Assembly (NCBI GenBank): GCA_017433825.1
Contig: JAFRGL010000006.1
Span: forward strand, 124,001 to 188,000
Direction: 5' to 3'
DNA length: 64,000 nucleotides
Source: Eubacterium sp.
GTDB taxonomy: Bacteria > Bacillota > Clostridia > Lachnospirales > Lachnospiraceae
Positions 1 to 64,000 of the stretch are shown one piece after another; within the stretch, counting starts at the first letter, position 1; each line of letters begins with the position of its first letter. The notes under the pieces were generated by a model, which ran no database searches, was not told the origin of the DNA, and saw nothing but the letters and a program-made list of their open reading frames with translations. The position numbers and the translations under genes were made by a program.

Positions 1-31
1 AACGGCGTAATCTGCCTCTGGAGGATTGGAA

Positions 32-286
32 ATGATCAAAAAACCGGTCAGAATCATGATTTCCGACGGTCTCGAAGCCAGACCGATTGCTATGCTTGTA
101 CAGGTTGCGAATCAGTTTGAAAGTGATATCTATATCGAAAGCGGGACCAGAAGAATCAATGCCAAAAGTATAATGGGCATGATGACCCTCGGCCTTGATG
201 CAGGCGAGAGCGTTACGGTTTCTGCCGACGGTGCAGATGAAGAGACAGCAATGGAAATGGTGGAAGCCTACCTGACAGATAAATAA
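32..286 (+). CDS. HPr-like phosphocarrier, Crh type (no active-site His)
   Basis: Small HPr-fold protein of about 84 aa. The segment GLEARPIAMLVQ aligns with the HPr active-site loop GLHARPA, but the phosphoryl-accepting His15 is Glu here. The HPr-kinase serine site is kept (NAKSIMGMM, equivalent to Ser46). This pattern matches Crh of Bacillus, which has Gln at that position and acts in carbon catabolite repression rather than in sugar phosphotransfer. A TTG at 26 is in frame, but GGAGG at 20-24 sits 7 nt before the ATG at 32, so I choose the ATG. A strong hairpin terminator follows. The fold is clear; a regulatory role is inferred from the missing His and the retained Ser. Confidence 0.88.
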   Translation: MIKKPVRIMISDGLEARPIAMLVQVANQFESDIYIESGTRRINAKSIMGMMTLGLDAGESVTVSADGADEETAMEMVEAYLTDK

Positions 287-297
287 ACCAGGTAAAT

Positions 298-349
298 AAA
301 CCGGGGATGCAGTTCCTTGAAAAGGAACCGCATCCCCGGTTTATTTTTT
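298..349 (+). terminator. Bidirectional terminator between the HPr-like gene and mecA
   Basis: A 21-bp stem (298-318 with 322-342, one A/C mismatch) with a GAA loop is followed by ATTTTTT on the plus strand. It is preceded by A-rich sequence that gives a U-rich tract for mecA on the minus strand. It ends two convergent genes. Confidence 0.9.
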
Positions 350-376
350 GCCGTAAATGGCAGGATACCGAAGGCT

Positions 377-1168
377 TTACAGCCTGGCCAGGTTTTCAAG
401 CGCCGATTTCTCAATCAGGGCACAGTCATGCTCGGCAAGGCAGGCCTCGCCGGCGGGAGAGCAGACCGCGGGTACGGCATACTCGGTCAGAATATTGCAG
501 ACACGGTTGAATTCCTCCGGATCGGTGCCCAAAGAATGTACGGTCAGCTGGTAAGGCGTGGCGGCATCAATCTTGAACAGCGCGTTTTCGCCTTCGAAGC
601 TGCCTATGATATGTGCCACATGAATCAGGTCATCCAGACTGCGGAAACGGAATGCCCTTATCATATCAATGGGCACATCCGGAGCGGGACCTTCCTGACG
701 CTTATGTCCGCCCGGATAAGAATCCTTCGGGGCTTTTCCGGCTTTTTCATGAGGCCGCTTCGCATCCTGGTCGCCGGCCTGGTCCCCGTCCGTCAGAAGC
801 CGGTGGGCGTCCTTCAGTTTGTTGAAGAGGTTGAGCATGCTGTCAGCCCCGGCAAAATCAGGCGGAGGAAGCAGCGCGTCCCCGCCGGGAGAAAAGCGGG
901 AGAACCGGGTATCCAGCTCCTCCGGATCCTCTACCTTGGTGATAACCAGCACAAGGGAATCCGGAAGGGGGACTGCTTCAATCATCAGAGGCACGTTTTT
1001 AATTTCAAAGCCCAGATCATTTCTGGCCTGGATCATCATATCCCGGAAAAGCGCCTTGATCTTGTCCGTGCCGTAACACAGCTCGGAAAGGCGTATCTGC
1101 CGGCTTATGAGCTCTTCGGTGGTTAAGGTGCACCGAATGGTATTGTCGTTGACTCGTTCTATTTTCAT
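377..1168 (-). CDS. mecA: Adaptor protein MecA
   Basis: MecA/YpbH-family adaptor of 263 aa. In Bacillus it brings substrates such as ComK to the ClpC-ClpP protease. The N-terminal stretch (MKIERVNDNTIRCTLT, then ELISRQIRLSEL) is the substrate-binding domain; an acidic and charged linker at about residues 95-165 precedes the C-terminal ClpC-binding domain (about 166-263, with RFRSLDDLIHVAHII). Length and two-domain layout are usual for the family. It is transcribed alone, opposite its neighbours, from the promoter at 1229-1257, and shares a terminator with the HPr-like gene. Confidence 0.9.
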   Translation of the reverse strand: MKIERVNDNTIRCTLTTEELISRQIRLSELCYGTDKIKALFRDMMIQARNDLGFEIKNVPLMIEAVPLPDSLVLVITKVEDPEELDTRFSRFSPGGDALLPPPDFAGADSMLNLFNKLKDAHRLLTDGDQAGDQDAKRPHEKAGKAPKDSYPGGHKRQEGPAPDVPIDMIRAFRFRSLDDLIHVAHIIGSFEGENALFKIDAATPYQLTVHSLGTDPEEFNRVCNILTEYAVPAVCSPAGEACLAEHDCALIEKSALENLARL

Positions 1169-1228
1169 TTTTATTTAACCTTCATAATACGGCCGAAGCC
1201 TGAAAACAATTACTTTTATTCCAACTAT

Positions 1229-1257
1229 ATAATATACCAAAATGCTGACATTTACAA
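1229..1257 (-). promoter_or_regulatory. Sigma-A-type promoter of mecA
   Basis: On the minus strand, TTGTAA (1252-1257) and TATTAT (1229-1234) are 17 bp apart. The start of mecA lies about 60 nt downstream. Confidence 0.6.
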
Positions 1258-1276
1258 TGCCCGATGATATTTTTCC

Positions 1277-1305
1277 TTGAAGTTTTCCGCCTGTTGGGGC
1301 ATAAT
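1277..1305 (+). promoter_or_regulatory. Candidate promoter of the GH18-to-deaminase gene run
   Basis: TTGAAG (1277-1282) and CATAAT (1300-1305) with a 17-bp spacer, 88 nt before the GH18 start codon. It is the best match in this intergenic stretch. Confidence 0.45.
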
Positions 1306-1393
1306 GTAGCATAAGAATGGGCTGTGTTTTGCGTTAGGGGGAGACCATGCTTCCCGCGGTATACAGTCTGTAAAAGCCCTTCGGAGGAACCGG

Positions 1394-3046
1394 ATGAAGA
1401 AAAAGAAAAAGAAACGCCCCGTGCCGTATAAAGGAATCATTGTTCTGATTATCATCGTGCTGGGGGCGGTATTTTTTATAAGCCGGCTTTCCGGAGGAAG
1501 GACCGTTTCACCGGGGGAATATTTCGGTGTGAAGGCGTCACAGGCGGCGGTTGTGGTGAACGGCCGCGTACTGGAGGCGAAAGGCATTACCGCAGACGGG
1601 AAGGTTTATATCCCTTACGAGTCTCTCTGGAATGAAATAGACGCCGGATTTTATCTGAAGGATGACGGCTCACTGGTGCTGACGCTCCCGTCCGAAACCC
1701 TTGTGTGGAAGGCGGAGGATGAGGGGAAACCTGTTCTGGAATCCGGAGGAACCATTTATGTATCCTCTGATGTGCTTCAGCAGAACGGCAGTCTGTACTG
1801 CGAGGTTTTCCATGAGCCGGAACGTGCAGTTGTTTTCACTTCTTATGACGGCTGGGAGCAGACTTCTGTTTTAAAGGAGACAAAAGTAAGGATGAAGCCT
1901 TCCGGTACCGGAAACATTGTGACTGTCCTGGCGGAAGGAAGCAGCGTATTCTGTACCGGAACGTCGGGAAGCTGGACGGAGGTGACTGCTGCAGATGGCT
2001 TTTCAGGATATGTTCAGACTGAAGCGCTTGATTCGGAAAACATGACAGCCGTGGAACATGAGGAAGATCCCCGGTTTGCATTTGAACCGCTGAAGCTGGG
2101 AAGCAGGGCTGCCATGGTCTGGCATTATGTGGACATGCAGGAGAACAATGTTTACCTGGATGCCTACCTTGCCGACGCGAAGGGCTTAAATGTGGTCAGT
2201 CCCACCTGGTTTTACGTGGCGGATGCCGCGGGAACCCTGAACAGCTATGCCGATTCGGCTTATATGGAGACTGCAGGGCAGAAGGGTATCCATGTCTGGC
2301 CCACCATCGCGGACACTGAACCGGCCAGTGAGGTGACCGGCGTCTGGCTTGCGGATGACAATGCCAGGCAGAAAGCGGTGGAAGGACTGATGGAAGCCGC
2401 GGACAGGTTCGGCTTTGACGGCATCAACGTGGACCTGGAAACGGTACGGGCGTCCGAAGCGCATGATTTCCTGCAGTTTCTAAGGGAGCTGACGGCTGAG
2501 GCCCACAGGAGGAACATCATTGTTTCCGTGGACAATTATGTCCCTACACATACTAAATATTATAACCGGGCCGAACAGGCGGAAATCGCCGATTATATTG
2601 TCGTAATGGCTTATGACGAGCATACCGCATCTTCGGAAAAGGCGGGTTCTGTCGCCTCGCTGGCTTTTGTAAGGAAAGGTATTGAGGACACCCTGCTGGA
2701 AGTGCCTGCTGAAAAGCTGATTCTGGGCGTTCCGTTTTATACACGGACCTGGACCGAAGAAATGGGAAAGCCGGGCCTTTCCACAGCGGCAGTAGGTATG
2801 GAGAAAGCGGTTCAGTTTGCGGAAGAACACGATATACCGCTGGATTTTGACGAGGCCTGCGGGCAATATACCGGCACCGCCGAAGACGGACAGTACCGGT
2901 ACAGTATCTGGATGGAAGACGAAACCTCTCTGGAAAAGAGACTGTCCCTGGTCGATGAATACGGCCTGGCAGGCGCCTCTGCCTGGAGAATCGGATTTGA
3001 ATCAAATAATATATGGTCAGTCTGGGAGAAGTACCTGGGCAAATGA
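1394..3046 (+). CDS. Membrane-anchored GH18 glycosidase with SH3-like domain
   Basis: A 550-aa exported protein. A Lys-rich cytoplasmic start is followed by one membrane segment (about residues 13-30). Next comes a region resembling the copper-amine-oxidase-like/stalk segments of surface hydrolases (about 50-155), a bacterial SH3-like domain (about 160-220), and a GH18 barrel (about 235-550). The GH18 motif reads DGINVDLE, with the catalytic Glu near residue 349, and the later strand VVMAYDEH is also typical. Family members act on peptidoglycan or chitin-like GlcNAc chains, as in spore-cortex lytic enzymes. Substrate is not visible. It heads a run of co-directional genes. Confidence 0.85.
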   Translation: MKKKKKKRPVPYKGIIVLIIIVLGAVFFISRLSGGRTVSPGEYFGVKASQAAVVVNGRVLEAKGITADGKVYIPYESLWNEIDAGFYLKDDGSLVLTLPSETLVWKAEDEGKPVLESGGTIYVSSDVLQQNGSLYCEVFHEPERAVVFTSYDGWEQTSVLKETKVRMKPSGTGNIVTVLAEGSSVFCTGTSGSWTEVTAADGFSGYVQTEALDSENMTAVEHEEDPRFAFEPLKLGSRAAMVWHYVDMQENNVYLDAYLADAKGLNVVSPTWFYVADAAGTLNSYADSAYMETAGQKGIHVWPTIADTEPASEVTGVWLADDNARQKAVEGLMEAADRFGFDGINVDLETVRASEAHDFLQFLRELTAEAHRRNIIVSVDNYVPTHTKYYNRAEQAEIADYIVVMAYDEHTASSEKAGSVASLAFVRKGIEDTLLEVPAEKLILGVPFYTRTWTEEMGKPGLSTAAVGMEKAVQFAEEHDIPLDFDEACGQYTGTAEDGQYRYSIWMEDETSLEKRLSLVDEYGLAGASAWRIGFESNNIWSVWEKYLGK

Positions 3047-3061
3047 GGAAAGGAGAACACG

Positions 3062-3880
3062 ATGGAAAACAGCAACATCGAAAATGCCGTTTTTGATCAG
3101 GAAGCGGTACAGAAGAAATTTGAAGAGCTGACGGCGGCCATGAGCAGCCAGGAATCCGAGATCAAACAGCTGCAGGACAGCATCCGTGCAAAATATGACA
3201 GCTATATGGCAAGTTATTCCGATTTGAGCAGTATTATCAACGATGCCGGAAAACGTTCCGAGAAGATCGTTGAAGACGCAAAGGCAAAAGCGGAAGAAAT
3301 CCTCATGAATGCGAAAGCAGAGGCTGAAGAAAAAGTTAAAGCAGCACAGGAAGAAGCCGACGGCATCCTGACATCAGCAAAAGAAGAAGCAGAAGCGGTA
3401 ACTGCGAAAGCTGCAGCTGAAGCGGAAGAGAAAACCGCAAATGCGGAAGAGCAGGTTAAGAAGATTCTGGACGAAGGCAGACGCTGCTACGATGCCATCA
3501 GGGAACAGCTGGACAGCATGACGCAGATGGCGGAAGACTTGAAGGGCTCCTTTGCCGGCACGATGGACAAAGTACGCGATATCCGTGAGGAAATGCCTGA
3601 ATTCCCGGTTTTTGAAGAAGCAGCAGATGAAGAAGCCTTCGATGATTTTGACGAAGAAGACGTCAGCGAAGCAGCCGAGAGACTTTCTTCCCTGGATAAA
3701 GACTCAGAAGACGATTCCTTCGATGAGGAGGATGAATTCGAAGAGGACCAGGAAGAATCAGGCATTCCGGAACTGGAACTTGCGAAAAAGGAAGCCGAAG
3801 CAGAAGGCGATCTCATTGAAAAAAATCTGGGCGCCAGACTGGATGAGCTGGAAACCCTGGACAATAAGATCGGCTTCTGA
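3062..3880 (+). CDS. Acidic coiled-coil protein of unknown function
   Basis: A 272-aa protein with no signal peptide or membrane segment. Residues about 10-150 form a long Ala/Glu/Lys-rich coiled coil similar in composition to DivIVA-like and V-ATPase E/F-stalk helices. Residues about 175-245 are strongly acidic (Asp/Glu runs such as DDFDEEDV), followed by a short charged helix (LDELETLDNKIGF). I do not recognise a named family. It lies 15 nt after the GH18 gene and 3 nt before sua5, so it is in one transcription unit with them. A scaffold or division-associated role is possible but only a guess. Confidence 0.75.
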   Translation: MENSNIENAVFDQEAVQKKFEELTAAMSSQESEIKQLQDSIRAKYDSYMASYSDLSSIINDAGKRSEKIVEDAKAKAEEILMNAKAEAEEKVKAAQEEADGILTSAKEEAEAVTAKAAAEAEEKTANAEEQVKKILDEGRRCYDAIREQLDSMTQMAEDLKGSFAGTMDKVRDIREEMPEFPVFEEAADEEAFDDFDEEDVSEAAERLSSLDKDSEDDSFDEEDEFEEDQEESGIPELELAKKEAEAEGDLIEKNLGARLDELETLDNKIGF

Positions 3881-3883
3881 AAA

Positions 3884-4945
3884 ATGAAAGCCTTACTGTT
3901 ACGCATGCCGCCGGACAATCCGGACCCGGAACAGATTGAAGAAGCCGGCAGGATTATCCGGGAAGGCGGCCTGGTGGCTTTTCCCACTGAAACGGTTTAC
4001 GGGCTGGGCGGAAATGCCCTTGACCCGGCTTCTTCAAAGAAGATTTACGCCGCAAAGGGCCGGCCCTCCGACAATCCGCTTATCGTGCATATAGCGGAAT
4101 GGGAGGCGCTGGACCGGATTGCGGCCGAAGTCCCGCAAAAGGCGCTTATGCTGGGCAGGATTTACTGGCCGGGGCCTTTAACCATGATTTTTTCCAAAAC
4201 GGAAGAAGTGCCTTACGAAACCACCGGCGGACTGGATACCGTTGCGGTGCGTTTCCCGTCCCATAAGGTGGCGCAGGCCCTCATCCGCGCGTCCGGCGGT
4301 TATATTGCGGCGCCCAGCGCAAACCTGTCCGGACGGCCTTCCCCCACGAAGGCGGTTCATGTTATCGAAGACCTGGGAGACCGGATTGACGCCGTCATTG
4401 ACGGCGGGGATGCGGATATCGGCCTGGAATCCACCATTGTGGATTTTACTGAAGACGTACCGGTGCTTCTGCGTCCCGGTTATATCAGTGTGGAAAAGCT
4501 AAGAGAAGCACTGGGGGAAATACGTGTCGACCCGGGCATTATCGCCGACAATTCCGGTATAATTCCGAAGGCTCCCGGTATGAAATACCGGCATTATGCG
4601 CCGAAAGGGACGCTTTCCGTGGTGGAGGGCAGACCCGAAGACGTCATCCGCACCATCAATTCACTGATAGAAGAAGCGGAGAAAGCAGGCAGAAGCTGTG
4701 CCGTTTTATGCGCTGACGAGACAGCGTCCTCTTACAGAGGGAAGGTATATATCCTTGGCTGCCGTGCGGATGAAGAAGAGGTTGCGGCGGCTCTTTTCGA
4801 TACGTTAAGACAGCTGGATACGGACGGCGTGGAATACATCTATTCTGAAGCTTTTCCGTCGGAAAACCTCGGGGCGGCCATCATGAACCGCCTCCTGAAG
4901 GCGGCAGGGCACCGGATTATACATGCAGGGGAAGAATCCTTATAA
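3884..4945 (+). CDS. sua5: L-threonylcarbamoyladenylate synthase, Sua5 type
   Basis: Makes threonylcarbamoyl-AMP from threonine, bicarbonate and ATP, the first step of the t6A37 tRNA modification. The N-terminal YrdC domain (about residues 15-210) carries VAFPTETVYGLG and KGRPSDNPLIVH, the nucleotide and substrate-binding motifs. The C-terminal Sua5 domain (about 235-350) makes this the long form (353 aa) rather than the short TsaC form. The linker holds the PGMKYRHYAP motif seen in Sua5 proteins. The start is 3 nt after the preceding gene. Confidence 0.93.
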   Translation: MKALLLRMPPDNPDPEQIEEAGRIIREGGLVAFPTETVYGLGGNALDPASSKKIYAAKGRPSDNPLIVHIAEWEALDRIAAEVPQKALMLGRIYWPGPLTMIFSKTEEVPYETTGGLDTVAVRFPSHKVAQALIRASGGYIAAPSANLSGRPSPTKAVHVIEDLGDRIDAVIDGGDADIGLESTIVDFTEDVPVLLRPGYISVEKLREALGEIRVDPGIIADNSGIIPKAPGMKYRHYAPKGTLSVVEGRPEDVIRTINSLIEEAEKAGRSCAVLCADETASSYRGKVYILGCRADEEEVAAALFDTLRQLDTDGVEYIYSEAFPSENLGAAIMNRLLKAAGHRIIHAGEESL

Positions 4946-4984
4946 CAGAGGTTCTGATATTATTATTTTTGCAAGGAGGTTCAC

Positions 4985-5413
4985 ATGTTAGCTTTAGGCT
5001 GTGATCACGGCGGATACGGTTTAATGCAGGAAGTGAAGGCACATCTGGACAAAAGAGGCATCGAATACAGGGATTTCGGCACCTACAGCGCCGAATCCAC
5101 GGACTATCCCATCTATGCCAAAAAGGTATGCACTGCCATAACGGAAGGCGAGTGCGAGTTCGGCATACTTATCTGCGGGACGGGCATCGGCATGTCCATG
5201 ACTGCCAATAAATTCAAGGGCATCCGCGCTGCGGTCTGTTCGGACTGCTTCTCGGCCCAGGCCACCAGATCCCATAATAATGCCAATGTACTTTGCATGG
5301 GCGAACGTACCGTGGGACCGGGCCTTGCGCTTTTGATTACGGACACCTTCCTGGACACACCATTTTCTGAAGAAGAACGCCACAAAAGACGAATTGCAAT
5401 GATTGAAGACTGA
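4985..5413 (+). CDS. rpiB: Ribose-5-phosphate isomerase B
   Basis: A 142-aa RpiB/LacAB-family isomerase that interconverts ribose 5-phosphate and ribulose 5-phosphate. The first strand LALGCDHGGY and the catalytic-loop motif ILICGTGIGMSM (with the active Cys) are diagnostic, as is the NVLCMGER segment. AAGGAGG lies 5 nt upstream of the start. Its position next to upp fits supply of ribose phosphate for PRPP and nucleotide salvage. Confidence 0.93.
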   Translation: MLALGCDHGGYGLMQEVKAHLDKRGIEYRDFGTYSAESTDYPIYAKKVCTAITEGECEFGILICGTGIGMSMTANKFKGIRAAVCSDCFSAQATRSHNNANVLCMGERTVGPGLALLITDTFLDTPFSEEERHKRRIAMIED

Positions 5414-5431
5414 TAAAGGAGAACAACAGTT

Positions 5432-6061
5432 ATGGCAAGAACGGAAATCATGGACCACCCGCTGATCCAGCACAAAATCGGAATCATCAGGAAGAAACAG
5501 ACCAGTTCAAAAGAATTCAGGGAGCTTATCGGTGAGATCGCCATGCTGATGTGTTATGAAGCATGCAGGGATCTTCCCCTGGAAAGCATAAAGGTGGAAA
5601 CGCCCATCGGCCCCACGGTGGCGAAACGTCTTGTCGGTAAAAAGCTGGCGGTTGTACCCATCCTGCGCGCAGGCCTGGGCATGGTGGAAGGCATGCTTAC
5701 CATTATTCCTTCTGCGAAAGTCGGCCATATCGGCCTTTATCGGGATCCGGAGACCCTGGAGCCGGTGGAATACTACTGCAAGCTTCCGGCGGATATTTCC
5801 CACAGGGATGTCTTTGTTACCGATCCCATGCTTGCCACCGGCGGTTCCGCAACAGCAGCCATCAGCATGCTGAAAGCAAAAGGGGCCCAGAGGATTCATT
5901 TCATGTGTATCATTGCGGCTCCGGAAGGCCTGAAGAGAATGCAGGAAGAGCATCCGGACGTAGACATTTATGTCGGTGCCCTGGATGAGAGACTGAATGA
6001 TCACGGCTACATCGTTCCCGGCCTGGGCGATGCAGGTGACCGTATCTTCGGAACGAAATAA
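5432..6061 (+). CDS. upp: Uracil phosphoribosyltransferase
   Basis: A 209-aa enzyme converting uracil and PRPP to UMP. The PRPP loop [14 protein letters not shown] and the uracil-binding end [15 protein letters not shown] are both intact, and the length is normal. It follows rpiB by 18 nt and precedes a dCMP deaminase gene by 10 nt, giving a small pyrimidine-salvage group. Confidence 0.96.
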
Positions 6062-6071
6062 GGAGATTTTT

Positions 6072-6560
6072 ATGAGCGGTAAACGCGAAGACTATATTTC
6101 CTGGGACGAGTATTTCATGGCGGTGGCAAAGCTGGCCGGCATGCGGTCCAAGGACCCCAATTCCCAGGTAGGCGCCTGTATTGTCAGCGAGGACAATAAA
6201 ATCCTCTCCATGGGCTACAACGGATTTCCCTCAGGCTGTTCGGACGACGAATATCCATGGGAGAGGGAGGGGGACGATCCCCTTACCACCAAATATTTCT
6301 ATGTAACCCACAGCGAGCTGAACGCAATTTTAAATTATTCCGGCGGTTCCTTAAAAGGCGCCAAGCTGTACGTATCCCTTTTTCCCTGCAATGAGTGTGC
6401 AAAGGCTATCATTCAGTGCGGCATCAAAACGGTGATATACGACATCGATAAATACGACGGTACGCCTTCCGTCACCGCTTCCAAGATGATGCTGGCTTCC
6501 GCAGGAGTGTCCATCATTAAATACAAACCCTCAAACAGGGTGCTGCGGATAGAAGTTTAA
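6072..6560 (+). CDS. dCMP deaminase
   Basis: A zinc-dependent deaminase of 162 aa (ComEB/dCD family) that converts dCMP to dUMP, the dTMP precursor. The zinc motifs are HSELNAI and PCNECAKAI; the first usually reads HAE, so a Ser sits beside the zinc His. An open frame extends back to 5997 inside upp, but AGGAG at 6061-6065 and the family N-terminus place the start at ATG 6072. The upp stop codon overlaps the ribosome site, which suggests translational coupling. Confidence 0.9.
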   Translation: MSGKREDYISWDEYFMAVAKLAGMRSKDPNSQVGACIVSEDNKILSMGYNGFPSGCSDDEYPWEREGDDPLTTKYFYVTHSELNAILNYSGGSLKGAKLYVSLFPCNECAKAIIQCGIKTVIYDIDKYDGTPSVTASKMMLASAGVSIIKYKPSNRVLRIEV

Positions 6561-6579
6561 GCTTGCCAATTCGGCGTAT

Positions 6580-6609
6580 TTGGGTTATCATTACACAAAG
6601 CGGTATACT
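6580..6609 (+). promoter_or_regulatory. Promoter of efp
   Basis: TTGGGT (6580-6585) and TATACT (6604-6609) with an 18-bp spacer, 56 nt before the efp start codon. Confidence 0.6.
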
Positions 6610-6665
6610 AATACCATCAGACTAGTACGCAGCGTCAAGGCTGTGATGAAGGAGGAATACTATTT

Positions 6666-7223
6666 ATGATCTCAGCAGGAGAAATCAGGAACGGCGTAAC
6701 CATCGAAATTGACGGCGATCCGGTACAGATTATCGAATTCCAGCACGTAAAACCCGGTAAAGGCGCTGCTTTCGTCAGAGTAAAATATAAAAAGATCAAA
6801 ACCGGCGGCGTAGTGGAAACCACCTTCCGTCCGGAGGAGAAATTCCCCCAGGCGCGTATTGACAGGAAGGATATGCAGTACCTGTACAGCGACGGCGATC
6901 TTTTCTATTTCATGGATATGGACACCTATGATCAGACACCTCTTTCCAAGGAGACAATCGGCGATGCCCTGAAGTTCGTCAAAGAGAACGAGATGTGCAA
7001 GATCTGTTCCTTCAACGGCGAAATCTTCTCCGTAGAGCCCCCGACCTTCGTTGAGCTGGAAGTGACTGATACCGAGCCCGGATTCGCAGGCAACACGGCC
7101 CAGGGTGCCACCAAGCCTGCCACCGTGGAAACCGGTGCGGTTGTCTATGTTCCCCTGTTCGTAAATATCGGCGACGTGCTGCAGATCGACACCAGAACCG
7201 GCGAGTATCTGAAGCGTGTCTGA
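6666..7223 (+). CDS. efp: Elongation factor P
   Basis: A 185-aa EF-P with KOW-like, OB and C-terminal OB domains; it rescues ribosomes stalled at polyproline. The loop [14 protein letters not shown] contains the conserved Lys at the tip (about residue 32) that is modified in many bacteria. The C-terminal [16 protein letters not shown] is canonical. It is a single-gene unit with its own promoter and terminator. Confidence 0.96.
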
Positions 7224-7261
7224 TTCCTGCAGCAGAATTTAAGCTTTCATGTGAATGATTT

Positions 7262-7295
7262 CCCGGCGGGTAAAAGCCCGCCGGGCAGTTCTTTT
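7262..7295 (+). terminator. Terminator of efp
   Basis: A 9-bp GC stem (CCCGGCGGG, 7262-7270, with 7277-7285), a 6-nt loop, then a pyrimidine tract CAGTTCTTTT. Confidence 0.75.
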
Positions 7296-7473
7296 CTTCC
7301 GGGTATTCCCGGCTTTTCTTCATAATTCCCGTATTTTCTGAAAATTCCCCTTCTTCGCTTATCCCTTATTTAAACCATTCTTTTTTTATCTGTATTTTTC
7401 TGTTTTTATCATTTCTTATTTTTACCGTTCTTTTTCTTTTCTGTATTTCATTTCTCAAGGAGGTAACTATACC

Positions 7474-8079
7474 ATGTATCTGAAAAACCACAAAAACATT
7501 GACCCTGAAAGAATCCGCATCCATCTGATATGCGGCTGTGTAGGCGGCGGCTTTCTGGACAATTTCCCGCACAGGCGGATTCTGGACATGAATGCGGTCT
7601 GCGCCTTCCGCTTTGACAATCCGTCTGAATTTGCCTATCTGGACAATCGGGATGCGGAACAGATGGGGCTAACCGGTGATGAACTGGTAAACCTCGCCAT
7701 GGACAATTCGCTCCGGCATGACGGCTATTTCACGGAGCCTCTGCTGGAGGTGCTGGGTTTTGATCCGCCTGAAGGGGAAGAGCAGGAAAACGCAGTCTAT
7801 GTACTCACGAACAGGGAGCGGTTTTTCGGTTCTTCCGCACTGTGCTTTTCCTCTGTTCTTAAAAGCGCGGCGGACAAGGCGGGCGGCGACTGTTACATCA
7901 TTCCCAGCAGCGTCCATGAGTGCCTTCTGATTCCGGCGCAGAGCGTGGCAGCCCCTTCTGCCTTAAGGGAAATGGTCTACCACATCAACCGCACACAGCT
8001 TGCGTCTTCGGAGCTTCTTTCCGACAGTATCTATTATTACAGTCACAAGGAAGGCGCGCTTCGGATTGACATTTCCTGA
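7474..8079 (+). CDS. DUF5688-like protein
   Basis: A soluble 201-aa protein. The C-terminal half matches the pattern I associate with DUF5688, a family common in Lachnospiraceae: VYVLTNRERFFGSSAL, then IIPSSVHECLLIP, then ELLSDSIYYYSH. Function is unknown. The protein is shorter at the N-terminus than usual members (about 270 aa). AAGGAGG lies upstream after a 110-nt T-rich leader. The 3' end contains the -35 box of the tRNA-Arg promoter. Confidence 0.65.
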   Translation: MYLKNHKNIDPERIRIHLICGCVGGGFLDNFPHRRILDMNAVCAFRFDNPSEFAYLDNRDAEQMGLTGDELVNLAMDNSLRHDGYFTEPLLEVLGFDPPEGEEQENAVYVLTNRERFFGSSALCFSSVLKSAADKAGGDCYIIPSSVHECLLIPAQSVAAPSALREMVYHINRTQLASSELLSDSIYYYSHKEGALRIDIS

Positions 8080-8094
8080 ATGATGTGATAATAT
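8066..8094 (+). promoter_or_regulatory. Promoter of tRNA-Arg, inside the 3' end of the DUF5688-like gene
   Basis: A consensus TTGACA (8066-8071), 17 bp, then TAATAT (8089-8094). A start near 8100 gives a leader of about 50 nt before the tRNA. Confidence 0.7.
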
Positions 8095-8128
8095 CTGTAT
8101 TCAGTCAGGGACATCGGATGTTCCTGAG

Positions 8129-8148
8129 GGCCTGAAAAAGTTCAGGCC
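8129..8148 (+). other. Leader hairpin in front of tRNA-Arg
   Basis: GGCCTGAA (8129-8136) pairs perfectly with TTCAGGCC (8141-8148) across loop AAAG. It has no following U run, so it is not a normal terminator. The same architecture precedes tRNA-Pro at 53657-53676. Confidence 0.6.
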
Positions 8149-8151
8149 GCT

Positions 8152-8224
8152 GCGTTTGTAGCTCAGGGGATAGAGCAACGGTTTCCGGTACCGTGTGGCG
8201 GGGGTTCGAATCCCTCCAGACGCG
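8152..8224 (+). tRNA. tRNA-Arg (anticodon CCG)
   Basis: A 73-nt cloverleaf. The acceptor stem GCGTTTG pairs with CAGACGC (one G-U), the D stem is GCTC/GAGC, and the anticodon stem ACGGT/ACCGT closes loop TTCCGGT with anticodon CCG at positions 34-36. The T arm is GGGGG TTCGAAT CCCTC. The 3' CCA is not encoded (TCA follows the discriminator G). A perfect hairpin (8129-8148) ends 3 nt before the mature 5' end. Confidence 0.93.
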
Positions 8225-8245
8225 TCATATCATTTAACTGATAGG

Positions 8246-8266
8246 GGCCGGGTACAACCGGCCTTT
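8246..8266 (+). terminator. Weak terminator after tRNA-Arg
   Basis: Stem GGCCGG/CCGGCC (8246-8251 with 8258-8263), 6-nt loop, followed only by TTT. Read-through into the next gene is possible. Confidence 0.4.
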
Positions 8267-8316
8267 GTGCTATATAAAAGTTACTGGTTAGTTTTGTTCA
8301 CAAGGAGAAAGTTTTC

Positions 8317-9012
8317 ATGGACGAAAACAATACAAGACCGCCTCGAAAAGAGGAGAACCCGGTCCGAGAGTGGATATCCGACAATTTAAGGTACCTCATT
8401 CTCATCGGTGTTATCGTACTTATCGCCCTCGTAGTTTTCTTCATAATCAGAAATTACCGCAGGAAGAATAAACCTGCCGATCCCGAAACCACCGTCGAAT
8501 CCGTATCCTCTTCATCAGAGGCAGCAAGCGCATCTTCCGAAGAACCGGAACCCTATGCCGGTCTGGTGGATAACCCGGAGAGCTATACGGAAGTGATTGA
8601 ACGTTATTTTGACGCCCTGAACAATGCGGATGCCGATGCTGCAGCGCTTCTGACGGAAGAAATGACGGATACGGACAGGAGCGACATTTCCGCGGGCGTT
8701 TACAACAGAAGCTACGGCAATATCACGGTCTATGGTTACGACAGGACAGAGGATGACTGTGCCGCCGTACTGGTGCAGTATACCTACAGGCTTCCGGCGG
8801 CGGATGTGGATATCCCCGGCCTTACGGAATACTGTATGAAGAATACGGATGCAGGCTGGAAGATTGCTTCGGAGGAAACCCAGCGGATGCATAAGGACCT
8901 GCTGGACGAGGTGCTGGCAAGCCAGGAGGGCAAAGCCCTGGTGGAAAGCGTCCGCAGTGCTTATGAAAAAGTGATGAGGGAGAATCCGAACCTTGCGGAC
9001 TTCCTTCCGTAG
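8317..9012 (+). CDS. Single-pass membrane protein with NTF2-like outer domain
   Basis: A 231-aa protein with a charged cytoplasmic start (about residues 1-24), one membrane helix (about 25-46, rich in Ile/Leu/Val), a Ser/Glu linker (about 55-85), and an outside domain that begins YTEVIERYFDALNNADA, the usual opening of NTF2-like/DUF4878 folds. No catalytic motif is visible and I do not assign a function. AAGGAG precedes the start. It lies 14 nt before the pseudouridine synthase gene. Confidence 0.75.
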   Translation: MDENNTRPPRKEENPVREWISDNLRYLILIGVIVLIALVVFFIIRNYRRKNKPADPETTVESVSSSSEAASASSEEPEPYAGLVDNPESYTEVIERYFDALNNADADAAALLTEEMTDTDRSDISAGVYNRSYGNITVYGYDRTEDDCAAVLVQYTYRLPAADVDIPGLTEYCMKNTDAGWKIASEETQRMHKDLLDEVLASQEGKALVESVRSAYEKVMRENPNLADFLP

Positions 9013-9026
9013 GAAGAGTATGACAG

Positions 9027-9728
9027 ATGCGGATCAATAAGTACTTAAGCCATTGCGGCATTGCCTCCCGGAGGGCGGCAGATGAGCTGCTGCGGGCCGG
9101 AAGGGTGACGGTAAACGGACTGCCGGCTGAATTCGGCATGCAGGTGGAGCCGGAAGACGAGGTCTGTGTAGACGGAAAGCCGGTTGAGGCACCGGAGCAG
9201 AAGACTTATCTGATGTTCAACAAACCCAAAGGCCTGGTCTGCACTTCTTCGGACAAGGAAGCGGCGAACATCTTCGATTACCTGAAGCTGCCCGGGCATC
9301 TTACCTATGCGGGAAGGCTGGACAAGGACTCGGAAGGACTGCTGCTCCTTACCGACGACGGGGATTTGATTAACGCCCTGATGAAGGGAAGCGCCTCCCA
9401 TGAAAAAGAATATGTGGTGAAGACTACCCGCCCGGTGACGGAAGAACAGCTTTCGAAGATGGCGGAGGGACTTTATCTGGAAGAAATCGGCCGTGCCACA
9501 AAGCCTTGCAGGGTTTATAAAAGCGGTACGACCGAATTTCATATTATACTGACCCAGGGCATCAACCGCCAGATCCGGCGGATGTGCCGGGCCGTCGGCC
9601 TTCATGTGGCAGCTTTGAAAAGAATCAGAATCGCAAACCTGAAGCTGTCGGATCTGCCGACAGGTAAAACAAGGCCTTTGACGGAGAATGAGCGGACAAG
9701 GCTTATGGAAATCGCAGGCAGGGGATAA
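9027..9728 (+). CDS. RsuA/RluB-family pseudouridine synthase
   Basis: A 233-aa rRNA pseudouridine synthase. The N-terminal S4 RNA-binding domain (MRINKYLSHCGIASRR, about residues 1-55) is followed by the catalytic domain with GRLDKDSEGLLLLT; the nucleophile is Asp99. The motif GINRQIRRMC near residue 175 is also typical. The exact site (RluB, RluF or RsuA type) cannot be told from sequence alone. It is 3 nt upstream of ligA. Confidence 0.9.
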   Translation: MRINKYLSHCGIASRRAADELLRAGRVTVNGLPAEFGMQVEPEDEVCVDGKPVEAPEQKTYLMFNKPKGLVCTSSDKEAANIFDYLKLPGHLTYAGRLDKDSEGLLLLTDDGDLINALMKGSASHEKEYVVKTTRPVTEEQLSKMAEGLYLEEIGRATKPCRVYKSGTTEFHIILTQGINRQIRRMCRAVGLHVAALKRIRIANLKLSDLPTGKTRPLTENERTRLMEIAGRG

Positions 9729-9731
9729 GAG

Positions 9732-11699
9732 ATGGAAAACAGTCCGGATACCAAGAGAATGCGTGACCTTGTGGAGCTTTTGAATAAAGCCCGGAAGGCA
9801 TATTATGCGGATTCCGAAGAGATTATGGACAACTTTACTTACGACAGGCTGTACGACGAGCTGGAGGCTCTGGAGAAGGCGACGGGGGTTGTTTTCTCGG
9901 ATTCCCCCACGGTGCAGGTTGGCTATGAAGTGACTTCATCCCTTCCGAAGGTAACCCACGAATCGCCGATGCTTTCCCTGGACAAGACCAAGGAGCGGGA
10001 CGTTTTAAAAGAGTTTATCGGCAGCCGGAAAACCCTCCTTTCCTGGAAGATGGACGGACTGACTATCGTACTGACCTACCGGAACGGTTCCCTTTACCAG
10101 GCCGTAACCCGGGGAAACGGTACCGTAGGCGAGGTGATTACAGCCAATGCACGGGTGTTCAAAGGCCTTCCCTTCCGCGTGCCGGACGGCCGGGAGATTA
10201 TCCTCCGGGGAGAAGCATATATCAGTTACACGGATTTCGAACGCATCAATGCCGGGATTGAGGACGTGGACGCGAAATACAAGAATCCGCGTAACCTGTG
10301 CAGCGGGTCGGTACGACAGCTGGACAGCGCGGTGACGGCATCCAGAAATGTTCGCTTCAAGGCTTTCACACTGGTGAAGGCAGACGGCGTGGATTTCGGA
10401 AACTCCGTGGAGAACCAGATGAAATGGCTGGAAAGCCTGGGCTTTGATGTGGTGGAATACAAGGCAGTTACTGCAGAGAACCTGGATACGGTTATGGATG
10501 ATTTTGCCGCGAGAATATCTTCCAATGATTTCCCCAGTGATGGTCTTGTAGCGGTTTACGATGATATCGAATACGGCAGATCCTTAGGACGCACCGCAAA
10601 ATTCCCCAGGAATGCCATGGCTTTCAAATGGGCTGACGAGGAAATGGAGACCACCTTAAAAGAGGTGGAATGGAGTCCGTCCCGGACAGGCCTTCTAAAC
10701 CCGGTGGCCATTTTCGAGCCGGTGGAGCTGGAAGGCACTTCCGTTTCCCGGGCAAGCCTGCACAATGTATCCGTGCTGCGGCAGCTGAAGCTGGGCATCG
10801 GAGACAGGATAAAAGTCTACAAGGCAAACATGATTATCCCGCAGATATCGGAGAATCTGACCTGCAGCGGGAACCTTCCGATTCCCGACACCTGTCCGGC
10901 CTGCGGAGGACCGACTTATCTGGCAGAGGAGAACAACGTGCAGACCCTTATCTGCGTCAATCCCGACTGCCCCGCAAAGGCCATCAAAAGCTATGCGCTT
11001 TTCGTAAGCCGCGATGCCATGAACATGGAAGGCCTTTCCGAATCCACACTGGAAAAATTCATGGCCCACGGGCTCATTAAAAGCTTCGGGGACATTTACC
11101 GGCTGAAAGAGCACAGGGACACCATCGTCAGCCTGGAGGGCTTCGGAGAGAAATCCTTCCGGAAGCTGACAGATGCCGTAGAAGCCTCAAAAGATACGGA
11201 CATGGCCCGGCTTCTGTACAGCATGGGCATTCCGAATATCGGCCTGTCCGGCGCGAAGCTCATCGTCCGCGAACTGGGAAACGACCCGGAGGTCCTTAAA
11301 AATGCCTCCATGGACCAGCTGACCGCCATAGACGGCATCGGAGAAGTCATCGCCGCTTCCTATACCGACTGGTGGCAGTCGGAGACGAACCGGAAGAATT
11401 TCGATGAAGTGCTTTCCTTTGTTCGGCTCCCCAAAGAAGCTGCTGAACACCCTGCGCAGACACCGCTGGCCGGATTGACCTTTGTTATTACCGGCTCGGT
11501 GGCGCATTTTGCCAACCGCAGCGAGCTGAAGAATTTCATCGAAGAACACGGCGGCAGGGTGACCGACAGTGTCAGCAAAAACACGGATTATCTGATAAAC
11601 AATGACGTGACTTCGGGCTCTTCCAAAAATAAGAAAGCCCGCAGCCTGGGTGTGAAAATTATCTCGGAAGAGGATTTTCTGGCCCTGGCGGAGTCTTAA
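9732..11699 (+). CDS. ligA: NAD-dependent DNA ligase LigA
   Basis: A 655-aa NAD+-dependent ligase for Okazaki fragment joining and repair. The adenylated Lys is K106 in SWKMDGL. The zinc finger C-P-A-C ... C-V-N-P-D-C is at about residues 390-420, followed by helix-hairpin-helix repeats and a C-terminal BRCT domain (about 580-655). The BRCT part is more divergent than usual (NNDVTSGSSKNKKA replaces the common GSKL segment). Length is close to normal (about 670). Confidence 0.95.
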   Translation: MENSPDTKRMRDLVELLNKARKAYYADSEEIMDNFTYDRLYDELEALEKATGVVFSDSPTVQVGYEVTSSLPKVTHESPMLSLDKTKERDVLKEFIGSRKTLLSWKMDGLTIVLTYRNGSLYQAVTRGNGTVGEVITANARVFKGLPFRVPDGREIILRGEAYISYTDFERINAGIEDVDAKYKNPRNLCSGSVRQLDSAVTASRNVRFKAFTLVKADGVDFGNSVENQMKWLESLGFDVVEYKAVTAENLDTVMDDFAARISSNDFPSDGLVAVYDDIEYGRSLGRTAKFPRNAMAFKWADEEMETTLKEVEWSPSRTGLLNPVAIFEPVELEGTSVSRASLHNVSVLRQLKLGIGDRIKVYKANMIIPQISENLTCSGNLPIPDTCPACGGPTYLAEENNVQTLICVNPDCPAKAIKSYALFVSRDAMNMEGLSESTLEKFMAHGLIKSFGDIYRLKEHRDTIVSLEGFGEKSFRKLTDAVEASKDTDMARLLYSMGIPNIGLSGAKLIVRELGNDPEVLKNASMDQLTAIDGIGEVIAASYTDWWQSETNRKNFDEVLSFVRLPKEAAEHPAQTPLAGLTFVITGSVAHFANRSELKNFIEEHGGRVTDSVSKNTDYLINNDVTSGSSKNKKARSLGVKIISEEDFLALAES

Positions 11700-11750
11700 A
11701 ACGACCGGACGTCAAGTACGGCAAAACATAAGAATTGGAGAAACAAGGCA

Positions 11751-12680
11751 ATGCCCATTAAAGTGCAGAACGATCTTCCCGCAAGGGAGATACTGGAAAG
11801 AGAAAATATATTTGTAATGGATGAAGACCGGGCCATGCACCAGGATATCCGGCCTTTGCAGGTGCTTCTGCTGAACCTGATGCCTACAAAGGAGGCAACA
11901 GAGCTGCAGATTTTAAGAAGCCTGTCCAATACCCCCCTGCAGGTGGATGTAACCTTTACCACCGCTTCCTCACACGAGTCCAAAAATACTTCGATACTGC
12001 ACCTGAACAGGTTCTATGTGCCTTTCAGCGAAATTAAGGACATGAAATTCGACGGTATGATTATTACCGGCGCGCCTCTTGAGGATATCGAATATGAGGA
12101 AGTGGATTTCTGGGAAGAATTCAAGGAGATTCTGGTCTGGACCGAAACCCATGTCACCTCCACCATGTTCCAGTGCTGGGCTGCCCAGGCAGCCATATTC
12201 TGCCTGTACGGCATCCGTAAAAAACAGCTGTCCGAGAAAAAATTCGGCATTTTCGAGCATGAGGTGAAAAACAGCCGCGTTCCGCTGGTGAGAGGGTTTG
12301 ACGATGTTTTCTATGCACCGCATTCCCGTCATACCGAAGTAAATATCAATGATATCGAAGCCTGCGGCAAGGTGACCGTTCTGGCCGATTCCAGGGATGC
12401 CGGCTTTTTCTTAGGCATAGCCGACGAAGGCCGGAAAGTGTTCGTGCAGGGTCATCCGGAGTACGACCGGATGACGCTGGATACGGAATACCGCAGGGAT
12501 GTGAACAAAGGCCTGAAGATTGATATCCCGGTTAATTATTACCGGGACGACAATCCGGACAGGGGGCCGGTGCTTACCTGGCGTTCCCATTGCTTTAACC
12601 TGTACAGCAACTGGCTGAATTATTATGTATATCAGACGACGCCGTACAACCTGTACGGTACGCCGGAAGTATTTAAATAA
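11751..12680 (+). CDS. metA: Homoserine O-acetyltransferase, MetA type
   Basis: A 309-aa MetA-family acyltransferase that activates homoserine for methionine synthesis. The nucleophile Cys142 lies in TMFQCWAAQA and the catalytic His is in GHPEYD. Residue 111 is Glu (TGAPLEDIEY). In characterised MetA proteins Glu at 111 gives acetyl-CoA use, while Gly gives succinyl-CoA use, so acetylation is the better call. It is 51 nt after ligA. No S-box or T-box leader is visible. Confidence 0.92.
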   Translation: MPIKVQNDLPAREILERENIFVMDEDRAMHQDIRPLQVLLLNLMPTKEATELQILRSLSNTPLQVDVTFTTASSHESKNTSILHLNRFYVPFSEIKDMKFDGMIITGAPLEDIEYEEVDFWEEFKEILVWTETHVTSTMFQCWAAQAAIFCLYGIRKKQLSEKKFGIFEHEVKNSRVPLVRGFDDVFYAPHSRHTEVNINDIEACGKVTVLADSRDAGFFLGIADEGRKVFVQGHPEYDRMTLDTEYRRDVNKGLKIDIPVNYYRDDNPDRGPVLTWRSHCFNLYSNWLNYYVYQTTPYNLYGTPEVFK

Positions 12681-12685
12681 CGGAT

Positions 12686-12735
12686 AAAAAAGCCCTGATG
12701 CAGATACGGAACTGCTCTGCATCAGGGCTCAAAAA
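12686..12735 (+). terminator. Hairpin after metA
   Basis: A 14-bp perfect stem (12691-12704 with 12716-12729) and an 11-nt loop. The U-run side faces the minus strand (A-run before the stem); on the plus strand only CAAAAAT follows, so termination of metA transcripts may be partial. Confidence 0.55.
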
Positions 12736-12780
12736 TGATATGAAATGCTTTACGATAAATCAAAGGAGGACTGAAAAAGC

Positions 12781-14019
12781 ATGCGGGCTTATGAGCGGCT
12801 GCTGAAGTACGTGAAGATCATGTCCCCGTCGGACGAGAAGAGCACAACCGTGCCTTCCACACCTTATCTGATGGAAATCGCAAAGGTTATCTGCGAAGAC
12901 ATGAAGGAAATGGGCATAAAGGATGCCCGTGTAAGTGAATATGGTTATGTGTATGGCAGTATTCCTGCCACAGAAGGCTTCGAAGACCGGGTAGCACTGG
13001 GATTCATTTCCCATATGGATACGGTGGCTGACTTTGCCGATCGTCCGGTAAATCCGCGGATTGTGGAAAACTACGACGGCAGTGATATTGTCCTGGGGAA
13101 TTCCGGCAGGGTTATCGAAGTCAGCAAATACCCCCATTTAAAAGGCCTTATCGGAAAAACCATCATCACTTCAGACGGCAATACGATTCTCGGCTCTGAT
13201 GACAAGGCAGGGGTCAGCATCATCCTTACCATGGCGGAGGAGATCATGAAAGGAGATATGCCCCACGGTAAAATCTGCATCGGCTTCACCCCGGATGAGG
13301 AGATAGGCAGGGGCCCGGATTACTTTGATATTAAAGGCTTCGGCGCGGATTTCGCCTTTACAGTGGACGGAGAAAAGGAGAACGAGGTGGAATATGAGAA
13401 CTTCAACGCCGCCACTGTTATCCTGGAAGCCAAAGGCTACAGTGTCCATCCCGGCGAGGCAAAGGACCGTATGATCAATGCAGCGGACGCCATTGCCAGA
13501 TGTGCTGCGGAACTTCCCTTTGACGAGACGCCAAGGACCACGGAAGGACGGCAGGGATATTTCCACCTCATCGGCATCACCGGAGCGGTGGAAGAAGCGC
13601 AGGCTGTCATTATCATCCGTGACCATGACCTGGCAAAGTTCGAAGCGAAAAAGACAGTGGTGCAGGAAGCTGCGGACAAGATTAATGATTTCTTCGGCTC
13701 AGAAGTCATTAAGGTAACCGTAAAAGATTCCTACCGGAACATGATGGAGATTATCAAAAAGCATTTCCATCTGATTGAAAATGCATATGAGGCTGTCAGA
13801 ATGTGCGGCCTGGAACCGGAATCCATGCCTGTACGCGGCGGTACCGACGGCGCGACCATCAGTGCGAACGGCCTTCCCTGCCCGAACCTGGGTATGGGCG
13901 GCTATGCCTTCCACGGTCCCTTTGAGCACTGCTGTGTGGAGGGGATGGATACCTCCGTGGAAATCGTGAAAAACCTGATTCGTATTTATTCGGAGAAAAA
14001 ACCTGAAGATTTCCGATAA
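12781..14019 (+). CDS. pepT: Peptidase T (tripeptide aminopeptidase)
   Basis: A 412-aa M20B metallopeptidase that removes the N-terminal residue of tripeptides. Zinc motifs are visible: SHMDTV (His78, Asp80), GSDDKAGVS (bridging Asp), TPDEEIGRG (Glu pair) and VRGGTDGA. The ending LGMGGYAFHGPFE is typical. Its start ATG follows an AAAGGAGG site. It is a single gene between the metA hairpin and the efflux operon. Confidence 0.95.
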   Translation: MRAYERLLKYVKIMSPSDEKSTTVPSTPYLMEIAKVICEDMKEMGIKDARVSEYGYVYGSIPATEGFEDRVALGFISHMDTVADFADRPVNPRIVENYDGSDIVLGNSGRVIEVSKYPHLKGLIGKTIITSDGNTILGSDDKAGVSIILTMAEEIMKGDMPHGKICIGFTPDEEIGRGPDYFDIKGFGADFAFTVDGEKENEVEYENFNAATVILEAKGYSVHPGEAKDRMINAADAIARCAAELPFDETPRTTEGRQGYFHLIGITGAVEEAQAVIIIRDHDLAKFEAKKTVVQEAADKINDFFGSEVIKVTVKDSYRNMMEIIKKHFHLIENAYEAVRMCGLEPESMPVRGGTDGATISANGLPCPNLGMGGYAFHGPFEHCCVEGMDTSVEIVKNLIRIYSEKKPEDFR

Positions 14020-14066
14020 AAAACCATAAATAAGTGGCATTTCAGCGTATATCTTTTAAAGAAGTC

Positions 14067-14095
14067 ACCGAAATGTCACTTTATTTCGGTAGAAT
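14067..14095 (+). promoter_or_regulatory. Inverted repeat overlapping a possible -10 of the efflux operon
   Basis: ACCGAAA (14067-14073) and TTTCGGT (14084-14090) are a perfect 7-bp inverted repeat with a 10-bp centre. It ends on TAGAAT (14090-14095), a plausible -10 box without a good -35. That layout fits a regulated promoter, but no regulator gene is nearby. Confidence 0.4.
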
Positions 14096-14126
14096 GCAGA
14101 TATTATCTGGTAAACAGGAGGAAACT

Positions 14127-15506
14127 ATGAGTTCAAAAAAGAAAATCGCGATACCGGTCATTATCGTCATCTGCGTGGCGGCGGTTGTCTTTTTGTATTT
14201 TAAGTTTTTTAAGGGGGGCAGTTCCGGCAACCCTGTTTATGTCCAGTCCGTAAGGGCTGTATCCGCATCTGCCGGAAGCCTGCAGAACAGGTTCGGCGGG
14301 GTTGTGGAAACACAGAAAACCGAAAAAGTGGAATTTGATTCTTCCATGATTCTGGCGGAAGTGTATGTGAAGGAGGGCGACCGGGTGGAAGAAGGGGATG
14401 ACCTCTTTGCCTATGATACCACCACCATTGACCTGAAAATCCAGCAGATGGAAATCGAAATCGAACGGTACGATACCAATATTGCGGATTCCAACGCCCA
14501 GATTGCTTCCCTGGAGAAAATGATGGCTTCAGCCAATTCCACGGACCGGCTGGGGTATTCCGCGCAGATTACCCAGCTTAGGGCCACAATCGCCCAGACG
14601 GAATATGACAAGAAGACCAAAATCGCCGAGCTGGACAAGGTGAAGGCGAGCCTGGATTCCACTGTGGTGACGGCACCCATGTCCGGCACCGTGAAGTCAA
14701 TCGCCGATGTGGGCGGCATTACCGCGGGAACCAATACCGGGCCTGACGGCATGCCTGACAACACCTACATCACCATCGTGGCAGACGGCAATTTCCGTAT
14801 CAAGGGCACGGTTTCCGAGCAGAATATCATGGAAATCAATCCCGAAGACCGGGTCCTGGTGCGCTCCAGGGTGGATGATACCCTCTGGAGGGGCGTTATA
14901 ACCTCCATCGACACGCAGGCTGTCAATGACGGTGCCAATCAGTATTATTACAGCTCAGGGGAGCGGGCTGCGAAATACAGCTTCTATGTTGACCTTGATG
15001 AAACTGAAGGCCTGATGCTGGGGCAGCATGTTACAATCGAACTGGACAAGGGACAGGCAGACGGCCGGGAAGGCATCTGGCTTTCCTCCGGCTGGATTGT
15101 ACAGGATGGTGCTTCTGCTCATGTATGGGCAGCAAAAGCGCCCGGGGAGAGACTGGAAAAGAGAAACGTAACCCTGGGAGAATACGACGAAGAAACGGAC
15201 GAGTACCAGCTTACAGCCGGTCTTTCCCTGTCTGATTACATTGCCTGGCCCGACATTGACTGTACGGCCGGGGCTGCCACAACCACAGAAATCCTGGCTT
15301 CTCCTGAAGAAGGCGAAATACCGGAAGAAGGCGGAATGATGGAAGACGGGATGTGGACGGAAGAAGGCGGAATGATGGAAGACGGCATGTACACGGAAGA
15401 GGAGATGGTCATGCCGGAAGGCGGACCGGATGAGGTGTATGACGGCGCGGCTGTGCCGGGATATGCGGATGAAGCGGAAACCGAAAGTGAAAAACCGGAG
15501 GATTAA
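14127..15506 (+). CDS. MacA/HlyD-family efflux adaptor (first copy)
   Basis: A 459-aa membrane-fusion protein. It has an N-terminal membrane anchor (about residues 5-25), a lipoyl/barrel-sandwich half (VYVKEGDRVEEGDDLF), a helical hairpin (about 95-165), the second lipoyl half (VVTAPMSGTVKSIADVGG), a beta-barrel, and a low-complexity acidic tail with a perfect-period repeat. An open frame reaches back to 14034, but AGGAGG at 14116-14121 selects ATG 14127. It is the first gene of a four-gene MacAB-like transporter set. Confidence 0.88.
   Translation: MSSKKKIAIPVIIVICVAAVVFLYFKFFKGGSSGNPVYVQSVRAVSASAGSLQNRFGGVVETQKTEKVEFDSSMILAEVYVKEGDRVEEGDDLFAYDTTTIDLKIQQMEIEIERYDTNIADSNAQIASLEKMMASANSTDRLGYSAQITQLRATIAQTEYDKKTKIAELDKVKASLDSTVVTAPMSGTVKSIADVGGITAGTNTGPDGMPDNTYITIVADGNFRIKGTVSEQNIMEINPEDRVLVRSRVDDTLWRGVITSIDTQAVNDGANQYYYSSGERAAKYSFYVDLDETEGLMLGQHVTIELDKGQADGREGIWLSSGWIVQDGASAHVWAAKAPGERLEKRNVTLGEYDEETDEYQLTAGLSLSDYIAWPDIDCTAGAATTTEILASPEEGEIPEEGGMMEDGMWTEEGGMMEDGMYTEEEMVMPEGGPDEVYDGAAVPGYADEAETESEKPED
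15324..15395 (+). repeat. Two 36-nt tandem repeats in the adaptor gene
   Basis: Units 15324-15359 and 15360-15395 differ at only a few bases and encode EEGGMMEDGMWT and EEGGMMEDGMYT. They lie in the acidic C-terminal tail and could vary in copy number between strains. Confidence 0.85.
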
Positions 15507-15515
15507 AGACTTAAA

Positions 15516-16193
15516 ATGCTGCTTGAGCTTGAGAACATCTATAAAAGTTATATGAACGGAAAGCTTGAGGTGCCGGTGCTGTTTGACATTAACCTGCAGG
15601 TGGAAGAAGGCGAATACCTGGCGATAATGGGGCCTTCCGGTTCAGGCAAGTCCACACTGATGAATATCATCGGCTGTCTGGACGTGCCTACCAGCGGGAC
15701 ATACTATCTGGAGGGAACAAAAATCGCCGGTAAATCCGATGATGAAATGTGCCGCATCCGGAATAAAACAATCGGCTTTGTGTTCCAGAATTTTAACCTG
15801 ATGCCCCGGGAATCCGCCCTGGAAAATGTGGCCCTGCCTCTTTTATATGCCGGTGTTCCGAAAAAGGAACGGCTGGAAAGAGCTGCGGCTGCACTGGATA
15901 AAATGGGTCTGGCGGACAGGATGAACTACAATCCGACTCAGCTTTCCGGCGGTCAGAAACAGCGTGTGGCCATCGCCAGGGCCATGGTGGGGAATCCCCA
16001 CCTGCTGCTGGCGGACGAGCCTACAGGCGCGCTGGATACCGCTTCCGGCCGTCAGGTGATGGAGATCTTCGACCGGCTGAACAGTGAGGGCGTTACTATC
16101 ATCATGATTACACACGAAAAGGAAATTGCCGCCTGCGCGAAAAAACAGATGTTTATCCGCGACGGGAGGCTTACGGGAGGTGACGGACAGTGA
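15516..16193 (+). CDS. MacB-type ABC transporter ATP-binding protein
   Basis: A 225-aa ATPase of the LolD/MacB/FtsE group. Walker A is GPSGSGKST, the Q-loop is VFQNFNLM, the signature is LSGGQKQR and Walker B is LLLADEPTGALD, with the switch His in ITHEKE. It lies 9 nt after the first adaptor and overlaps the second adaptor by 4 nt, so its products are expected to work together in one export complex. Confidence 0.95.
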   Translation: MLLELENIYKSYMNGKLEVPVLFDINLQVEEGEYLAIMGPSGSGKSTLMNIIGCLDVPTSGTYYLEGTKIAGKSDDEMCRIRNKTIGFVFQNFNLMPRESALENVALPLLYAGVPKKERLERAAAALDKMGLADRMNYNPTQLSGGQKQRVAIARAMVGNPHLLLADEPTGALDTASGRQVMEIFDRLNSEGVTIIMITHEKEIAACAKKQMFIRDGRLTGGDGQ

Positions 16194-17866
16194 AGAAACT
16201 GAAAGCCGTTATTGTCCTGGCGGTTATTGCTGCGGCAGTTGTTGTCCTGTGCATGTTCCTGCGGCACAAAAATACCACAAAAGAAGTGGAATTTGTTCCG
16301 GTAAACTATATTGCAGATTATTACCGGTATGACAGCTCCTATTCCGGAAATATTTCCGACGGCGGTGTCCAGTACGTCAAGCTCAGGGAAGGACTGGTCA
16401 ACGAGATCTGCGTTTCCGAAGGCGACGAAGTGAAAAAAGGCGATGTAATCATGCGCTATGACCAGACATCATACCAGTTGGCCATCCAGTCGGATGAGGC
16501 GGATATCGAAGTCATCAAAAGCAGGATTCAGATTACAAACGCGGAAATCGCGAAGTACAGAAGCCTGCAGCCTTCGGAGAATGCGCCTTCCGTTCAGGAA
16601 CGGATTATTGACCACGGACCGCTGCAGACGAAAACGGTTATTGATGCTGCCGATCTGGCATCGGGGGAACCCATCCTGGCAGATATTTCCGCAAGTATTA
16701 CGCCGGCTGCCCTTGCCGATCTCCGTGCTTTGGGCGAAACCCTGACCGTTATGGTTTACCGGGATACTGCCTGCTACGGCGAGCTGACCGTCAGGGGGAC
16801 AGACATCCCCGCAACAGTTTATACATTTGTGCCTGTGGACCCGGTGGTTCCGGACGTGCCGGATACGCCGGATGTGCCGGATACGCCTTCGGCAGATGAG
16901 GGAGGCGAAGGCGAAGGCGGGGAAGGAACCCAGGAACCTGAGCCGGAGCCTGAACCCCAGCCTGAGCCGGCGGAGACTCTCTACCGCAGGATTGCCGTGG
17001 ACCCGGCCGCTTCCGGCCTTGCCGTTTCCGACGTGCTTAAGGTAAATGAAGACACGCAGATGTGTGAAATGACCGCGATTCCTTTTGCAGGCATTGTTTT
17101 CATGCCCTGTTTCCCCTATGAATATGAGCGGTTTGAGACAGAGTATATTTATCCGGAATTCGACGGTGAGAATTATATGTATTCCGCGGCACAGCTTGCG
17201 GAATTTATCAGCGACGGCATCAAGGAGCTGAATTCGCTCCAGCTTGACTTAAGGGAGGCGGAAATCCGCCTGGCCCAGGACAGGCTGGTCAGCGACAGCG
17301 GCAACGTTGTGTCGAATATCGACGGCGTGGTGTCGCAGGTGAACCCGGTGGCGACCACAGCCGTAGGCAGCGACCTTATCGTCATCAGCGGCGAAGCCAG
17401 CTATGCGGTTACCGCCTATGTGGGCGAAATGGCCCTGGACAAGGTTAAACCCGGTGATATGCTGAACGTCATGTGCTATGAATCCGGCAACATGGTAACG
17501 GCTGTCGTGGACCATGTGGAGGATACTCCGGCCGACGGCAATTATTTCTACGGCGGCAGCAACCCCAACAGCTCTTACTATCCGGTGGTGGCAATTGTGC
17601 AGGATCCGGACGTGCAGCTGCGCGTGGGAGAGTGGTGTGAGATCACGCCGGTGCAGGACGGCTCTTCGGATGTGTTCATGATCCCGCTGATGTATGTGCG
17701 CAGCGATGAAGGCGGCAAATACGTTATGAAGGCGGATGAGCAGAACCGTCCGGTGAAACAGTATGTGAAGACAGGAAGAAACCTGTGGGGTTATGAGGTG
17801 GAAATCCTATCCGGCCTGACCCTGGAGGATTCCATTGCCTTCCCGTACGGAAAGAACATGGGGTAA
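16190..17866 (+). CDS. HlyD-like efflux adaptor (second copy) with Pro-rich insert
   Basis: A 558-aa membrane-fusion protein with an N-terminal anchor (about residues 5-25), a first lipoyl half (ICVSEGDEVKKGDVIMRYD), and a second half (VSNIDGVVSQVNPVATT) followed by a beta-barrel. Between them, where a short helical hairpin is usual, lies an unusually long insert of roughly 250 residues including PDVPDTPDVPDTP, a Gly/Glu run and EPEPEPEPQPEP (about 220-262). It differs strongly from the first adaptor. Start overlaps the ATPase stop (ATGA type). Confidence 0.82.
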   Translation: MKKLKAVIVLAVIAAAVVVLCMFLRHKNTTKEVEFVPVNYIADYYRYDSSYSGNISDGGVQYVKLREGLVNEICVSEGDEVKKGDVIMRYDQTSYQLAIQSDEADIEVIKSRIQITNAEIAKYRSLQPSENAPSVQERIIDHGPLQTKTVIDAADLASGEPILADISASITPAALADLRALGETLTVMVYRDTACYGELTVRGTDIPATVYTFVPVDPVVPDVPDTPDVPDTPSADEGGEGEGGEGTQEPEPEPEPQPEPAETLYRRIAVDPAASGLAVSDVLKVNEDTQMCEMTAIPFAGIVFMPCFPYEYERFETEYIYPEFDGENYMYSAAQLAEFISDGIKELNSLQLDLREAEIRLAQDRLVSDSGNVVSNIDGVVSQVNPVATTAVGSDLIVISGEASYAVTAYVGEMALDKVKPGDMLNVMCYESGNMVTAVVDHVEDTPADGNYFYGGSNPNSSYYPVVAIVQDPDVQLRVGEWCEITPVQDGSSDVFMIPLMYVRSDEGGKYVMKADEQNRPVKQYVKTGRNLWGYEVEILSGLTLEDSIAFPYGKNMG

Positions 17867-17870
17867 ACAT

Positions 17871-19127
17871 ATGGGCGAAAACATAAGACTTTCCATCAAA
17901 GGCATTTTATCCCACAAGCTGAGGAGCTTCCTGACCATGCTGGGCATAATCGTGGGTATTGCGGCGATTATTGCCGTTGTTTCCACCATCAAGGGCACCA
18001 ATGAACAGATAAAGAACAACCTTATCGGCGACGGCACCAACACGGTGACCGTGACCCTGAACAACAACGGCTACCCCATGGACTTCCAGTATGAAACCCT
18101 TCCCGGCGCCATGCCCGCATTTGACGAATCTGTCCGTGAAGAACTTGCGGCAATTCCAAAAGCGGAAAATGTCAGCTTTATCTATATGAGGGAATACTGT
18201 GACAGCCTGTTTTACAAAAACAATAACCTGTCCGGATGCCGTGTTTACGGCATTGACGGCCATTATTTCGAAACCGCGGGCCTGCAGATCACTTCGGGCA
18301 CAGGATTTTCGGCAAGGGATATAGCAGGCGGCAGGAAAATAGCCATCGTGGACGAAACAGCCATCAATACCGGGTTTGAAGGAACGAACCCCATCGGGAA
18401 GACCCTGGATATTTTCGGCGAGCCCTTTACGGTTGTGGGCGTCTGCGGCAAAAAGAGCCAGTTCGAGCCGGTTATCGAAACCGAGCAGGATTATTACATG
18501 TATACGGACATGAGGGCCGGCAGTGTCTATATTCCTTCCGGCACCTGGCCTGTTGCCTTCCAGTACGACGAGCCCTATACGGTGGTACTGAAAGCTGCAT
18601 CCACGGATGACATGACCACCGTGGGCAAGAAGGCCGAGGATATCTTAAACGGCTATCTTTCCTTCCCGGAGGGTGTCGACATCAAATACAAGAGCAATGA
18701 CCTGGCGGAGGCGGCTTCCCAGATCCAGCAGCTTTCCGCTTCGACCAATACGCTGCTCATCGGTATTGCCTGCATCTCCCTCCTGGTGGGCGGCATCGGC
18801 GTCATGAATATCATGCTGGTGTCCGTTACCGAGCGCACAAGGGAAATCGGCCTGAAGAAGGCACTCGGCGCAAAGAAGAGGCAGATAAGGGGCCAGTTCC
18901 TGACAGAGGCTGTCATCTTAAGCGGACTGGGCGGTGTCATCGGCGTGGTTGTGGGCATTATCCTGGCCAAGGTTGTTTCCGTTGTGGCGCTTATCCCGGT
19001 GGCCATCAGCACACCGGCTGTCATCATCGCGGTGGTATTTTCCATGGCCATCGGCATTATTTTCGGCCTTGCGCCTTCCATTCAGGCTTCCAACCTGAAT
19101 CCTATCGACGCGCTTCGGTACGAATAA
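17871..19127 (+). CDS. MacB-type ABC transporter permease
   Basis: A 418-aa permease with the MacB plan: one membrane helix near residues 20-40, a large outer domain (about 45-280) and three C-terminal helices of the FtsX fold. The strings MLGIIVGIAAIIAV and GIGVMNIMLVSVTERTREIG are diagnostic. An in-frame start at 17835 would overlap the adaptor; ATG 17871, 4 nt after the adaptor stop, is preferred. In Gram-positives such systems export peptides or drugs; the substrate is not visible. Confidence 0.93.
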   Translation: MGENIRLSIKGILSHKLRSFLTMLGIIVGIAAIIAVVSTIKGTNEQIKNNLIGDGTNTVTVTLNNNGYPMDFQYETLPGAMPAFDESVREELAAIPKAENVSFIYMREYCDSLFYKNNNLSGCRVYGIDGHYFETAGLQITSGTGFSARDIAGGRKIAIVDETAINTGFEGTNPIGKTLDIFGEPFTVVGVCGKKSQFEPVIETEQDYYMYTDMRAGSVYIPSGTWPVAFQYDEPYTVVLKAASTDDMTTVGKKAEDILNGYLSFPEGVDIKYKSNDLAEAASQIQQLSASTNTLLIGIACISLLVGGIGVMNIMLVSVTERTREIGLKKALGAKKRQIRGQFLTEAVILSGLGGVIGVVVGIILAKVVSVVALIPVAISTPAVIIAVVFSMAIGIIFGLAPSIQASNLNPIDALRYE

Positions 19128-19191
19128 GCGTAAAATAAGGGTAAATTTCTGAAAAAAGGCAAAAAAGCATTAAGAAAATTAAAAATAAATG

Positions 19192-19220
19192 TTGCAAATA
19201 TGTTACGGATATATTATAAT
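19192..19220 (+). promoter_or_regulatory. Strong promoter downstream of the efflux operon
   Basis: TTGCAA (19192-19197), exactly 17 bp, then a perfect TATAAT (19215-19220). The next gene starts 239 nt later, with a terminator-like hairpin in between. Confidence 0.7.
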
Positions 19221-19226
19221 TCGTAA

Positions 19227-19346
19227 CTGTAAAAAGAATTTACCCTTCAACCAAATTCCTTTTACAAATTAATAACCCCTTATTAATTTTATACTCCCCT
19301 TGAAAACCCTGACTCAGCCCCCCTGTGCCAGGGTTTTCTCTTTCTT
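19227..19346 (+). ncRNA. Possible small RNA or terminated leader of about 115-120 nt
   Basis: Between the promoter at 19192-19220 and the hairpin at 19302-19338 there is no credible reading frame. The stretch holds a perfect inverted repeat AATTAATAA/TTATTAATT (19268-19289) and then the terminator-like stem. It could be an independent small RNA or an attenuated leader of the flavoredoxin gene. No known family is recognised. Confidence 0.35.
19302..19346 (+). terminator. Terminator-like hairpin before the flavoredoxin gene
   Basis: GAAAACCCTG (19302-19311) pairs perfectly with CAGGGTTTTC (19329-19338); the loop is 17 nt, and TCTTTCTT follows. Confidence 0.6.
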
Positions 19347-19459
19347 CGAACAAAAATGGAATCTTTCCGCACAGGAAAGGCAACATCCGGTTTGACATTC
19401 CCGACACTACTGGGTATTATGAAAACTAAGAAGAATGAAGTCACCGAAAGGAGAGAAAC

Positions 19460-20140
19460 ATGTTCTACGAAACCGAGAAAAACGACCACGGCCTTGCAAG
19501 ACCGCCTTTTAAATCCATTGCCGTACCGCGTCCCATTGCCTGGATTTCCACCCTGGATGAAAACGGAAATGCGAACATTGCGCCTTACAGCCAGTTTACA
19601 AACCTGACTTTTGACCCGCCGTACATTCTGTTTTCCGCAAACCGCGACTACGACGGTGCACGCAAGGATACCACCAACAATATCGAAACTACGGGCGAGT
19701 TTGTTCACAACATGGTAACCTATGACCTGATTGACAAGATGAATATTACAGCTGCTCCTTTCGAGCCCGGTGTGGATGAATTTGAGAGAGCGGGCCTTAC
19801 CAAGGAACCTTCCGTCATGGTAAAACCGCCCCGCGTAAAGGAATCCCCGATTCACCTGGAATGCAAATACGTACAGACAATCAGCATTCCCGGAACCAGC
19901 GCCGTCGGCACGGCTGATGTCATTATCGGCAAAGTTGTAGGCATTCATATAAATGACGAATTTATCCTGCCCAACGGCAAGATTGATATTGAGAAGATTA
20001 AACCCCTGGCGCGGATGGGCTACAGCGATTATACTGTCATAGAAAAGATTTTCGAGTACGTTCCTTCCGATGCTGCCGGCGACGACGGGGATAAGGCCCT
20101 CGGCCTGGAAGGCGCCACCGGTGCGTTCGGCAAGAGATAA
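19460..20140 (+). CDS. Flavin reductase-like (flavoredoxin) domain protein
   Basis: A 226-aa FMN-binding split-barrel protein of the flavin reductase/flavoredoxin family. Typical strings are SIAVPRPIAWISTLDENG near the start and NIAPYSQFTNLTFDPP, followed by the family's central GEFVHNMVTYDL. Such proteins bind FMN and take part in anaerobic electron transfer or flavin reduction. AAAGGAGAG precedes the start. The last 20 residues are Gly/Asp-rich and probably disordered. Confidence 0.85.
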   Translation: MFYETEKNDHGLARPPFKSIAVPRPIAWISTLDENGNANIAPYSQFTNLTFDPPYILFSANRDYDGARKDTTNNIETTGEFVHNMVTYDLIDKMNITAAPFEPGVDEFERAGLTKEPSVMVKPPRVKESPIHLECKYVQTISIPGTSAVGTADVIIGKVVGIHINDEFILPNGKIDIEKIKPLARMGYSDYTVIEKIFEYVPSDAAGDDGDKALGLEGATGAFGKR

Positions 20141-20163
20141 AGGACTATAAGACGTAAGACAGT

Positions 20164-20424
20164 ATGCCGAAACCTGTAATCATTTATCTGGTCATCATTA
20201 ATATAATCGGACTGTGCATGATGGGTGTGGACAAAGGCCGGGCCAGAAACCACGAATGGCGCATCCCGGAAGCGGCCCTGTTCGGTGTCAGCTTTGCAGG
20301 CGGCGCACTGGGAAGCCTTGCCGGCATGTACCTGTTCCGGCACAAGACCCAGCACGCCTCCTTTGTCATCGGTATCCCGGTAATCCTGATCATCTGGATT
20401 ATTGTCCTGGTCAGGGTATTTTAG
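20164..20424 (+). CDS. DUF1294 small membrane protein
   Basis: An 86-aa membrane protein with helices at about residues 4-20, 36-56 and 64-85. The strings MMGVDKGRARNHEWRIPE and GGALGSLAGMYLFRHKTQH are the DUF1294 signature. Function is unknown. The ribosome site is poor; the gene begins 23 nt after the flavoredoxin gene and is probably co-transcribed. Confidence 0.8.
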   Translation: MPKPVIIYLVIINIIGLCMMGVDKGRARNHEWRIPEAALFGVSFAGGALGSLAGMYLFRHKTQHASFVIGIPVILIIWIIVLVRVF

Positions 20425-20517
20425 GCAGGACGGAAGAGGCTTTAAAAACTGAAATACCATTCATATGGTATGTGCACGCTTTACAAATGAAGCTGGTACA
20501 GCTATAAAGTTTTACTA

Positions 20518-20545
20518 TTGACTTATCAGCATTTTCTGATATGAT
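20518..20545 (+). promoter_or_regulatory. Promoter of the thiolase gene
   Basis: TTGACT (20518-20523), 16 bp, TATGAT (20540-20545), 68 nt before the start codon. Confidence 0.65.
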
Positions 20546-20613
20546 GAATATGATAAAAAAATAACAAAGTGTTATGAAGAAAAGAGTATATCTAATTTAA
20601 GGAGGAAATTTTA

Positions 20614-21795
20614 ATGGCAAAGAAAGTTGTTCTCGCCGGTGCCTGCCGTACCGCAATCGGAAGCATGCTCGGTTCCTTAGGCACCACTCCCGCAGCTGAC
20701 ATGGGCGCTCTTGTTATCAAGGAAGCGCTTAAGCGCGCCGGCGTTCCGGCTGACAAGGTTGACCTCGTTTACATGGGTTGTGTTATCCAGGCAGGTCAGG
20801 GACAGAACGTTGCCCGTCAGGCTTCCATCAAAGCCGGACTTTCCATCGAAACTCCCGCCGTTACCATCAACGTTGTATGCGGTTCCGGCCTTAACTGCGT
20901 AAACATGGCCGCTGCCATGATCCAGGCCGGCGAAGCCGATATCATCGTAGCAGGCGGCACGGAGAACATGTCCCTTGCTCCCTATGCCCTTATGAAGGCA
21001 AGAACCGGTTATCGTCTGTTTGACGGCAAGCTCGTTGATACCATGGTTAATGATGCCCTTTGGGATGTGTTCAACAACTATCACATGGGTATTACCGCTG
21101 AGAACGTAGCTGAGCAGTGGGGACTGACCAGAGAGCAGCTTGATGCGTTTGCTGCTGCCAGCCAGCAGAAAGCTACCGCAGCTATCGCTGCAGGCAAGTT
21201 CAAAGACGAAATCGTTCCCGTTGAAATCAAGCAGAAGAAAGCTACCGTAGTTTTCGATACCGATGAAGGCCCGCGCGCAGGCGTTACAACCGAGAGCCTT
21301 GCGAAGCTGAAACCCGCTTTCAAGCCCGACGGCATTGTAACAGCCGGTAACGCTTCCTCCATCAACGACGGCGCTGCTGCAGTTGTTGTTATGAGCGAAG
21401 AAAAAGCCAAAGAGCTGGGTGTTAAGCCCATGGCTACCTGGGTTGCAGGTGCTCTTGGCGGCGTAGATCCCTCCATCATGGGTGTAGGTCCCGTTGCTGC
21501 AGTTAAGAAAGTTATGGCCAAGACCGGTCTTTCCGTTGCTGATATGGACCTTATCGAAGCCAACGAAGCTTTCGCTGCCCAGTCTCTTGCAGTTGCGCAT
21601 GACCTTGAGTTCGATATGGAGAAGGTTAACGTTAACGGCGGCGCCATTGCCCTCGGCCATCCCGTAGGCGCTTCAGGCTGCCGTATCCTGGTTACCCTGC
21701 TTCACGAGATGGAGAAGAGAGATGCGAAGAAAGGCCTTGCCACCCTTTGCATCGGCGGCGGCATGGGCTGCGCCACCATCGTGGAAAGAGACTAA
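20614..21795 (+). CDS. thlA: Acetyl-CoA C-acetyltransferase (thiolase)
   Basis: A 393-aa thiolase II that joins two acetyl-CoA to acetoacetyl-CoA, the entry to butyrate-type fermentation. The acyl-accepting Cys is in [14 protein letters not shown], the second active Cys is in [11 protein letters not shown], and NEAFAAQ and [14 protein letters not shown] are canonical. Codon use is much more biased (GTT, GCT, CTT, AAG) than in neighbouring genes, which suggests strong expression. The gene stands alone with a consensus-like promoter and a strong terminator; other butyrate genes are not in the window. Confidence 0.96.
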
Positions 21796-21823
21796 TCCCT
21801 TAAAGCAATATGATTTATACCAG

Positions 21824-21851
21824 GGCCTCCGGTTTTCCGGAGGCCTTTTTT
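21824..21851 (+). terminator. Terminator of the thiolase gene
   Basis: A perfect 9-bp stem GGCCTCCGG/CCGGAGGCC (21824-21832 with 21837-21845), TTTT loop, then a T run to 21851. Confidence 0.9.
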
Positions 21852-22010
21852 GTCTTTGTTTGTCTGTTTTTAAACCGTGTTATAATCGAACAGTCCGTTT
21901 TTTATTCTTTTGTAAATACAGACAAGCATCACCTTTGATTTTGAAAAATCAGACAGTTTTATTTGGAAAATGATATATTGCACAGCTGTATGACTTTGTA
22001 ATACAGGCCA
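21852..22010. other. AT-rich intergenic stretch, nothing recognised
   Basis: Between the thiolase terminator and the riboswitch promoter there is AT-rich DNA without a supported gene. One TATAAT (near 21881) lacks a good -35 box. Confidence 0.5.
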
Positions 22011-22039
22011 TTATCAATTTCCGGGTTTTTGTATATTAT
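22011..22039 (+). promoter_or_regulatory. Promoter of the cobalamin-riboswitch operon
   Basis: TTATCA (22011-22016), 17 bp, TATTAT (22034-22039), about 40 nt before the first conserved riboswitch bases. Confidence 0.55.
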
Positions 22040-22080
22040 ATAAATTGTATGGGAGATTAACAGTACATTTACAATTTCAT

Positions 22081-22325
22081 GTTCAGGTGAGTTCCTTCGG
22101 CTTTGATTTATTGCAGGATATAAATCCGCTGATTATCGAAGCCCCAGGATTAAAAGGGAAGCCGGTGTAAGTCCGGCGCGATCCCGTCACTGTGAGAGCG
22201 AGTTTTCCGTCATTTATGTCACTGCAGATTTCAGCCGGCAGCAGGATCTGCTGTTTAAATCAGGGGTCTGTGGGAAGGCGGCGGAAGATGATGACCTTAA
22301 GCCAGGAGACCTGCTTATCCGAACG
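22081..22325 (+). promoter_or_regulatory. Cobalamin (B12) riboswitch
   Basis: The conserved core is present in order: AAAAGGGAAGCCGGTGTAAG (22153-22172), CCCGTCACTGT (22183-22193), CTGTGGGAAGG (22268-22278), GATGATGACC (22287-22296) and the B12 box AAGCCAGGAGACCTGC (22299-22314). It is followed by a terminator at 22404-22432 directly before the first gene, so binding of adenosyl- or methyl-cobalamin is expected to stop transcription. Confidence 0.95.
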
Positions 22326-22403
22326 TCTGTAGTAATTTCTGCGATGAACGGAAAGAGGCTATGGCAGGGACCGGCAGGAGAATTCTGCCCGGCCCTTTGT
22401 TTG

Positions 22404-22432
22404 GCACCCGTTTATGGCAGGGTGCTTTTTTT
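22404..22432 (+). terminator. Expression-platform terminator of the riboswitch
   Basis: Stem GCACCC/GGGTGC (22404-22409 with 22420-22425) followed by seven T. A second GC-rich hairpin just upstream (about 22366-22397) may be the alternative structure. Confidence 0.75.
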
Positions 22433-22474
22433 GTGTCTGCAATTAAATTTGAATACATCAAGGAGGAATAATGC

Positions 22475-24073
22475 ATGTCTGTTAAACCCATCAAGGACAT
22501 TAAACTCAATGTCCGCCCCGTTACTGTTGCCCTGCATCATGATTACGTCTTCGAAGGACCCTGCAGGTTCGGCGAAGGCGTCCAGCTTACAGCGGATTAT
22601 GATCAGACGGTAAACGGTATGATCAGCAAAGGCTTCCAGGCCAATCTGGAGAAAGAATTTGATTTGGACAAGATCAACTTCCTTCCCCACGTTTTCATTG
22701 ACCGCAACGAAGAATTCCTGATTACGGACGAGGATATGGCAAAGGTGGCCGAAGATATCGATAAAGTGGATGCTTTCTTCGTCTGCCAGGCTATCCGCAC
22801 ATATGATTTCGTCATTGAGATGGCGGAAAGATTCAACAAACCCGTTATTATAAGTCCTACTTTCGCCGTGGATGTAATCGCAACAGCTGCCATTGCCGCT
22901 ACAGGCAGGAAAATCTATCCGGTACGTACGCTGGACGACGTACGCCGTCATTTCAATGTTCTGCGTGTTAAAAAGATGCTGAATCATATGACCGTTCTGG
23001 CCAGCGCAAGGCTGAATTCCAACAGGTCAATGCCTTCCGCTCCCGACGGCTTCCTTTCCACAGAAGATGTAACAAAACGCATGGGCATCCGTTTCCGTTA
23101 TGCGGACCCGCATGAAATCATTGATTCAACCCACCCGATTTCCAAACAGGAACTGTATGACGAGAATTCCACGAATCCGACCACGCCCGGCCGCATCGGT
23201 CTGAATCCGGACGATAAGGATATGGAAATCATCGGAAAGATTACCGACGATTTTATTGCCGGCGCAGCAGAGTGTGATATGGAAAGAACGGAAATCTTCA
23301 ATTCCGTGAAAGCCTGGTATGTGGTGAACAAATTCATGGACCATCTGGACTGCAACGCATTTACCATCCCCTGTCCGGATATCTGTGCAACCCGTCGGCT
23401 GAACAAGGAACGCATTACATTCTGCCTGACCCATTCCCTGAATCAGGAATTCGGCATTCCCTCAGCCTGCGAATATGACCTTCCCGCGCTGGTTACCCAG
23501 GCAATCCTCATGGGCCTGTCCGGCAAGGCGCCTTACATGGGCAACTGTGAAAACGGCAATCTTCCGGATTCCGACCTGGACAGCAACGGTTTCTGGGGCG
23601 TAGGCGGCATGTTCAAGCATGAGGCCTCCAGAAATGAGGACCTGCCCTTTGTACAGAAACAGCAGAAGGAAAAAGGCGGCAGCTATGTGCTGGTTACACA
23701 TGCCGTTCCCAACAGGAAATTCAAGGGATTCGATACGGAAAACGCGCCTTATGCAATCCGTTCCTTTGCCAGAAGCGGTTTCGGCGCCACTATCCGTTAT
23801 GATTTCAAACAGGATGCCGGCCAGGTGGTTACCCTGATGCGCATCGACCCTCTCTGCAAAAAGTTCTTTATCGCAAAGGGAGAAGTAGTGGGCGGAATCG
23901 GCTATAAGGATACAAACTGCTCAGAAGGCGTATTTGTTAAGATTAAGGACCATGAGGATTTCTTTGAGAAACAGTCATATTTCGGAAACCACGTTCCGCT
24001 GGTATACGGTGACTATATCAAAGAGCTTAAAGGCCTTGCGAAAGAATTTGATATGGAAGTAGTGGAAGCGTAA
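22475..24073 (+). CDS. FucI/AraA-fold isomerase-like protein, copy 1
   Basis: A 532-aa protein whose C-terminal two thirds resemble L-fucose/L-arabinose isomerases: FCLTHSLNQEFGIPSACEYD (about residues 310-330), a THAVPNR segment near 412 and GATIRYDFKQDAGQVVTLMR (about 436-455), the closing beta-domain motif. The N-terminal string HHDYVFEGPCRFGEG is shared with copy 2 and is not one I know from sugar isomerases. Substrate is unknown. As first gene behind a B12 riboswitch it should be made when cobalamin is scarce. AAGGAGG lies just upstream. Confidence 0.7.
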   Translation: MSVKPIKDIKLNVRPVTVALHHDYVFEGPCRFGEGVQLTADYDQTVNGMISKGFQANLEKEFDLDKINFLPHVFIDRNEEFLITDEDMAKVAEDIDKVDAFFVCQAIRTYDFVIEMAERFNKPVIISPTFAVDVIATAAIAATGRKIYPVRTLDDVRRHFNVLRVKKMLNHMTVLASARLNSNRSMPSAPDGFLSTEDVTKRMGIRFRYADPHEIIDSTHPISKQELYDENSTNPTTPGRIGLNPDDKDMEIIGKITDDFIAGAAECDMERTEIFNSVKAWYVVNKFMDHLDCNAFTIPCPDICATRRLNKERITFCLTHSLNQEFGIPSACEYDLPALVTQAILMGLSGKAPYMGNCENGNLPDSDLDSNGFWGVGGMFKHEASRNEDLPFVQKQQKEKGGSYVLVTHAVPNRKFKGFDTENAPYAIRSFARSGFGATIRYDFKQDAGQVVTLMRIDPLCKKFFIAKGEVVGGIGYKDTNCSEGVFVKIKDHEDFFEKQSYFGNHVPLVYGDYIKELKGLAKEFDMEVVEA

Positions 24074-24108
24074 TGCCCGCTGTTTGAAATCTGCCGGAGA
24101 AAGAAGAT

Positions 24109-24513
24109 ATGTCATACAGAGAAGTTGCAGAAAGGCTCCGGGCCGCCGATAAGGCTTCGGCAGAAGAAATTGCCGCAATCCTTGCCCTGGATCATCCGGA
24201 TCCGGAGCAGGTTTACCCGCATCTGCGCAGGTATATTCTTTCCCGTTTCCTGCTGGATGACAGCATCAGGACGGATGACTTAAAGGAACTGGTAAGCTCC
24301 AGTATTTCCAAATCACTGGAAATTTCGGAATACGATCTGGCGCAGACTGACCTTTCCGACCGCTGCATTTCCGCGCCTTCTGTGGAAACAAAGCTGGCTC
24401 TTGTCATGCTGAAGTTTGAGGAAGCCCTGGGAATTAAGCTCAGTGTCATGGAAAGGGTGGACGCGGATACGCTTTATGATTACGCGGAGGCGGTCTGCAG
24501 ATATCTGCAATAA
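24109..24513 (+). CDS. Small helical protein with ACP-like C-terminal half, copy 1
   Basis: A 134-aa soluble, mostly helical protein. The C-terminal part (about residues 80-134) resembles an acyl carrier protein: APSVETKLALVMLKFEEALG aligns with the DSL-containing helix II and following loop of ACP, with Ser kept but Asp and Leu replaced by Pro and Val. The N-terminal 70 residues are extra. It is clearly paralogous to the protein at 26122-26550 (shared RFLLD/KFLLD, then S-ISKSLEIS/S-IEKLLSIS). No named family is recognised. It follows isomerase-like copy 1 by 35 nt. Confidence 0.7.
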   Translation: MSYREVAERLRAADKASAEEIAAILALDHPDPEQVYPHLRRYILSRFLLDDSIRTDDLKELVSSSISKSLEISEYDLAQTDLSDRCISAPSVETKLALVMLKFEEALGIKLSVMERVDADTLYDYAEAVCRYLQ

Positions 24514-24538
24514 ACAAATACTTATTTTGGAGGATAAA

Positions 24539-26122
24539 ATGGACGCAAGAGTAGAAAACGCAATGAAGACAACCGGAATGAAGAAGGTTATTGATATCAG
24601 GCTGAATGTACAGCCGATTTTCCTGGCGCTGTATCATGAACATGTGTTTGAGGGACCCTGCCGTTTCGGCAAAGGCGACGAGCTGAAAAAGGAATATGAC
24701 CTGGCCCTGGATGCCATGATCTACGACCGTACAGCCGCCAACTGGAAAACCATGTTTGACGAAAAAGACGTCAATGTGCTGGAACCCATTATCCTTTACA
24801 GGGATGAAACCTTCCTCACCACAGACTGGATGCTGGAAGAAATAGCCAAAACAGCGGAACAGACGGATATTTATCTGTTTGCAACGGCCAGCCGTCCCTA
24901 CGACCTTATCGTGGAATTCGCCCAGCGCATTAAGAAGCCCATCTGTATGATGCAGGACTGCTGCGGCAGCAGTATTGTAATTCCTGCCTGCCGTGCAAGA
25001 GGCGTGGAATGCTGGGGCTTTACCGATATGGAAGATGCCAATCTGACCTTCAAGGCTTTACGGGTAAGGAAAGCCCTTTCCGAGCTGAAGGTCCTGGCGC
25101 TTGTCCGCAACAATTCCAATGTTTCTATTTCCGCTCCTGACTCTTTCGTAAGCCTGGAGGATGTGACTATGAGGTTCGGGGCCCGCTTCCGCTTCCTCAA
25201 TATTCATGAATTGCTTGACTATACACATGTTATTCCTCAAACCGAGAATCATACCACACCCGGACGCCATGACGGACTGAATCTTACGGAAGATGAGATG
25301 AAGGAAGCGGAAGCGATGGCCGATGAGTTTATTGCAAAGGCAGAGGAATGCCATATGGAAAGGGACATGGTGGCGGAAACCTTCCGCGCGTACCGTACAA
25401 TATTAAAGGTGATGAACGCCTTTGAATGCAATGCCTTTACGGCACCATGCCCGGATGTCTGCGCCACCAGGAGAATCAATGAAGAGAAATTTACTTTTTG
25501 CCTGACCCATTCCCTGCTGAATGAACAGGGCGTTCCTTCCGCATGTGAATATGACGTTCCGGCGCTTTTTGGCGCCATGCTCCTGCAGAATGTATCCCGC
25601 TGCCCGTCTTACCAGGGCAATACCATTACTGCGCCTCTGGTTAACGGCATGCGTTCCTTTGTACCCCGCGGAGCGCTTTTAAACCGTGAATCCGTGGAGA
25701 AAGCGGACAAGGAGCTGGGAGAACTGGAGAATGTCTGCCTGACATTCCATGCCGTTCCCACCCGCTTCCCTAGGGGCTTCGAATCTGCCATGGAACCGTA
25801 CAGCATCCGCTCCTTCGCACATTCCGGATTCGGCGCTACCGTGCGTTATGATTTCAAACGCGATATAGGCGAATCCATCACCATGGCCCGCTTTGATCCC
25901 ACCGGTACCAAGCTGTTCGTTGCCAAAGGCAAAATCTGCGGCGGCGTAGGCTACGGCGACAGGAACTGCTCCGAAGGCGTATTCTTCCAGGTGGAAAACA
26001 GCTCTGATTTCTTCCAGAAACAGCTCTGGTTCGGCAACCATGTTCCGCTTGTATACGGCGACTGGATGAAAGAAATGGTAAGGGTGGGCGAAATCCTCGG
26101 CCTTGAAGTAATCACCGCGTAA
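24539..26122 (+). CDS. FucI/AraA-fold isomerase-like protein, copy 2
   Basis: A 527-aa paralogue of the 22475 gene product. Shared strings are HEHVFEGPCRFGKG near residue 37, TAPCPDVCATRRINEEKFTF, FCLTHSLLNEQGVPSACEYD and GATVRYDFKRDIGESITMAR. Insertions and the segment between CEYD and the C-terminal domain differ, so the copies are old and probably not redundant. The frame is open back to 24416, but GGAGG at 24529-24533 with 5-nt spacing selects ATG 24539, leaving 25 nt after the small gene. It may form a hetero-oligomer with copy 1; that is a guess. Confidence 0.7.
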   Translation: MDARVENAMKTTGMKKVIDIRLNVQPIFLALYHEHVFEGPCRFGKGDELKKEYDLALDAMIYDRTAANWKTMFDEKDVNVLEPIILYRDETFLTTDWMLEEIAKTAEQTDIYLFATASRPYDLIVEFAQRIKKPICMMQDCCGSSIVIPACRARGVECWGFTDMEDANLTFKALRVRKALSELKVLALVRNNSNVSISAPDSFVSLEDVTMRFGARFRFLNIHELLDYTHVIPQTENHTTPGRHDGLNLTEDEMKEAEAMADEFIAKAEECHMERDMVAETFRAYRTILKVMNAFECNAFTAPCPDVCATRRINEEKFTFCLTHSLLNEQGVPSACEYDVPALFGAMLLQNVSRCPSYQGNTITAPLVNGMRSFVPRGALLNRESVEKADKELGELENVCLTFHAVPTRFPRGFESAMEPYSIRSFAHSGFGATVRYDFKRDIGESITMARFDPTGTKLFVAKGKICGGVGYGDRNCSEGVFFQVENSSDFFQKQLWFGNHVPLVYGDWMKEMVRVGEILGLEVITA

Positions 26123-26550
26123 TGAGCAGGGCCGAAATTGTAAAAAGACAGCTGGAGGCAGTCAGCGCGGGAGCGGAAAAAGAGACACAGGCCATTTTGG
26201 AAGCGCTGCCGCATATCACATTCGGTGAACTGGAAGAACATATCAGGCAGTTTATCCTGCATAAGTTCCTTCTGGATTCGGACTGTGAGGAAGACGATAT
26301 CAGAAAGCTTTCCCAGCTTTCCATAGAAAAACTCCTTTCCATCAGTGAACGGGAGCTGAATACGTCCGACCTGGGGCTTGGCTGCGGGGGAACATCCTCC
26401 GTGGACAATAAAATAATCCTGCTTTTTATGGCCCTGGGCCGTGAACTGGGTGTTGCCGTTAATCCGCTCCGTACACCCGCACTGAAGACTGTGCGGATTC
26501 TGACGGAGGAAATCCAGATGCTTTTAAAGGAAGAAGGCAGGCTGGCCTGA
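26122..26550 (+). CDS. Small helical protein with ACP-like C-terminal half, copy 2
   Basis: A 142-aa paralogue of the 24109 gene product. The C-terminal part reads NTSDLGLGCGGTSSVDNKI then LLFMALGRELGV, close to the DLGADSLD ... VMALEEEFGI pattern of acyl carrier proteins, with SSV in place of DSL. Its start codon overlaps the stop of isomerase-like copy 2 by one base (TAATG), which argues for tight coupling of the two products. Whether the Ser carries phosphopantetheine cannot be seen. Confidence 0.7.
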   Translation: MSRAEIVKRQLEAVSAGAEKETQAILEALPHITFGELEEHIRQFILHKFLLDSDCEEDDIRKLSQLSIEKLLSISERELNTSDLGLGCGGTSSVDNKIILLFMALGRELGVAVNPLRTPALKTVRILTEEIQMLLKEEGRLA

Positions 26551-26569
26551 AGCCTTTTGAAGAAAAGAT

Positions 26570-26660
26570 AAGCTGCCGGGAGTCAGTTACCCGTAAAAAA
26601 ATATTTCTCCCATACAAGATAATTTAAGGCATACTGTAATCCGGCAGCTTTTCTGTTTTG
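26570..26660 (+). repeat. Inverted repeats in the gap before the cysteine desulfurase gene
   Basis: AAGCTGCCGG (26570-26579) is perfectly complementary to CCGGCAGCTT (26641-26650), which is followed by TTCTGTTTTG. The stem encloses 61 nt of AT-rich DNA. It could be a terminator for the riboswitch operon or a processing site; no clear promoter for the next gene was found in it. Confidence 0.5.
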
Positions 26661-26731
26661 CCGGATGCCGCGTCAAAAACGGCGTCCGGGTTGTAATAAC
26701 AATGATAATTACGGGAGGTTGTGCCTGAAAG

Positions 26732-27943
26732 ATGTTCTCAGCTGATGAAATACGGAAAGATTTTCCCGTTCTGGAAAGGAAAATTGACGGCCGCCCCCTG
26801 ATCTACCTGGACAATGCGGCAACATCACAGATGCCGCTTCAGGTAATGGAAGCCCTGGAGTCGCAATACCGTTTCCACAACGCAAATGTGCACAGGGGCA
26901 TTCACACCTTAAGCAATGAGTCCACGAAAGCTCTGGAGGACGCAAGACGTACGGCTGCTGCCTTTATCGGAGCACTTCCGGAGGAAATCGTATTCACTTC
27001 CGGAACAACGGATTCCGTCAACATGCTGGCGGCCGCTTTCCGGGAAAAAATGACCGGCAAAGACAATGTGGTTGTGACGGTTATGGAGCACCATTCGAAT
27101 TTCGTTCCCTGGCAGATGCTCTGCCGGCATACAGGTGCGGAATTCCGCGTCTGCCCGTTAACAGATACAGGCGAAACAGATTTGAAAGCTCTGAAAAACC
27201 TGGTGGATAAAAATACCCGCGTTGTTGCGGCTGCCCAGGTGGGCAATGTCCTTGGAACCATAAATCCGGTACAGGAGATTGCGGAAATCTCCCATGCAGC
27301 CGGCGCATTTTGCGCAGTGGACGGTGCCCAGGGCGTGCGCCACGGGGTTACAGATGTAAAGAAAATGAACTGCGATTTTTATTCTTTTTCCGGCCATAAG
27401 ATGCTGGGGCCTGCGGGTATCGGCGTTTTATACGGCAGGAAAGAGATCTTTGATACATTTACCCCCCAAAGGTACGGCGGCGGAATGGTGGATACCGTCA
27501 CCGCCGCCGGCACCACCTTCCTGGAATCTCCGGCAGGCTGGGAGGCAGGCACCCCGAATTATCCGGGGGCCATAGGGCTTGCTGCAGCCATGGATTACCT
27601 GACCGGCCTGGGCAGGGAGGAAATCGCAGCCCGGGAGGAAATGCTCTGCCGCATGCTGGCGGAAGGCCTTTCGGCAGCGGAAGGCGTGACCATACTTGGA
27701 AAACCGGCAAAACGGACCGGCGCTGTAAGCTTTGTGATGGAAGGCATCCATCCCTATGACGCCGCTGCCTTACTTGACAAGCTGGGCATAGCGGTTCGCA
27801 GCGGAACACACTGTGCCCAGCCCCTGCTGGCATCCCTGGGACTGGAACACACCTTACGTGTATCTCCGGCATTTTACAATACGGAGGAAGAAATCGAACG
27901 GTTCTTTAAAGGACTGGAGAAAATCAGGAGCATTCTGCAATGA
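26732..27943 (+). CDS. sufS: Cysteine desulfurase, SufS/Csd type
   Basis: A 403-aa PLP enzyme of the group II NifS family. It takes sulfur from cysteine as an enzyme persulfide. The PLP Lys is K223 in SFSGHKMLGP and the persulfide Cys is C361 in RSGTHCAQP. The start has a GGGAGG site. It is coupled to a SufE gene (ATGA overlap), but SufB, SufC, SufD and SufU are absent nearby, so its sulfur acceptor is open. It lies 181 nt after the B12-controlled modules and may or may not share their transcript. Confidence 0.92.
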   Translation: MFSADEIRKDFPVLERKIDGRPLIYLDNAATSQMPLQVMEALESQYRFHNANVHRGIHTLSNESTKALEDARRTAAAFIGALPEEIVFTSGTTDSVNMLAAAFREKMTGKDNVVVTVMEHHSNFVPWQMLCRHTGAEFRVCPLTDTGETDLKALKNLVDKNTRVVAAAQVGNVLGTINPVQEIAEISHAAGAFCAVDGAQGVRHGVTDVKKMNCDFYSFSGHKMLGPAGIGVLYGRKEIFDTFTPQRYGGGMVDTVTAAGTTFLESPAGWEAGTPNYPGAIGLAAAMDYLTGLGREEIAAREEMLCRMLAEGLSAAEGVTILGKPAKRTGAVSFVMEGIHPYDAAALLDKLGIAVRSGTHCAQPLLASLGLEHTLRVSPAFYNTEEEIERFFKGLEKIRSILQ

Positions 27944-28353
27944 CCATCGATGAAGTGCAGGATTCCATAATTGCGGATTTTAAACTGATAGGCGATTCAT
28001 TCAACCGGTACACGCTTTTAATCGAACTGTCCAAAGAACTGCCAAAACCGCCGGATGAGATGCTGACGGACGACAGGCTGGTGAAGGGCTGTCAGTCCAG
28101 GGTCTGGCTGGATATAGGATATAAAGACGGACTGTCCGTTATCACTGCCTACAGTGACACGCTGATTATACGCGGAATCCTCTCCCTTGTTCTGGAGGTG
28201 TACAACGGACGCACACCGGAGGAAATCCGTCAAAGCAGCCTGTATTTTTTCGAAAGCGCGGGCATTGCGGAATTCCTTTCCGAAGAACGGACGAAAGGCA
28301 TGGGCCAGGTTATCAAAACGATTATGAAAAGTGCTGATACACTAACTTCATAA
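27940..28353 (+). CDS. sufE: SufE-family sulfur acceptor
   Basis: A 137-aa SufE-like protein that takes the persulfide from the desulfurase and stimulates it. The acceptor is Cys51 in VKGCQSRVW, at the same position as in E. coli SufE. The start overlaps the desulfurase stop by 4 nt, so the pair is translationally coupled. Confidence 0.92.
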   Translation: MTIDEVQDSIIADFKLIGDSFNRYTLLIELSKELPKPPDEMLTDDRLVKGCQSRVWLDIGYKDGLSVITAYSDTLIIRGILSLVLEVYNGRTPEEIRQSSLYFFESAGIAEFLSEERTKGMGQVIKTIMKSADTLTS

Positions 28354-28367
28354 CACTCCTTCATTAA

Positions 28368-28395
28368 GGACCCCGGGTGATACCGGGGCCCTTTT
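28368..28395 (+). terminator. Terminator after sufE
   Basis: GGACCCCGG (28368-28376) with CCGGGGCCC (28383-28391), one A/C mismatch, 6-nt loop, TTTT. Confidence 0.75.
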
Positions 28396-28446
28396 CCTGT
28401 CCCTACGAAGGACACGCTTTTTTCATTCTTTGTTAATCCCGTACGG

Positions 28447-28475
28447 TTGCAAAGAAAAGGCTTGTCGGGTATAAT
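28447..28475 (+). promoter_or_regulatory. Promoter of the RNA methyltransferase operon
   Basis: TTGCAA (28447-28452), 17 bp, perfect TATAAT (28470-28475), about 35 nt before the coding start. Confidence 0.8.
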
Positions 28476-28516
28476 AATATAGACAAAATATTGATAGAAT
28501 GAGAAGCGGAGAATAC

Positions 28517-29671
28517 ATGGAGCTTTTTGAATTCATCGCGCCGTGCCATTTCGGTACGGAAGCGGTCTGCAGAAGAGAAATTGAAGACCTGGGTTATGAT
28601 GTCGTGTCTGTCGAAGACGGCAAAGTTACTTTTAAAGGTGACGCCCAGGCGGTATGCTATGCGAATATTTTCCTGCGGACTACGGAAAGAATTCTTTTAA
28701 AAGCCGGCCAGTTTAAGGCGGAGACTTTCGAGGAACTTTTCCAGGGAACCAAAGCCATCCCCTGGGAACGCTTCATCCCGGCAGACGGAAAGTTCTGGGT
28801 GGCCAAGGCAAATTCCGTGAAAAGCAGGCTGTTTTCTCCCTCTGACATACAGTCAATTATGAAAAAAGCCATGGTGGAACGGCTGAAGGAGAAATATCAT
28901 AAGGAATGGTTTCCCGAAACCGGGGACTCCTATCCGGTGCGTGTTTCCATACTGAAAGATATTGTCACAGTAGGCCTGGATACCACCGGCGTGTCCCTGC
29001 ATAAGAGAGGCTATCGGAAAGCTACGGTCAAAGCGCCGATTACCGAAACCCTGGCTGCATCACTCATCCTTCTTACGCCCTGGAAAAAAGACCGGATTTT
29101 AGTGGATCCTTTCTGCGGAAGCGGCACCTTTGCCATTGAGGCAGCCATGATGGCGGCGGATATGGCTCCGGGCATGAACCGCTCATTTCTTTCGGAAAGC
29201 TGGAAGATGCTGGCGCCTGAAGACGACTGGAAGATTGCCAGGGAAGAAGCGGCGGACCGGGTGAATACGGATATAAAAACGGACATCCAGGGATACGACA
29301 TTGACAACAGCGTGATTTCCATGGCCAGGGAGAATGCCCGTCTGGCCGGGGTGGAGAAGCTGATACATCTGCAGAGAAGGTCTGTGGACAGCCTTTCCCA
29401 TCCGGGAAAATACGGCTTTATTATCACCAATCCGCCCTACGGAGAACGCCTGGAGGAGAAAAAAGACCTGCCTTTGCTTTACCGGTCTTTGGGCGAGCGG
29501 TTTGCCCTGCTGGATACCTGGTCATTATATGTAATATCAGCCTGGGACGAGACGGAGAAATACATCGGAAGGAAGGCGGATAAAAACCGTAAGATTTACA
29601 ACGGCATGATGAAAACCTATTTCTATCAGTTTATCGGTCCGAGACCGCCGAAGAAGAAGGAACTGAAATGA
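28517..29671 (+). CDS. THUMP-domain class I RNA methyltransferase (RlmL/YpsC-like)
   Basis: A 384-aa SAM-dependent enzyme. The N-terminal ferredoxin-like/THUMP region (about residues 1-155) precedes a Rossmann methyltransferase domain with DPFCGSGTFAIEAA and the N6/N2-methyltransferase motif TNPPYGERL. Family members methylate 23S rRNA guanine (RlmL N-terminal half type). An upstream ATG at 28499 exists, but GCGGAG at 28505-28510 and the family start MELFEF favour ATG 28517. It overlaps the next gene by 4 nt. Confidence 0.9.
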   Translation: MELFEFIAPCHFGTEAVCRREIEDLGYDVVSVEDGKVTFKGDAQAVCYANIFLRTTERILLKAGQFKAETFEELFQGTKAIPWERFIPADGKFWVAKANSVKSRLFSPSDIQSIMKKAMVERLKEKYHKEWFPETGDSYPVRVSILKDIVTVGLDTTGVSLHKRGYRKATVKAPITETLAASLILLTPWKKDRILVDPFCGSGTFAIEAAMMAADMAPGMNRSFLSESWKMLAPEDDWKIAREEAADRVNTDIKTDIQGYDIDNSVISMARENARLAGVEKLIHLQRRSVDSLSHPGKYGFIITNPPYGERLEEKKDLPLLYRSLGERFALLDTWSLYVISAWDETEKYIGRKADKNRKIYNGMMKTYFYQFIGPRPPKKKELK

Positions 29672-30294
29672 TTAAACTGTTATTTGCCACCGGAAACAAA
29701 GGTAAAATGAAGGAAATCAGGGAAATCCTGGCAGACCTTCCCTTTGAAATATATTCGCTTTCTGAGGCCGGCATTTCCGCCGATATCGAGGAAAACGGAA
29801 ACACATTTGAGGAGAATGCGGTAATCAAGGTGAAGGCGGTAAGGGAAGCACTTTCCCACGGCGATTTCCAGGTTATCCTCTCGGATGATTCCGGACTGGA
29901 GGTGGATGCCCTGGACAAGGCGCCGGGGGTTCATTCCTCCAGGTTTATGGGAGAGGATACTTCATATCATGTGAAAAACGCCGAACTCATAAGGCTTGTA
30001 AATGCGCTTCCGGAAAAGCCCAGAACCTGCCGGTTCCGGTGCGTGATAGCCGCCGTACTTCCCGGCGGCGAAATCCTCACCACCTCCGGTGCCGTGGAGG
30101 GTGAGGTGGCTTATGAAGAAAAAGGAGGTACCGGCTTCGGGTATGACCCGATTTTTTACCTGCCTGAGAGAAACTGCACCATGGCCGAACTGACCCAGGA
30201 AGAGAAAAACGCCCTTTCACACAGGGGCAGGGCTTTGCAGGCCATGAAAGAAATACTGAAAGACAAACTGCATTTGGACAGTAAGGAGGCTTAA
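29668..30294 (+). CDS. rdgB: XTP/dITP pyrophosphatase, RdgB/HAM1 family
   Basis: A 208-aa house-cleaning enzyme that hydrolyses inosine and xanthosine triphosphates. Motifs ATGNKGKMKE near the start, SDDSGLEVDAL in the middle, GFGYDPIF and the closing LSHRGRAL are all intact. Translationally coupled to the methyltransferase gene by an ATGA overlap. Confidence 0.96.
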   Translation: MIKLLFATGNKGKMKEIREILADLPFEIYSLSEAGISADIEENGNTFEENAVIKVKAVREALSHGDFQVILSDDSGLEVDALDKAPGVHSSRFMGEDTSYHVKNAELIRLVNALPEKPRTCRFRCVIAAVLPGGEILTTSGAVEGEVAYEEKGGTGFGYDPIFYLPERNCTMAELTQEEKNALSHRGRALQAMKEILKDKLHLDSKEA

Positions 30295-30297
30295 GGA

Positions 30298-31008
30298 ATG
30301 AAAAGAATCTTTGCGGTGATGGCGGCGGCGGTACTGGCCTTATCCATGGCTGCCTGCGGCGGAAATGCGGAAGAACAGGAATCATCCGTATCCGTTTCAT
30401 CCGCTGCGGAAGACTTGAGAGCGGAGGATGTGGCGGAGATCAAGGGGCAGCTTGTCGGCACCTGGGTTGTATATGATTATGTTCCCTCCGACAACGTGGC
30501 CGCACTCCTGGATTATTTCAGCTTTACCGAAGATGAAATCGCCTTTGCGGATCTTTCCGGCATGGGTGTGGCCTGTACAGTGAAATTTACGGAAGACGGA
30601 AAATACAGCTATGCCTATGACAAAGAAGAAACCGTAAAATCAGTGAAGGCATATTATGACGGTTTCATTACAAAGCTTTACGAGAATGCCGGCAAGCTGA
30701 CCGCAGTATACGGAGAGGATGTCTTAAACCGCTGTGCGGATCTGGAAGCCTTCCGTGCTTTTTACGCATATATGTTCGACAAGGAAACATACGACGATAT
30801 GCTTTCGGCAATGGCCGCGGATTCCCTGGACTATGACGCCATGGGCGGCCCGCTGGAAGAAGGAAGGTACACAGTCAGCCTGGACGGCACGCTGGCCATG
30901 ACTGCGGACGGCAGCAGCCAGACTTATACTGTCGCATACGAATTCGGAGATGATTCGCTGAAGCTTACCTATGCGGACGGAGAGGAAACCTACATCAGGG
31001 CGGAATAA
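30298..31008 (+). CDS. Lipoprotein of unknown function
   Basis: A 236-aa exported lipoprotein. The signal peptide ends in the lipobox LSMAAC (Cys at about residue 20), followed by an acidic/Ser linker. The mature part has a GTWVVYDY ... VKFTEDGKYSY pattern of beta strands like that of many clostridial lipocalin-like lipoproteins, and a C-terminal strand pair. I do not recognise a specific family. AAGGAGG overlaps the rdgB stop, and a sortase gene follows after 3 nt. Confidence 0.75.
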   Translation: MKRIFAVMAAAVLALSMAACGGNAEEQESSVSVSSAAEDLRAEDVAEIKGQLVGTWVVYDYVPSDNVAALLDYFSFTEDEIAFADLSGMGVACTVKFTEDGKYSYAYDKEETVKSVKAYYDGFITKLYENAGKLTAVYGEDVLNRCADLEAFRAFYAYMFDKETYDDMLSAMAADSLDYDAMGGPLEEGRYTVSLDGTLAMTADGSSQTYTVAYEFGDDSLKLTYADGEETYIRAE

Positions 31009-31011
31009 AAG

Positions 31012-31923
31012 ATGTCAGAAAAGACAAACAATACAAAAAAACAGAAAACAACCAGCCCGGCGGTGAAAGCGGTTCTTATTATCGTCATTATCCTGTGTAT
31101 CGGCGTAATCGGGTTTTCGGCCTATAAGCTGATCTCCACGAAACTGGAATACAAAAAGAGCCGGGATGAGTATGACAAATTAAGAGAATATACGACGGAG
31201 AAAAATGCAGACACGGCCGCAGCCGGCCGTGTGATTACGGTAACTGCTTCCGATGACAGCACACCGGTGGATTTTGAAGTTGTGGACGCCCCTGGGACAT
31301 CATGTCCGGTAGAAGTAGACTGTAAAGGCCTGGCGGAGAAGAATCCCGATTTTGCGGGCTGGCTTTATGTGGAAGCCGTGGATATCAGTTATCCGATGGT
31401 TCAGGGACCGGATGACGATTACTATCTGCACCGTACCTTTGAAGGAACATATAATTTCTCGGGCAGTATTTTCCTGGAATCCTTGTGCAGAAAGGATTTC
31501 ACCACGCCGGTAACGATTGTATACGGCCATAATATGAAGGACCGGTCTATGTTCGGCAGCCTGAAATATCTGATAAATGAAGGTATGTACACCAACAGCA
31601 GTTATTTCTGGATTGTTACGGAGGAACATGAGTACAGGTACCGTTTTATCTCACTGGAGCATACGGATGCATACAGCGACGTATATACGGTTTTCAACTA
31701 TCCCTGTGAGGAGGCGGTAAGTTATATGCGGGACCGTGTCAGCCATTCTCATGTATCCTTTAACGTGCCGGTGCTTGACCTGAACAGCCGGATTGTCGTG
31801 CTTTCCACCTGTGTTGGCGCGGATTCACCGGAACGGTTCGTGGTTACCGGTGTTCTTGACATGATTGACGGAGAAGAAATCTATGATGAAAACGGAAACT
31901 TTATCGAAAGAGCAGAAGATTGA
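31012..31923 (+). CDS. srtB: Class B sortase
   Basis: A 303-aa transpeptidase that anchors proteins to the cell wall. It has an N-terminal membrane helix (about residues 18-40) and the sortase triad: His173 in YGHNMKDRSMFG, Cys267 in VVLSTC and Arg275 in SPERFVV. The class B features are the N-terminal helix and the segment WLYVEAVDISYPMVQGPDDD. No LPXTG/NPXTG substrate gene is visible nearby, so its substrates are elsewhere; the lipoprotein neighbour lacks a sorting signal. Confidence 0.92.
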   Translation: MSEKTNNTKKQKTTSPAVKAVLIIVIILCIGVIGFSAYKLISTKLEYKKSRDEYDKLREYTTEKNADTAAAGRVITVTASDDSTPVDFEVVDAPGTSCPVEVDCKGLAEKNPDFAGWLYVEAVDISYPMVQGPDDDYYLHRTFEGTYNFSGSIFLESLCRKDFTTPVTIVYGHNMKDRSMFGSLKYLINEGMYTNSSYFWIVTEEHEYRYRFISLEHTDAYSDVYTVFNYPCEEAVSYMRDRVSHSHVSFNVPVLDLNSRIVVLSTCVGADSPERFVVTGVLDMIDGEEIYDENGNFIERAED

Positions 31924-32671
31924 GAAACTGTGTGAGCTGATTAAAAGCCATGACAGGATTGTATTCTTCGGCGGCGCCGGCGTTTCCACGGAAAGCGGCG
32001 TACCGGATTTCAGGAGTAAGGACGGGCTGTACAACCAGCATGATGTGCGCTTTGACAGATTTACGCCTGAATACCTTCTGAGTCATTCCTGCCTGGTCAG
32101 TCATCCGGAGGTGTTCTTCGAGTTTTACCGGCAGAAGATGGACGCAAGACATGTAAAACCGAACCCGGCCCATATTTTCCTCGCAAAACTTGAGGAAATG
32201 GGCAAAATGACCGGCGTGGTCACCCAGAATATCGACGGGCTGCACCAGAAAGCGGGCAGTAAAAAGGTATTTGAAATCCACGGCACCACCACCAGGAATT
32301 ACTGCAGCAAATGCGGCAAAAGCTATCCGGGAGACTATATCTACGAATCCACGGAGGCTGTGCCCAGATGCAGCTGCGGCGGTGTCATCCGCTGTGACGT
32401 TACGCTGTACGAGGAATCCCTGCCTGACGCGGCGGTAAACGGCGCTTTGAATGCCCTGCAGAAGGCCGACCTGCTGATCATAGGCGGTACGTCGCTTACG
32501 GTTTATCCGGCAGCTTCCTTCATCCGGTATTTCGGCGGGAAAAACATGGTTGTTATAAACCGGGATAAGCTGAATATCCGTCTGGATCCCGACACTGACC
32601 TGGAGATCAATGAACCCATCGGTGCGGTTTTCACCGAAGCCGCGAAGATTCTGGGCATTTCCCTGGACTGA
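31883..32671 (+). CDS. cobB: Sir2-family NAD-dependent protein deacylase
   Basis: A 262-aa sirtuin. NAD motifs GGAGVSTESGVPDFRS and TQNIDGLHQKAG, catalytic His in IHGTTTRNYC, and four zinc Cys (CSKC, CSC) are all present. A TTG at 31865 is in frame, but GGAG at 31870-31873 fits ATG 31883 better. The gene overlaps the 3' end of srtB by about 41 nt in another frame. A perfect 18-bp terminator follows. Confidence 0.93.
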   Translation: MMKTETLSKEQKIEKLCELIKSHDRIVFFGGAGVSTESGVPDFRSKDGLYNQHDVRFDRFTPEYLLSHSCLVSHPEVFFEFYRQKMDARHVKPNPAHIFLAKLEEMGKMTGVVTQNIDGLHQKAGSKKVFEIHGTTTRNYCSKCGKSYPGDYIYESTEAVPRCSCGGVIRCDVTLYEESLPDAAVNGALNALQKADLLIIGGTSLTVYPAASFIRYFGGKNMVVINRDKLNIRLDPDTDLEINEPIGAVFTEAAKILGISLD

Positions 32672-32681
32672 AAAAGAAAAG

Positions 32682-32722
32682 AAAAAATGCGTGTACGCAT
32701 CCGTGCGTACACGCATTTTTTC
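32682..32722. terminator. Bidirectional terminator, perfect 18-bp stem
   Basis: Positions 32682-32699 pair perfectly with 32704-32721 across a TCCG loop. A/T runs flank both sides, so it ends both cobB (plus) and the glycosyltransferase gene (minus). Confidence 0.95.
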
Positions 32723-34573
32723 TTATTTATGGAATAAACCCCGGAACCCTTTTTTCTTTTCCTGTTTCGGGTGGGCAGCTGCATAGCTGTCCGTGAATAT
32801 TTTCAGAATATCCGGAGGATAGGAAAAGCGGATCTGGCCGGAAACGGAGACAGAGCAAAGAATGCTGTTGTCAGGAAGCGGAATGAGAATCTGCGGGTCT
32901 TCCGTATAAAAGACAAGGCGTCCCCCGTTCCAGAAACCGTTGGTTTCGCACTCCGCAACGTCGATATCGCGGCTGCTTCCGTCTTTAAATGTTATGGTGA
33001 AAACGATATTCGAAAGCCATGCCGTATCACGATCCGTAGGATCCCACCGAAGAGTGGTTACGTTGCCTTTTCCTTCCAGGTTTTCGAAGGTGTAGCAGAA
33101 GGCCGGGAAAATGCTTTTATTATCCAGCGTGACGGCAGTTTCTTCGGAAAACCCGCCGGCCGGACCGGAAAAATAAAGCTTTGAGCTGACATCGGGCTGT
33201 GCGAGCTCTTCCGGGTTATGATAACGGAATGCTTCGGGATTGATCCCGATAAGCCGTACAATACCTTCGGATTTTGATGCCGGGAAAAGCAGAGGCCTTT
33301 CATAAAAGCTTTCAATGATTTTTATATAGTTATCATCCCATTCATCCATGTTATGCTGGACGTGCGAAGTTGCGGCATTTGTCCATAAGCGGTATACACA
33401 GGTAGTCTGTCCGCTGTCTGCCACACCGCAGACGGCTGCGGTTCTCTGCAGGAAATCCCAGTCTTCCGTTGTGTTGAATTCTTCATTGAATCGGATGCCG
33501 AAGTCCCGGAAGCAGGCGGTTGGGAATGCCAGACCGTTAAACGGGCAGAGGTTGTTGAACATCTGGAGACACCAGTCAAAATCCATGGAGTAGTAGGGAT
33601 CAAAGGGGCCGGAAGCCCTGAGGAATTCCTTCCCTTCGCTGTCTGTCAGCCTTTCCCAGTTCTGCATCAGGACTTTGGAATGAATAATGGCGCCGGGGTG
33701 CTCCTGTGCGGTTTCATGGAAGGCTGAAACCCAGTTTTCAAAAACGAAGTCGTCATCGTCCAGAACGGCAGTGTATAAGCCTCTTGCATGCGCAAATCCG
33801 AAGTTTAAGGGAGCCGTACGTGTTCCGCCGTCAAGGAAAAAGAAACGGATTCGTTCCTTAAGGAAAGAGGGCTGGACCGCAATGAGATCCTCAAGAGGCT
33901 TTCTGTATTCTTCCTTTACATTATGCCCGATAAGCAGGATTTCATAATCCATATCCTTCTGGGAGCATAAAGAGAGAAGCGCTTCCTGCAGGGATTCGTT
34001 CCTGCTGCCGGTTGTGCGGACAATAACGCTTAGGAAGGGTGAGGCAATAGTTTCGTTTTCCGCTGCAGCCGCGGTTTCCGGCATGAAGAAATAGATGTTC
34101 CGGCTCTTGTCCGTACCGGATGCGGTATACTGTGTCAGCCAGCGCAGGTATTCATTGACAAGGCTGCCCTTTGAAGTAAAAGGATTTCCGTCGGAAGTTC
34201 CTGTGTATTCTTTTCCTTCCGACCAGTCTGCCTGAAGGGTATATCCGGCTTTTTTCATCATTTCGATAATGCCGAAGCCCGTAATGCCGTGAATATCCAG
34301 ACGTTCTTTCATCCGTCCGGAAAGCAGCAGATAAAGCTGCTCTGAATCCACAGGAGGAACGGTAACTGTTAATACAGGTGCTTTTGCCGCCGCAAAACGG
34401 GCAAGCTTTTCTTCCGGATGGTTTCCTTCTGCAAAGAAGTCTTCCGTCAGGAGGACAAGGGTGCTTTCGTCCAGGATATCAGGGCTTTCCATCGCTTTTT
34501 CCGTTTCCGCAAAGGATTTTACTGCCGGGGCCAGCAGCGCTGCTTTTGCCAGAAATTCTTCCGGTTTTATCAT
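32723..34573 (-). CDS. GT2-family glycosyltransferase with extra N- and C-terminal domains
   Basis: A 616-aa soluble glycosyltransferase. Residues about 1-170 are of unknown type; about 180-470 is a GT-A domain with FLSVIVRTTGSRNESLQEAL and the metal motif VLDDDDF; about 490-600 is a beta-rich C-terminal domain. The string DTAWLSNIVFTITFKDGS lies in the last part. The frame opens at 34657, but AAGGAGGAG before ATG 34573 sets the start. It lies 16 nt after another GT2 gene on the same strand. Such pairs build cell-wall glycans; the acceptor is unknown. Confidence 0.82.
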   Translation of the reverse strand: MIKPEEFLAKAALLAPAVKSFAETEKAMESPDILDESTLVLLTEDFFAEGNHPEEKLARFAAAKAPVLTVTVPPVDSEQLYLLLSGRMKERLDIHGITGFGIIEMMKKAGYTLQADWSEGKEYTGTSDGNPFTSKGSLVNEYLRWLTQYTASGTDKSRNIYFFMPETAAAAENETIASPFLSVIVRTTGSRNESLQEALLSLCSQKDMDYEILLIGHNVKEEYRKPLEDLIAVQPSFLKERIRFFFLDGGTRTAPLNFGFAHARGLYTAVLDDDDFVFENWVSAFHETAQEHPGAIIHSKVLMQNWERLTDSEGKEFLRASGPFDPYYSMDFDWCLQMFNNLCPFNGLAFPTACFRDFGIRFNEEFNTTEDWDFLQRTAAVCGVADSGQTTCVYRLWTNAATSHVQHNMDEWDDNYIKIIESFYERPLLFPASKSEGIVRLIGINPEAFRYHNPEELAQPDVSSKLYFSGPAGGFSEETAVTLDNKSIFPAFCYTFENLEGKGNVTTLRWDPTDRDTAWLSNIVFTITFKDGSSRDIDVAECETNGFWNGGRLVFYTEDPQILIPLPDNSILCSVSVSGQIRFSYPPDILKIFTDSYAAAHPKQEKKKGFRGLFHK

Positions 34574-34589
34574 TTTAAGTTGCTCCTCC

Positions 34590-35489
34590 TTATAAGATAA
34601 ACCTGTGAACCGCATAACTGTCACCACAATATACGGAAACCGCATGTTCCGGGTCAATCGGCTGAGGCAGCCTGCCTTCTTCTTTCATTTTCAGAAAATC
34701 TTCAGCAGCCTTTCTCAGTTCCGGGTCGGGACTCGCAGAATATAACTCCAGAAAATGCTTTGTTTTTTCCGGATGTGCATATTTTACAGAAAGTATAAGG
34801 TTAGCCAGGGAAGAACCGTATTTCTCCACTGAGGATGGTACGGACATGCCGTTAGGTCCCGGCGTTTTGGAATGGAGAACCATGGCCCGCGGGCAGTATA
34901 TCAATTTGAATCCTGCAAGCCGGACCCTTAAGGAGAGGTCTACGTCGTCACAGTACATGTAGAAGTTTTTATCGTCATATCCGCCGACCTTGCGGAAAAC
35001 ATCTGTACGGATAAAGGTGCAGGCACCGCTGGTCCACGCAGTTTCGAAACTGTGCCGGTCGTAGTCCTTCGGATGCTCGACGGGAACCTGACGGCCTTCA
35101 GCGGCACCGCAGGAGGGGGCTGTAAAAGGCCTTAGTATTTCTTCAAAGAAGTCCGGGCAGAGGATAATGTCCGGATTCATCAGAAGAATATAATCTGCGC
35201 TGCAGTCCGCCGCAAGGAGGTTGTGTCCCCTGGCAGTGCCGGTGTTTTCATGGAAAAAAGTATAGCGGATATCCGTAAGTCCTGGGCATTCGGCTTTTAA
35301 ATCAAGAATTTCCTTATCGGAATACAGAGGTGAATCGGAAGCGTCCCCGTAACTTAAGATACATTCCAGACTGTGTCCTTTAGCCCGGTAACAATCCGCG
35401 GCATTGGACATGGACAGTACTGCCTTTCTGATGGCAGCTTTGTCATTATCGTACAATACGCTTTGCAGGCGTATGGTAATAGTCATCAT
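34590..35489 (-). CDS. GT2-family glycosyltransferase
   Basis: A 299-aa GT2 enzyme of the rhamnosyltransferase-like group. Motifs are NTGTARGHNLLA (nucleotide-sugar site), LLMNPDIIL (the DXD equivalent, NPD) and YCDDVDLSLRVRLAGF with the ED-like catalytic segment. The frame opens at 35582, but translation most likely starts at ATG 35489 behind GAGGAG, although the spacing is long (12 nt). It is the first gene of a two-gene minus-strand unit. Confidence 0.85.
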   Translation of the reverse strand: MMTITIRLQSVLYDNDKAAIRKAVLSMSNAADCYRAKGHSLECILSYGDASDSPLYSDKEILDLKAECPGLTDIRYTFFHENTGTARGHNLLAADCSADYILLMNPDIILCPDFFEEILRPFTAPSCGAAEGRQVPVEHPKDYDRHSFETAWTSGACTFIRTDVFRKVGGYDDKNFYMYCDDVDLSLRVRLAGFKLIYCPRAMVLHSKTPGPNGMSVPSSVEKYGSSLANLILSVKYAHPEKTKHFLELYSASPDPELRKAAEDFLKMKEEGRLPQPIDPEHAVSVYCGDSYAVHRFIL

Positions 35490-35545
35490 ATAACCAGATT
35501 TCTCCTCATTCCTGCCTTTAGGGAAGGATTTTTTATGCTTATGGA

Positions 35546-35574
35546 ATTTTAGCACAGCCGTGAAGGAAAAGCAA
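35546..35574 (-). promoter_or_regulatory. Promoter of the glycosyltransferase pair
   Basis: On the minus strand TTGCTT (35569-35574), 17 bp, TAAAAT (35546-35551). Confidence 0.6.
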
Positions 35575-35615
35575 TCCGGCAAAGGTACATCATGAGTGGA
35601 AGCAGAGGAAAAGAG

Positions 35616-35644
35616 AAAAAAACTGCACCAGACCCGGTGCAGTT
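35616..35644 (-). terminator. Terminator of the UroD-fold gene at 35668
   Basis: On the minus strand a 9-bp stem (35636-35644 with 35621-35629), a 6-nt loop and a run of T read from 35620 downward. Confidence 0.85.
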
Positions 35645-35667
35645 AAAAAGATATGTTCTAATAATAA

Positions 35668-36759
35668 TTAATGGGCGGCGAAATATTCTCTGGAATATTT
35701 ATAAACCAGCGGTCCGAAAGCGGGCGGTGTCATGAAGCCGACCATCATGACGGGCTTCTCAGGGAATCCTGGAGCATACTGCTCAACAAAAGCTTTGGCA
35801 GCTTCGTCAAGCTGTTCATCGGTCGGATCGGCGGGAAGCTTCGGAATAACGCCGAACATAATCTTATCGCCGTATTTTTCAACCAGCATGGCGGTATCGT
35901 TCATAACCTGAGGGAACCACATGTCTACACCGACTTCGATCATACAGGGAACAAGCAGTTCGTTCTTGCCGCAGGAATGCAGATGGAAGAACAGGCCTTT
36001 GGAGTGGCAGAAGTCCGCGATTTTCTTCATATGAGGAACGATCATTTCACTGCAGGTAGCAGCAGAGAAGAAGGGTGAACGCTGGGAACCCCAGTCATCA
36101 TGGAAATGAACACCTTCGATGTTAACGCATTCCATATATTTGGTAATCATGGCAATATACAGGTCGGCAAGTTTGTCAAAAAGGGCATGAACCGCATCCT
36201 GCTGGTCTTCATCAATGATGGCCATGGCAGCGCCTTCGAAATCCATGAAGGAAATCAGACGTTCGAAAATGCCGTTCTGGAAAGTAACCTGAAAAGCTCT
36301 CTTGGTTTCGTTCATACAGGAATTGAGCTCTTTGCAGGCTGCCCAGTCCATTGCTTCCACATCCGGGAATTTTATGATTTCAGGCCAGTCATTGACGTCA
36401 TCAAGTACCGGGGTGCCGGGCTTAACCATGGAACCGCCTACCTGGGGTACGAATACCCACTCAATGCCGAACATGTCCTTGCCGCCTTTATCTTCCAGGG
36501 CAAGGGGCTCGCCCATATCCATAACTTCCGCACGGGCGATATGGTCGATGTTAACCCTGGATTCAATGGTAAGGGTATCGGACATGGTAGGAATCCAAAG
36601 TGTTTCACCGTCACGTTTCAGAGCATGGAAAAAGTTCTCCTTAGGGGTGATGGGCGTGTTGTACATGGGAGCCGGCCCGCCGAAGCTCATGGATTTTGTG
36701 CTGATGTGCTGCCCGATGATGTTCAGCTCATCGGGAGAAAAAGGAATCTTTGCCAGCAT
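35668..36759 (-). CDS. UroD-fold methyltransferase-like protein, first of a tandem pair
   Basis: A 363-aa protein of the uroporphyrinogen decarboxylase superfamily, MtaA/CmuA branch. The zinc-type motif HLHSCG with a later Cys (LVPCMIEVG) is the one that binds zinc in methylcobamide:coenzyme M methyltransferases, so a corrinoid-linked methyl transfer role is likelier than haem synthesis. It shares FENLISFMDFEGAAMA-like and IHDDWGSQ strings with the next gene. No corrinoid protein gene is nearby. GGAG lies 7 nt before the start. Confidence 0.8.
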   Translation of the reverse strand: MLAKIPFSPDELNIIGQHISTKSMSFGGPAPMYNTPITPKENFFHALKRDGETLWIPTMSDTLTIESRVNIDHIARAEVMDMGEPLALEDKGGKDMFGIEWVFVPQVGGSMVKPGTPVLDDVNDWPEIIKFPDVEAMDWAACKELNSCMNETKRAFQVTFQNGIFERLISFMDFEGAAMAIIDEDQQDAVHALFDKLADLYIAMITKYMECVNIEGVHFHDDWGSQRSPFFSAATCSEMIVPHMKKIADFCHSKGLFFHLHSCGKNELLVPCMIEVGVDMWFPQVMNDTAMLVEKYGDKIMFGVIPKLPADPTDEQLDEAAKAFVEQYAPGFPEKPVMMVGFMTPPAFGPLVYKYSREYFAAH

Positions 36760-36788
36760 AGTAATTCTCCTTTAAATAAAAACTTTGA

Positions 36789-36818
36789 AAAAGAGCTGTC
36801 TATGCAGACAGCTCTTTT
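36789..36818 (-). terminator. Perfect 13-bp hairpin between the two UroD-fold genes
   Basis: 36789-36801 pairs with 36806-36818 across loop ATGC, flanked by A and T runs. It ends transcripts of the 36833-37921 gene, but no promoter for the following gene was found in the 36 nt that remain, so it may act as a partial terminator. Confidence 0.85.
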
Positions 36819-36832
36819 AAATAAGCAACTGC

Positions 36833-37921
36833 TTAACCTCTACTATAAGCGATTCGTGAAGCTTTGTAAAGCTCTTCTCTGAAAGCGTCGGTCAGCTGGG
36901 TCCGGTTGTAGTGGGAGAAGGAGCAGAAGGTGCCGGGTTTGCAGAACCTTTCCGCAAATTCCCTGGCGGAAGCGCGCTGTTCTTCTTCGGTTGCTGTTTC
37001 CGGATCGAAGGGACGGTCGTTGATAACACCGATGGCGATCTTGTCACCGAATCTCTCGTACAGGTCAACAGTGTTATTCATGTCCATGGGCGTCCATGCA
37101 TCAAAGCCTGCGTCAACAAAGACCTGAATACGGCTTTCATTGTGACCGCAGCTGTGCAGTTCGCAGTACAGTCCCTTGGAATGTACATGTTCTACGAAAC
37201 GTTTCATCTCAGGCAGATATACCTCACGGGCAACGTTTTCTGAGAAGAAAGGAGCCATCTGGGAACCCCAGTCATCATGGATACAGATGCCGTCCAGCGG
37301 GTAATATTTGACAGAGAGATCAATGAGGTACAGGTAGAGAGAAGTCATCTCATGAGTGAGTTCCTTTACGTACTCCACGTCGTCTTCGTCAATCAGAGCC
37401 ATGGCTGCGCCTTCGAAATCCATGAAAGAAATCAGACGCTCGAACCAGCAGCCGTTTAAGAGCATCATGACATTGGCCTTGCCAGTGCTTAAGAATTCCT
37501 TGTTAGCTTCGGCACTGCCTTCCCAGTCCCACTCGTCAATGTTCGGGAATTTGACAACGTCGCGCCACTGGGAAATATCCTCCAGCATGGGGGAGCCGGG
37601 TTTAACCATGGCACCGCCAACCTGGTCTACAAATACCCATTCCACGCCGAACATGTCTTTATAGGTTGTATATTTTTCAGGCCACGGATGTCCTTCGATA
37701 ACAAAGCCCCTGGCGATATTGTCAGGCTGGATGGAGGGACAGAAGTTAACGGCTTCCACGCCGGTAGGGATCCAGATCGGATCGTGGTTTTTGTAACAGT
37801 CAACGGCGCCTTCCTTCAGGCTTACCGGGGTGTCAAACAACTTGGCAGTTCCGCCGCCGAGCCGGTTGGGGGTTTCACCGACAACTCTGAGTTCTTTTTC
37901 GTCAAAGGGAATTTTGCTCAT
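36833..37921 (-). CDS. UroD-fold methyltransferase-like protein, second of a tandem pair
   Basis: A 362-aa paralogue of the 35668 product. It carries CELHSCGHNESRIQVF, the His-X-Cys zinc motif, then FDAWTPMDMNNT, and ICIHDDWGSQMAPFF. The sequences are similar along the full length but clearly diverged. AGGAGG lies 8 nt before the start. Substrate of the methyl transfer is unknown. It is transcribed divergently from ssb. Confidence 0.8.
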   Translation of the reverse strand: MSKIPFDEKELRVVGETPNRLGGGTAKLFDTPVSLKEGAVDCYKNHDPIWIPTGVEAVNFCPSIQPDNIARGFVIEGHPWPEKYTTYKDMFGVEWVFVDQVGGAMVKPGSPMLEDISQWRDVVKFPNIDEWDWEGSAEANKEFLSTGKANVMMLLNGCWFERLISFMDFEGAAMALIDEDDVEYVKELTHEMTSLYLYLIDLSVKYYPLDGICIHDDWGSQMAPFFSENVAREVYLPEMKRFVEHVHSKGLYCELHSCGHNESRIQVFVDAGFDAWTPMDMNNTVDLYERFGDKIAIGVINDRPFDPETATEEEQRASAREFAERFCKPGTFCSFSHYNRTQLTDAFREELYKASRIAYSRG

Positions 37922-37958
37922 AATTACCTCCTGATTATAAAAATTACACTTTAAGGGA

Positions 37959-37987
37959 AGTATAACAACTATGATTTGCTAATTCAA
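37959..37987 (-). promoter_or_regulatory. Promoter of the UroD-fold pair
   Basis: On the minus strand TTGAAT (37982-37987), 17 bp, TATACT (37959-37964). Confidence 0.7.
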
Positions 37988-38017
37988 TGAATAATTGCGA
38001 AAAAGGAAGGCTTTATT

Positions 38018-38046
38018 TTGACTTATTTTCACAATTGTGTTATGAT
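38018..38046 (+). promoter_or_regulatory. Promoter of ssb
   Basis: TTGACT (38018-38023), 17 bp, TATGAT (38041-38046). The -10 box follows a TTTTCACAATTGTGTTATG stretch that contains the palindrome CACAATTGTG (38031-38040), a possible operator. Confidence 0.7.
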
Positions 38047-38112
38047 ACATGAACCGTAGTGTGCCCGCGGCATATGTGATTTTATGCAAATAATTCTAAA
38101 TGGAGAAAAAAT

Positions 38113-38586
38113 ATGAATAAAGTTATTCTGATGGGAAGACTGACAAGAGATCCGGACATCCGCTACTCACAGGGGGAAAACGCCACAGCCGTAGCCAGAT
38201 ATACGCTGGCCGTGGACAGAAGGTTTGCCAGAAGGGACGGGGAACAGACTGCCGATTTCATTACCTGTGTTGCCTTCGGCAGACAGGCTGAGTTTGCGGA
38301 AAAATACCTGCACCAGGGAACAAAGATTGCCATTACCGGCAGAATTCAGACCGGCAGCTATACCAACCGGGACGGCAATAAGGTTTATACCACGGATATC
38401 GTGGTTGAGGAGCAGGAGTTTGCTGAAAGCAAGGCTGCTTCCGCATCCGGCGCAGGAAGCTATACCCAGGAGCCGTCGAACAGCTCCTATTCCGGAAATA
38501 CCAGACAGGCAGCTCCGGCACAGCCCGCGGAAGACGACTTCATGAACATTCCGGACGGAATTGACGAGGAGCTTCCTTTCCACTAA
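38113..38586 (+). CDS. ssb: Single-stranded DNA-binding protein
   Basis: A 157-aa SSB. The OB fold (about residues 1-105) begins MNKVILMGRLTRDPDIRYS and contains FGRQAEFAEKYLHQG. A Ser/Gln/Pro-rich linker leads to the acidic tip ending in DEELPF, the protein-interaction tail (one extra His closes it). It has its own promoter and is not in the usual rpsF-ssb-rpsR order. Confidence 0.95.
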   Translation: MNKVILMGRLTRDPDIRYSQGENATAVARYTLAVDRRFARRDGEQTADFITCVAFGRQAEFAEKYLHQGTKIAITGRIQTGSYTNRDGNKVYTTDIVVEEQEFAESKAASASGAGSYTQEPSNSSYSGNTRQAAPAQPAEDDFMNIPDGIDEELPFH

Positions 38587-38618
38587 GATAAAACAGTTAT
38601 CTTTAAACCCTGAAGAAA

Positions 38619-38643
38619 GGCGGCCGTACAATACACGGCCGCC
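38619..38643 (+). terminator. GC-rich hairpin between ssb and gdpP
   Basis: GGCGGCCGT (38619-38627) pairs with ACGGCCGCC (38635-38643). There is no U run, so read-through is likely. Confidence 0.4.
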
Positions 38644-38675
38644 CCTTGAATTCTTCCTTTGCTGAAGGTGATGAA

Positions 38676-40742
38676 ATGAATTCTTCCGATATGCAGTTCA
38701 ATAACAGCCAGCTGGCCGCCTACGCGAAATTTCTCGCAGGGCTTGCCATACTGCTGGTAGCCGTGAATATCTGGGTTTATACCATTGCCTTTTATGCCGG
38801 CCTGGCCATGTCCTTCGGCATTGTGGCTTATGTGGTAATTATCATTATTTACTACAATGTGAAGAAAAAAACCGCGCTGGAATCCCTGATCGGTTTTGCC
38901 ACTTCGTTTTCAACCCTTTCGGTTTACCAGATGGAGCGGTTTGATTTTCCGTACGCGATTCTGGATAAAACAGGGAAGATTCTCTGGTTTAATCCCGCTT
39001 TCGCGGCGATTACCGCGGAAATTCCCAAACTGAAGAAACAGCCTGTATATGAGGTCGTTACGGCGCTTTCACCGGAGATGCTGCCGCATCACGGAACGGA
39101 AACCTCTGTTGATATTGATTACAACAACAGACAGTACCGGGTGTATATCCGCCTTCTGGCAGATTACGGTGATGTTTCCTCTTTCAGTTTTCCGGATGTT
39201 CCCGTGCAGGACCTTGCCCATCTTTTTGCCATTTCCATGTTCGATAATACGGAGCTTGCCGTTTACAGGAAGAAATATGAAGAAGAAATGGCGGTTGTGG
39301 CACTTCTGTATCTTGACAATTATGAAGAATCTCTGGAAGGCGTGGAAGAAGTGGAACGTTCCATCGTGACTGCCGTCATTGACCGGAAACTTTCGGAATA
39401 CTTCTCCCAGATGGATGCGGTCATCCGTAAATTCGAACGGGATAAATACATTATTTTCATGAAAAACGGTTCCTTTGCGAAGCTGAAGGAGAATCATTTC
39501 CAGGTGCTTGAAGACGTCAAGAACCTGAAAACTGACCTGACAGCCCATATGCCCAATGCGCCGACCATCAGTATCGGCGTGGGAACCAACCAGGGCAGCT
39601 ACATGGGCAACTTCGACGCGGCGAGAACCTGTATCGAGCTGGCTTTGGGCCGCGGCGGCGACCAGGCTGCAGTGAAAGACGGAGAAGGCATACAGTATTT
39701 CGGAGGAAAATCCCAGGCCGCTGACAAGAGCAGCCGTGTAAAATCCCGTGTGAAAGCCCATGCGCTTTACGAGATTATGAACAATTCCGGCAATATCATC
39801 GTAATGGGGCACCGGAATATCGACGCGGATGCTTTCGGCGCAGCCATCGGAATTGCTGCCTGTGCCAGAACCATCGGCAAACGGATACGGATTATTGTGG
39901 ACAACAACACATCCGCCATGCGGCCGCTTCTGGAGGCTTTTGCCGAAATCCCGGAATATGATTCCGTGTTTATTTCACCGGAGCAGGCTCTGGAGGAAGT
40001 CAACGATTACACCATGCTGATGATAGTAGATACCACCAATCCGCGGTTTACTGCCTGTGATCCTCTTCTGGAAAAATCAAAAAATATCGTCGTTCTGGAC
40101 CACCACAGGAGGGGAAGCCAGGTGATTGCGAATTCCGTGCTATCCTATGTGGAGCCGTATGCTTCATCTACCTGCGAGATGGTGGCGGAAATCATGCAGT
40201 ACTTTGACGTTCCCGTGAAGCTTACCAATGCCGAAGCGGACGCCCTTTATGCGGGCATTATCCTGGATACCGACAGCTTCCTGCAGAAGACCGGCGTACG
40301 TACCTTTGAGGCGGCGGGATATTTAAGAAGATGCGGTGCGGATGCCACCCGGGTGCGCAAGCTGTTCCGCGAGAACTTAAGCGACTATCTGGCCAAGGGC
40401 GAAGCTATCAAAAACGTAAAGCTTCTGCGCGCAAGCTACGCAATTTCCGTCTGTCCTGCTGAAGGACTGGAGAATCCCAGTATTGTCGGCGCCCAGACGG
40501 CGAACGAGCTTTTGAATATTGTAGGCGTGAAGGCATCTTTCGTGCTTACGAAGGTGCAGGATACCGTTTATATCAGCGCCAGGGCTATCGACGAAGTCAA
40601 TGTACAGCTGGTCATGGAGAGAATGGGCGGCGGCGGACACTTAAGCATTGCGGGAACGCAGCTTAAGGGGGTAACCATCGAAGAAGCACTGGAACGCCTG
40701 TCCGTAACACTGGAACAAATGCTGGATGGAGGAGAAATTTAG
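38676..40742 (+). CDS. gdpP: GdpP-type cyclic-di-AMP phosphodiesterase
   Basis: A 688-aa protein of the GdpP/YybT family that hydrolyses the second messenger c-di-AMP. Two membrane helices (about residues 17-58) are followed by a PAS-like domain, a degenerate GGDEF domain (ending GRGGDQAAVK) and DHH/DHHA1 domains with GHRNIDADAFGAAIG, VVLDHHRRGS and MGGGGHLSIAG. A TTG frame opens at 38646, but AAGGTG with 5-nt spacing supports ATG 38676. The order gdpP-rplI-dnaB is standard in Firmicutes. Confidence 0.93.
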   Translation: MNSSDMQFNNSQLAAYAKFLAGLAILLVAVNIWVYTIAFYAGLAMSFGIVAYVVIIIIYYNVKKKTALESLIGFATSFSTLSVYQMERFDFPYAILDKTGKILWFNPAFAAITAEIPKLKKQPVYEVVTALSPEMLPHHGTETSVDIDYNNRQYRVYIRLLADYGDVSSFSFPDVPVQDLAHLFAISMFDNTELAVYRKKYEEEMAVVALLYLDNYEESLEGVEEVERSIVTAVIDRKLSEYFSQMDAVIRKFERDKYIIFMKNGSFAKLKENHFQVLEDVKNLKTDLTAHMPNAPTISIGVGTNQGSYMGNFDAARTCIELALGRGGDQAAVKDGEGIQYFGGKSQAADKSSRVKSRVKAHALYEIMNNSGNIIVMGHRNIDADAFGAAIGIAACARTIGKRIRIIVDNNTSAMRPLLEAFAEIPEYDSVFISPEQALEEVNDYTMLMIVDTTNPRFTACDPLLEKSKNIVVLDHHRRGSQVIANSVLSYVEPYASSTCEMVAEIMQYFDVPVKLTNAEADALYAGIILDTDSFLQKTGVRTFEAAGYLRRCGADATRVRKLFRENLSDYLAKGEAIKNVKLLRASYAISVCPAEGLENPSIVGAQTANELLNIVGVKASFVLTKVQDTVYISARAIDEVNVQLVMERMGGGGHLSIAGTQLKGVTIEEALERLSVTLEQMLDGGEI

Positions 40743-40745
40743 AAA

Positions 40746-41192
40746 ATGAAAGTCATACTTCTTGAAGATGTGAAATCCCTGGGAAAAAAGGGTGATGTGG
40801 TAAAGGTCAGTGACGGCTATGCCAGGAATATGCTGCTTCCGAAGAAGCTTTGTGTGGAAGCCACTGACAAGAACATGAATGAGCTGAAAGCCCGCAAGGC
40901 CAAAGAAGAGCGGAAAGCTGCCGAAACAAAGGCTGCGGCGGAAGCCCTTGCGGAAGAAATCGGAAAAGGACAGCTTCTCATGACTTTGAAAGTCGGGGAA
41001 GGCGGTAAGGCCTTCGGTGCCATTTCCGCAAAGGAAATCGCAGATGCTGCCCAGACGCAGATTGGCCTGGAACTGGATAAAAAGAAATTCCAGCTGGACG
41101 GCTCCATCAAGGAGCTTGGCGACTATGAGGTGAAAGTCAGGCTGCATCCCGAAGTGACAGCCCTTTTGAAACTGAAAGTTGTAAAGGAATAA
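40746..41192 (+). CDS. rplI: 50S ribosomal protein L9
   Basis: A 148-aa L9. The N-terminal RNA-binding domain MKVILLEDVKSLGKKGDVV and SDGYARNMLLP, the long central helix (Ala/Lys/Glu) and the C-terminal domain are all present. It starts 3 nt after gdpP. Confidence 0.97.
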   Translation: MKVILLEDVKSLGKKGDVVKVSDGYARNMLLPKKLCVEATDKNMNELKARKAKEERKAAETKAAAEALAEEIGKGQLLMTLKVGEGGKAFGAISAKEIADAAQTQIGLELDKKKFQLDGSIKELGDYEVKVRLHPEVTALLKLKVVKE

Positions 41193-41201
41193 CTTTAAAC
41201 A

Positions 41202-42539
41202 ATGGAAGAGGCACTTATCAAGAGAATACTTCCCCACAGCGCCGAAGCGGAGCAGTCGGTGATTTATTCCATGCTGATGGGCAGGGACGCCATTTCCATG
41301 GCTGCGGAAATCCTGACGGGAGATGATTTCTATCATCACCAGTACGGGATTGTTTTCGATGCCATTGTAGAGCTTTTCAATGAAGGAAAGGCGGCGGATC
41401 TCATCACGCTGCAGAATCGTCTGCGGGAGAAAAATGTACCCCCCGAGATTTCGGAGCTGGATTTCATCAAGGATTTGATGGGCAATCCGGCGACCAGCGC
41501 GAATGTAAAGGATTACGCCACGATTGTCAGCGAAAAAGCCCTGCTCCGGCGGCTGATACGTGCCAGTGAAGAGCTGGAGAACAGCTGTTATCTCAACAAT
41601 GAGCCGGTGGCGGATATTGTGGAGGAGGCAGAGAAGAAAATGTTCACCCTGTTCCAGACGCGGAACACGGGAGAACTGGAGCCTATCCGCAAAGTGGTTA
41701 TGGATACGCTGGAGAATATCGAGAAGGCATCCAGGACCAGGGGCGGCATTACGGGCCTTGCCACCGGATTCCCGGATCTTGACAGCAAGACCTCCGGCTT
41801 CAACAGCTCCGACCTGATTCTCCTGGCCGCGCGGCCTTCCATGGGCAAAACTGCCCTGGCACTGAATATGGCGGAATATATGGCTTTCCGGCAGGGCAAA
41901 TCCGTACTGATATTCAGTCTGGAAATGTCCAAGCAGCAGCTGATGAACCGCCTTTTTGCCATGGGCGCCCGTGTGAATTCCATGAGCCTGCGAACCGGTA
42001 ACCTGAAGGATGACGACTGGGGCAAGCTTATCGAAACTGCCGGTATTATCGGAGAATCGAAGCTGATGATAGACGATACTCCCGGCATTACGGTGCGGGA
42101 GGTGCGCTCGAAATGCCGCAAGTACAAGCTGGAACACGGCCTGGACGCGGTGTTTATCGACTACCTGCAGCTGATGAGCGGCTCCGGAAAACGGAATGAT
42201 TCCAGACAGCAGGAAATCTCAGATATTTCCCGGGCTCTGAAATCCCTTGCCAGGGAACTGCAGGTGCCGGTAATAGCGCTGTCCCAGCTGTCCAGGGCGG
42301 TGGAATCCAGGACAGACAAAAGGCCCATGCTTTCCGACCTTCGTGAATCCGGTGCCATCGAGCAGGACGCGGACGTGGTCATGTTCCTGTACAGGGATGA
42401 GTATTATCACAAGGACAGCGAACAGAAAGGCGTGGCGGAACTGATTCTTGCCAAGCAGAGGAACGGCCCCATCGGTACCGTTAACCTTGTATGGCTGGCG
42501 GATTATACGCGCTTCATGAGTATGGAATATCAGAAATAA
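41202..42539 (+). CDS. dnaB: Replicative DNA helicase
   Basis: A 445-aa hexameric helicase. The N-terminal domain (SAEAEQSVIYSML) is followed by a RecA-like core with Walker A ARPSMGKTALALN, the FSLEMSKQQL motif and Walker B VFIDYLQLM. No intein interrupts the gene. It lies 9 nt after rplI and ends at a hairpin. Confidence 0.97.
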   Translation: MEEALIKRILPHSAEAEQSVIYSMLMGRDAISMAAEILTGDDFYHHQYGIVFDAIVELFNEGKAADLITLQNRLREKNVPPEISELDFIKDLMGNPATSANVKDYATIVSEKALLRRLIRASEELENSCYLNNEPVADIVEEAEKKMFTLFQTRNTGELEPIRKVVMDTLENIEKASRTRGGITGLATGFPDLDSKTSGFNSSDLILLAARPSMGKTALALNMAEYMAFRQGKSVLIFSLEMSKQQLMNRLFAMGARVNSMSLRTGNLKDDDWGKLIETAGIIGESKLMIDDTPGITVREVRSKCRKYKLEHGLDAVFIDYLQLMSGSGKRNDSRQQEISDISRALKSLARELQVPVIALSQLSRAVESRTDKRPMLSDLRESGAIEQDADVVMFLYRDEYYHKDSEQKGVAELILAKQRNGPIGTVNLVWLADYTRFMSMEYQK

Positions 42540-42543
42540 ACGA

Positions 42544-42577
42544 AAAAGAGGATGCGGCAGGTGCCGTATCCTCTTTT
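42544..42577 (+). terminator. Terminator of dnaB
   Basis: A long stem (42544-42559 with 42562-42577) that includes one G-U pair, ending in CTCTTTTATA. A/T runs on both sides also suit the ferredoxin gene on the minus strand. Confidence 0.85.
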
Positions 42578-42599
42578 ATATTCGTCTGATTAAAATGAA

Positions 42600-42770
42600 T
42601 TATTCAGCTTCGATAGCCTTGGTCGGGCAGGCAGCTTCACAAGCGCCGCAGTCTACACACTTGTCGGCCTCGATCTCGTAATGAGAATCGCCGTCAACGA
42701 TAGCCTTTACCGGGCAAATGTTTACACATGTTCCGCAGCTAACGCAAGCATCCGTAATCTTACGTGCCAT
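42600..42770 (-). CDS. 2[4Fe-4S] ferredoxin
   Basis: A 56-aa clostridial-type ferredoxin. Two cluster motifs are complete: [12 protein letters not shown] and [12 protein letters not shown]. The start MARKITDAC sits 8 nt after GGAGG on the minus strand, and the stop lies at 42600-42602. It carries low-potential electrons in anaerobic metabolism. The gene is short and easily missed. Confidence 0.95.
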
Positions 42771-42821
42771 TTATACATCCTCCTTGTTAATTATCTTGCA
42801 AAGTCCAAATAGCTAAGCCCG

Positions 42822-42850
42822 ATTATAAAATAAACCCGGCGGAATTACAA
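42822..42850 (-). promoter_or_regulatory. Promoter of the ferredoxin gene
   Basis: On the minus strand TTGTAA (42845-42850), 17 bp, perfect TATAAT (42822-42827), about 50 nt before the start codon. Confidence 0.75.
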
Positions 42851-42851
42851 G

Positions 42852-42880
42852 TACAAAAATCTTCAATTATCATGTATAAT
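42852..42880 (+). promoter_or_regulatory. Possible promoter of the RluA-type gene
   Basis: TACAAA (42852-42857), 17 bp, TATAAT (42875-42880). The -35 box is weak. It lies back-to-back with the ferredoxin promoter. Confidence 0.5.
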
Positions 42881-42951
42881 CTTAGAAAGTTGTGACAGAC
42901 TGCCCTCCGGCTGATTTCGGAGGATTATTGATAAAACGGAGCAGTGTTGAT

Positions 42952-43623
42952 ATGAGCAGAGTCAGAATACTTTCTGAAAATGAAGATTTCCTTGTCGTAT
43001 ACAAGCCTGCGGGCCTTGCAGTTCAGACCGCTGCCCTGACCGGTGACGATATTGAGCATTTCCTTAAACGGGAAGGAAAGACGGTCCTTGCCCCGGTCAA
43101 CCGTCTGGACCAGCCGGTGGAAGGTCTGGTGCTTTTCGCAAAAAACAGCAAGGCTGCGGCTTTACTTTCGGCCCAGCTTTCCGACGGCCGCATGGAAAAG
43201 GAGTATTTTGCGGCCTGTGACGGCTTACCGAAGGAAAACAACGCTGTAGCGGAGGATTATCTTCTGACAGACAGGCGGACGAATCTTTCAAAAACGGTGC
43301 CGCCCGGTACCAAAGGGGCAAAAAAGGCAGTTCTTTCCTACACACTGCTGGAAATACAGGAGGAAGTCAGCCTTTTGAAGGTCAGGCTTGTCACCGGCCG
43401 GCATCATCAGATAAGATGTCAGCTGGCAAATCTTAAGCTTCCCATTTGCGGGGATATGAAGTATAATACATATTTTAAGGGAAAAGGATTTCCGGCGCTT
43501 TGTGCTTTCCGGCTTTCCTTTATTGAACCGGGGACAAAAAAGAGGGTTTCCTTTTCGGTATCGCCGGAAAACCCGATATTTGAGAGATTTCATTATTTTA
43601 CAGGAGAAGAACCGCGTTTATGA
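42952..43623 (+). CDS. RluA-family pseudouridine synthase
   Basis: A 223-aa enzyme with no S4 domain, like the short RluA/RluC-type catalytic cores. The catalytic Asp is in VNRLDQPVEGLVLFAKN, and GRHHQIRCQLA is the second family motif. A TTG at 42928 has a good GGAGG site, but the family starts close to ATG 42952 (MSRVRILSENEDFLVVYKPAG). The target base is unknown. It overlaps the next gene by 4 nt. Confidence 0.85.
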   Translation: MSRVRILSENEDFLVVYKPAGLAVQTAALTGDDIEHFLKREGKTVLAPVNRLDQPVEGLVLFAKNSKAAALLSAQLSDGRMEKEYFAACDGLPKENNAVAEDYLLTDRRTNLSKTVPPGTKGAKKAVLSYTLLEIQEEVSLLKVRLVTGRHHQIRCQLANLKLPICGDMKYNTYFKGKGFPALCAFRLSFIEPGTKKRVSFSVSPENPIFERFHYFTGEEPRL

Positions 43624-46061
43624 AATGGTTCCTGAAAAGGCTGCTGCTGCTTTTTATCGTATTTGCGGCCAGCCTTGCCGTATTTTCCTTAATCATAAAC
43701 AGAAAACATAATTTCACGGATACCGAAGGCCGTCAGGCCGTTTCCCTGCCGATTCTGTACGTTCTGAACGGCAGTACGGAATACAATCCTATGTACGGCT
43801 ACCGGGATAAACCGAATCTGACGAATTTCCGGGAAACGGTTACCTGTGTTTCAGCCGACAGGAACCTGAACGTCCGTCTGTATAACTGCGGGATGTCCGT
43901 AAAAAGCATCACCTACACCGTGACCTCCCTGTCAGACAGTACAGTAATTGAAGAAGGCCGGGTGAAGCATCTGGCCGGGGACGGCAATGTGACCGAGGGC
44001 GATCTGCATCTGGAGGAACCCATTGCCATGGCCAGGGAGTACTCCCTGCTGTTTACCGTAGACGTGGGAGAGGAACGTCCGGTCTACTATCTGACCAGGG
44101 TTGTGTCCAGAAGCGGCCAGAACCTGGCATGGTATCTGGATTATACCGCGGATTTCTGTTCTCGGTGTCTGACAAAAGACCTGACGGATGAGATGAAAAA
44201 CCAGCTGGAGCCCACCAATGCCGGCATCACGTCCAGCTTCCATAAGGTGGATATCCATTCCCAGGAGGACAAAATCACCTGGGGGGACCTGGCGCCTTCC
44301 TTTGCGGTAAGTCCCACGACCAGGCTTCTGGAAATAAACGAAACAACCGTAAGCCTAGGCCTTGAATACATTATTTCCTACACAGGGAACTCCGGCGCAC
44401 AGGAGTTCTGCTACGTCTCCGAATTCTACCGTATGCGGAAAGCCCAGGATCATGTGATCCTTCTGGATTTCGAACGGACCTGCGATTCGTTCTTTGACGG
44501 CAACCTGCATGTCCTTACGGAAGAAGGCATCGACTTGGGCATTGCCGGCAGGGACACTCCTTACCGCTCGGATGCGGACGGCAATATCACGGCTTTTGTC
44601 AGGAACCGGGAACTGTGGGTCTATGACAGGCCTGCAAACAAGGTCACCTGCGCGTTTTCCTTCCGGGAAGAAAACGGGGAAATGGACCTTCGGGCTCTGC
44701 GCGGGACTATGGATATCCGCGTGTCAAATGTATCGGCAGACGGCAATACGGACTTTATCGTATTCGGCTATATGCCTTCCGGTGCCCATGAGGGGCTTTC
44801 CGGCGTCAGCGTTTACCGTTACAAAGCGGCGGACAATACCACAACGGAGAAACTCTTCATCCCGGTTTCGGACAGCTTTGACGTGCTGAAGGACAGTATG
44901 GAAAGGCTTTCCTACGTTAATACAGCAGGCCAGCTGTTCCTGTGCATCGGCAATTCCCTCTACCGGGTCGATACGGCTTCCTTTGCCGTTTCCGTCCTGG
45001 AGGACAACCTGGACTGGGATACATTCAAGGTGTCCGATTCCGGTATGATTATGTCCTGGATGGATGATGATAAAAACATCCGCCTGCTGAATCTGGAAAA
45101 AGGCGAAACGTCGGTTATTACCTCCCCGGGTGACATGCGGGTGCGAAACCTGGGATTTTCCGGCGAAGACGTCATTTTCGGCCTGGCGTATTTTTCCAAC
45201 AGCTATACGGACTCCGCCGGCAATGACGTATTCCTGATGAGCAAGATAGATATTGCGGATTTCACCGGGGAAGTCCGGATGGAGTATTACAGGAACGGCA
45301 TTTACGTGACGGATATCGTCCGCAGCGAAGACGTGCTCCTGCTGTCCAGGGTTGTGCGTTCGGAACTGGGTATTACCCGCATCAGCGATGACCAGGTGCT
45401 GTACTATGCGCCGTCCGCGACGAACAACGTTACCGTGGACCTGGTGGTGGACGAACGGAAGGGTACAGAAGTGATTTTAAACTGCCCCGGTTTCGGGGAG
45501 ACCTCCAACCTTCTGGAACTGCATGCCCGGTATACGGTCAACGACAGCATCCCCGAGGTGAAGATTGATGAACAGTATACGGAGGAAGAACAGTACTTCG
45601 TCTATGCGAAAGGGGGACTGATGGCCGTTACAGGCCATTTGAATGAGGCCGTCGGACTTGCGGATGCAAATGTGGGCGTGGTTTTAAACAGCGCCCAGCA
45701 GTATGTGTGGGAGAGGGGTAATGTGAAAGCCTTCGTAAAACTGGATCCCTCACAGATACCCCAGGAACTGCTTGCGGCGGATGCGACGGAATCTTCTGTT
45801 GCACAGGCCGTCGGAAACGGTTATAATATCTGGAACTTAAGCGGCTGTTCCCTGTCCAGTATCCGCTACCAGTTAAGCGGCGGTTATCCGGTTGCTGCGC
45901 GCTGGGGGGTGGGAGAGACTATCCTGATTCTGGGCTACGATCAGTACAATATCTGGATTTACAATCCCGCGGAGGGCGGACTGTCCGCCATTGCCTTTGA
46001 AGATGCCGAGCCGAGACTGGAGCGGATGGGCAATGTATTTATCAGCTATCATACAAAATAA
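43620..46061 (+). CDS. Large single-pass surface protein, possible degenerate C39-like C-terminus
   Basis: An 813-aa protein with one N-terminal membrane helix (about residues 8-27) and a long outer part. The middle (about 290-640) has repeated beta-strand pairs with Asp/Ser/Gly turns, like a propeller. The last 75 residues (GGYPVAARWGVGETILILGY, then IWIYNPAEGGLSAIAF) resemble the end of peptidase C39-like domains, but the usual His position holds a polar residue. I do not recognise a named family. The start overlaps the RluA-type gene by 4 nt. Confidence 0.72.
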   Translation: MKWFLKRLLLLFIVFAASLAVFSLIINRKHNFTDTEGRQAVSLPILYVLNGSTEYNPMYGYRDKPNLTNFRETVTCVSADRNLNVRLYNCGMSVKSITYTVTSLSDSTVIEEGRVKHLAGDGNVTEGDLHLEEPIAMAREYSLLFTVDVGEERPVYYLTRVVSRSGQNLAWYLDYTADFCSRCLTKDLTDEMKNQLEPTNAGITSSFHKVDIHSQEDKITWGDLAPSFAVSPTTRLLEINETTVSLGLEYIISYTGNSGAQEFCYVSEFYRMRKAQDHVILLDFERTCDSFFDGNLHVLTEEGIDLGIAGRDTPYRSDADGNITAFVRNRELWVYDRPANKVTCAFSFREENGEMDLRALRGTMDIRVSNVSADGNTDFIVFGYMPSGAHEGLSGVSVYRYKAADNTTTEKLFIPVSDSFDVLKDSMERLSYVNTAGQLFLCIGNSLYRVDTASFAVSVLEDNLDWDTFKVSDSGMIMSWMDDDKNIRLLNLEKGETSVITSPGDMRVRNLGFSGEDVIFGLAYFSNSYTDSAGNDVFLMSKIDIADFTGEVRMEYYRNGIYVTDIVRSEDVLLLSRVVRSELGITRISDDQVLYYAPSATNNVTVDLVVDERKGTEVILNCPGFGETSNLLELHARYTVNDSIPEVKIDEQYTEEEQYFVYAKGGLMAVTGHLNEAVGLADANVGVVLNSAQQYVWERGNVKAFVKLDPSQIPQELLAADATESSVAQAVGNGYNIWNLSGCSLSSIRYQLSGGYPVAARWGVGETILILGYDQYNIWIYNPAEGGLSAIAFEDAEPRLERMGNVFISYHTK

Positions 46062-46097
46062 TATATAAGACAGAAATATACTGCCGAAAGGAGAAAT

Positions 46098-47492
46098 ATG
46101 GAAAAACTGACCACAGTACGTGAAATATATAAGGAGAGGGAAAAATTCCTGAACACGAAGATTAAAGTCGGCGGCTGGGTACGCAGCGTCCGGGATTCCA
46201 AAAGTTTCGGATTCATCGTCCTGCACGACGGCTCATTCTTTGAAACGCTTCAGATTGTGTACCATGATACCATGGAAAACTTTGCGGAGGTGTCCGCGCT
46301 GAACGTAGGCGCGGCCATCGTGGTGGAAGGAACCCTGATTCCCACACCCGAAGCCAAGCAGCCTTTTGAAATCCAGGCCGATACCGTTACAGTGGAAGGT
46401 ACCTCTGCGCCGGATTACCCGCTGCAGAAAAAGCGCCACAGCCTTGAATACCTCCGGACCATTTCCCACCTGCGTCCCCGGACCAACACCTTCCAGGCGG
46501 TGTTCCGTGTGCGCTCCGTGGCTGCCTTTGCCATTCATAAATTCTTCCAGGAGCAGGGCTTTGTGTATGTGCATACGCCCATTATTACAGGAAGCGACTG
46601 TGAAGGCGCCGGCGAAATGTTCCATGTAACCACCCTGGATCTGGAAAACGTTCCGAAGAACGAAGACGGTACGGTGGATTATACAAAGGATTTCTTTAAG
46701 AAAACCGTAAACCTGACCGTAAGCGGGCAGCTGAACGTGGAAACTTATGCCCAGGCATTCCGGAACGTGTATACCTTCGGACCAACCTTCCGGGCCGAGA
46801 ACTCCAACACCACACGCCACGCGGCTGAGTTCTGGATGATTGAGCCGGAAATGGCTTTTGCCGATCTGGAGGATGACTGCAACATGGCCGAAGCCATGCT
46901 GAAATATGTTATCAAATATGTTCTGGAGCACTGCCCGGAAGAGATTGCTTTCTTCAATTCCTTCGTGGACAAGGGCCTTATTGAGCGGCTTACACACGTA
47001 GCAGAATCCGATTTCGGCCGCGTTTCCTATACGGAAGCGGTAAAAATCCTGGAAGAGCACAACGATGAATTTGAGTATAAGGTGTTCTGGGGCTGCGATC
47101 TCCAGACCGAGCATGAGAGATACCTCACCGAGAAAATATTCAAGCGTCCGGTGTTTGTTACCGATTACCCGAAGGAGATCAAGGCTTTCTATATGAAGCA
47201 GAACCCGGACGGCAAAACCGTGGCGGCAGCAGACTGTCTGGTTCCCGGCATCGGCGAGATTATCGGCGGCAGCCAGCGTGAGGATGATTACGACAAGCTG
47301 CTGGCCAGGATGGAAGAGCTGGGACTGCCCAGGGAAGAATACGAGTTCTACCTGGATTTAAGAAGGTTCGGCACCACCCGCCACGCCGGCTTCGGCCTTG
47401 GCTTCGAGCGCTGCATCATGTATCTGACCGGTATGGGCAACATCAGGGACGTGGTTCCCTTCCCAAGGACCGTCAACAACTGCGAACTGTAA
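46098..47492 (+). CDS. asnS: Asparagine--tRNA ligase
   Basis: A 464-aa class II aminoacyl-tRNA synthetase. It has an N-terminal OB anticodon-binding domain ([19 protein letters not shown]), class II motif 2 ([20 protein letters not shown]), and motif 3 ([16 protein letters not shown]). The use of the AsnRS-specific TRHAAEF string separates it from AspRS. Ribosome site AAAGGAG precedes the start. No T-box leader is visible. Confidence 0.96.
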
Positions 47493-47547
47493 GGCGCACG
47501 CCTTCGGTTGACTTTAAAAGATTCGTCAGAATTAAAGGGGTTATTCT

Positions 47548-48612
47548 ATGCGGATTGTGCATACGGCGGATATTCACCTCCTGGCATCGCCTGATGCGGC
47601 TTATCCCTGGGGGCCTGCCAGAAAACAGGCCGTGCAGGATACTTTCGCGCGGCTTATCCAGGAAACGAAAAGGATGAAAGCGGACCTCCTGCTTATTGCG
47701 GGGGATCTGTTTCACCGCCGCCCTTCCTTTGACGATTTGAATGAAATAAACTATCTCTTCAGGCAAATCCCGGAGACGACAGTTGTACTTTGCGCGGGCA
47801 ATCATGATTTCATTTCGGAGAATTCCGTTTACAGGGCTTTTCCTTTCGCTGAAAATGTGATCGGCCTGTGGGAGCGTGTCTGTACATCGGTGCCTGTAAA
47901 GGGGAAGGACTGCCGTGTATACGGCCTGAGCTACTATGCCGCGCAGGCGCCTTACAATCTTTATGAAGGCGTTAAGGCGTCCGGCAGCGAAAGATATCAT
48001 ATCCTTCTCCTTCACGGCGGCGATGCGCAGCACAGCCCGATTGACACCGTACAGCTTCAGTCTGCGGGATTTGACTATATTGCCCTCGGGCATATTCATA
48101 TGCCGGGCGTTCTGCTGCCTCATCTTGCCGCATTTCCCGGAAGCCTGGAACCGCTGGATCCTTCAGAAACAGGGCAGAGGGGTTTTATTGTCTGTGAACT
48201 GCCGGATACAGGAAAACCATCCATTGAATTTGTGCCTTTTTCCTCTGCCGTATATACGGATATGGATCTGGAAATACAGGCAGACACCTCCCTTTACGAG
48301 CTGAAACAGAAGGTAAGGGAAGAGGCGGAAAGACTGGGAAAAGAAAATATTTACACACTGCGGCTGTCCGGAAGCGGGCGGGTATTTGCCGATCTGCGGC
48401 CGGAAATATTCCGGGACGAGGCAAATATTATCGCGATCGCGGACGAAACTTTGTCAGATGCGTACCTGGAGAAACTTTGCGCGGAAGAACCGGACGGTGT
48501 TCTCGCCCAGTTTATAAAAGCCTGCCGCGCTTTGGCCGGACCTGAAAAAGAAGCAGCCATGAAGGAAGGCGTTTCAGCCATTCTTGCGGCCGCGGAAAAG
48601 AGGCGCCGATGA
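47548..48612 (+). CDS. SbcD/YhaO-like metallophosphoesterase
   Basis: A 354-aa nuclease subunit of the Mre11/SbcD family. All metal motifs are present: HTADIHL, GDLFHR, GNHDF, LLHGGD and GHIHMP. It resembles Bacillus YhaO, which pairs with the ATPase YhaN; the next gene, overlapping by 4 nt, is such an ATPase. The pair probably processes DNA ends, but activity is inferred. Confidence 0.88.
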   Translation: MRIVHTADIHLLASPDAAYPWGPARKQAVQDTFARLIQETKRMKADLLLIAGDLFHRRPSFDDLNEINYLFRQIPETTVVLCAGNHDFISENSVYRAFPFAENVIGLWERVCTSVPVKGKDCRVYGLSYYAAQAPYNLYEGVKASGSERYHILLLHGGDAQHSPIDTVQLQSAGFDYIALGHIHMPGVLLPHLAAFPGSLEPLDPSETGQRGFIVCELPDTGKPSIEFVPFSSAVYTDMDLEIQADTSLYELKQKVREEAERLGKENIYTLRLSGSGRVFADLRPEIFRDEANIIAIADETLSDAYLEKLCAEEPDGVLAQFIKACRALAGPEKEAAMKEGVSAILAAAEKRRR

Positions 48613-50090
48613 TTATTGAGGAAATCAGAATCGGCGGCTTCGGCAGCCTTGCCGGGGAACGGCTTTCCTTCTCGCCGGGAATCAATGTGGTCACCGGGGA
48701 CAACGAAAGCGGTAAATCCACCGCTGCGGGCTTCATCAAAGCCATGCTTTACGGCGTGGAAAAACAGCGGGGAAGGGCCTCACGGACGGACGAATATACA
48801 AGATATGAACCGAAAGACAGCTCATTTCCTTTTGAAGGCGGGATGCGTTTTTTAAGTGAAGGAAGAACCTTTGAGCTGACCAGGGCTTTTTCTGCTGGAA
48901 GAGCAAAGGATACACTGGTCTGCATTTCCGGACAGACGGCTCAGGCCGGGTCACAGACAGACCTGGAGGAGATGCTGGGCGGCGTCACCGCCGAACTTTT
49001 TGAAGAAACAAGAAAGCTTTCCTCTGATTCCCTGAATATGCGTAAGAAGGATGTGGAGACATTCAGGGAAAGTCTTTTAAGATCTCTTCAGGACCGGAAA
49101 ACGGATGAAATATCGGGTGCTTTGTCTGTCCTGAAAGAAAGAAGGAAGGCTTCCGAAAACCGCCTCAGGCAGCTGGAAGAAGCCGGGATATCAAAAGACA
49201 GGGAGAAGGATATTGCTTTGTCTCTTCTTGCAGACGAAGAAGAATCCTTAAAGAAACGGCTGAAATCGGTTTCCGCATTAAGAAAACACACAAATAAGAT
49301 TTCGCTGCCCGCGGTGATAAATTTTGCGGTAAGCATCTGCGCTTTGCTTTGCGGGCTTATCATCCGCGGAAAAAGTTTTCCTGCTTTCATGACCGTTTTT
49401 GCGGTGTTTCTGGCTGTCGGCATTTTTCTTGCAGCAAGGAGCCGTACTGATAATACCCGGCTTGCCGAGGCAGCTGCATTGCTGAAGCGGGAGATTGCGG
49501 ACAAGGAACGGCAGATGGAAAGTATCCGGAATGAACGGGCTGTACTGTCCAATGACCTGCGTCAGGAGCAGGAGCAGACCGTCCTTTCCGGTATAAGGAA
49601 GGCCATTCAGATACTGGAGGAAATCGGTGAAAGACAGAAGAAAGCGGCTGCGGAAGCAGTAAAGGAAAGAACGGCAGAGTTGTTTGCGGAGATTACCGGG
49701 GACAGCAGAAGAACCGTGTTGCTGGACGACAGCCTGGAGTTTTCCCTTTATGAGGAAGACAGGCTGATACCTGCGTGGCAGTGCAGCGCCGGTACAAGGG
49801 CCCAGATGGATTTCGCCCTGCGGACGGCCGCCTGGGAAGCACTGGACAGGGCTGAACCGCTCCCCCTTATACTGGATGACGCTTTTATCAGCTATGACGA
49901 CATACGCCTTACCAATGTGCTGCGGCTTTTATACAAAGAAAAAAAGCAGGTGATACTGTTCACCTGCCAGTCAAGGGAAGAAAACATATTAACGAGGCTG
50001 GGGCTTCCTTTTACAAAGGTTTCCTGGTCAGGAACCGGAGCAAATGTCAAGGACGGTGTCCAGCTCGAGATGTCCGCCGAAGAGCTTTAA
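48609..50090 (+). CDS. Short YhaN/SbcC-like ATPase
   Basis: A 493-aa SMC-like ATPase partner of the upstream nuclease. Walker A is GDNESGKST and Walker B is LPLILDDAFISYDD, with coiled coils in between. Two membrane-like helices sit in the middle of the coiled coil (about residues 230-280), a YhaN feature. It is about half the length of YhaN (about 960 aa), so most of the coiled coil is missing. The 3' 63 nt overlap the hisA gene tail-to-tail. Confidence 0.82.
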   Translation: MIIEEIRIGGFGSLAGERLSFSPGINVVTGDNESGKSTAAGFIKAMLYGVEKQRGRASRTDEYTRYEPKDSSFPFEGGMRFLSEGRTFELTRAFSAGRAKDTLVCISGQTAQAGSQTDLEEMLGGVTAELFEETRKLSSDSLNMRKKDVETFRESLLRSLQDRKTDEISGALSVLKERRKASENRLRQLEEAGISKDREKDIALSLLADEEESLKKRLKSVSALRKHTNKISLPAVINFAVSICALLCGLIIRGKSFPAFMTVFAVFLAVGIFLAARSRTDNTRLAEAAALLKREIADKERQMESIRNERAVLSNDLRQEQEQTVLSGIRKAIQILEEIGERQKKAAAEAVKERTAELFAEITGDSRRTVLLDDSLEFSLYEEDRLIPAWQCSAGTRAQMDFALRTAAWEALDRAEPLPLILDDAFISYDDIRLTNVLRLLYKEKKQVILFTCQSREENILTRLGLPFTKVSWSGTGANVKDGVQLEMSAEEL

Positions 50091-50807
50091 GGCGCTGCCG
50101 ATGGTCACGTCCAGCCTGCCTTCCCCGATGGACTTTAAGAGACGTACGTCATCGTACTTGCTGATGCCGCCGGCGTAGGTAATGGGGAAATCCTCCATCC
50201 GCGACAAGAGACGCACCAGGTCGGTTTCGATGCCGGTCTGCTTGCCTTCGGTATCCACCGCATGGACCAGGAATTCGTCGCAGAAGGCGGATAGACTGTC
50301 CAGCACCTCGAGATTCAGCTTCATATTCGTGAATTTCTGCCATCTGTCGGTTACGATGTAGTAGTCATCCCCGGATTTGCGGCAGCTTAAGTCAAGGACC
50401 AGATGTTCTTTCCCAACAGCCAGTACCAGACGGTTCAGGTTTTCCAGCGACAGTTCCCCGTCATGAAAAACGTAGGAGGTGACAATGACGTGGGAAGCGC
50501 CGGCGTCCAGAAATTCCGCCGCGTTCTCATCATTGATGCCGCCGCCCACCTGCATGCCGCCGGGCCAGGCGTTTAAGGCGGAAAGGGCCTGGGATTTGGT
50601 ATCGATATAATAATCCGAAGAGGCGGGGTTCAGCATGATAACATGCCCGCCGTTAAGCCCCAGCGCTTCGTAAAGAAGGGCGTAGTGGGCCGCGTCGGCT
50701 ACAGAGACAAAATTCTCTATGGCCGTATTTCCCTCGTCTCTGAGACTGTCGCCGACAATTTGTTTAACTTTTCCGTTGTGAATGTCTATACACGGACGAA
50801 ATCTCAT
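50028..50807 (-). CDS. hisA: HisA-type isomerase, eukaryote-like form
   Basis: A 259-aa phosphoribosylformimino-AICAR phosphate isomerase of histidine synthesis. It matches yeast His6 more than bacterial HisA: RPCIDIHNGKVKQIVG at the start, VGGGINDENAAEFL, VIVTSYVF, LVLDLSCRKS and ITYAGGI. The DLSCRK string and the lack of the usual bacterial N-terminal AIDL form are typical of the eukaryote-type branch, which also occurs in some bacteria. No other his gene is close. Its 3' end overlaps the opposite ATPase gene. Confidence 0.88.
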   Translation of the reverse strand: MRFRPCIDIHNGKVKQIVGDSLRDEGNTAIENFVSVADAAHYALLYEALGLNGGHVIMLNPASSDYYIDTKSQALSALNAWPGGMQVGGGINDENAAEFLDAGASHVIVTSYVFHDGELSLENLNRLVLAVGKEHLVLDLSCRKSGDDYYIVTDRWQKFTNMKLNLEVLDSLSAFCDEFLVHAVDTEGKQTGIETDLVRLLSRMEDFPITYAGGISKYDDVRLLKSIGEGRLDVTIGSALKLFGGHLELDTVLDICSGS

Positions 50808-50877
50808 AGCTGCCTCCGGTCTGCTTCCGATTAACCGGCCTTAAAGAAGGCCTTGCGTTCGGTTTTATTTTGGGAAC

Positions 50878-50906
50878 ATTTTAGGAAACAAACGCATGGA
50901 AGTCAA
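50878..50906 (-). promoter_or_regulatory. Promoter of hisA
   Basis: On the minus strand TTGACT (50901-50906), 17 bp, TAAAAT (50878-50883). Confidence 0.7.
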
Positions 50907-50925
50907 GGGGCGGGGCTGCAAAAAG

Positions 50926-50954
50926 TTGATTTCTTCGATAGCATCTGATATAAT
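50926..50954 (+). promoter_or_regulatory. Promoter of the MBOAT/DHHW pair
   Basis: TTGATT (50926-50931), 17 bp, perfect TATAAT (50949-50954), 55 nt before the MBOAT start codon. Confidence 0.75.
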
Positions 50955-51009
50955 CAACAGGCTTTTACCTGAAGAATAAAAGAACGTTTAGAATACCGGA
51001 GATTAGAAA

Positions 51010-52404
51010 ATGGTATTTTCCTCTGCAGTTTTCGTATGGCTGTTCCTTCCGATAGTCTTTGTCGTAAACTGCTTTCTGAAAACGAAAATTTCAAATCTTT
51101 TCCTGCTGGCTGCAAGCCTTGTTTTCTATGCCTGGGGCGAACCGCTGCTTGTATTTGTCATGATTATTTCCATCGTGATAAACTGGGCGGCTGCCGTTGG
51201 CATTTTCCGGCATCCAAAGTATAAAAAGCTTTTCCTCATTGTCGGAATTGTTGTCAACCTGGGCCTTCTGGGGTATTACAAATATGCCGGCTTCCTGGTT
51301 TCCATGATTAACCGCGCTGCGGGCCGGGATCTTTTCTCTGTTCCGCAGATTGCGCTTCCCATCGGCATTTCCTTTTTTACTTTCCAGGCCTTATCCTTTG
51401 TGATCGATGTTTACAGGGGCGAAGAGAAGAAGTGTCCGCGGCTTATCAACACTGCGCTGTATATTTCCTTCTTCCCGCAGCTGATTGCCGGACCGATTGT
51501 CAAATACAGGGATATTAATTACCAGATACAGAAGAGAAGCGTGACCTCCGACAAGGTAGCCGCCGGCTTTAAAAGGTTTATATACGGGCTGGGGAAAAAG
51601 GTGCTTATCGCAAATGTGCTGGGTGCCTGTGCGGACAAGCTTTTCGGGCTGGATGTTACAGGCATATCCGGCAGCCTTGCGTGGATTGCGTCGCTTCTGT
51701 ATACTTTCCAGATTTACTACGACTTTTCCGGATATTCTGATATGGCCATTGGCCTGGGAAAAATGTTCGGTTTCAGAATTCTGGAAAACTTTGACCATCC
51801 CTTCCTTTCCAAATCCATACAGGAATTCTGGAGAAGGTGGCATATTTCCCTGGGCTCCTGGTTCAGGGAGTATCTGTACATTCCCCTGGGCGGAAACCGG
51901 AAAGGCAGTGTCAGGACTTATGTCAACCTGTTTATCGTTTTTTTCCTGACCGGGCTGTGGCACGGCGCCAATGTCTGCTTTATTGTCTGGGGACTTTACC
52001 ACGGAATACTGTCTGTCATTGAAAGGCTGGGATTCTCCAAAGTACTGAATAAACATAAGGCTTTCGGCTGGATTTATACTTTCCTGCTTGCTAACTTCGG
52101 CTGGGTGATATTCCGGATGGAAAATATGCATAACTCGCTGATTTTCATCAAAAGGATGATTCTTCCCTGGAAATATCTGCAGTACCAGGTGCCGCTGGCA
52201 CAGTATGTGGACGTGAAAACCGTTGTGGTGCTGATTCTGGCAGTCATAGGCTGCGGGCTTCTGACCGTTATCATTCCCAGAAAGATAAGAAGATGGTGGA
52301 AAGGCTCCGTACCTGAAGCGGTATTCTGTGTATTTGTACTTGTATTATGCATTGCGGCCATGGCTGCAAATACTTACAATCCGTTTATTTATTTCCAGTT
52401 CTGA
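51010..52404 (+). CDS. MBOAT-family O-acyltransferase (AlgI-like)
   Basis: A 464-aa membrane protein with about ten or more helices, of the AlgI/DltB group that moves acetyl groups across the membrane onto polysaccharides. The family strings IALPIGISFFTFQALSFVID, FPQLIAGPIVKY, EFWRRWHISLGSWFREYLY and the catalytic His region FLTGLWHGAN are all intact. It is paired with a DHHW protein 20 nt downstream, the usual partner arrangement. Confidence 0.93.
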   Translation: MVFSSAVFVWLFLPIVFVVNCFLKTKISNLFLLAASLVFYAWGEPLLVFVMIISIVINWAAAVGIFRHPKYKKLFLIVGIVVNLGLLGYYKYAGFLVSMINRAAGRDLFSVPQIALPIGISFFTFQALSFVIDVYRGEEKKCPRLINTALYISFFPQLIAGPIVKYRDINYQIQKRSVTSDKVAAGFKRFIYGLGKKVLIANVLGACADKLFGLDVTGISGSLAWIASLLYTFQIYYDFSGYSDMAIGLGKMFGFRILENFDHPFLSKSIQEFWRRWHISLGSWFREYLYIPLGGNRKGSVRTYVNLFIVFFLTGLWHGANVCFIVWGLYHGILSVIERLGFSKVLNKHKAFGWIYTFLLANFGWVIFRMENMHNSLIFIKRMILPWKYLQYQVPLAQYVDVKTVVVLILAVIGCGLLTVIIPRKIRRWWKGSVPEAVFCVFVLVLCIAAMAANTYNPFIYFQF

Positions 52405-52424
52405 AGAAAGGAGGGGCGGTGAAT

Positions 52425-53552
52425 ATGACACAGAAGAAAATATCGAAAGTGATCCTGCTGGCAGCGCTGGTCATACTTATCTGCCTCATCTGGCCCATCT
52501 GGGCGATTTTCGGGAAAATGACCGATACAGGGAATCTGGAAAAGAGAGAACTGGCTCCGGCTCCAGTCATGTCGAAGGAAAACTATACGGCATTTTCCGG
52601 ACAGTTTGAAGCTTTCTTTAATGACAGACTTCCTTTCCGGAACAGTCTTATCAGGCTCTACAATACTGTGGATTTCAGCCTTTTCGGAATATCCGGTAAT
52701 GAAGACGTGGTTGTCGGAAAACACGACTGGCTTTTTTATGCGAAGAAAGAAGACGGCGATCCCATGCGCAGCTACCGCGGGGAAGATATGAACAGCGACG
52801 CGGAGCTTGCCCAGATTGCGGATGCGCTGACAGCTGCCCGGGATGAACTGGCGTCCATGAATATCGAATTCGTGGTTTTCCTGATGCCGAACAAGGAAAG
52901 GATATATTTTGAAGAAATGCCGGACGGAACCGGCCTTCCTGCCAAAGATTACGGAACCAGCCAGCTGGTAAGATATCTGAAAGAAAATACCGACCTGCGT
53001 GTCGTTTATGTATATGACACACTGATGGCGGAAAAAACGGCACACCCGGAAAGGCTTCTTTATTACAAGACCGATACGCACTGGAATGAAGCGGGAGGAT
53101 ATGCCGGCGCGAGGGTCCTGCTTTCAGAGCTGGGTGTGGATATGCCGCCGCTGTCCGCATTAACTATTACTGAAAAGCAGGATGTTCCCGAGGGCCTTGG
53201 GGACCTGGCGGATATGATGAATCTGCCTTATCTGAAAAGCAGGGACCGGCATTATGAACTGTCAGGATGGGGAGAGGAGAATATTACTTTCTGCGAAAAG
53301 GATTTCTTCACTCATTTCTCCTACCGTGCCGAAAATGCGGATGACCGGAAGCTGTTTGTCTACCGGGATTCCTTCTGTACCGCAATCTCCGATTACCTCG
53401 GAGCGCAGTTTTCAGAGAGCGAGATGGTGCATTACAGCACTTACAGCCGTAAAGACCTGGAAGAGGCAAAACCGGATATTTTTGTCCTGCAGATGGTGGA
53501 GAGAAATACAAGGCTTATCGGTACATTCACGGTGGACGGCCATATGGAATAA
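52425..53552 (+). CDS. DHHW-family protein (AlgJ/AlgX-like acetyltransferase partner)
   Basis: A 375-aa protein with an N-terminal membrane anchor (about residues 8-28) and an outer SGNH-like domain. It has YKTDTHWNEAGGY, the Asp-x-His motif of the DHHW/AlgJ family, and a conserved YRDSFCTAI serine block near residue 306. Frame extends upstream to 52347, but AAGGAGG before ATG 52425 sets the start. It probably transfers the acetyl group delivered by the MBOAT protein to a cell-surface glycan. Confidence 0.88.
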   Translation: MTQKKISKVILLAALVILICLIWPIWAIFGKMTDTGNLEKRELAPAPVMSKENYTAFSGQFEAFFNDRLPFRNSLIRLYNTVDFSLFGISGNEDVVVGKHDWLFYAKKEDGDPMRSYRGEDMNSDAELAQIADALTAARDELASMNIEFVVFLMPNKERIYFEEMPDGTGLPAKDYGTSQLVRYLKENTDLRVVYVYDTLMAEKTAHPERLLYYKTDTHWNEAGGYAGARVLLSELGVDMPPLSALTITEKQDVPEGLGDLADMMNLPYLKSRDRHYELSGWGEENITFCEKDFFTHFSYRAENADDRKLFVYRDSFCTAISDYLGAQFSESEMVHYSTYSRKDLEEAKPDIFVLQMVERNTRLIGTFTVDGHME

Positions 53553-53624
53553 TGCGTTTCTGCCAGCAGGTGAGACGCTTGTAAGGCCGGACAAGGCACA
53601 CTTTTCAGGTTGTTTAAGTTTTTG

Positions 53625-53653
53625 TTGACAAATGACAGGTCAGCACATATAAT
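53625..53653 (+). promoter_or_regulatory. Consensus promoter of tRNA-Pro
   Basis: TTGACA (53625-53630), exactly 17 bp, TATAAT (53648-53653): a perfect sigma-A consensus. Confidence 0.92.
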
Positions 53654-53656
53654 AGC

Positions 53657-53676
53657 TTTTGCTGGAAACAGCAAAA
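53657..53676 (+). other. Leader hairpin in front of tRNA-Pro
   Basis: TTTTGCTG (53657-53664) pairs perfectly with CAGCAAAA (53669-53676) across a GAAA loop; it begins about where transcription should start and ends 2 nt before the mature tRNA. Confidence 0.65.
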
Positions 53677-53678
53677 GA

Positions 53679-53752
53679 CGAAGCGTGGCTCAGTTTGGTA
53701 GAGCGCTGCGTTCGGGACGCAGAGGTCGCAGGTTCAAATCCTGTCGCTTCGA
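53679..53752 (+). tRNA. tRNA-Pro (anticodon CGG)
   Basis: A 74-nt cloverleaf. Acceptor CGAAGCG/CGCTTCG, the C1-G72 pair typical of bacterial proline tRNA, anticodon stem CTGCG/CGCAG closing TTCGGGA with anticodon CGG, and T arm GCAGG TTCAAAT CCTGT. CCA is not encoded. It is a single-gene unit with its own promoter and terminator. Confidence 0.95.
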
Positions 53753-53764
53753 TTTGCATTTTTC

Positions 53765-53797
53765 AAGGGTTTCGGATAATTCCGGAACCCTTTTTTT
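53765..53797 (+). terminator. Terminator of tRNA-Pro
   Basis: Positions 53765-53776 pair with 53781-53792 (one G-U), TAAT loop, seven-T tail. Confidence 0.9.
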
Positions 53798-53849
53798 GCT
53801 GCATGAATGATACCGGATGAATTTTATCACTTTCGGAACAGACTTTTGG

Positions 53850-53878
53850 TTGTATTCACGGCTGACAGCAGTTACAAT
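53850..53878 (+). promoter_or_regulatory. Promoter of the NTF2-like gene
   Basis: TTGTAT (53850-53855), 17 bp, TACAAT (53873-53878), about 40 nt before the start codon at 53919. Confidence 0.55.
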
Positions 53879-53918
53879 AATACATAAGCAATACTGTAAT
53901 AAAGGAAGAACTGTTGTT

Positions 53919-54305
53919 ATGTCATTATTCTCAGGTGAATGGAGTCCGGAAAGCACCCTGAAACAGGCTTTTAAAGATCTGAAAGCCGGAGGTATCGATG
54001 GTGTAAAAAAACATCTTACCGAAAACGCTCTGAAAAAACTGAACAATATCGAAGTCTGGACTACGTACCCGTTGTTTGACATCATTACAAATGCTGTTGC
54101 CGGAAGCAGTAAGGATGAACTGATTAAAGATAAAATAGCCGGATGCGACTGGACTATCGTGGATGTGCTGAAAGGAAAAGAACAGGCAAAAGGCATCGTC
54201 CGTTTCGAACACAAGGACGGATTTTCCGGTACAGTTGATGTGGTTCTGGTTAAAGACGGATTATCATGGAAAATTGACAGCCTGAATTCGCCGAAGCTCG
54301 ATTAA
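53919..54305 (+). CDS. Small NTF2-like protein of unknown function
   Basis: A 128-aa soluble protein. The layout (helices with LKQAFKDLKAGGIDGVKKHL, then paired strands ending VDVVLVKDGLSWKIDSL) is that of small NTF2-like/DUF4878 folds. No active-site motif is seen. The frame opens at 53817, but the promoter at 53850-53878 and AAGGAAG before ATG 53919 rule out the earlier start. It lies 24 nt before the beta-propeller-like gene. Confidence 0.7.
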   Translation: MSLFSGEWSPESTLKQAFKDLKAGGIDGVKKHLTENALKKLNNIEVWTTYPLFDIITNAVAGSSKDELIKDKIAGCDWTIVDVLKGKEQAKGIVRFEHKDGFSGTVDVVLVKDGLSWKIDSLNSPKLD

Positions 54306-54329
54306 GATTCAGTCAGAAAGGATGACATC

Positions 54330-55379
54330 ATGCAAGTGCAAAAATACGCTTCCTGCACATTGAATAAATGCTACTCGATTGCGCCTCTTACCCTGAATGG
54401 TACCGCCCGCATACTTGTTGCAGCTGAAAAGTCGGATCCCTGCCTTCTGTTTGATACGGAAGGAAAGATGGAAGACGTTATCTGGGAAGCACCGGGCGGA
54501 ACCATGTCAATGGTACAGGTGCCGGATAAAAACGGATGGTTCCTGGCAACACACCGTTTTTATTCGCCTGACAACAGTGCGGAAGCGTCTATTGTACTTG
54601 CCCGTCCGGCAGAAGAGGGCTGGAAGATTACCAAGGTAAAAGACCTGCCCTTCTGCCACCGGTTTTCTGTAATTTCCCGGGGAGGTGTACATTTTCTCGT
54701 TGCCTGTACGCTGAAAAGCGGATGCGGATACGACGATGACTGGCGCTTCCCGGGAAAAATTTATGTGGCCAAACTTCCGGATGATCTGGAAAATTACAAT
54801 AAGGACAGACAGATAGAGATGGAAGTGCTTAAGGACGGCCTTTTAAAAAACCACGGCTTCTGTGTGGTAAATACGCCGGAAGGAGACTGCTGCCTTGCGG
54901 GTACGGAAAACGGTATTTACCGTTGTGTGCCGCCCGAAAAAAAAGACGGTGACTGGCAGTGCGAATGTATCCTTGACGAACCGGCAAGCGATATGGTGCC
55001 CTGCGACCTGGACGGAGACGGTAAAGACGAACTGGTAGTGATTGCTCCATTCCATGGCGACCATCTGTCGGTCTGGCATCTGGATGAAAACGGGAAGTAT
55101 TACAGATTCTGGGACTGCCCGTTCGAAACGCCTATGGCCCATGCCATCTGGGCTTACAATATTTATGGTAAAAATACTGCCGTTATCGGCTACAGGAAAG
55201 GCAGAAGGGACCTGCTGGCGCTGACATGCGAAGACGGTGAAATAAAAGTGCATGTACTTGACGAAAACTGCGGACCGGCCAATGTATTCCTTTTTGAAGA
55301 AGAAGGGAAGGTAAAGATGGTTTCGGCAAACCGGGAAACGGATGAGATCGGTTTCTATGTTTTTGAGCCTGAAGCTTAG
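54330..55379 (+). CDS. Cytoplasmic beta-propeller-like protein
   Basis: A 349-aa protein without a signal peptide. It shows repeated four-strand blocks and one FG-GAP-type calcium loop, PCDLDGDGKDELVVIAPF (about residues 225-242), so a propeller fold is probable. The first block starts CYSIAPLTLNGTARILVAAE. No enzyme motif is recognised. It precedes an FGGY kinase and a UlaG lactonase on the same strand (47-nt gap), which suggests a part in the same sugar or sugar-acid pathway, perhaps as ligand binder or lactone/epimer enzyme; that is a guess. Confidence 0.65.
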   Translation: MQVQKYASCTLNKCYSIAPLTLNGTARILVAAEKSDPCLLFDTEGKMEDVIWEAPGGTMSMVQVPDKNGWFLATHRFYSPDNSAEASIVLARPAEEGWKITKVKDLPFCHRFSVISRGGVHFLVACTLKSGCGYDDDWRFPGKIYVAKLPDDLENYNKDRQIEMEVLKDGLLKNHGFCVVNTPEGDCCLAGTENGIYRCVPPEKKDGDWQCECILDEPASDMVPCDLDGDGKDELVVIAPFHGDHLSVWHLDENGKYYRFWDCPFETPMAHAIWAYNIYGKNTAVIGYRKGRRDLLALTCEDGEIKVHVLDENCGPANVFLFEEEGKVKMVSANRETDEIGFYVFEPEA

Positions 55380-55425
55380 CCGGGAGAATTAACCCGTTTG
55401 TAATATTTCACCGAAAGGAGTCTGA

Positions 55426-56901
55426 ATGAACATCCTGGCAATCGATACGGGCACATCCGGAATGAAAGCAGTGCTTTTTGACCGGGAAGGCAGAATACGG
55501 ATTGAAAAACAGGTTCATTACAGCCCGGTCTACTACGAAGACGGCAGGGTTGAAGAGAATGCGGAAGACTGGAAGAAGGCGCTGTATTCCGTTTCATCAG
55601 AGGTGATGAAAGAAGCCCGCAGGCTGGATCTGATTCCAGACGCACTGGTGCAGACAGCCCAGCGTTCTTCCGTTATACCTTTTGATGCTGATAACAGGCC
55701 GCTTGCACCGGCCATCATGTGGCAGGATAAACGGACCAATGAACTGTGCAGGGAACTTTCCGCATATGATGATGAAGTGTTTGAACGCTGCAAATGCCGG
55801 ATAAACCCGGTGTTCGCAGCAGCAAAAATGCGCTGGTTCCGGTACTTTATGCCGCATATATATGAAAAAACTGCTCGGTTTATGGTGATACCGGATTATC
55901 TTGCCTTTCTCATTACAGGTGAACTGTTTACGGACTATACCTACGGAAGCAGGACGCTTCTGATGAACATGCAAACCCACGAATGGGATGACAGGCTGCT
56001 TTCGATTTTCGGTGTGGAGAAGGACAAACTGGTACGTATCGTGCCTGCCGGCAGTATCTGCGGCACCGTATCCGCTCCTTTTTCGCATGAAACAGGGATT
56101 CCTCCCGGAATACCCTATATATCAGCCGGAGGAGACCAGCAGTGCAGCGCGGCCGGCCAGGGTGTGGTCAAACCGGGAATGGTTTCCGTAACCGTCGGCA
56201 CTGGCGGGTTTATCGAAACTGCGGCTGACGGGCTTCCGGAAAACCTTAAAAAGGATGTTGTCTGTAATGATGCGTCCATTCCGGGCCAGTATATACTGGA
56301 AACCAGTGTTTTAACGTGCTGTGCTGCCTATGACTGGTTCCGTGAAGAGTTTTATCCGCATGCTTCCTTTGACGAACTTGATTCGGAAGTCATCTCATCC
56401 CCGCCGGGAGCCGGAGGGGTTATATGCATTCCTTATTTTCAGGGAAGATCCACCCCTGACTGGAACAGCGAAGCAAAGGGACATTTTTTAAATCTCACCC
56501 TGGGTACAGGAAAGAGAGACCTGCTGCGCAGCCTTCTGGAAGGCATTTGTTTTGAAATCAGGAACGGACTTGAAACATTAAAACAGTACACACCGCTTTC
56601 GGATATAACAATCAACGGCGGCCTTTCGGAAAGCCCGGTATTTAACCGGATTCTTGCGGATATCTGTGAAAGACGGATTATCCGGACCGGACAGACGGAT
56701 GCAGCGGCAAAAGGTGCATGGATTGCAGCGGCTGCAGCACTGAAGCTTTATGACAGTGTACCGGATGCTTATGAAAGGGTAAGCGGCAGAAATGAGTTTA
56801 CGGTTTTCGAACCGGGTCAAACAGACGGCTTTTACCGAAACCGCTTTGAAGAAATGAACAGACTATATAAGTGCATCTATAAGGAGGACGAGCTGCTGTA
56901 A
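55426..56901 (+). CDS. FGGY-family carbohydrate kinase
   Basis: A 491-aa sugar kinase of the xylulokinase/ribulokinase group. The phosphate-1 motif is LAIDTGTSGMKAVLFD, the central AIMWQDKRTN holds the substrate region, and VTVGTGGFIETAADG with INGGLSESPVFNRILAD forms the second ATP domain. Substrate cannot be read from the sequence. The stop codon is directly followed by the ulaG start codon, so the two enzymes are made together and probably act in sequence. Confidence 0.88.
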   Translation: MNILAIDTGTSGMKAVLFDREGRIRIEKQVHYSPVYYEDGRVEENAEDWKKALYSVSSEVMKEARRLDLIPDALVQTAQRSSVIPFDADNRPLAPAIMWQDKRTNELCRELSAYDDEVFERCKCRINPVFAAAKMRWFRYFMPHIYEKTARFMVIPDYLAFLITGELFTDYTYGSRTLLMNMQTHEWDDRLLSIFGVEKDKLVRIVPAGSICGTVSAPFSHETGIPPGIPYISAGGDQQCSAAGQGVVKPGMVSVTVGTGGFIETAADGLPENLKKDVVCNDASIPGQYILETSVLTCCAAYDWFREEFYPHASFDELDSEVISSPPGAGGVICIPYFQGRSTPDWNSEAKGHFLNLTLGTGKRDLLRSLLEGICFEIRNGLETLKQYTPLSDITINGGLSESPVFNRILADICERRIIRTGQTDAAAKGAWIAAAAALKLYDSVPDAYERVSGRNEFTVFEPGQTDGFYRNRFEEMNRLYKCIYKEDELL

Positions 56902-58005
56902 ATGAGCAAAATAAGCGAAATGACGAGAGATTCCTGGATAAAGAACACTTTTCCGGAATGGGGAACCTGGCTGGTGGAAGATATTGAAAATGAAACCGTA
57001 AAGCCCGGAAATACCGCCATGTGGTGGCTGGGGTGTACCGGCATCTGGTTCAAGACACCCGGGAACTGCAGCATTACCGTGGATTTGTGGTGCGGCAACG
57101 GCAAAAGAACCCATGGCGACGGGAAGATGAAGCCGGGCCATCAGATGGCAAATATGTGCGGTGCACGTGCCATGCAGCCGAACTTAAGGAATATCCCCTT
57201 TGTAATCGATCCGTTTGCTTTCCATGCTGTGGATGCAGTTCTGGCCACGCATTATCATCAGGATCATATGTCGCCGGAGTGGGCGGCCCATGTAATAAAA
57301 AGCGGTATGACCACAAATGATGCGTCAGGGAAGGAAATACCGGTCCCATTCATAGGACCCTTGAAGGCAGTTGAAACGTGGGTCAGCTGGGGCGTGCCCG
57401 AAGAACGCTGTAAAGTGGTAAAACCCGGTGATGTAATCAGGATTAAAGATGTGGAAATTGTCTGTCTCGACAGTTTTGACAGAACATGTATCGTTACGAC
57501 GGACTCCACCGGCCCGGACAGGGAAGAACTGGCCGGAATCTGTCCGACAGATATGGATGAGAAGGCGGTGAACTACCTGCTGAAAACACCGGGCGGCAAT
57601 ATTTATCACTCGGGTGATTCACATTTTTCCATTTATTACGCGAAACACGGGAAGGATTATGACATCGACGTTGCTTTCGGCTCCTTTGGTGAAAACCCGG
57701 TAGGCATGCAGGATAAGATGACTTCTGTGGATATACTCAGGATGGCGGAAAGCCTGCGCTGCAGGGTGGTTGTGCCGGTGCACTGGGATGTCTGGACGAA
57801 TTTCCAGGCGGACTGTGAAGAGATAAGGCTGCTGTATGACTTTAAAAAGGACAGGAATGAATATAAATTCCATCCGTTTTTCTGGCAGGTGGGCGGCAAG
57901 TACACGTATCCCGCAGATAAGGATAAAATGTATTATCATCATCCCCGGGGCTTTGATGACTGCTTTGAAAATCCGCAGAATATTCCCTACCGTTCCTGTC
58001 TGTAA
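56902..58005 (+). CDS. ulaG: L-ascorbate 6-phosphate lactonase-like protein
   Basis: A 367-aa metallo-beta-lactamase-fold protein that matches E. coli UlaG along its length: [26 protein letters not shown], the metal site [29 protein letters not shown] and the C-terminal HYPRGFDD-like [10 protein letters not shown]. UlaG opens the lactone of L-ascorbate 6-phosphate. Here an FGGY kinase replaces the PTS as the likely source of the phosphorylated lactone. It starts immediately after the kinase stop codon. Confidence 0.9.
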
Positions 58006-58045
58006 AAAAAACGTACGGTTACGAACTGTAACCGTACGTTTTTTT
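58005..58045. terminator. Bidirectional terminator after ulaG, perfect 18-bp stem
   Basis: 58005-58022 pairs with 58028-58045 across a GAACT loop, with A/T runs on both sides. It ends ulaG on the plus strand and the Pr6Pr-like gene on the minus strand. Confidence 0.95.
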
Positions 58046-58691
58046 AATTTCTGAAAGACAGTTTCCTGTTAATTCCCCAGAGAAGCCAGGCGAAAAGCCA
58101 GGTGACGACGATGAAGATGCCGAAGATGGCAAATCCTATCGGATACCCCCAGTTTACAAAACCGTACCAGTCATTGCTGTAAGGCCATTCGCCAATACCG
58201 TTGATGAACAGGTTCAGGGCATAGCATACGCCGTAGACAACCGTGGGCAGGGCGGCAAGAAGGGTGAACCGGAAAGGGGCTTTCCCGCTGCCGGGGAAGG
58301 GAAGCAGGAAGAAGTCCACAAGGGCCAGAAGCGGTACGACAAGGTGGAACAGGAAATTCGAACCCATATACATAAACCGCAGACCGTACAGGGGACCGAA
58401 AAACAGCAGAACCACCAGAAACGTAAGGCCAGTGGCGGCTGCAGTCATCAGTTTTCCCGCAAACAGGGGTTTGGTAAGCTTTCCCGAACGAAGAATCCGG
58501 ATACAGGTAAGAAGACCGGTGAGACCGCAGAATACATTGGAAAGAGTGGTATAATACCGCAGGCTCAGCCATCCGCCGGACAAAAGGATACCGCTCTGAC
58601 CCCTCCGTGTAAAGATGATTACCATGCCTGCAATGACCAGGACGGTAATAATCAGATTCAAAACAAACGTCAGACGAAGATTCTTTTTCAT
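58044..58691 (-). CDS. Pr6Pr-like integral membrane protein
   Basis: A 215-aa membrane protein with six predicted helices. Strings RYYTTLSNVFCGLTGLL, FHLVVPLLALVDFFLLP and FVNWGYPIGFAIF fit the Pr6Pr/FAR-17a-like group. Function is unknown. The frame opens at 58733, but AAGGA upstream of ATG 58691 and the positive-inside MKKNLRL start fit better. It stands alone on the minus strand. Confidence 0.7.
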   Translation of the reverse strand: MKKNLRLTFVLNLIITVLVIAGMVIIFTRRGQSGILLSGGWLSLRYYTTLSNVFCGLTGLLTCIRILRSGKLTKPLFAGKLMTAAATGLTFLVVLLFFGPLYGLRFMYMGSNFLFHLVVPLLALVDFFLLPFPGSGKAPFRFTLLAALPTVVYGVCYALNLFINGIGEWPYSNDWYGFVNWGYPIGFAIFGIFIVVTWLFAWLLWGINRKLSFRN

Positions 58692-58814
58692 ATCTTTCGC
58701 AATCCTTTTTTTTTTAGTTCTTTCTGTGCACAAATATACAAAGCCTGAATCATCATTTCTTTGTTATATTTAACCAAAATATAAATTTGAATTGTAAATT
58801 AATGCAAAGATGCG

Positions 58815-58843
58815 TTGTGCTATTCTTTTTGTGGTGATAAAAT
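58815..58843 (+). promoter_or_regulatory. Promoter of the third UroD-fold gene
   Basis: TTGTGC (58815-58820), 17 bp, TAAAAT (58838-58843), about 48 nt before the start codon. Confidence 0.55.
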
Positions 58844-58890
58844 ACATGCAGCAGGAATATTTTATCTTTCAGAAGTAAAGGAGAAGAACA

Positions 58891-59883
58891 ATGTACAAGC
58901 TGAGTGAGAAGGAAAACCTGATGCGTATTCTGGACGGTCAGGAACCTGAATTTCTGCCCAAGTATGATTTCTGGGGCTGGGGCTGCGGCCTTCCGATGCA
59001 GACCGGCAAAAAGAGCCCAGACGGATACATGCTGGATGAGTTCGGCGTGGAACTGACAACTACGGAAGCTTCCATGGGCGGCTTCATGCCTGTACCGGGA
59101 AGAATTTTCCTGGATGACATTACAAAATGGCGCGACGTGGTAAAGGCACCGGATGTATCCGAGATGGATTTTGAACGTCTGGCAGCGGAGGCCCTGAAGG
59201 ATAAGGACTGGGAGCATAACCCGGTTATCCTTCATAATGGCGGATACTTCATGACCCTGATGAACATGATGGGCTTTGCGGACGGCCTGATGGCCATGAT
59301 AGAAGAGCCGGAAGAAGTCTACGCCCTGTTCGAATACCTGAATGAATACTATATGGAAAAGGAAAAAGGACTGCTGAAGTATTTCCACGGCGATGTATAT
59401 GAACTGGCGGATGATACGGCAGCCAATGACTTCCCCTTCATTTCCAGGGATGTTTACCGGGAACTGGTAATGCCCTTCGCGAAGAAGGAAGCGGATCTGG
59501 CCAGGGACGCAGGCCTGAAGATAGGCATGCATGACTGCGGCAAGGCCGGCTGCTTCATTGATGACTGGCTTGAGATGGGCGTATGTATCTGGGAGCCCGC
59601 GCAGACCAGCAACGACATTCTGGGCATCAAGGAGAAATACCAGGGTAAGCTGACCATAGCCGGCGGCTGGGACAACCAGGGACCGATTTCCTACCCGGAT
59701 ACCCCGGACGAGGAGCTGGAGCAGGGCCTGAAGGATTATATTGATGCTATGGCTCCGAACGGCGGGTTCTGCTATATGGCAGTAGTAGTCGGTTCTGCAG
59801 GAGAGGAAACCTTTGACCGTAAGATGAAACTCGTTGACCGTGTCTATCAGGAATACGGCAGGGACTGGTATTCAAGACACTGA
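58891..59883 (+). CDS. UroD-fold methyltransferase-like protein (third copy)
   Basis: A 330-aa member of the uroporphyrinogen decarboxylase superfamily, more distant from the two proteins at 35.7-37.9 kb. It keeps the HXC zinc motif (IGMHDCGKAG), the following WEPAQTSNDI strand and the C-terminal GGWDNQGPISYPD. The N-terminal region is short. AAAGGAG precedes the start. It is a single-gene unit 20 kb away from the pair, so a different substrate is likely. Confidence 0.8.
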   Translation: MYKLSEKENLMRILDGQEPEFLPKYDFWGWGCGLPMQTGKKSPDGYMLDEFGVELTTTEASMGGFMPVPGRIFLDDITKWRDVVKAPDVSEMDFERLAAEALKDKDWEHNPVILHNGGYFMTLMNMMGFADGLMAMIEEPEEVYALFEYLNEYYMEKEKGLLKYFHGDVYELADDTAANDFPFISRDVYRELVMPFAKKEADLARDAGLKIGMHDCGKAGCFIDDWLEMGVCIWEPAQTSNDILGIKEKYQGKLTIAGGWDNQGPISYPDTPDEELEQGLKDYIDAMAPNGGFCYMAVVVGSAGEETFDRKMKLVDRVYQEYGRDWYSRH

Positions 59884-59960
59884 TTTATCGTCAAAACCAC
59901 TTAAAGGCGGCAGAATATGCCGCCTTTTTTAATATTAATCAGAAAAAATGAATAAATGAA

Positions 59961-59989
59961 TTGACAAAGGCAGAAGAATTCAGTATAAC
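59961..59989 (+). promoter_or_regulatory. Promoter of the RlmI-like methyltransferase gene
   Basis: A consensus TTGACA (59961-59966), 17 bp, TATAAC (59984-59989). Transcription should start near 59996, so coding cannot begin at the TTG in this box. Confidence 0.7.
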
Positions 59990-60104
59990 AGTTTCTAATA
60001 GGTTGCAGTCGGGCGAAAATGACGGAAAAGGAATGAAATCCTTCAAAAATGACAGAAAAGACAGCCTGCTGCATGAGAATGAGGACAAAGGACGGACGAA
60101 CCAC

Positions 60105-60965
60105 ATGCTGCTTGCAGACGGCTGGAAAGACTATGAGGTCATCGATACCTCTGACGGCGAAAAACTGGAACGCTGGGGAAAATACATCCTCGTAAGGCCC
60201 GATCCCCAGGTTATCTGGAAAACAGAACGGACACATCCTTTATGGAAAAAACCGAATGCCGTTTACCACAGAAGCTCAAAAGGCGGGGGAGAGTGGGAGT
60301 TTATCAGCCTTCCGGATGAATGGCGTATACATTACCGCAGCCTGACGTTCCTTTTAAAGCCTTTCAGTTTCAAGCATACCGGACTGTTCCCGGAACAGGC
60401 AGTCAACTGGGACTGGATGGCGGAAAAGGTAAGGTCCGCAGGACGTCCGGTTAAAGCGCTGAATCTGTTTGCCTATACCGGCGGCGCTACGCTGGCCCTT
60501 GCTTCCGCAGGCGCTTCGGTTACGCATGTGGATGCCTCAAAGGGCATGGTTTCCTGGGCAAAGGAAAATGCAGCTGCCAGCGGGCTTTCCGATAAACCCA
60601 TCCGCTGGCTTGTGGATGACTGCAAAAAGTTTGTGGAACGGGAAATCCGCCGGGGCAGCACCTACGATGCCATTGTGCTGGACCCGCCTTCCTATGGCAG
60701 GGGTCCGAAGGGGGAAATCTGGAAGATGGAAGATTCCATATATGATTTCCTGCTGCATATCCGGCAGATTGTGTCTGATAATCCGCTTTTTATTGTCATA
60801 AACTCCTATACCACCGGTCTGGCGCCTGCGGTACTGACGTATCTGTTTTCCGCCGCCTTCGGTGACCTGAAAGGGAAGACGGTTTCTGAAGAAATCGGAC
60901 TGCCCGTTACTTCGAATAAACTCGTGCTTCCCTGCGGCGCCTGCGGCAGATGGATGCCTGATTAA
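60105..60965 (+). CDS. RlmI-like class I SAM-dependent methyltransferase
   Basis: A 286-aa RNA methyltransferase-like protein. Family strings KLERWGKYILVRPDPQVIW, FPEQAVNWDWM, LNLFAYTGGATLALASAGA (SAM loop) and VLDPPSYGRGPKGE (motif IV, DPP) are intact. The open frame begins at a TTG at 59961, but that triplet is part of a promoter -35 box, so ATG 60105 is preferred; ATG 60033 is the alternative. The substrate is probably rRNA cytosine, as for RlmI, but this is inference. Confidence 0.82.
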   Translation: MLLADGWKDYEVIDTSDGEKLERWGKYILVRPDPQVIWKTERTHPLWKKPNAVYHRSSKGGGEWEFISLPDEWRIHYRSLTFLLKPFSFKHTGLFPEQAVNWDWMAEKVRSAGRPVKALNLFAYTGGATLALASAGASVTHVDASKGMVSWAKENAAASGLSDKPIRWLVDDCKKFVEREIRRGSTYDAIVLDPPSYGRGPKGEIWKMEDSIYDFLLHIRQIVSDNPLFIVINSYTTGLAPAVLTYLFSAAFGDLKGKTVSEEIGLPVTSNKLVLPCGACGRWMPD

Positions 60966-60997
60966 GAAATACAATCCGTGAAAGAAGGAAAAGAACT

Positions 60998-62287
60998 ATG
61001 GTACCCTACAAAAACCTCTCAAACCCGGAACTGGAAAGCCTGAAATTCAAGCTTCAGCAGGAATATGACTGGATCAAGGCCAGCGGGCTGTCCCTGGATA
61101 TGTCCAGAGGCAAACCCTCCAAGGCCCAGCTGGACCTTTCAGACGGCCTGCTGAATTCCCTGAAATCCAACGCGGACTGTATTGATGAGAATCATCTGGA
61201 CTGCCGCAATTACGGCGAAATGGAAGGCACACCGGAAGCCAGGAGGCTGATGGCGGCCATGATGGGCGTGAACCCGGACCACGTTATCGTCCTGGGCAAC
61301 GCCAGCCTGAACATTATGTTTGACAATATCTCCCGGGCGTTTACCCACGGCATCTGCGGCAACGCTCCCTGGGGCTTGAATTCGAAAATCCGTTTCTTAT
61401 GCCCGGTGCCCGGCTACGACCGGCATTTTGCCATGACCGAGTACTTCGGCATAGAAATGATCAATATCCCGATGCACGAAACCGGTCCGGATATGGACAT
61501 GGTGGAAGAGTATGTCAACAATGATTCCACCATAAAGGGAATGTGGTGCGTACCGAAATATTCCAACCCGCAAGGTATTACCTATTCCATGGAAACGGTG
61601 GACCGTATTGCGTCCCTGAAACCCGCGGCTCCGGATTTCCGGCTTTTCTGGGACAATGCTTATGTGATTCACAGCCTGTACGAGCCGGACGAGCGGGATT
61701 TCCTGCCGGAAATCTTCGCGGAATGCGCGAAATACGGCAACGAAGACATGGTATATGAATTCTGCTCGACCTCCAAGGTCAGCTACGCAGGCGCTGGTAT
61801 TTCCGCGATTGCGGCTTCCCCGAGGAACCTGGCGGATATCAAAAACCATATGAAATACCAGACCATCAGCCATGATAAAATCAACCAGCTGCGGCATGTA
61901 AAATTCTTTAAGGATTTCGAAGGAATGAAGGAACACATGAAGGAACACGCAAGGATCCTCCGTCCGAAATTCCAGCTGGTGGATGAAGTGCTGACCAGGG
62001 AACTGGGCGGCCTGGAAATCGGGTCCTGGATTAACCCGAGGGGCGGCTATTTCATTTCCTTTGAAGCAAATGAAGGCTGTGCGAAGGAAATCGTCCGCCT
62101 TGCCCATGAAGCGGGCCTGGTGCTGACTCCCGCCGGATCAGCCTTCCCGTATCATGACGATCCGCTGGACACCAATATCCGTATTGCGCCCAGCCTTCCG
62201 GAGCTGGATGAACTTGACAGGGCTCTGGAAGTATTTACTACTTGCGTAAAGCTGGTAAGTGTTGATAAAATACTTTCTGAAAGATAA
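60998..62287 (+). CDS. Class I aminotransferase, aspartate type Ic
   Basis: A 429-aa PLP aminotransferase of the group sometimes named Aminotran_MocR (aspartate aminotransferase Ic). The PLP Lys is in EFCSTSKVSYAGAG, the FWDNAYVIHSLY segment holds the phosphate/ring Asp and Tyr, and NYGEMEGTPEARRLMA and RIAPSLPELDEL flank the active site. It probably makes aspartate or a related amino acid. AAGGAAAAG precedes the start. It is followed by ddl after 39 nt. Confidence 0.9.
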   Translation: MVPYKNLSNPELESLKFKLQQEYDWIKASGLSLDMSRGKPSKAQLDLSDGLLNSLKSNADCIDENHLDCRNYGEMEGTPEARRLMAAMMGVNPDHVIVLGNASLNIMFDNISRAFTHGICGNAPWGLNSKIRFLCPVPGYDRHFAMTEYFGIEMINIPMHETGPDMDMVEEYVNNDSTIKGMWCVPKYSNPQGITYSMETVDRIASLKPAAPDFRLFWDNAYVIHSLYEPDERDFLPEIFAECAKYGNEDMVYEFCSTSKVSYAGAGISAIAASPRNLADIKNHMKYQTISHDKINQLRHVKFFKDFEGMKEHMKEHARILRPKFQLVDEVLTRELGGLEIGSWINPRGGYFISFEANEGCAKEIVRLAHEAGLVLTPAGSAFPYHDDPLDTNIRIAPSLPELDELDRALEVFTTCVKLVSVDKILSER

Positions 62288-62326
62288 AACCTTTAAGCCC
62301 GTTTATCCGGGCGGAAAGAAGTAAGT

Positions 62327-63343
62327 ATGAAAGTTATCGTATTAGCTGCGGGTACCAGTACCGAAAGAGATGTTTCCATTGTTTCCGGAACCGAAGTCGC
62401 CAAGGCGCTTAAGGCCAGGGGCCATGAGGTGTTCCTTCTGGACGTATTCTTCGGCTGCAGTGACGAAGAGGCTGCCGAAGCTTTTGTAAAGCCGCAGGAT
62501 ATTGAAGCTGCCGCCGCGGTCATGCGGGCGGACAGCGCGGTAGTAGATGTGGAAAAACTGAAAAGAAAGGCATTCTTCGGCCCGAATGTGATTAACCTGT
62601 GCAGTAAAGCTGACAAGGTATTTATGGCGCTGCACGGCTCCAACGGTGAAGACGGAAGGGTGCAGGCTGCCTTTGATCTGTACGGCATTTCCTACACCGG
62701 AACCGGTTATTTAAGCAGCGCACTGGCCATGGACAAGAACATGACCAAAAAGCTGTTCCGTTTAAACGGCGTTTCCACTCCAAAGGGCGGCACGCTTTAC
62801 AAAAACAGCCCTGACAAATCCCTGAAATATCTCCAGCTGCATCTGCCTGTTATCGTAAAGCCATGCTGCGGCGGTTCTTCCGTAGGTACCAACATTGCCT
62901 ATACGGACGAAGAGTACCAGGAAGCCCTGGATGCCGCATTCTACTATGAAGATACGGTTATCGTTGAAAGATATATCGTAGGCAGGGAGTTTTCCGTTGC
63001 AGTTGTTGACGGCAGGGCCTACCCGGTCATTGAAATTGCGCCGAAGGAAGGCTTCTACGATTACGAGAACAAATACAAAGCCGGTGCAACGGTTGAAACC
63101 TGTCCGGCTGAACTGTCTGTGGAAAAAACCGCTGCAATGCAGCGTATGGCTGAAAACGGTGCGGAAGCGTTAGGCATTACCGGCTACTGCCGTCTGGATT
63201 TCATGATGGACGAAAGAGGCGAGATTTACTGTCTGGAAGCAAATACGCTTCCCGGCATGACGCCCACCAGCCTTCTGCCTCAGGAGGCCGCGGCCATGGG
63301 TATTGATTTCGGCATGCTCTGCGAAAAGCTTCTGAACATCTGA
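62327..63343 (+). CDS. ddl: D-alanine--D-alanine ligase
   Basis: A 338-aa ATP-grasp ligase that makes D-Ala-D-Ala for peptidoglycan. N-terminal VLAAGTSTERDVSIVSGTEV, the LHGSNGEDG loop, PVIVKPCCGGSSVGT and YCRLDFMMDERGEIYCLEAN are intact. The N-terminal AAGTSTERDVS lacks the GGxSxE spelling seen in most Ddl but keeps Ser-x-Glu. It is followed by murF, the enzyme that uses its product. Confidence 0.95.
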   Translation: MKVIVLAAGTSTERDVSIVSGTEVAKALKARGHEVFLLDVFFGCSDEEAAEAFVKPQDIEAAAAVMRADSAVVDVEKLKRKAFFGPNVINLCSKADKVFMALHGSNGEDGRVQAAFDLYGISYTGTGYLSSALAMDKNMTKKLFRLNGVSTPKGGTLYKNSPDKSLKYLQLHLPVIVKPCCGGSSVGTNIAYTDEEYQEALDAAFYYEDTVIVERYIVGREFSVAVVDGRAYPVIEIAPKEGFYDYENKYKAGATVETCPAELSVEKTAAMQRMAENGAEALGITGYCRLDFMMDERGEIYCLEANTLPGMTPTSLLPQEAAAMGIDFGMLCEKLLNI

Positions 63344-63416
63344 TGTCTTTATGGACTGCATTTCCGGGACATAAAACGGATTTGATACTTTACGACAAAC
63401 GGAAAGGATTTAAACC

Positions 63417-64000
63417 TTGTTTCCTCTTACATTAAAGGAAATTGCCGGTATCACGGGCGGAACGCTGCGTGCGCCCGGCAGTTCTTCGGACAATATCATA
63501 ACGGATATTACCACAGACAGCCGCACCGCAAAAAGCGGCTGTCTGTTTGCCGCCATTAAAGGCGAACAGACCGACGGTCACAGATATATGGAAAAAGCGT
63601 TTGAAGCAGGCGCTTCCGCAATGCTGTGTGAAAAGCTTCCGGAAAGGGAAGATATTCCTGCAGTCCTGGTGCCGTCCACACTTGCAGCCCTGCAGAAAAT
63701 TGCAGCGCACATCCGTAAGCTTTCAGGTATCCCCGTCGTGGGCATTGCCGGAAGCGTGGGCAAGACCAGCACCAAGGAAATGACAGCCGCCGTACTGGCC
63801 CGGAAGTTCCGCCTTCTGAAAACGGAAGGCAATTTCAACAATGATCTTGGCGTGCCCCTCACACTGTTCCGGCTGGAAAAGGAACATGAGCTTGCGGTTA
63901 TCGAAATGGGCATCAGCGATTTCGGGGAAATGCATGTTCTGGCGGATATCGCAAGACCGGATGTCTGCATTATGACCAACATCGGTGACTGCCACCTTGA
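63417..64000 (+). CDS. murF: MurF, UDP-MurNAc-pentapeptide synthetase (5' part)
   Basis: The window holds the first about 194 residues. Translation begins at TTG 63417 (FPLTLKEIAGITGGTL), 8 nt after AAAGGA at 63403-63408; no upstream ATG fits. The Mur ligase ATP loop VVGIAGSVGKTSTKEM and ITTDSRTAKSGCLF (UDP-binding domain) identify MurF, and the adjacent ddl gene supports it. The frame is open to the window end. Confidence 0.92.
   Translation, partial: MFPLTLKEIAGITGGTLRAPGSSSDNIITDITTDSRTAKSGCLFAAIKGEQTDGHRYMEKAFEAGASAMLCEKLPEREDIPAVLVPSTLAALQKIAAHIRKLSGIPVVGIAGSVGKTSTKEMTAAVLARKFRLLKTEGNFNNDLGVPLTLFRLEKEHELAVIEMGISDFGEMHVLADIARPDVCIMTNIGDCHL

Follow-up and report, generated by a model that had tools for sequence, protein, structure and literature searches.

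Why should a cobalamin riboswitch precede genes for proteins with a sugar-isomerase fold and for small partners that resemble acyl carrier proteins (ACPs)? The question is raised by a 64,000-nucleotide stretch of DNA from Eubacterium sp. (Lachnospiraceae; contig JAFRGL010000006.1, positions 124,001 to 188,000), hereafter the window. We know of no described system that combines the sensing of cobalamin, the sugar-isomerase fold and a relay of cysteine sulfur through an ACP-fold carrier. The reading that we favor, and to which we give slightly less than an even chance, is that the operon is a dedicated sulfur-relay module in which a SufS-type cysteine desulfurase, a SufE-type sulfur acceptor and the small protein (SM) pass cysteine sulfur to the isomerase-fold protein (ISO), and which is made when cobalamin is low.

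The leader RNA (all features described here lie on the + strand) contains a cobalamin riboswitch aptamer, RF00174, at 22122..22332 (cmscan 87.3 bits, cut-off 31.5, E 3.6e-20). Between the aptamer and ISO1 stands an intrinsic terminator at 22403..22432, consisting of a 7-pair stem (GGCACCC, a 10-nt loop, GGGTGCT) followed by a T run; the terminator scan did not list it because that scan admits loops of 3-8 nt only. An earlier note on this DNA had named both elements, and both were borne out. The promoter that it also named was not established: the putative box at 22011-22039 scores 9/12, and two such boxes were found against 1.4 expected from shuffles. Folding suggests a competing antiterminator-like hairpin (22331..22426, ends approximate) that would occupy the 5′ arm of the terminator. 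For 22322-22440 this hairpin gives the fold of lowest energy (-43.6 kcal/mol, z -2.3); the longer stretches 22290-22440, 22270-22440 and 22111-22440 prefer the terminator hairpin over it, and the OFF direction of the riboswitch is therefore one that we infer.

Downstream lie ISO1 (22475..24073), an open reading frame for a predicted FucI/AraA-fold protein with seven conserved cysteines, and SM1 (24109..24513), encoding a predicted ACP-fold protein that in the alignment has an invariant cysteine and no DSL serine. A second pair follows, made up of ISO2 (24539..26122), whose product likewise has a predicted FucI/AraA fold and aligns with ISO1 at 45% identity, and SM2 (26122..26550), assigned to the ACP fold by an AlphaFold model and structure comparison and carrying the invariant Cys88; the start of SM2 overlaps the end of ISO2 by one base. 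After a gap of 181 nt, in which a simple scan showed no promoter- or terminator-like site, come sufS (26732..27943; TIGR01979, 501.2 bits, cut-off 475.1) and sufE (27940..28353; PF02657, 118.3 bits, cut-off 27). The two tandem pairs reported earlier are thus both present, but the module is two genes longer, sufS and sufE having been overlooked.

Structure comparison with VIA-align predicts the FucI/AraA fold for ISO, while its family scores lie far under the cut-offs (16.7 bits against 29.3 for PF02952 and 19.8 bits against 700 for NCBIfam SftI). Identity as a sulfoquinovose isomerase was considered and dropped, the scores being at superfamily level only. A YihQ-like gene adjoins the divergent ISO of locus L019. 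Unlike FucI, AraA and SftI, ISO has the extra cysteines Cys30, Cys293 and Cys304, a triad present in 84/84 aligned ISOs. Of these, C293 and C304 lie outside the two motifs on which the genome scan relied; both C30 and the similarly invariant C332 sit in those motifs, so that their invariance is partly a matter of selection. The metal ligands of L-fucose and L-arabinose isomerases, which we take to be Glu-Asp-His, were mapped onto ISO through its relatives. The Glu and His positions are retained in most ISOs (the Glu is lost in L173 and L174), whereas the third ligand, Asp in the isomerases, is Asn in 82/84 ISOs and Glu in 2, leaving no complete Glu-Asp-His site. The same Asp-to-Asn change is common to the broad FucI-like family without desulfurase and is therefore no argument by itself for sulfur chemistry.

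Members of that family served as controls. A desulfurase is absent from 33 of 34 FucI-like control loci (the exception is L158), which amount to 32 places given the overlapping pairs L005/L023 and L006/L024, and most of which have about 1.5 kb of flank compared with 7-8 kb for most ISO loci. These relatives lack the triad wherever it can be judged (the L141 and L151 ORFs are too short for judging C30), as do the FucI-like paralogs L172b and L174b, which occupy the same loci as ISO. A PDB sequence search with ISO returned no match, and viral contigs scanned with ISO1 alone contained no relative; a plasmid search with the divergent L174 ISO retrieved one 26%-identical fragment annotated as fucose isomerase. 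In a 398-genome sample of the phylum, matches to the ISO profile, besides the window's own two, reached at most 59 bits, and most were of the FucI-like kind used as controls.

SM shares its predicted fold with acyl carrier proteins but differs by the invariant Cys88 and an extra N-terminal helix. In ACPs the phosphopantetheine serine marks the start of a helix, and Cys88 is located just before what we take to be that same helix. The D/G-S-[LIVM] serine motif occurs in 0/67 SMs, and PF00550 matches 6/67 at E<=0.1; identity as a true ACP was dropped because the motif is missing. The earlier assignment of FucI/AraA-fold and ACP-like proteins holds for both folds, but family scores and the serine motif set each protein apart from the typical members.

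A cassette of genes for ISO, SM, SufS and SufE recurs in Lachnospiraceae, Oscillospiraceae and Eggerthellaceae. Among 77 ISO loci (five duplicates removed; the overlapping L079 and L109 both retained), SM lies within 2.5 kb of ISO in at least 72, SufS within 5 kb in at least 54 and SufE in at least 58, these counts being lower bounds in which fused genes are scored once. Where 5 kb is available on both sides (36 loci), SM is present in at least 34, SufS in at least 27, SufE in at least 29 and all three in at least 25. Gene fusions join SM to SufS (L178, L055), SM to SufE (L070, L120) and SufS to SufE (L122). In 14/77 loci neither SufS nor SufE has a gene of its own within 5 kb, L120 with its SufE fused to SM being among them; some of the 14 are on short contigs, but L016, L018, L086, L117 and L121 are not, and supply in trans must therefore be assumed for such loci on longer contigs. 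Eight ISOs from whole-genome searches (L019 and L172-L178), chosen without a desulfurase criterion, though L019 is also among the 84 and L178 is a close relative, all possess the triad, and close to each lies a desulfurase-like gene, in 6 cases the next one. From gene order and fusions one learns that these proteins are partners, not that sulfur passes to ISO.

The same association appears in genome samples. Among 294 genomes of the order, 7 have ISO (E<=1e-40) and 3 have SufE over the cut-off, these 3 all having ISO as well (Fisher 8e-6 with the source genome included; leaving it out, the link consists of 2 genomes); a SufE match in G535 (21.5 bits, under the cut-off) was left uncounted. SufE is missing from 4/7 ISO genomes in this sample, and the surroundings of ISO showed no SM; divergent ISOs thus manage with less than the full relay. 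Among 61 relatives, 4 have SufE, and three of these (G000, G003 and G027) also have ISO; G005 (82% complete) has SufS-SufE with ISO undetected. G003 has five ISO genes and one SufE gene.

The cassette enzymes resemble the SufS-SufE and CsdA-CsdE relays in reaching the family cut-offs and keeping the catalytic cysteines: the RxGxxC active-site motif is present in 48/48 SufS tested, and GCxS in 35/57 SufE, the other 22 keeping Cys-Gln there. They differ in that no SufBCD adjoins, the partners being ISO and SM, and in the SM-SufS and SM-SufE fusions. The SUF Fe-S assembly system has SufB/SufD in the same operon, but here the scaffold (PF01458) is on other contigs or far off in 4/4 genomes (G000, G003, G684, G484).

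The cobalamin riboswitch has been recruited repeatedly. RF00174 exceeds its cut-off before ISO at five places (the window, L017, L018, L054 and L109), each with a terminator-like hairpin between riboswitch and ISO (counted without a shuffle control), and the ISO tree places the linked ISOs in four branches. The chance of at least 4 riboswitches among 84 genes is 4e-6 to 3e-4 (Poisson, assumed gene numbers). Model R1, run over 83 loci, gave 8 matches, one of them not before ISO and 7 before it at 5 distinct places, which include the sub-threshold L107 as well as L017 and L018, matched partly by construction. The L107 riboswitch (24.9 bits, cut-off 31.5, E 6e-4 in a 1.5-kb search) is not among the five. 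The pairing of module and B12 riboswitch that the earlier note proposed to look for elsewhere therefore exists, but most cassettes have no cobalamin riboswitch. MetE-type B12-independent isozymes have the same combination of RF00174 and terminator, with OFF expected with cobalamin, but the gene content of the ISO operon is unrelated to MetE; the MetE/MetH logic of such control is described in the part of PMC9600662 on which we draw.

In the favored sulfur-relay reading, SufS would take sulfur from cysteine, and SufE and SM, the latter via Cys88, would deliver it to ISO, which would receive it at the C30/C293/C304 site as a persulfide or in a metal-sulfur center. The direction and end point of this transfer, like the roles of Cys88 and the triad, are what we infer. 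Loaded ISO may act on a small polyhydroxylated compound (a sugar, sugar acid or plant phenol) by chemistry other than plain aldose-ketose isomerization; separate ISO-SM pairs would serve separate substrates, with SufS and SufE common to them. In this genus, some pairs would be under a riboswitch that terminates transcription at plentiful cobalamin, providing a B12-free alternative at B12 scarcity; to this extent the earlier note's interpretation, an operon switched off by cobalamin that may replace a B12-dependent reaction, is partly supported. It seems that a sugar-isomerase fold has here given rise to a protein dependent on sulfur. The cassette occurs across anaerobes of the rumen and gut, is multiplied within genomes and could stand for a series of reactions in the gut that are still unassigned; a B12-free substitute of this type would be a novel way of coping with B12 scarcity. 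The C30/C293/C304 signature with an adjoining desulfurase makes the proposal readily testable.

An unlikely alternative is that sulfur is used stoichiometrically, either given by ISO to its substrate to form a thiolated product or held as a persulfide that accepts a group such as methyl. The dedicated desulfurase and carriers would suit this, and the presence of both a desulfurase and a cobalamin switch would make sense if the reaction were a demethylation that needs sulfur but no B12. The B12-binding domain PF02310 occurs twice in G000 and once in G003, every time in a corrinoid protein encoded next to MeTr and a RACo-like activator (in G000 also with a weak URO-D protein and one more 583-codon frame), and MetE (PF01717) was not found in either genome, which makes methyl transfer a major B12-dependent function in both. 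A search for diol dehydratase (PF02286), considered as the B12 enzyme that the module might replace, gave no match in G000, G003 and G684, its control also matching nowhere. Against bulk sulfur supply, one SufE for five ISOs in G003 fits catalytic loading better, and no methyl-metabolism gene recurs beside ISO by clustering or by eye. We consider it quite unlikely, in particular, that ISO-SM is a new class of B12-independent enzyme, using cysteine-derived persulfide from an ACP-fold carrier and doing on plant-derived hydroxylated or methoxylated compounds the work that corrinoid enzymes perform in the presence of B12, for instance by demethylation onto sulfur.

That ISO is an ordinary sugar isomerase with desulfurase genes as passengers would agree with its fold, its mostly kept Glu and His positions, the Asn shared with desulfurase-free relatives and the sugar genes at some divergent loci (GH78 rhamnosidase, PTS, SMP-30, aldolase); the fusions on the sulfur side, the co-occurrence with SufE and the triad-free paralogs at the same loci make it very unlikely, as does the finding that desulfurases of clearly different similarity to the window SufS (phmmer 58 to 319 bits) adjoin ISO. 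The predominance of sulfur-relay genes could also mean that the module serves to assemble a cofactor for some third protein, with ISO as scaffold rather than enzyme. Candidate clients are a molybdopterin-oxidoreductase-like family in 10 clustered loci and glycyl radical enzymes seen by eye near ISO in L019 and L114. Those 10 loci are mainly from Coriobacteriia, which carry many such oxidoreductases, no other client family was frequent in the clustering, and ISO shows the kind of multiplication within genomes that is usual for enzymes, G003 having five copies; the scaffold role is likewise very unlikely. Neighbors were judged by eye and clustering, and since high-GC loci yielded spurious ORFs, little weight attaches to the lack of a recurrent client. 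Only a very slight chance is left for a module that makes or salvages cobamides, such as a lower ligand, and is induced with cbi genes. The source genome does have RF00174 before a cbi operon and an Opp-type ABC transporter (genes named by eye), but the riboswitch-linked ISOs come from four branches rather than one orthologous group, many cassettes have a PucR (31/77) or LysR (13/77) regulator within 800 bp, and no cobamide gene was noticed on inspection of ISO neighbors.

Some cassette-bearing species are known for polyphenol breakdown, and the hosts include E. ramulus and E. oxidoreducens. Dihydrophloroglucinol cyclohydrolase, a guess for ISO taken from this host list, was dropped, since the part of PMC10470551 on which we draw describes that key ring-opening enzyme as a member of the cyclase family, by this description set apart from ISO. 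The phloroglucinol cluster (PGR, DPGC, TfD, TAL), whose degradative role in these two species the same part of that source covers, overlaps with the cassette in some of its hosts.

An earlier note had described a cobalamin riboswitch with terminator leading into two tandem pairs of genes for an isomerase-like and a small protein (22011-26550). This observation is real, and the operon is larger than described. The cobalamin aptamer (RF00174, 87.3 bits; 22122-22332, + strand) is separated by a terminator (22403-22432) from four + strand genes within 22011-26550, ordered ISO1-SM1-ISO2-SM2, where ISO is a FucI/AraA-fold protein and SM a small ACP-fold protein. Directly downstream of SM2 are genes for a cysteine desulfurase (SufS) and its sulfur acceptor (SufE), which overlap by 4 bp; a simple scan of the 181-nt gap ahead of sufS detected neither a promoter-like nor a terminator-like site. 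In RNA folding, short folds of the leader contained a competing hairpin upstream of the terminator, and longer stretches favoured the terminator. The upstream acetyl-CoA acetyltransferase gene (20614-21795), from which a terminator-like site (21822-21847) divides the operon, was left out of the module.

Several independent lines of evidence support a four-gene module. A scan of a species-genome collection (best 80 of 90 confirmed stretches, yielding 76 loci), combined with loci from relatives and less five duplicates (L087, L095, L097, L108, L119), gave 77 ISO loci. The ISO-SM pair recurs in other genomes, with SM within 2.5 kb of ISO in 72 of the 77 loci; SufS was found within 5 kb in 54 and SufE in 58, counts that assign a fused gene to its best-scoring family only and so miss SM in L055 and SufE in L070, L120, and L122. 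Fusions join the three sulfur-side proteins pairwise: SM-SufS (L178, L055), SM-SufE (L070, L120), and SufS-SufE (L122). Among 294 genomes sampled from the order, ISO was present in seven and SufE above cut-off in three (own genome included), all three with ISO. Among 61 relatives, three of four SufE genomes had ISO; the fourth (G005, same genus, 82% complete) had a SufS-SufE pair at L162 and no ISO found, and three more genomes had remote FucI-like matches only. SufBD-type genes are located elsewhere in all four genomes tested; the ISO cassette is therefore not the housekeeping cluster. No description of the module appeared in listings from an open-access library, which leaves out most subscription journals.

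Seven cysteines are invariant across an alignment of 84 ISO sequences; for C30 and C332, which fall within search motifs of the species-genome scan, the invariance partly reflects selection. C300, C317, C332, and mostly C482 are shared with a broad group of FucI-like proteins, from which C30, C293, and C304 are absent. This triad is present in all eight ISOs from whole-genome searches (L019 and L172-L178, the latter being all order-sample matches except our own), and a desulfurase-like gene is near all eight, immediately adjacent in six. These desulfurases are not alike: that of L019 has TIGR01977 as best NCBIfam match, below cut-off, and other ones are SufS-like, finer types being assigned by eye. 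The triad is missing from the FucI-like proteins L172b and L174b, which are encoded within two of these loci, and only one of 34 control loci of FucI-like relatives has a desulfurase. We read the triad as the mark of a shift towards sulfur-dependent chemistry; sulfur delivery to ISO by the module is the best reading. A metal-site Asp-to-Asn change in 82 of the 84 ISOs is common to the controls as well, which counts against a simple reading; the metal-site Glu is missing only in L173 and L174.

Besides the window, above-cut-off riboswitches precede ISO at L054 (closest relative), two G003 operons (L017/L008, L018/L014), and L109. L107 has a sub-threshold riboswitch and the same layout (RS-ISO-SM-ISO-SM-SufS-SufE); the R1 cobalamin riboswitch model had no match at L172-L178. 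A terminator-like hairpin lies between riboswitch and ISO at all five above-cut-off places. The five riboswitch-linked ISOs occupy four separate places in the ISO tree (quick method, some long branches). With three cobalamin riboswitches in G000, the window's genome, and eight in G003, about 0.1-0.3 riboswitch neighbours are expected by chance among 84 ISO genes, and the chance of at least four is 4e-6 to 3e-4 (rough Poisson, assuming 2,200-2,500 genes per genome). Different ISO lineages have thus probably acquired cobalamin control on several occasions, which points to a connection with the chemistry and not with one substrate. In L077 (Flavonifractor), a cobalamin riboswitch (11839-12063, 88.4 bits) follows an ISO-SM-SufE-SufS cassette, with an Opp-type ABC transporter further downstream.

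Cassette hosts include Eubacterium ramulus, E. oxidoreducens, Ellagibacter, Gordonibacter, Raoultibacter, Adlercreutzia, Flavonifractor, Christensenella, and many rumen MAGs. Regulators within 800 bp are PucR-type in 31 and LysR-type in 13 of 77 loci; besides regulators, the most frequent clustered neighbour family is molybdopterin-oxidoreductase-like (10 loci). MFS_2 transporters (Pfam) are also among the neighbours. TRAP transporters, flavoproteins (old-yellow-enzyme-like and others), amidohydrolases, and glycyl radical enzymes were recognised by eye from the starts of their sequences, and sugar genes occur at divergent ISO loci. None of these names a substrate. In L019 (G021; 297-10432), a divergent ISO has the TIGR01977-like desulfurase gene on one side and a YihQ-group GH31 enzyme (PRK10426, 986 bits) on the other, with a glycyl radical enzyme (by eye) about 3 kb away. 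A 97-aa protein follows the desulfurase beside the divergent ISOs of L175 (9499-9792) and L177 (9352-9645); the L175 copy had no Pfam match.

Searches with PF02310 found one methyltransferase-type corrinoid protein each in G000 and G003, adjoining MeTr and a RACo-like activator, and one additional frame of 583 codons in G000. MetE was found in neither genome; a PF02574 protein was present. Such B12-dependent functions could be taken over by a substitute that needs no B12. The corrinoid methyltransferase cluster at L185 (G000 C16) adjoins cobamide genes and contains a weak URO-D match, corrinoid protein, MeTr, RACo-like activator, and LysR gene. Two further G000 cobalamin riboswitches lie at C7:68629-68830 (L041), ahead of lipoprotein-like genes with a cbi operon, and at C18:19019-19241 (L042), ahead of an Opp-type ABC transporter, these genes having been named by eye. 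In G003, cobalamin riboswitches at L047 and L048 lie upstream of very large predicted proteins, one of 1642 aa that extends past the end of the locus and one of 2582 aa.
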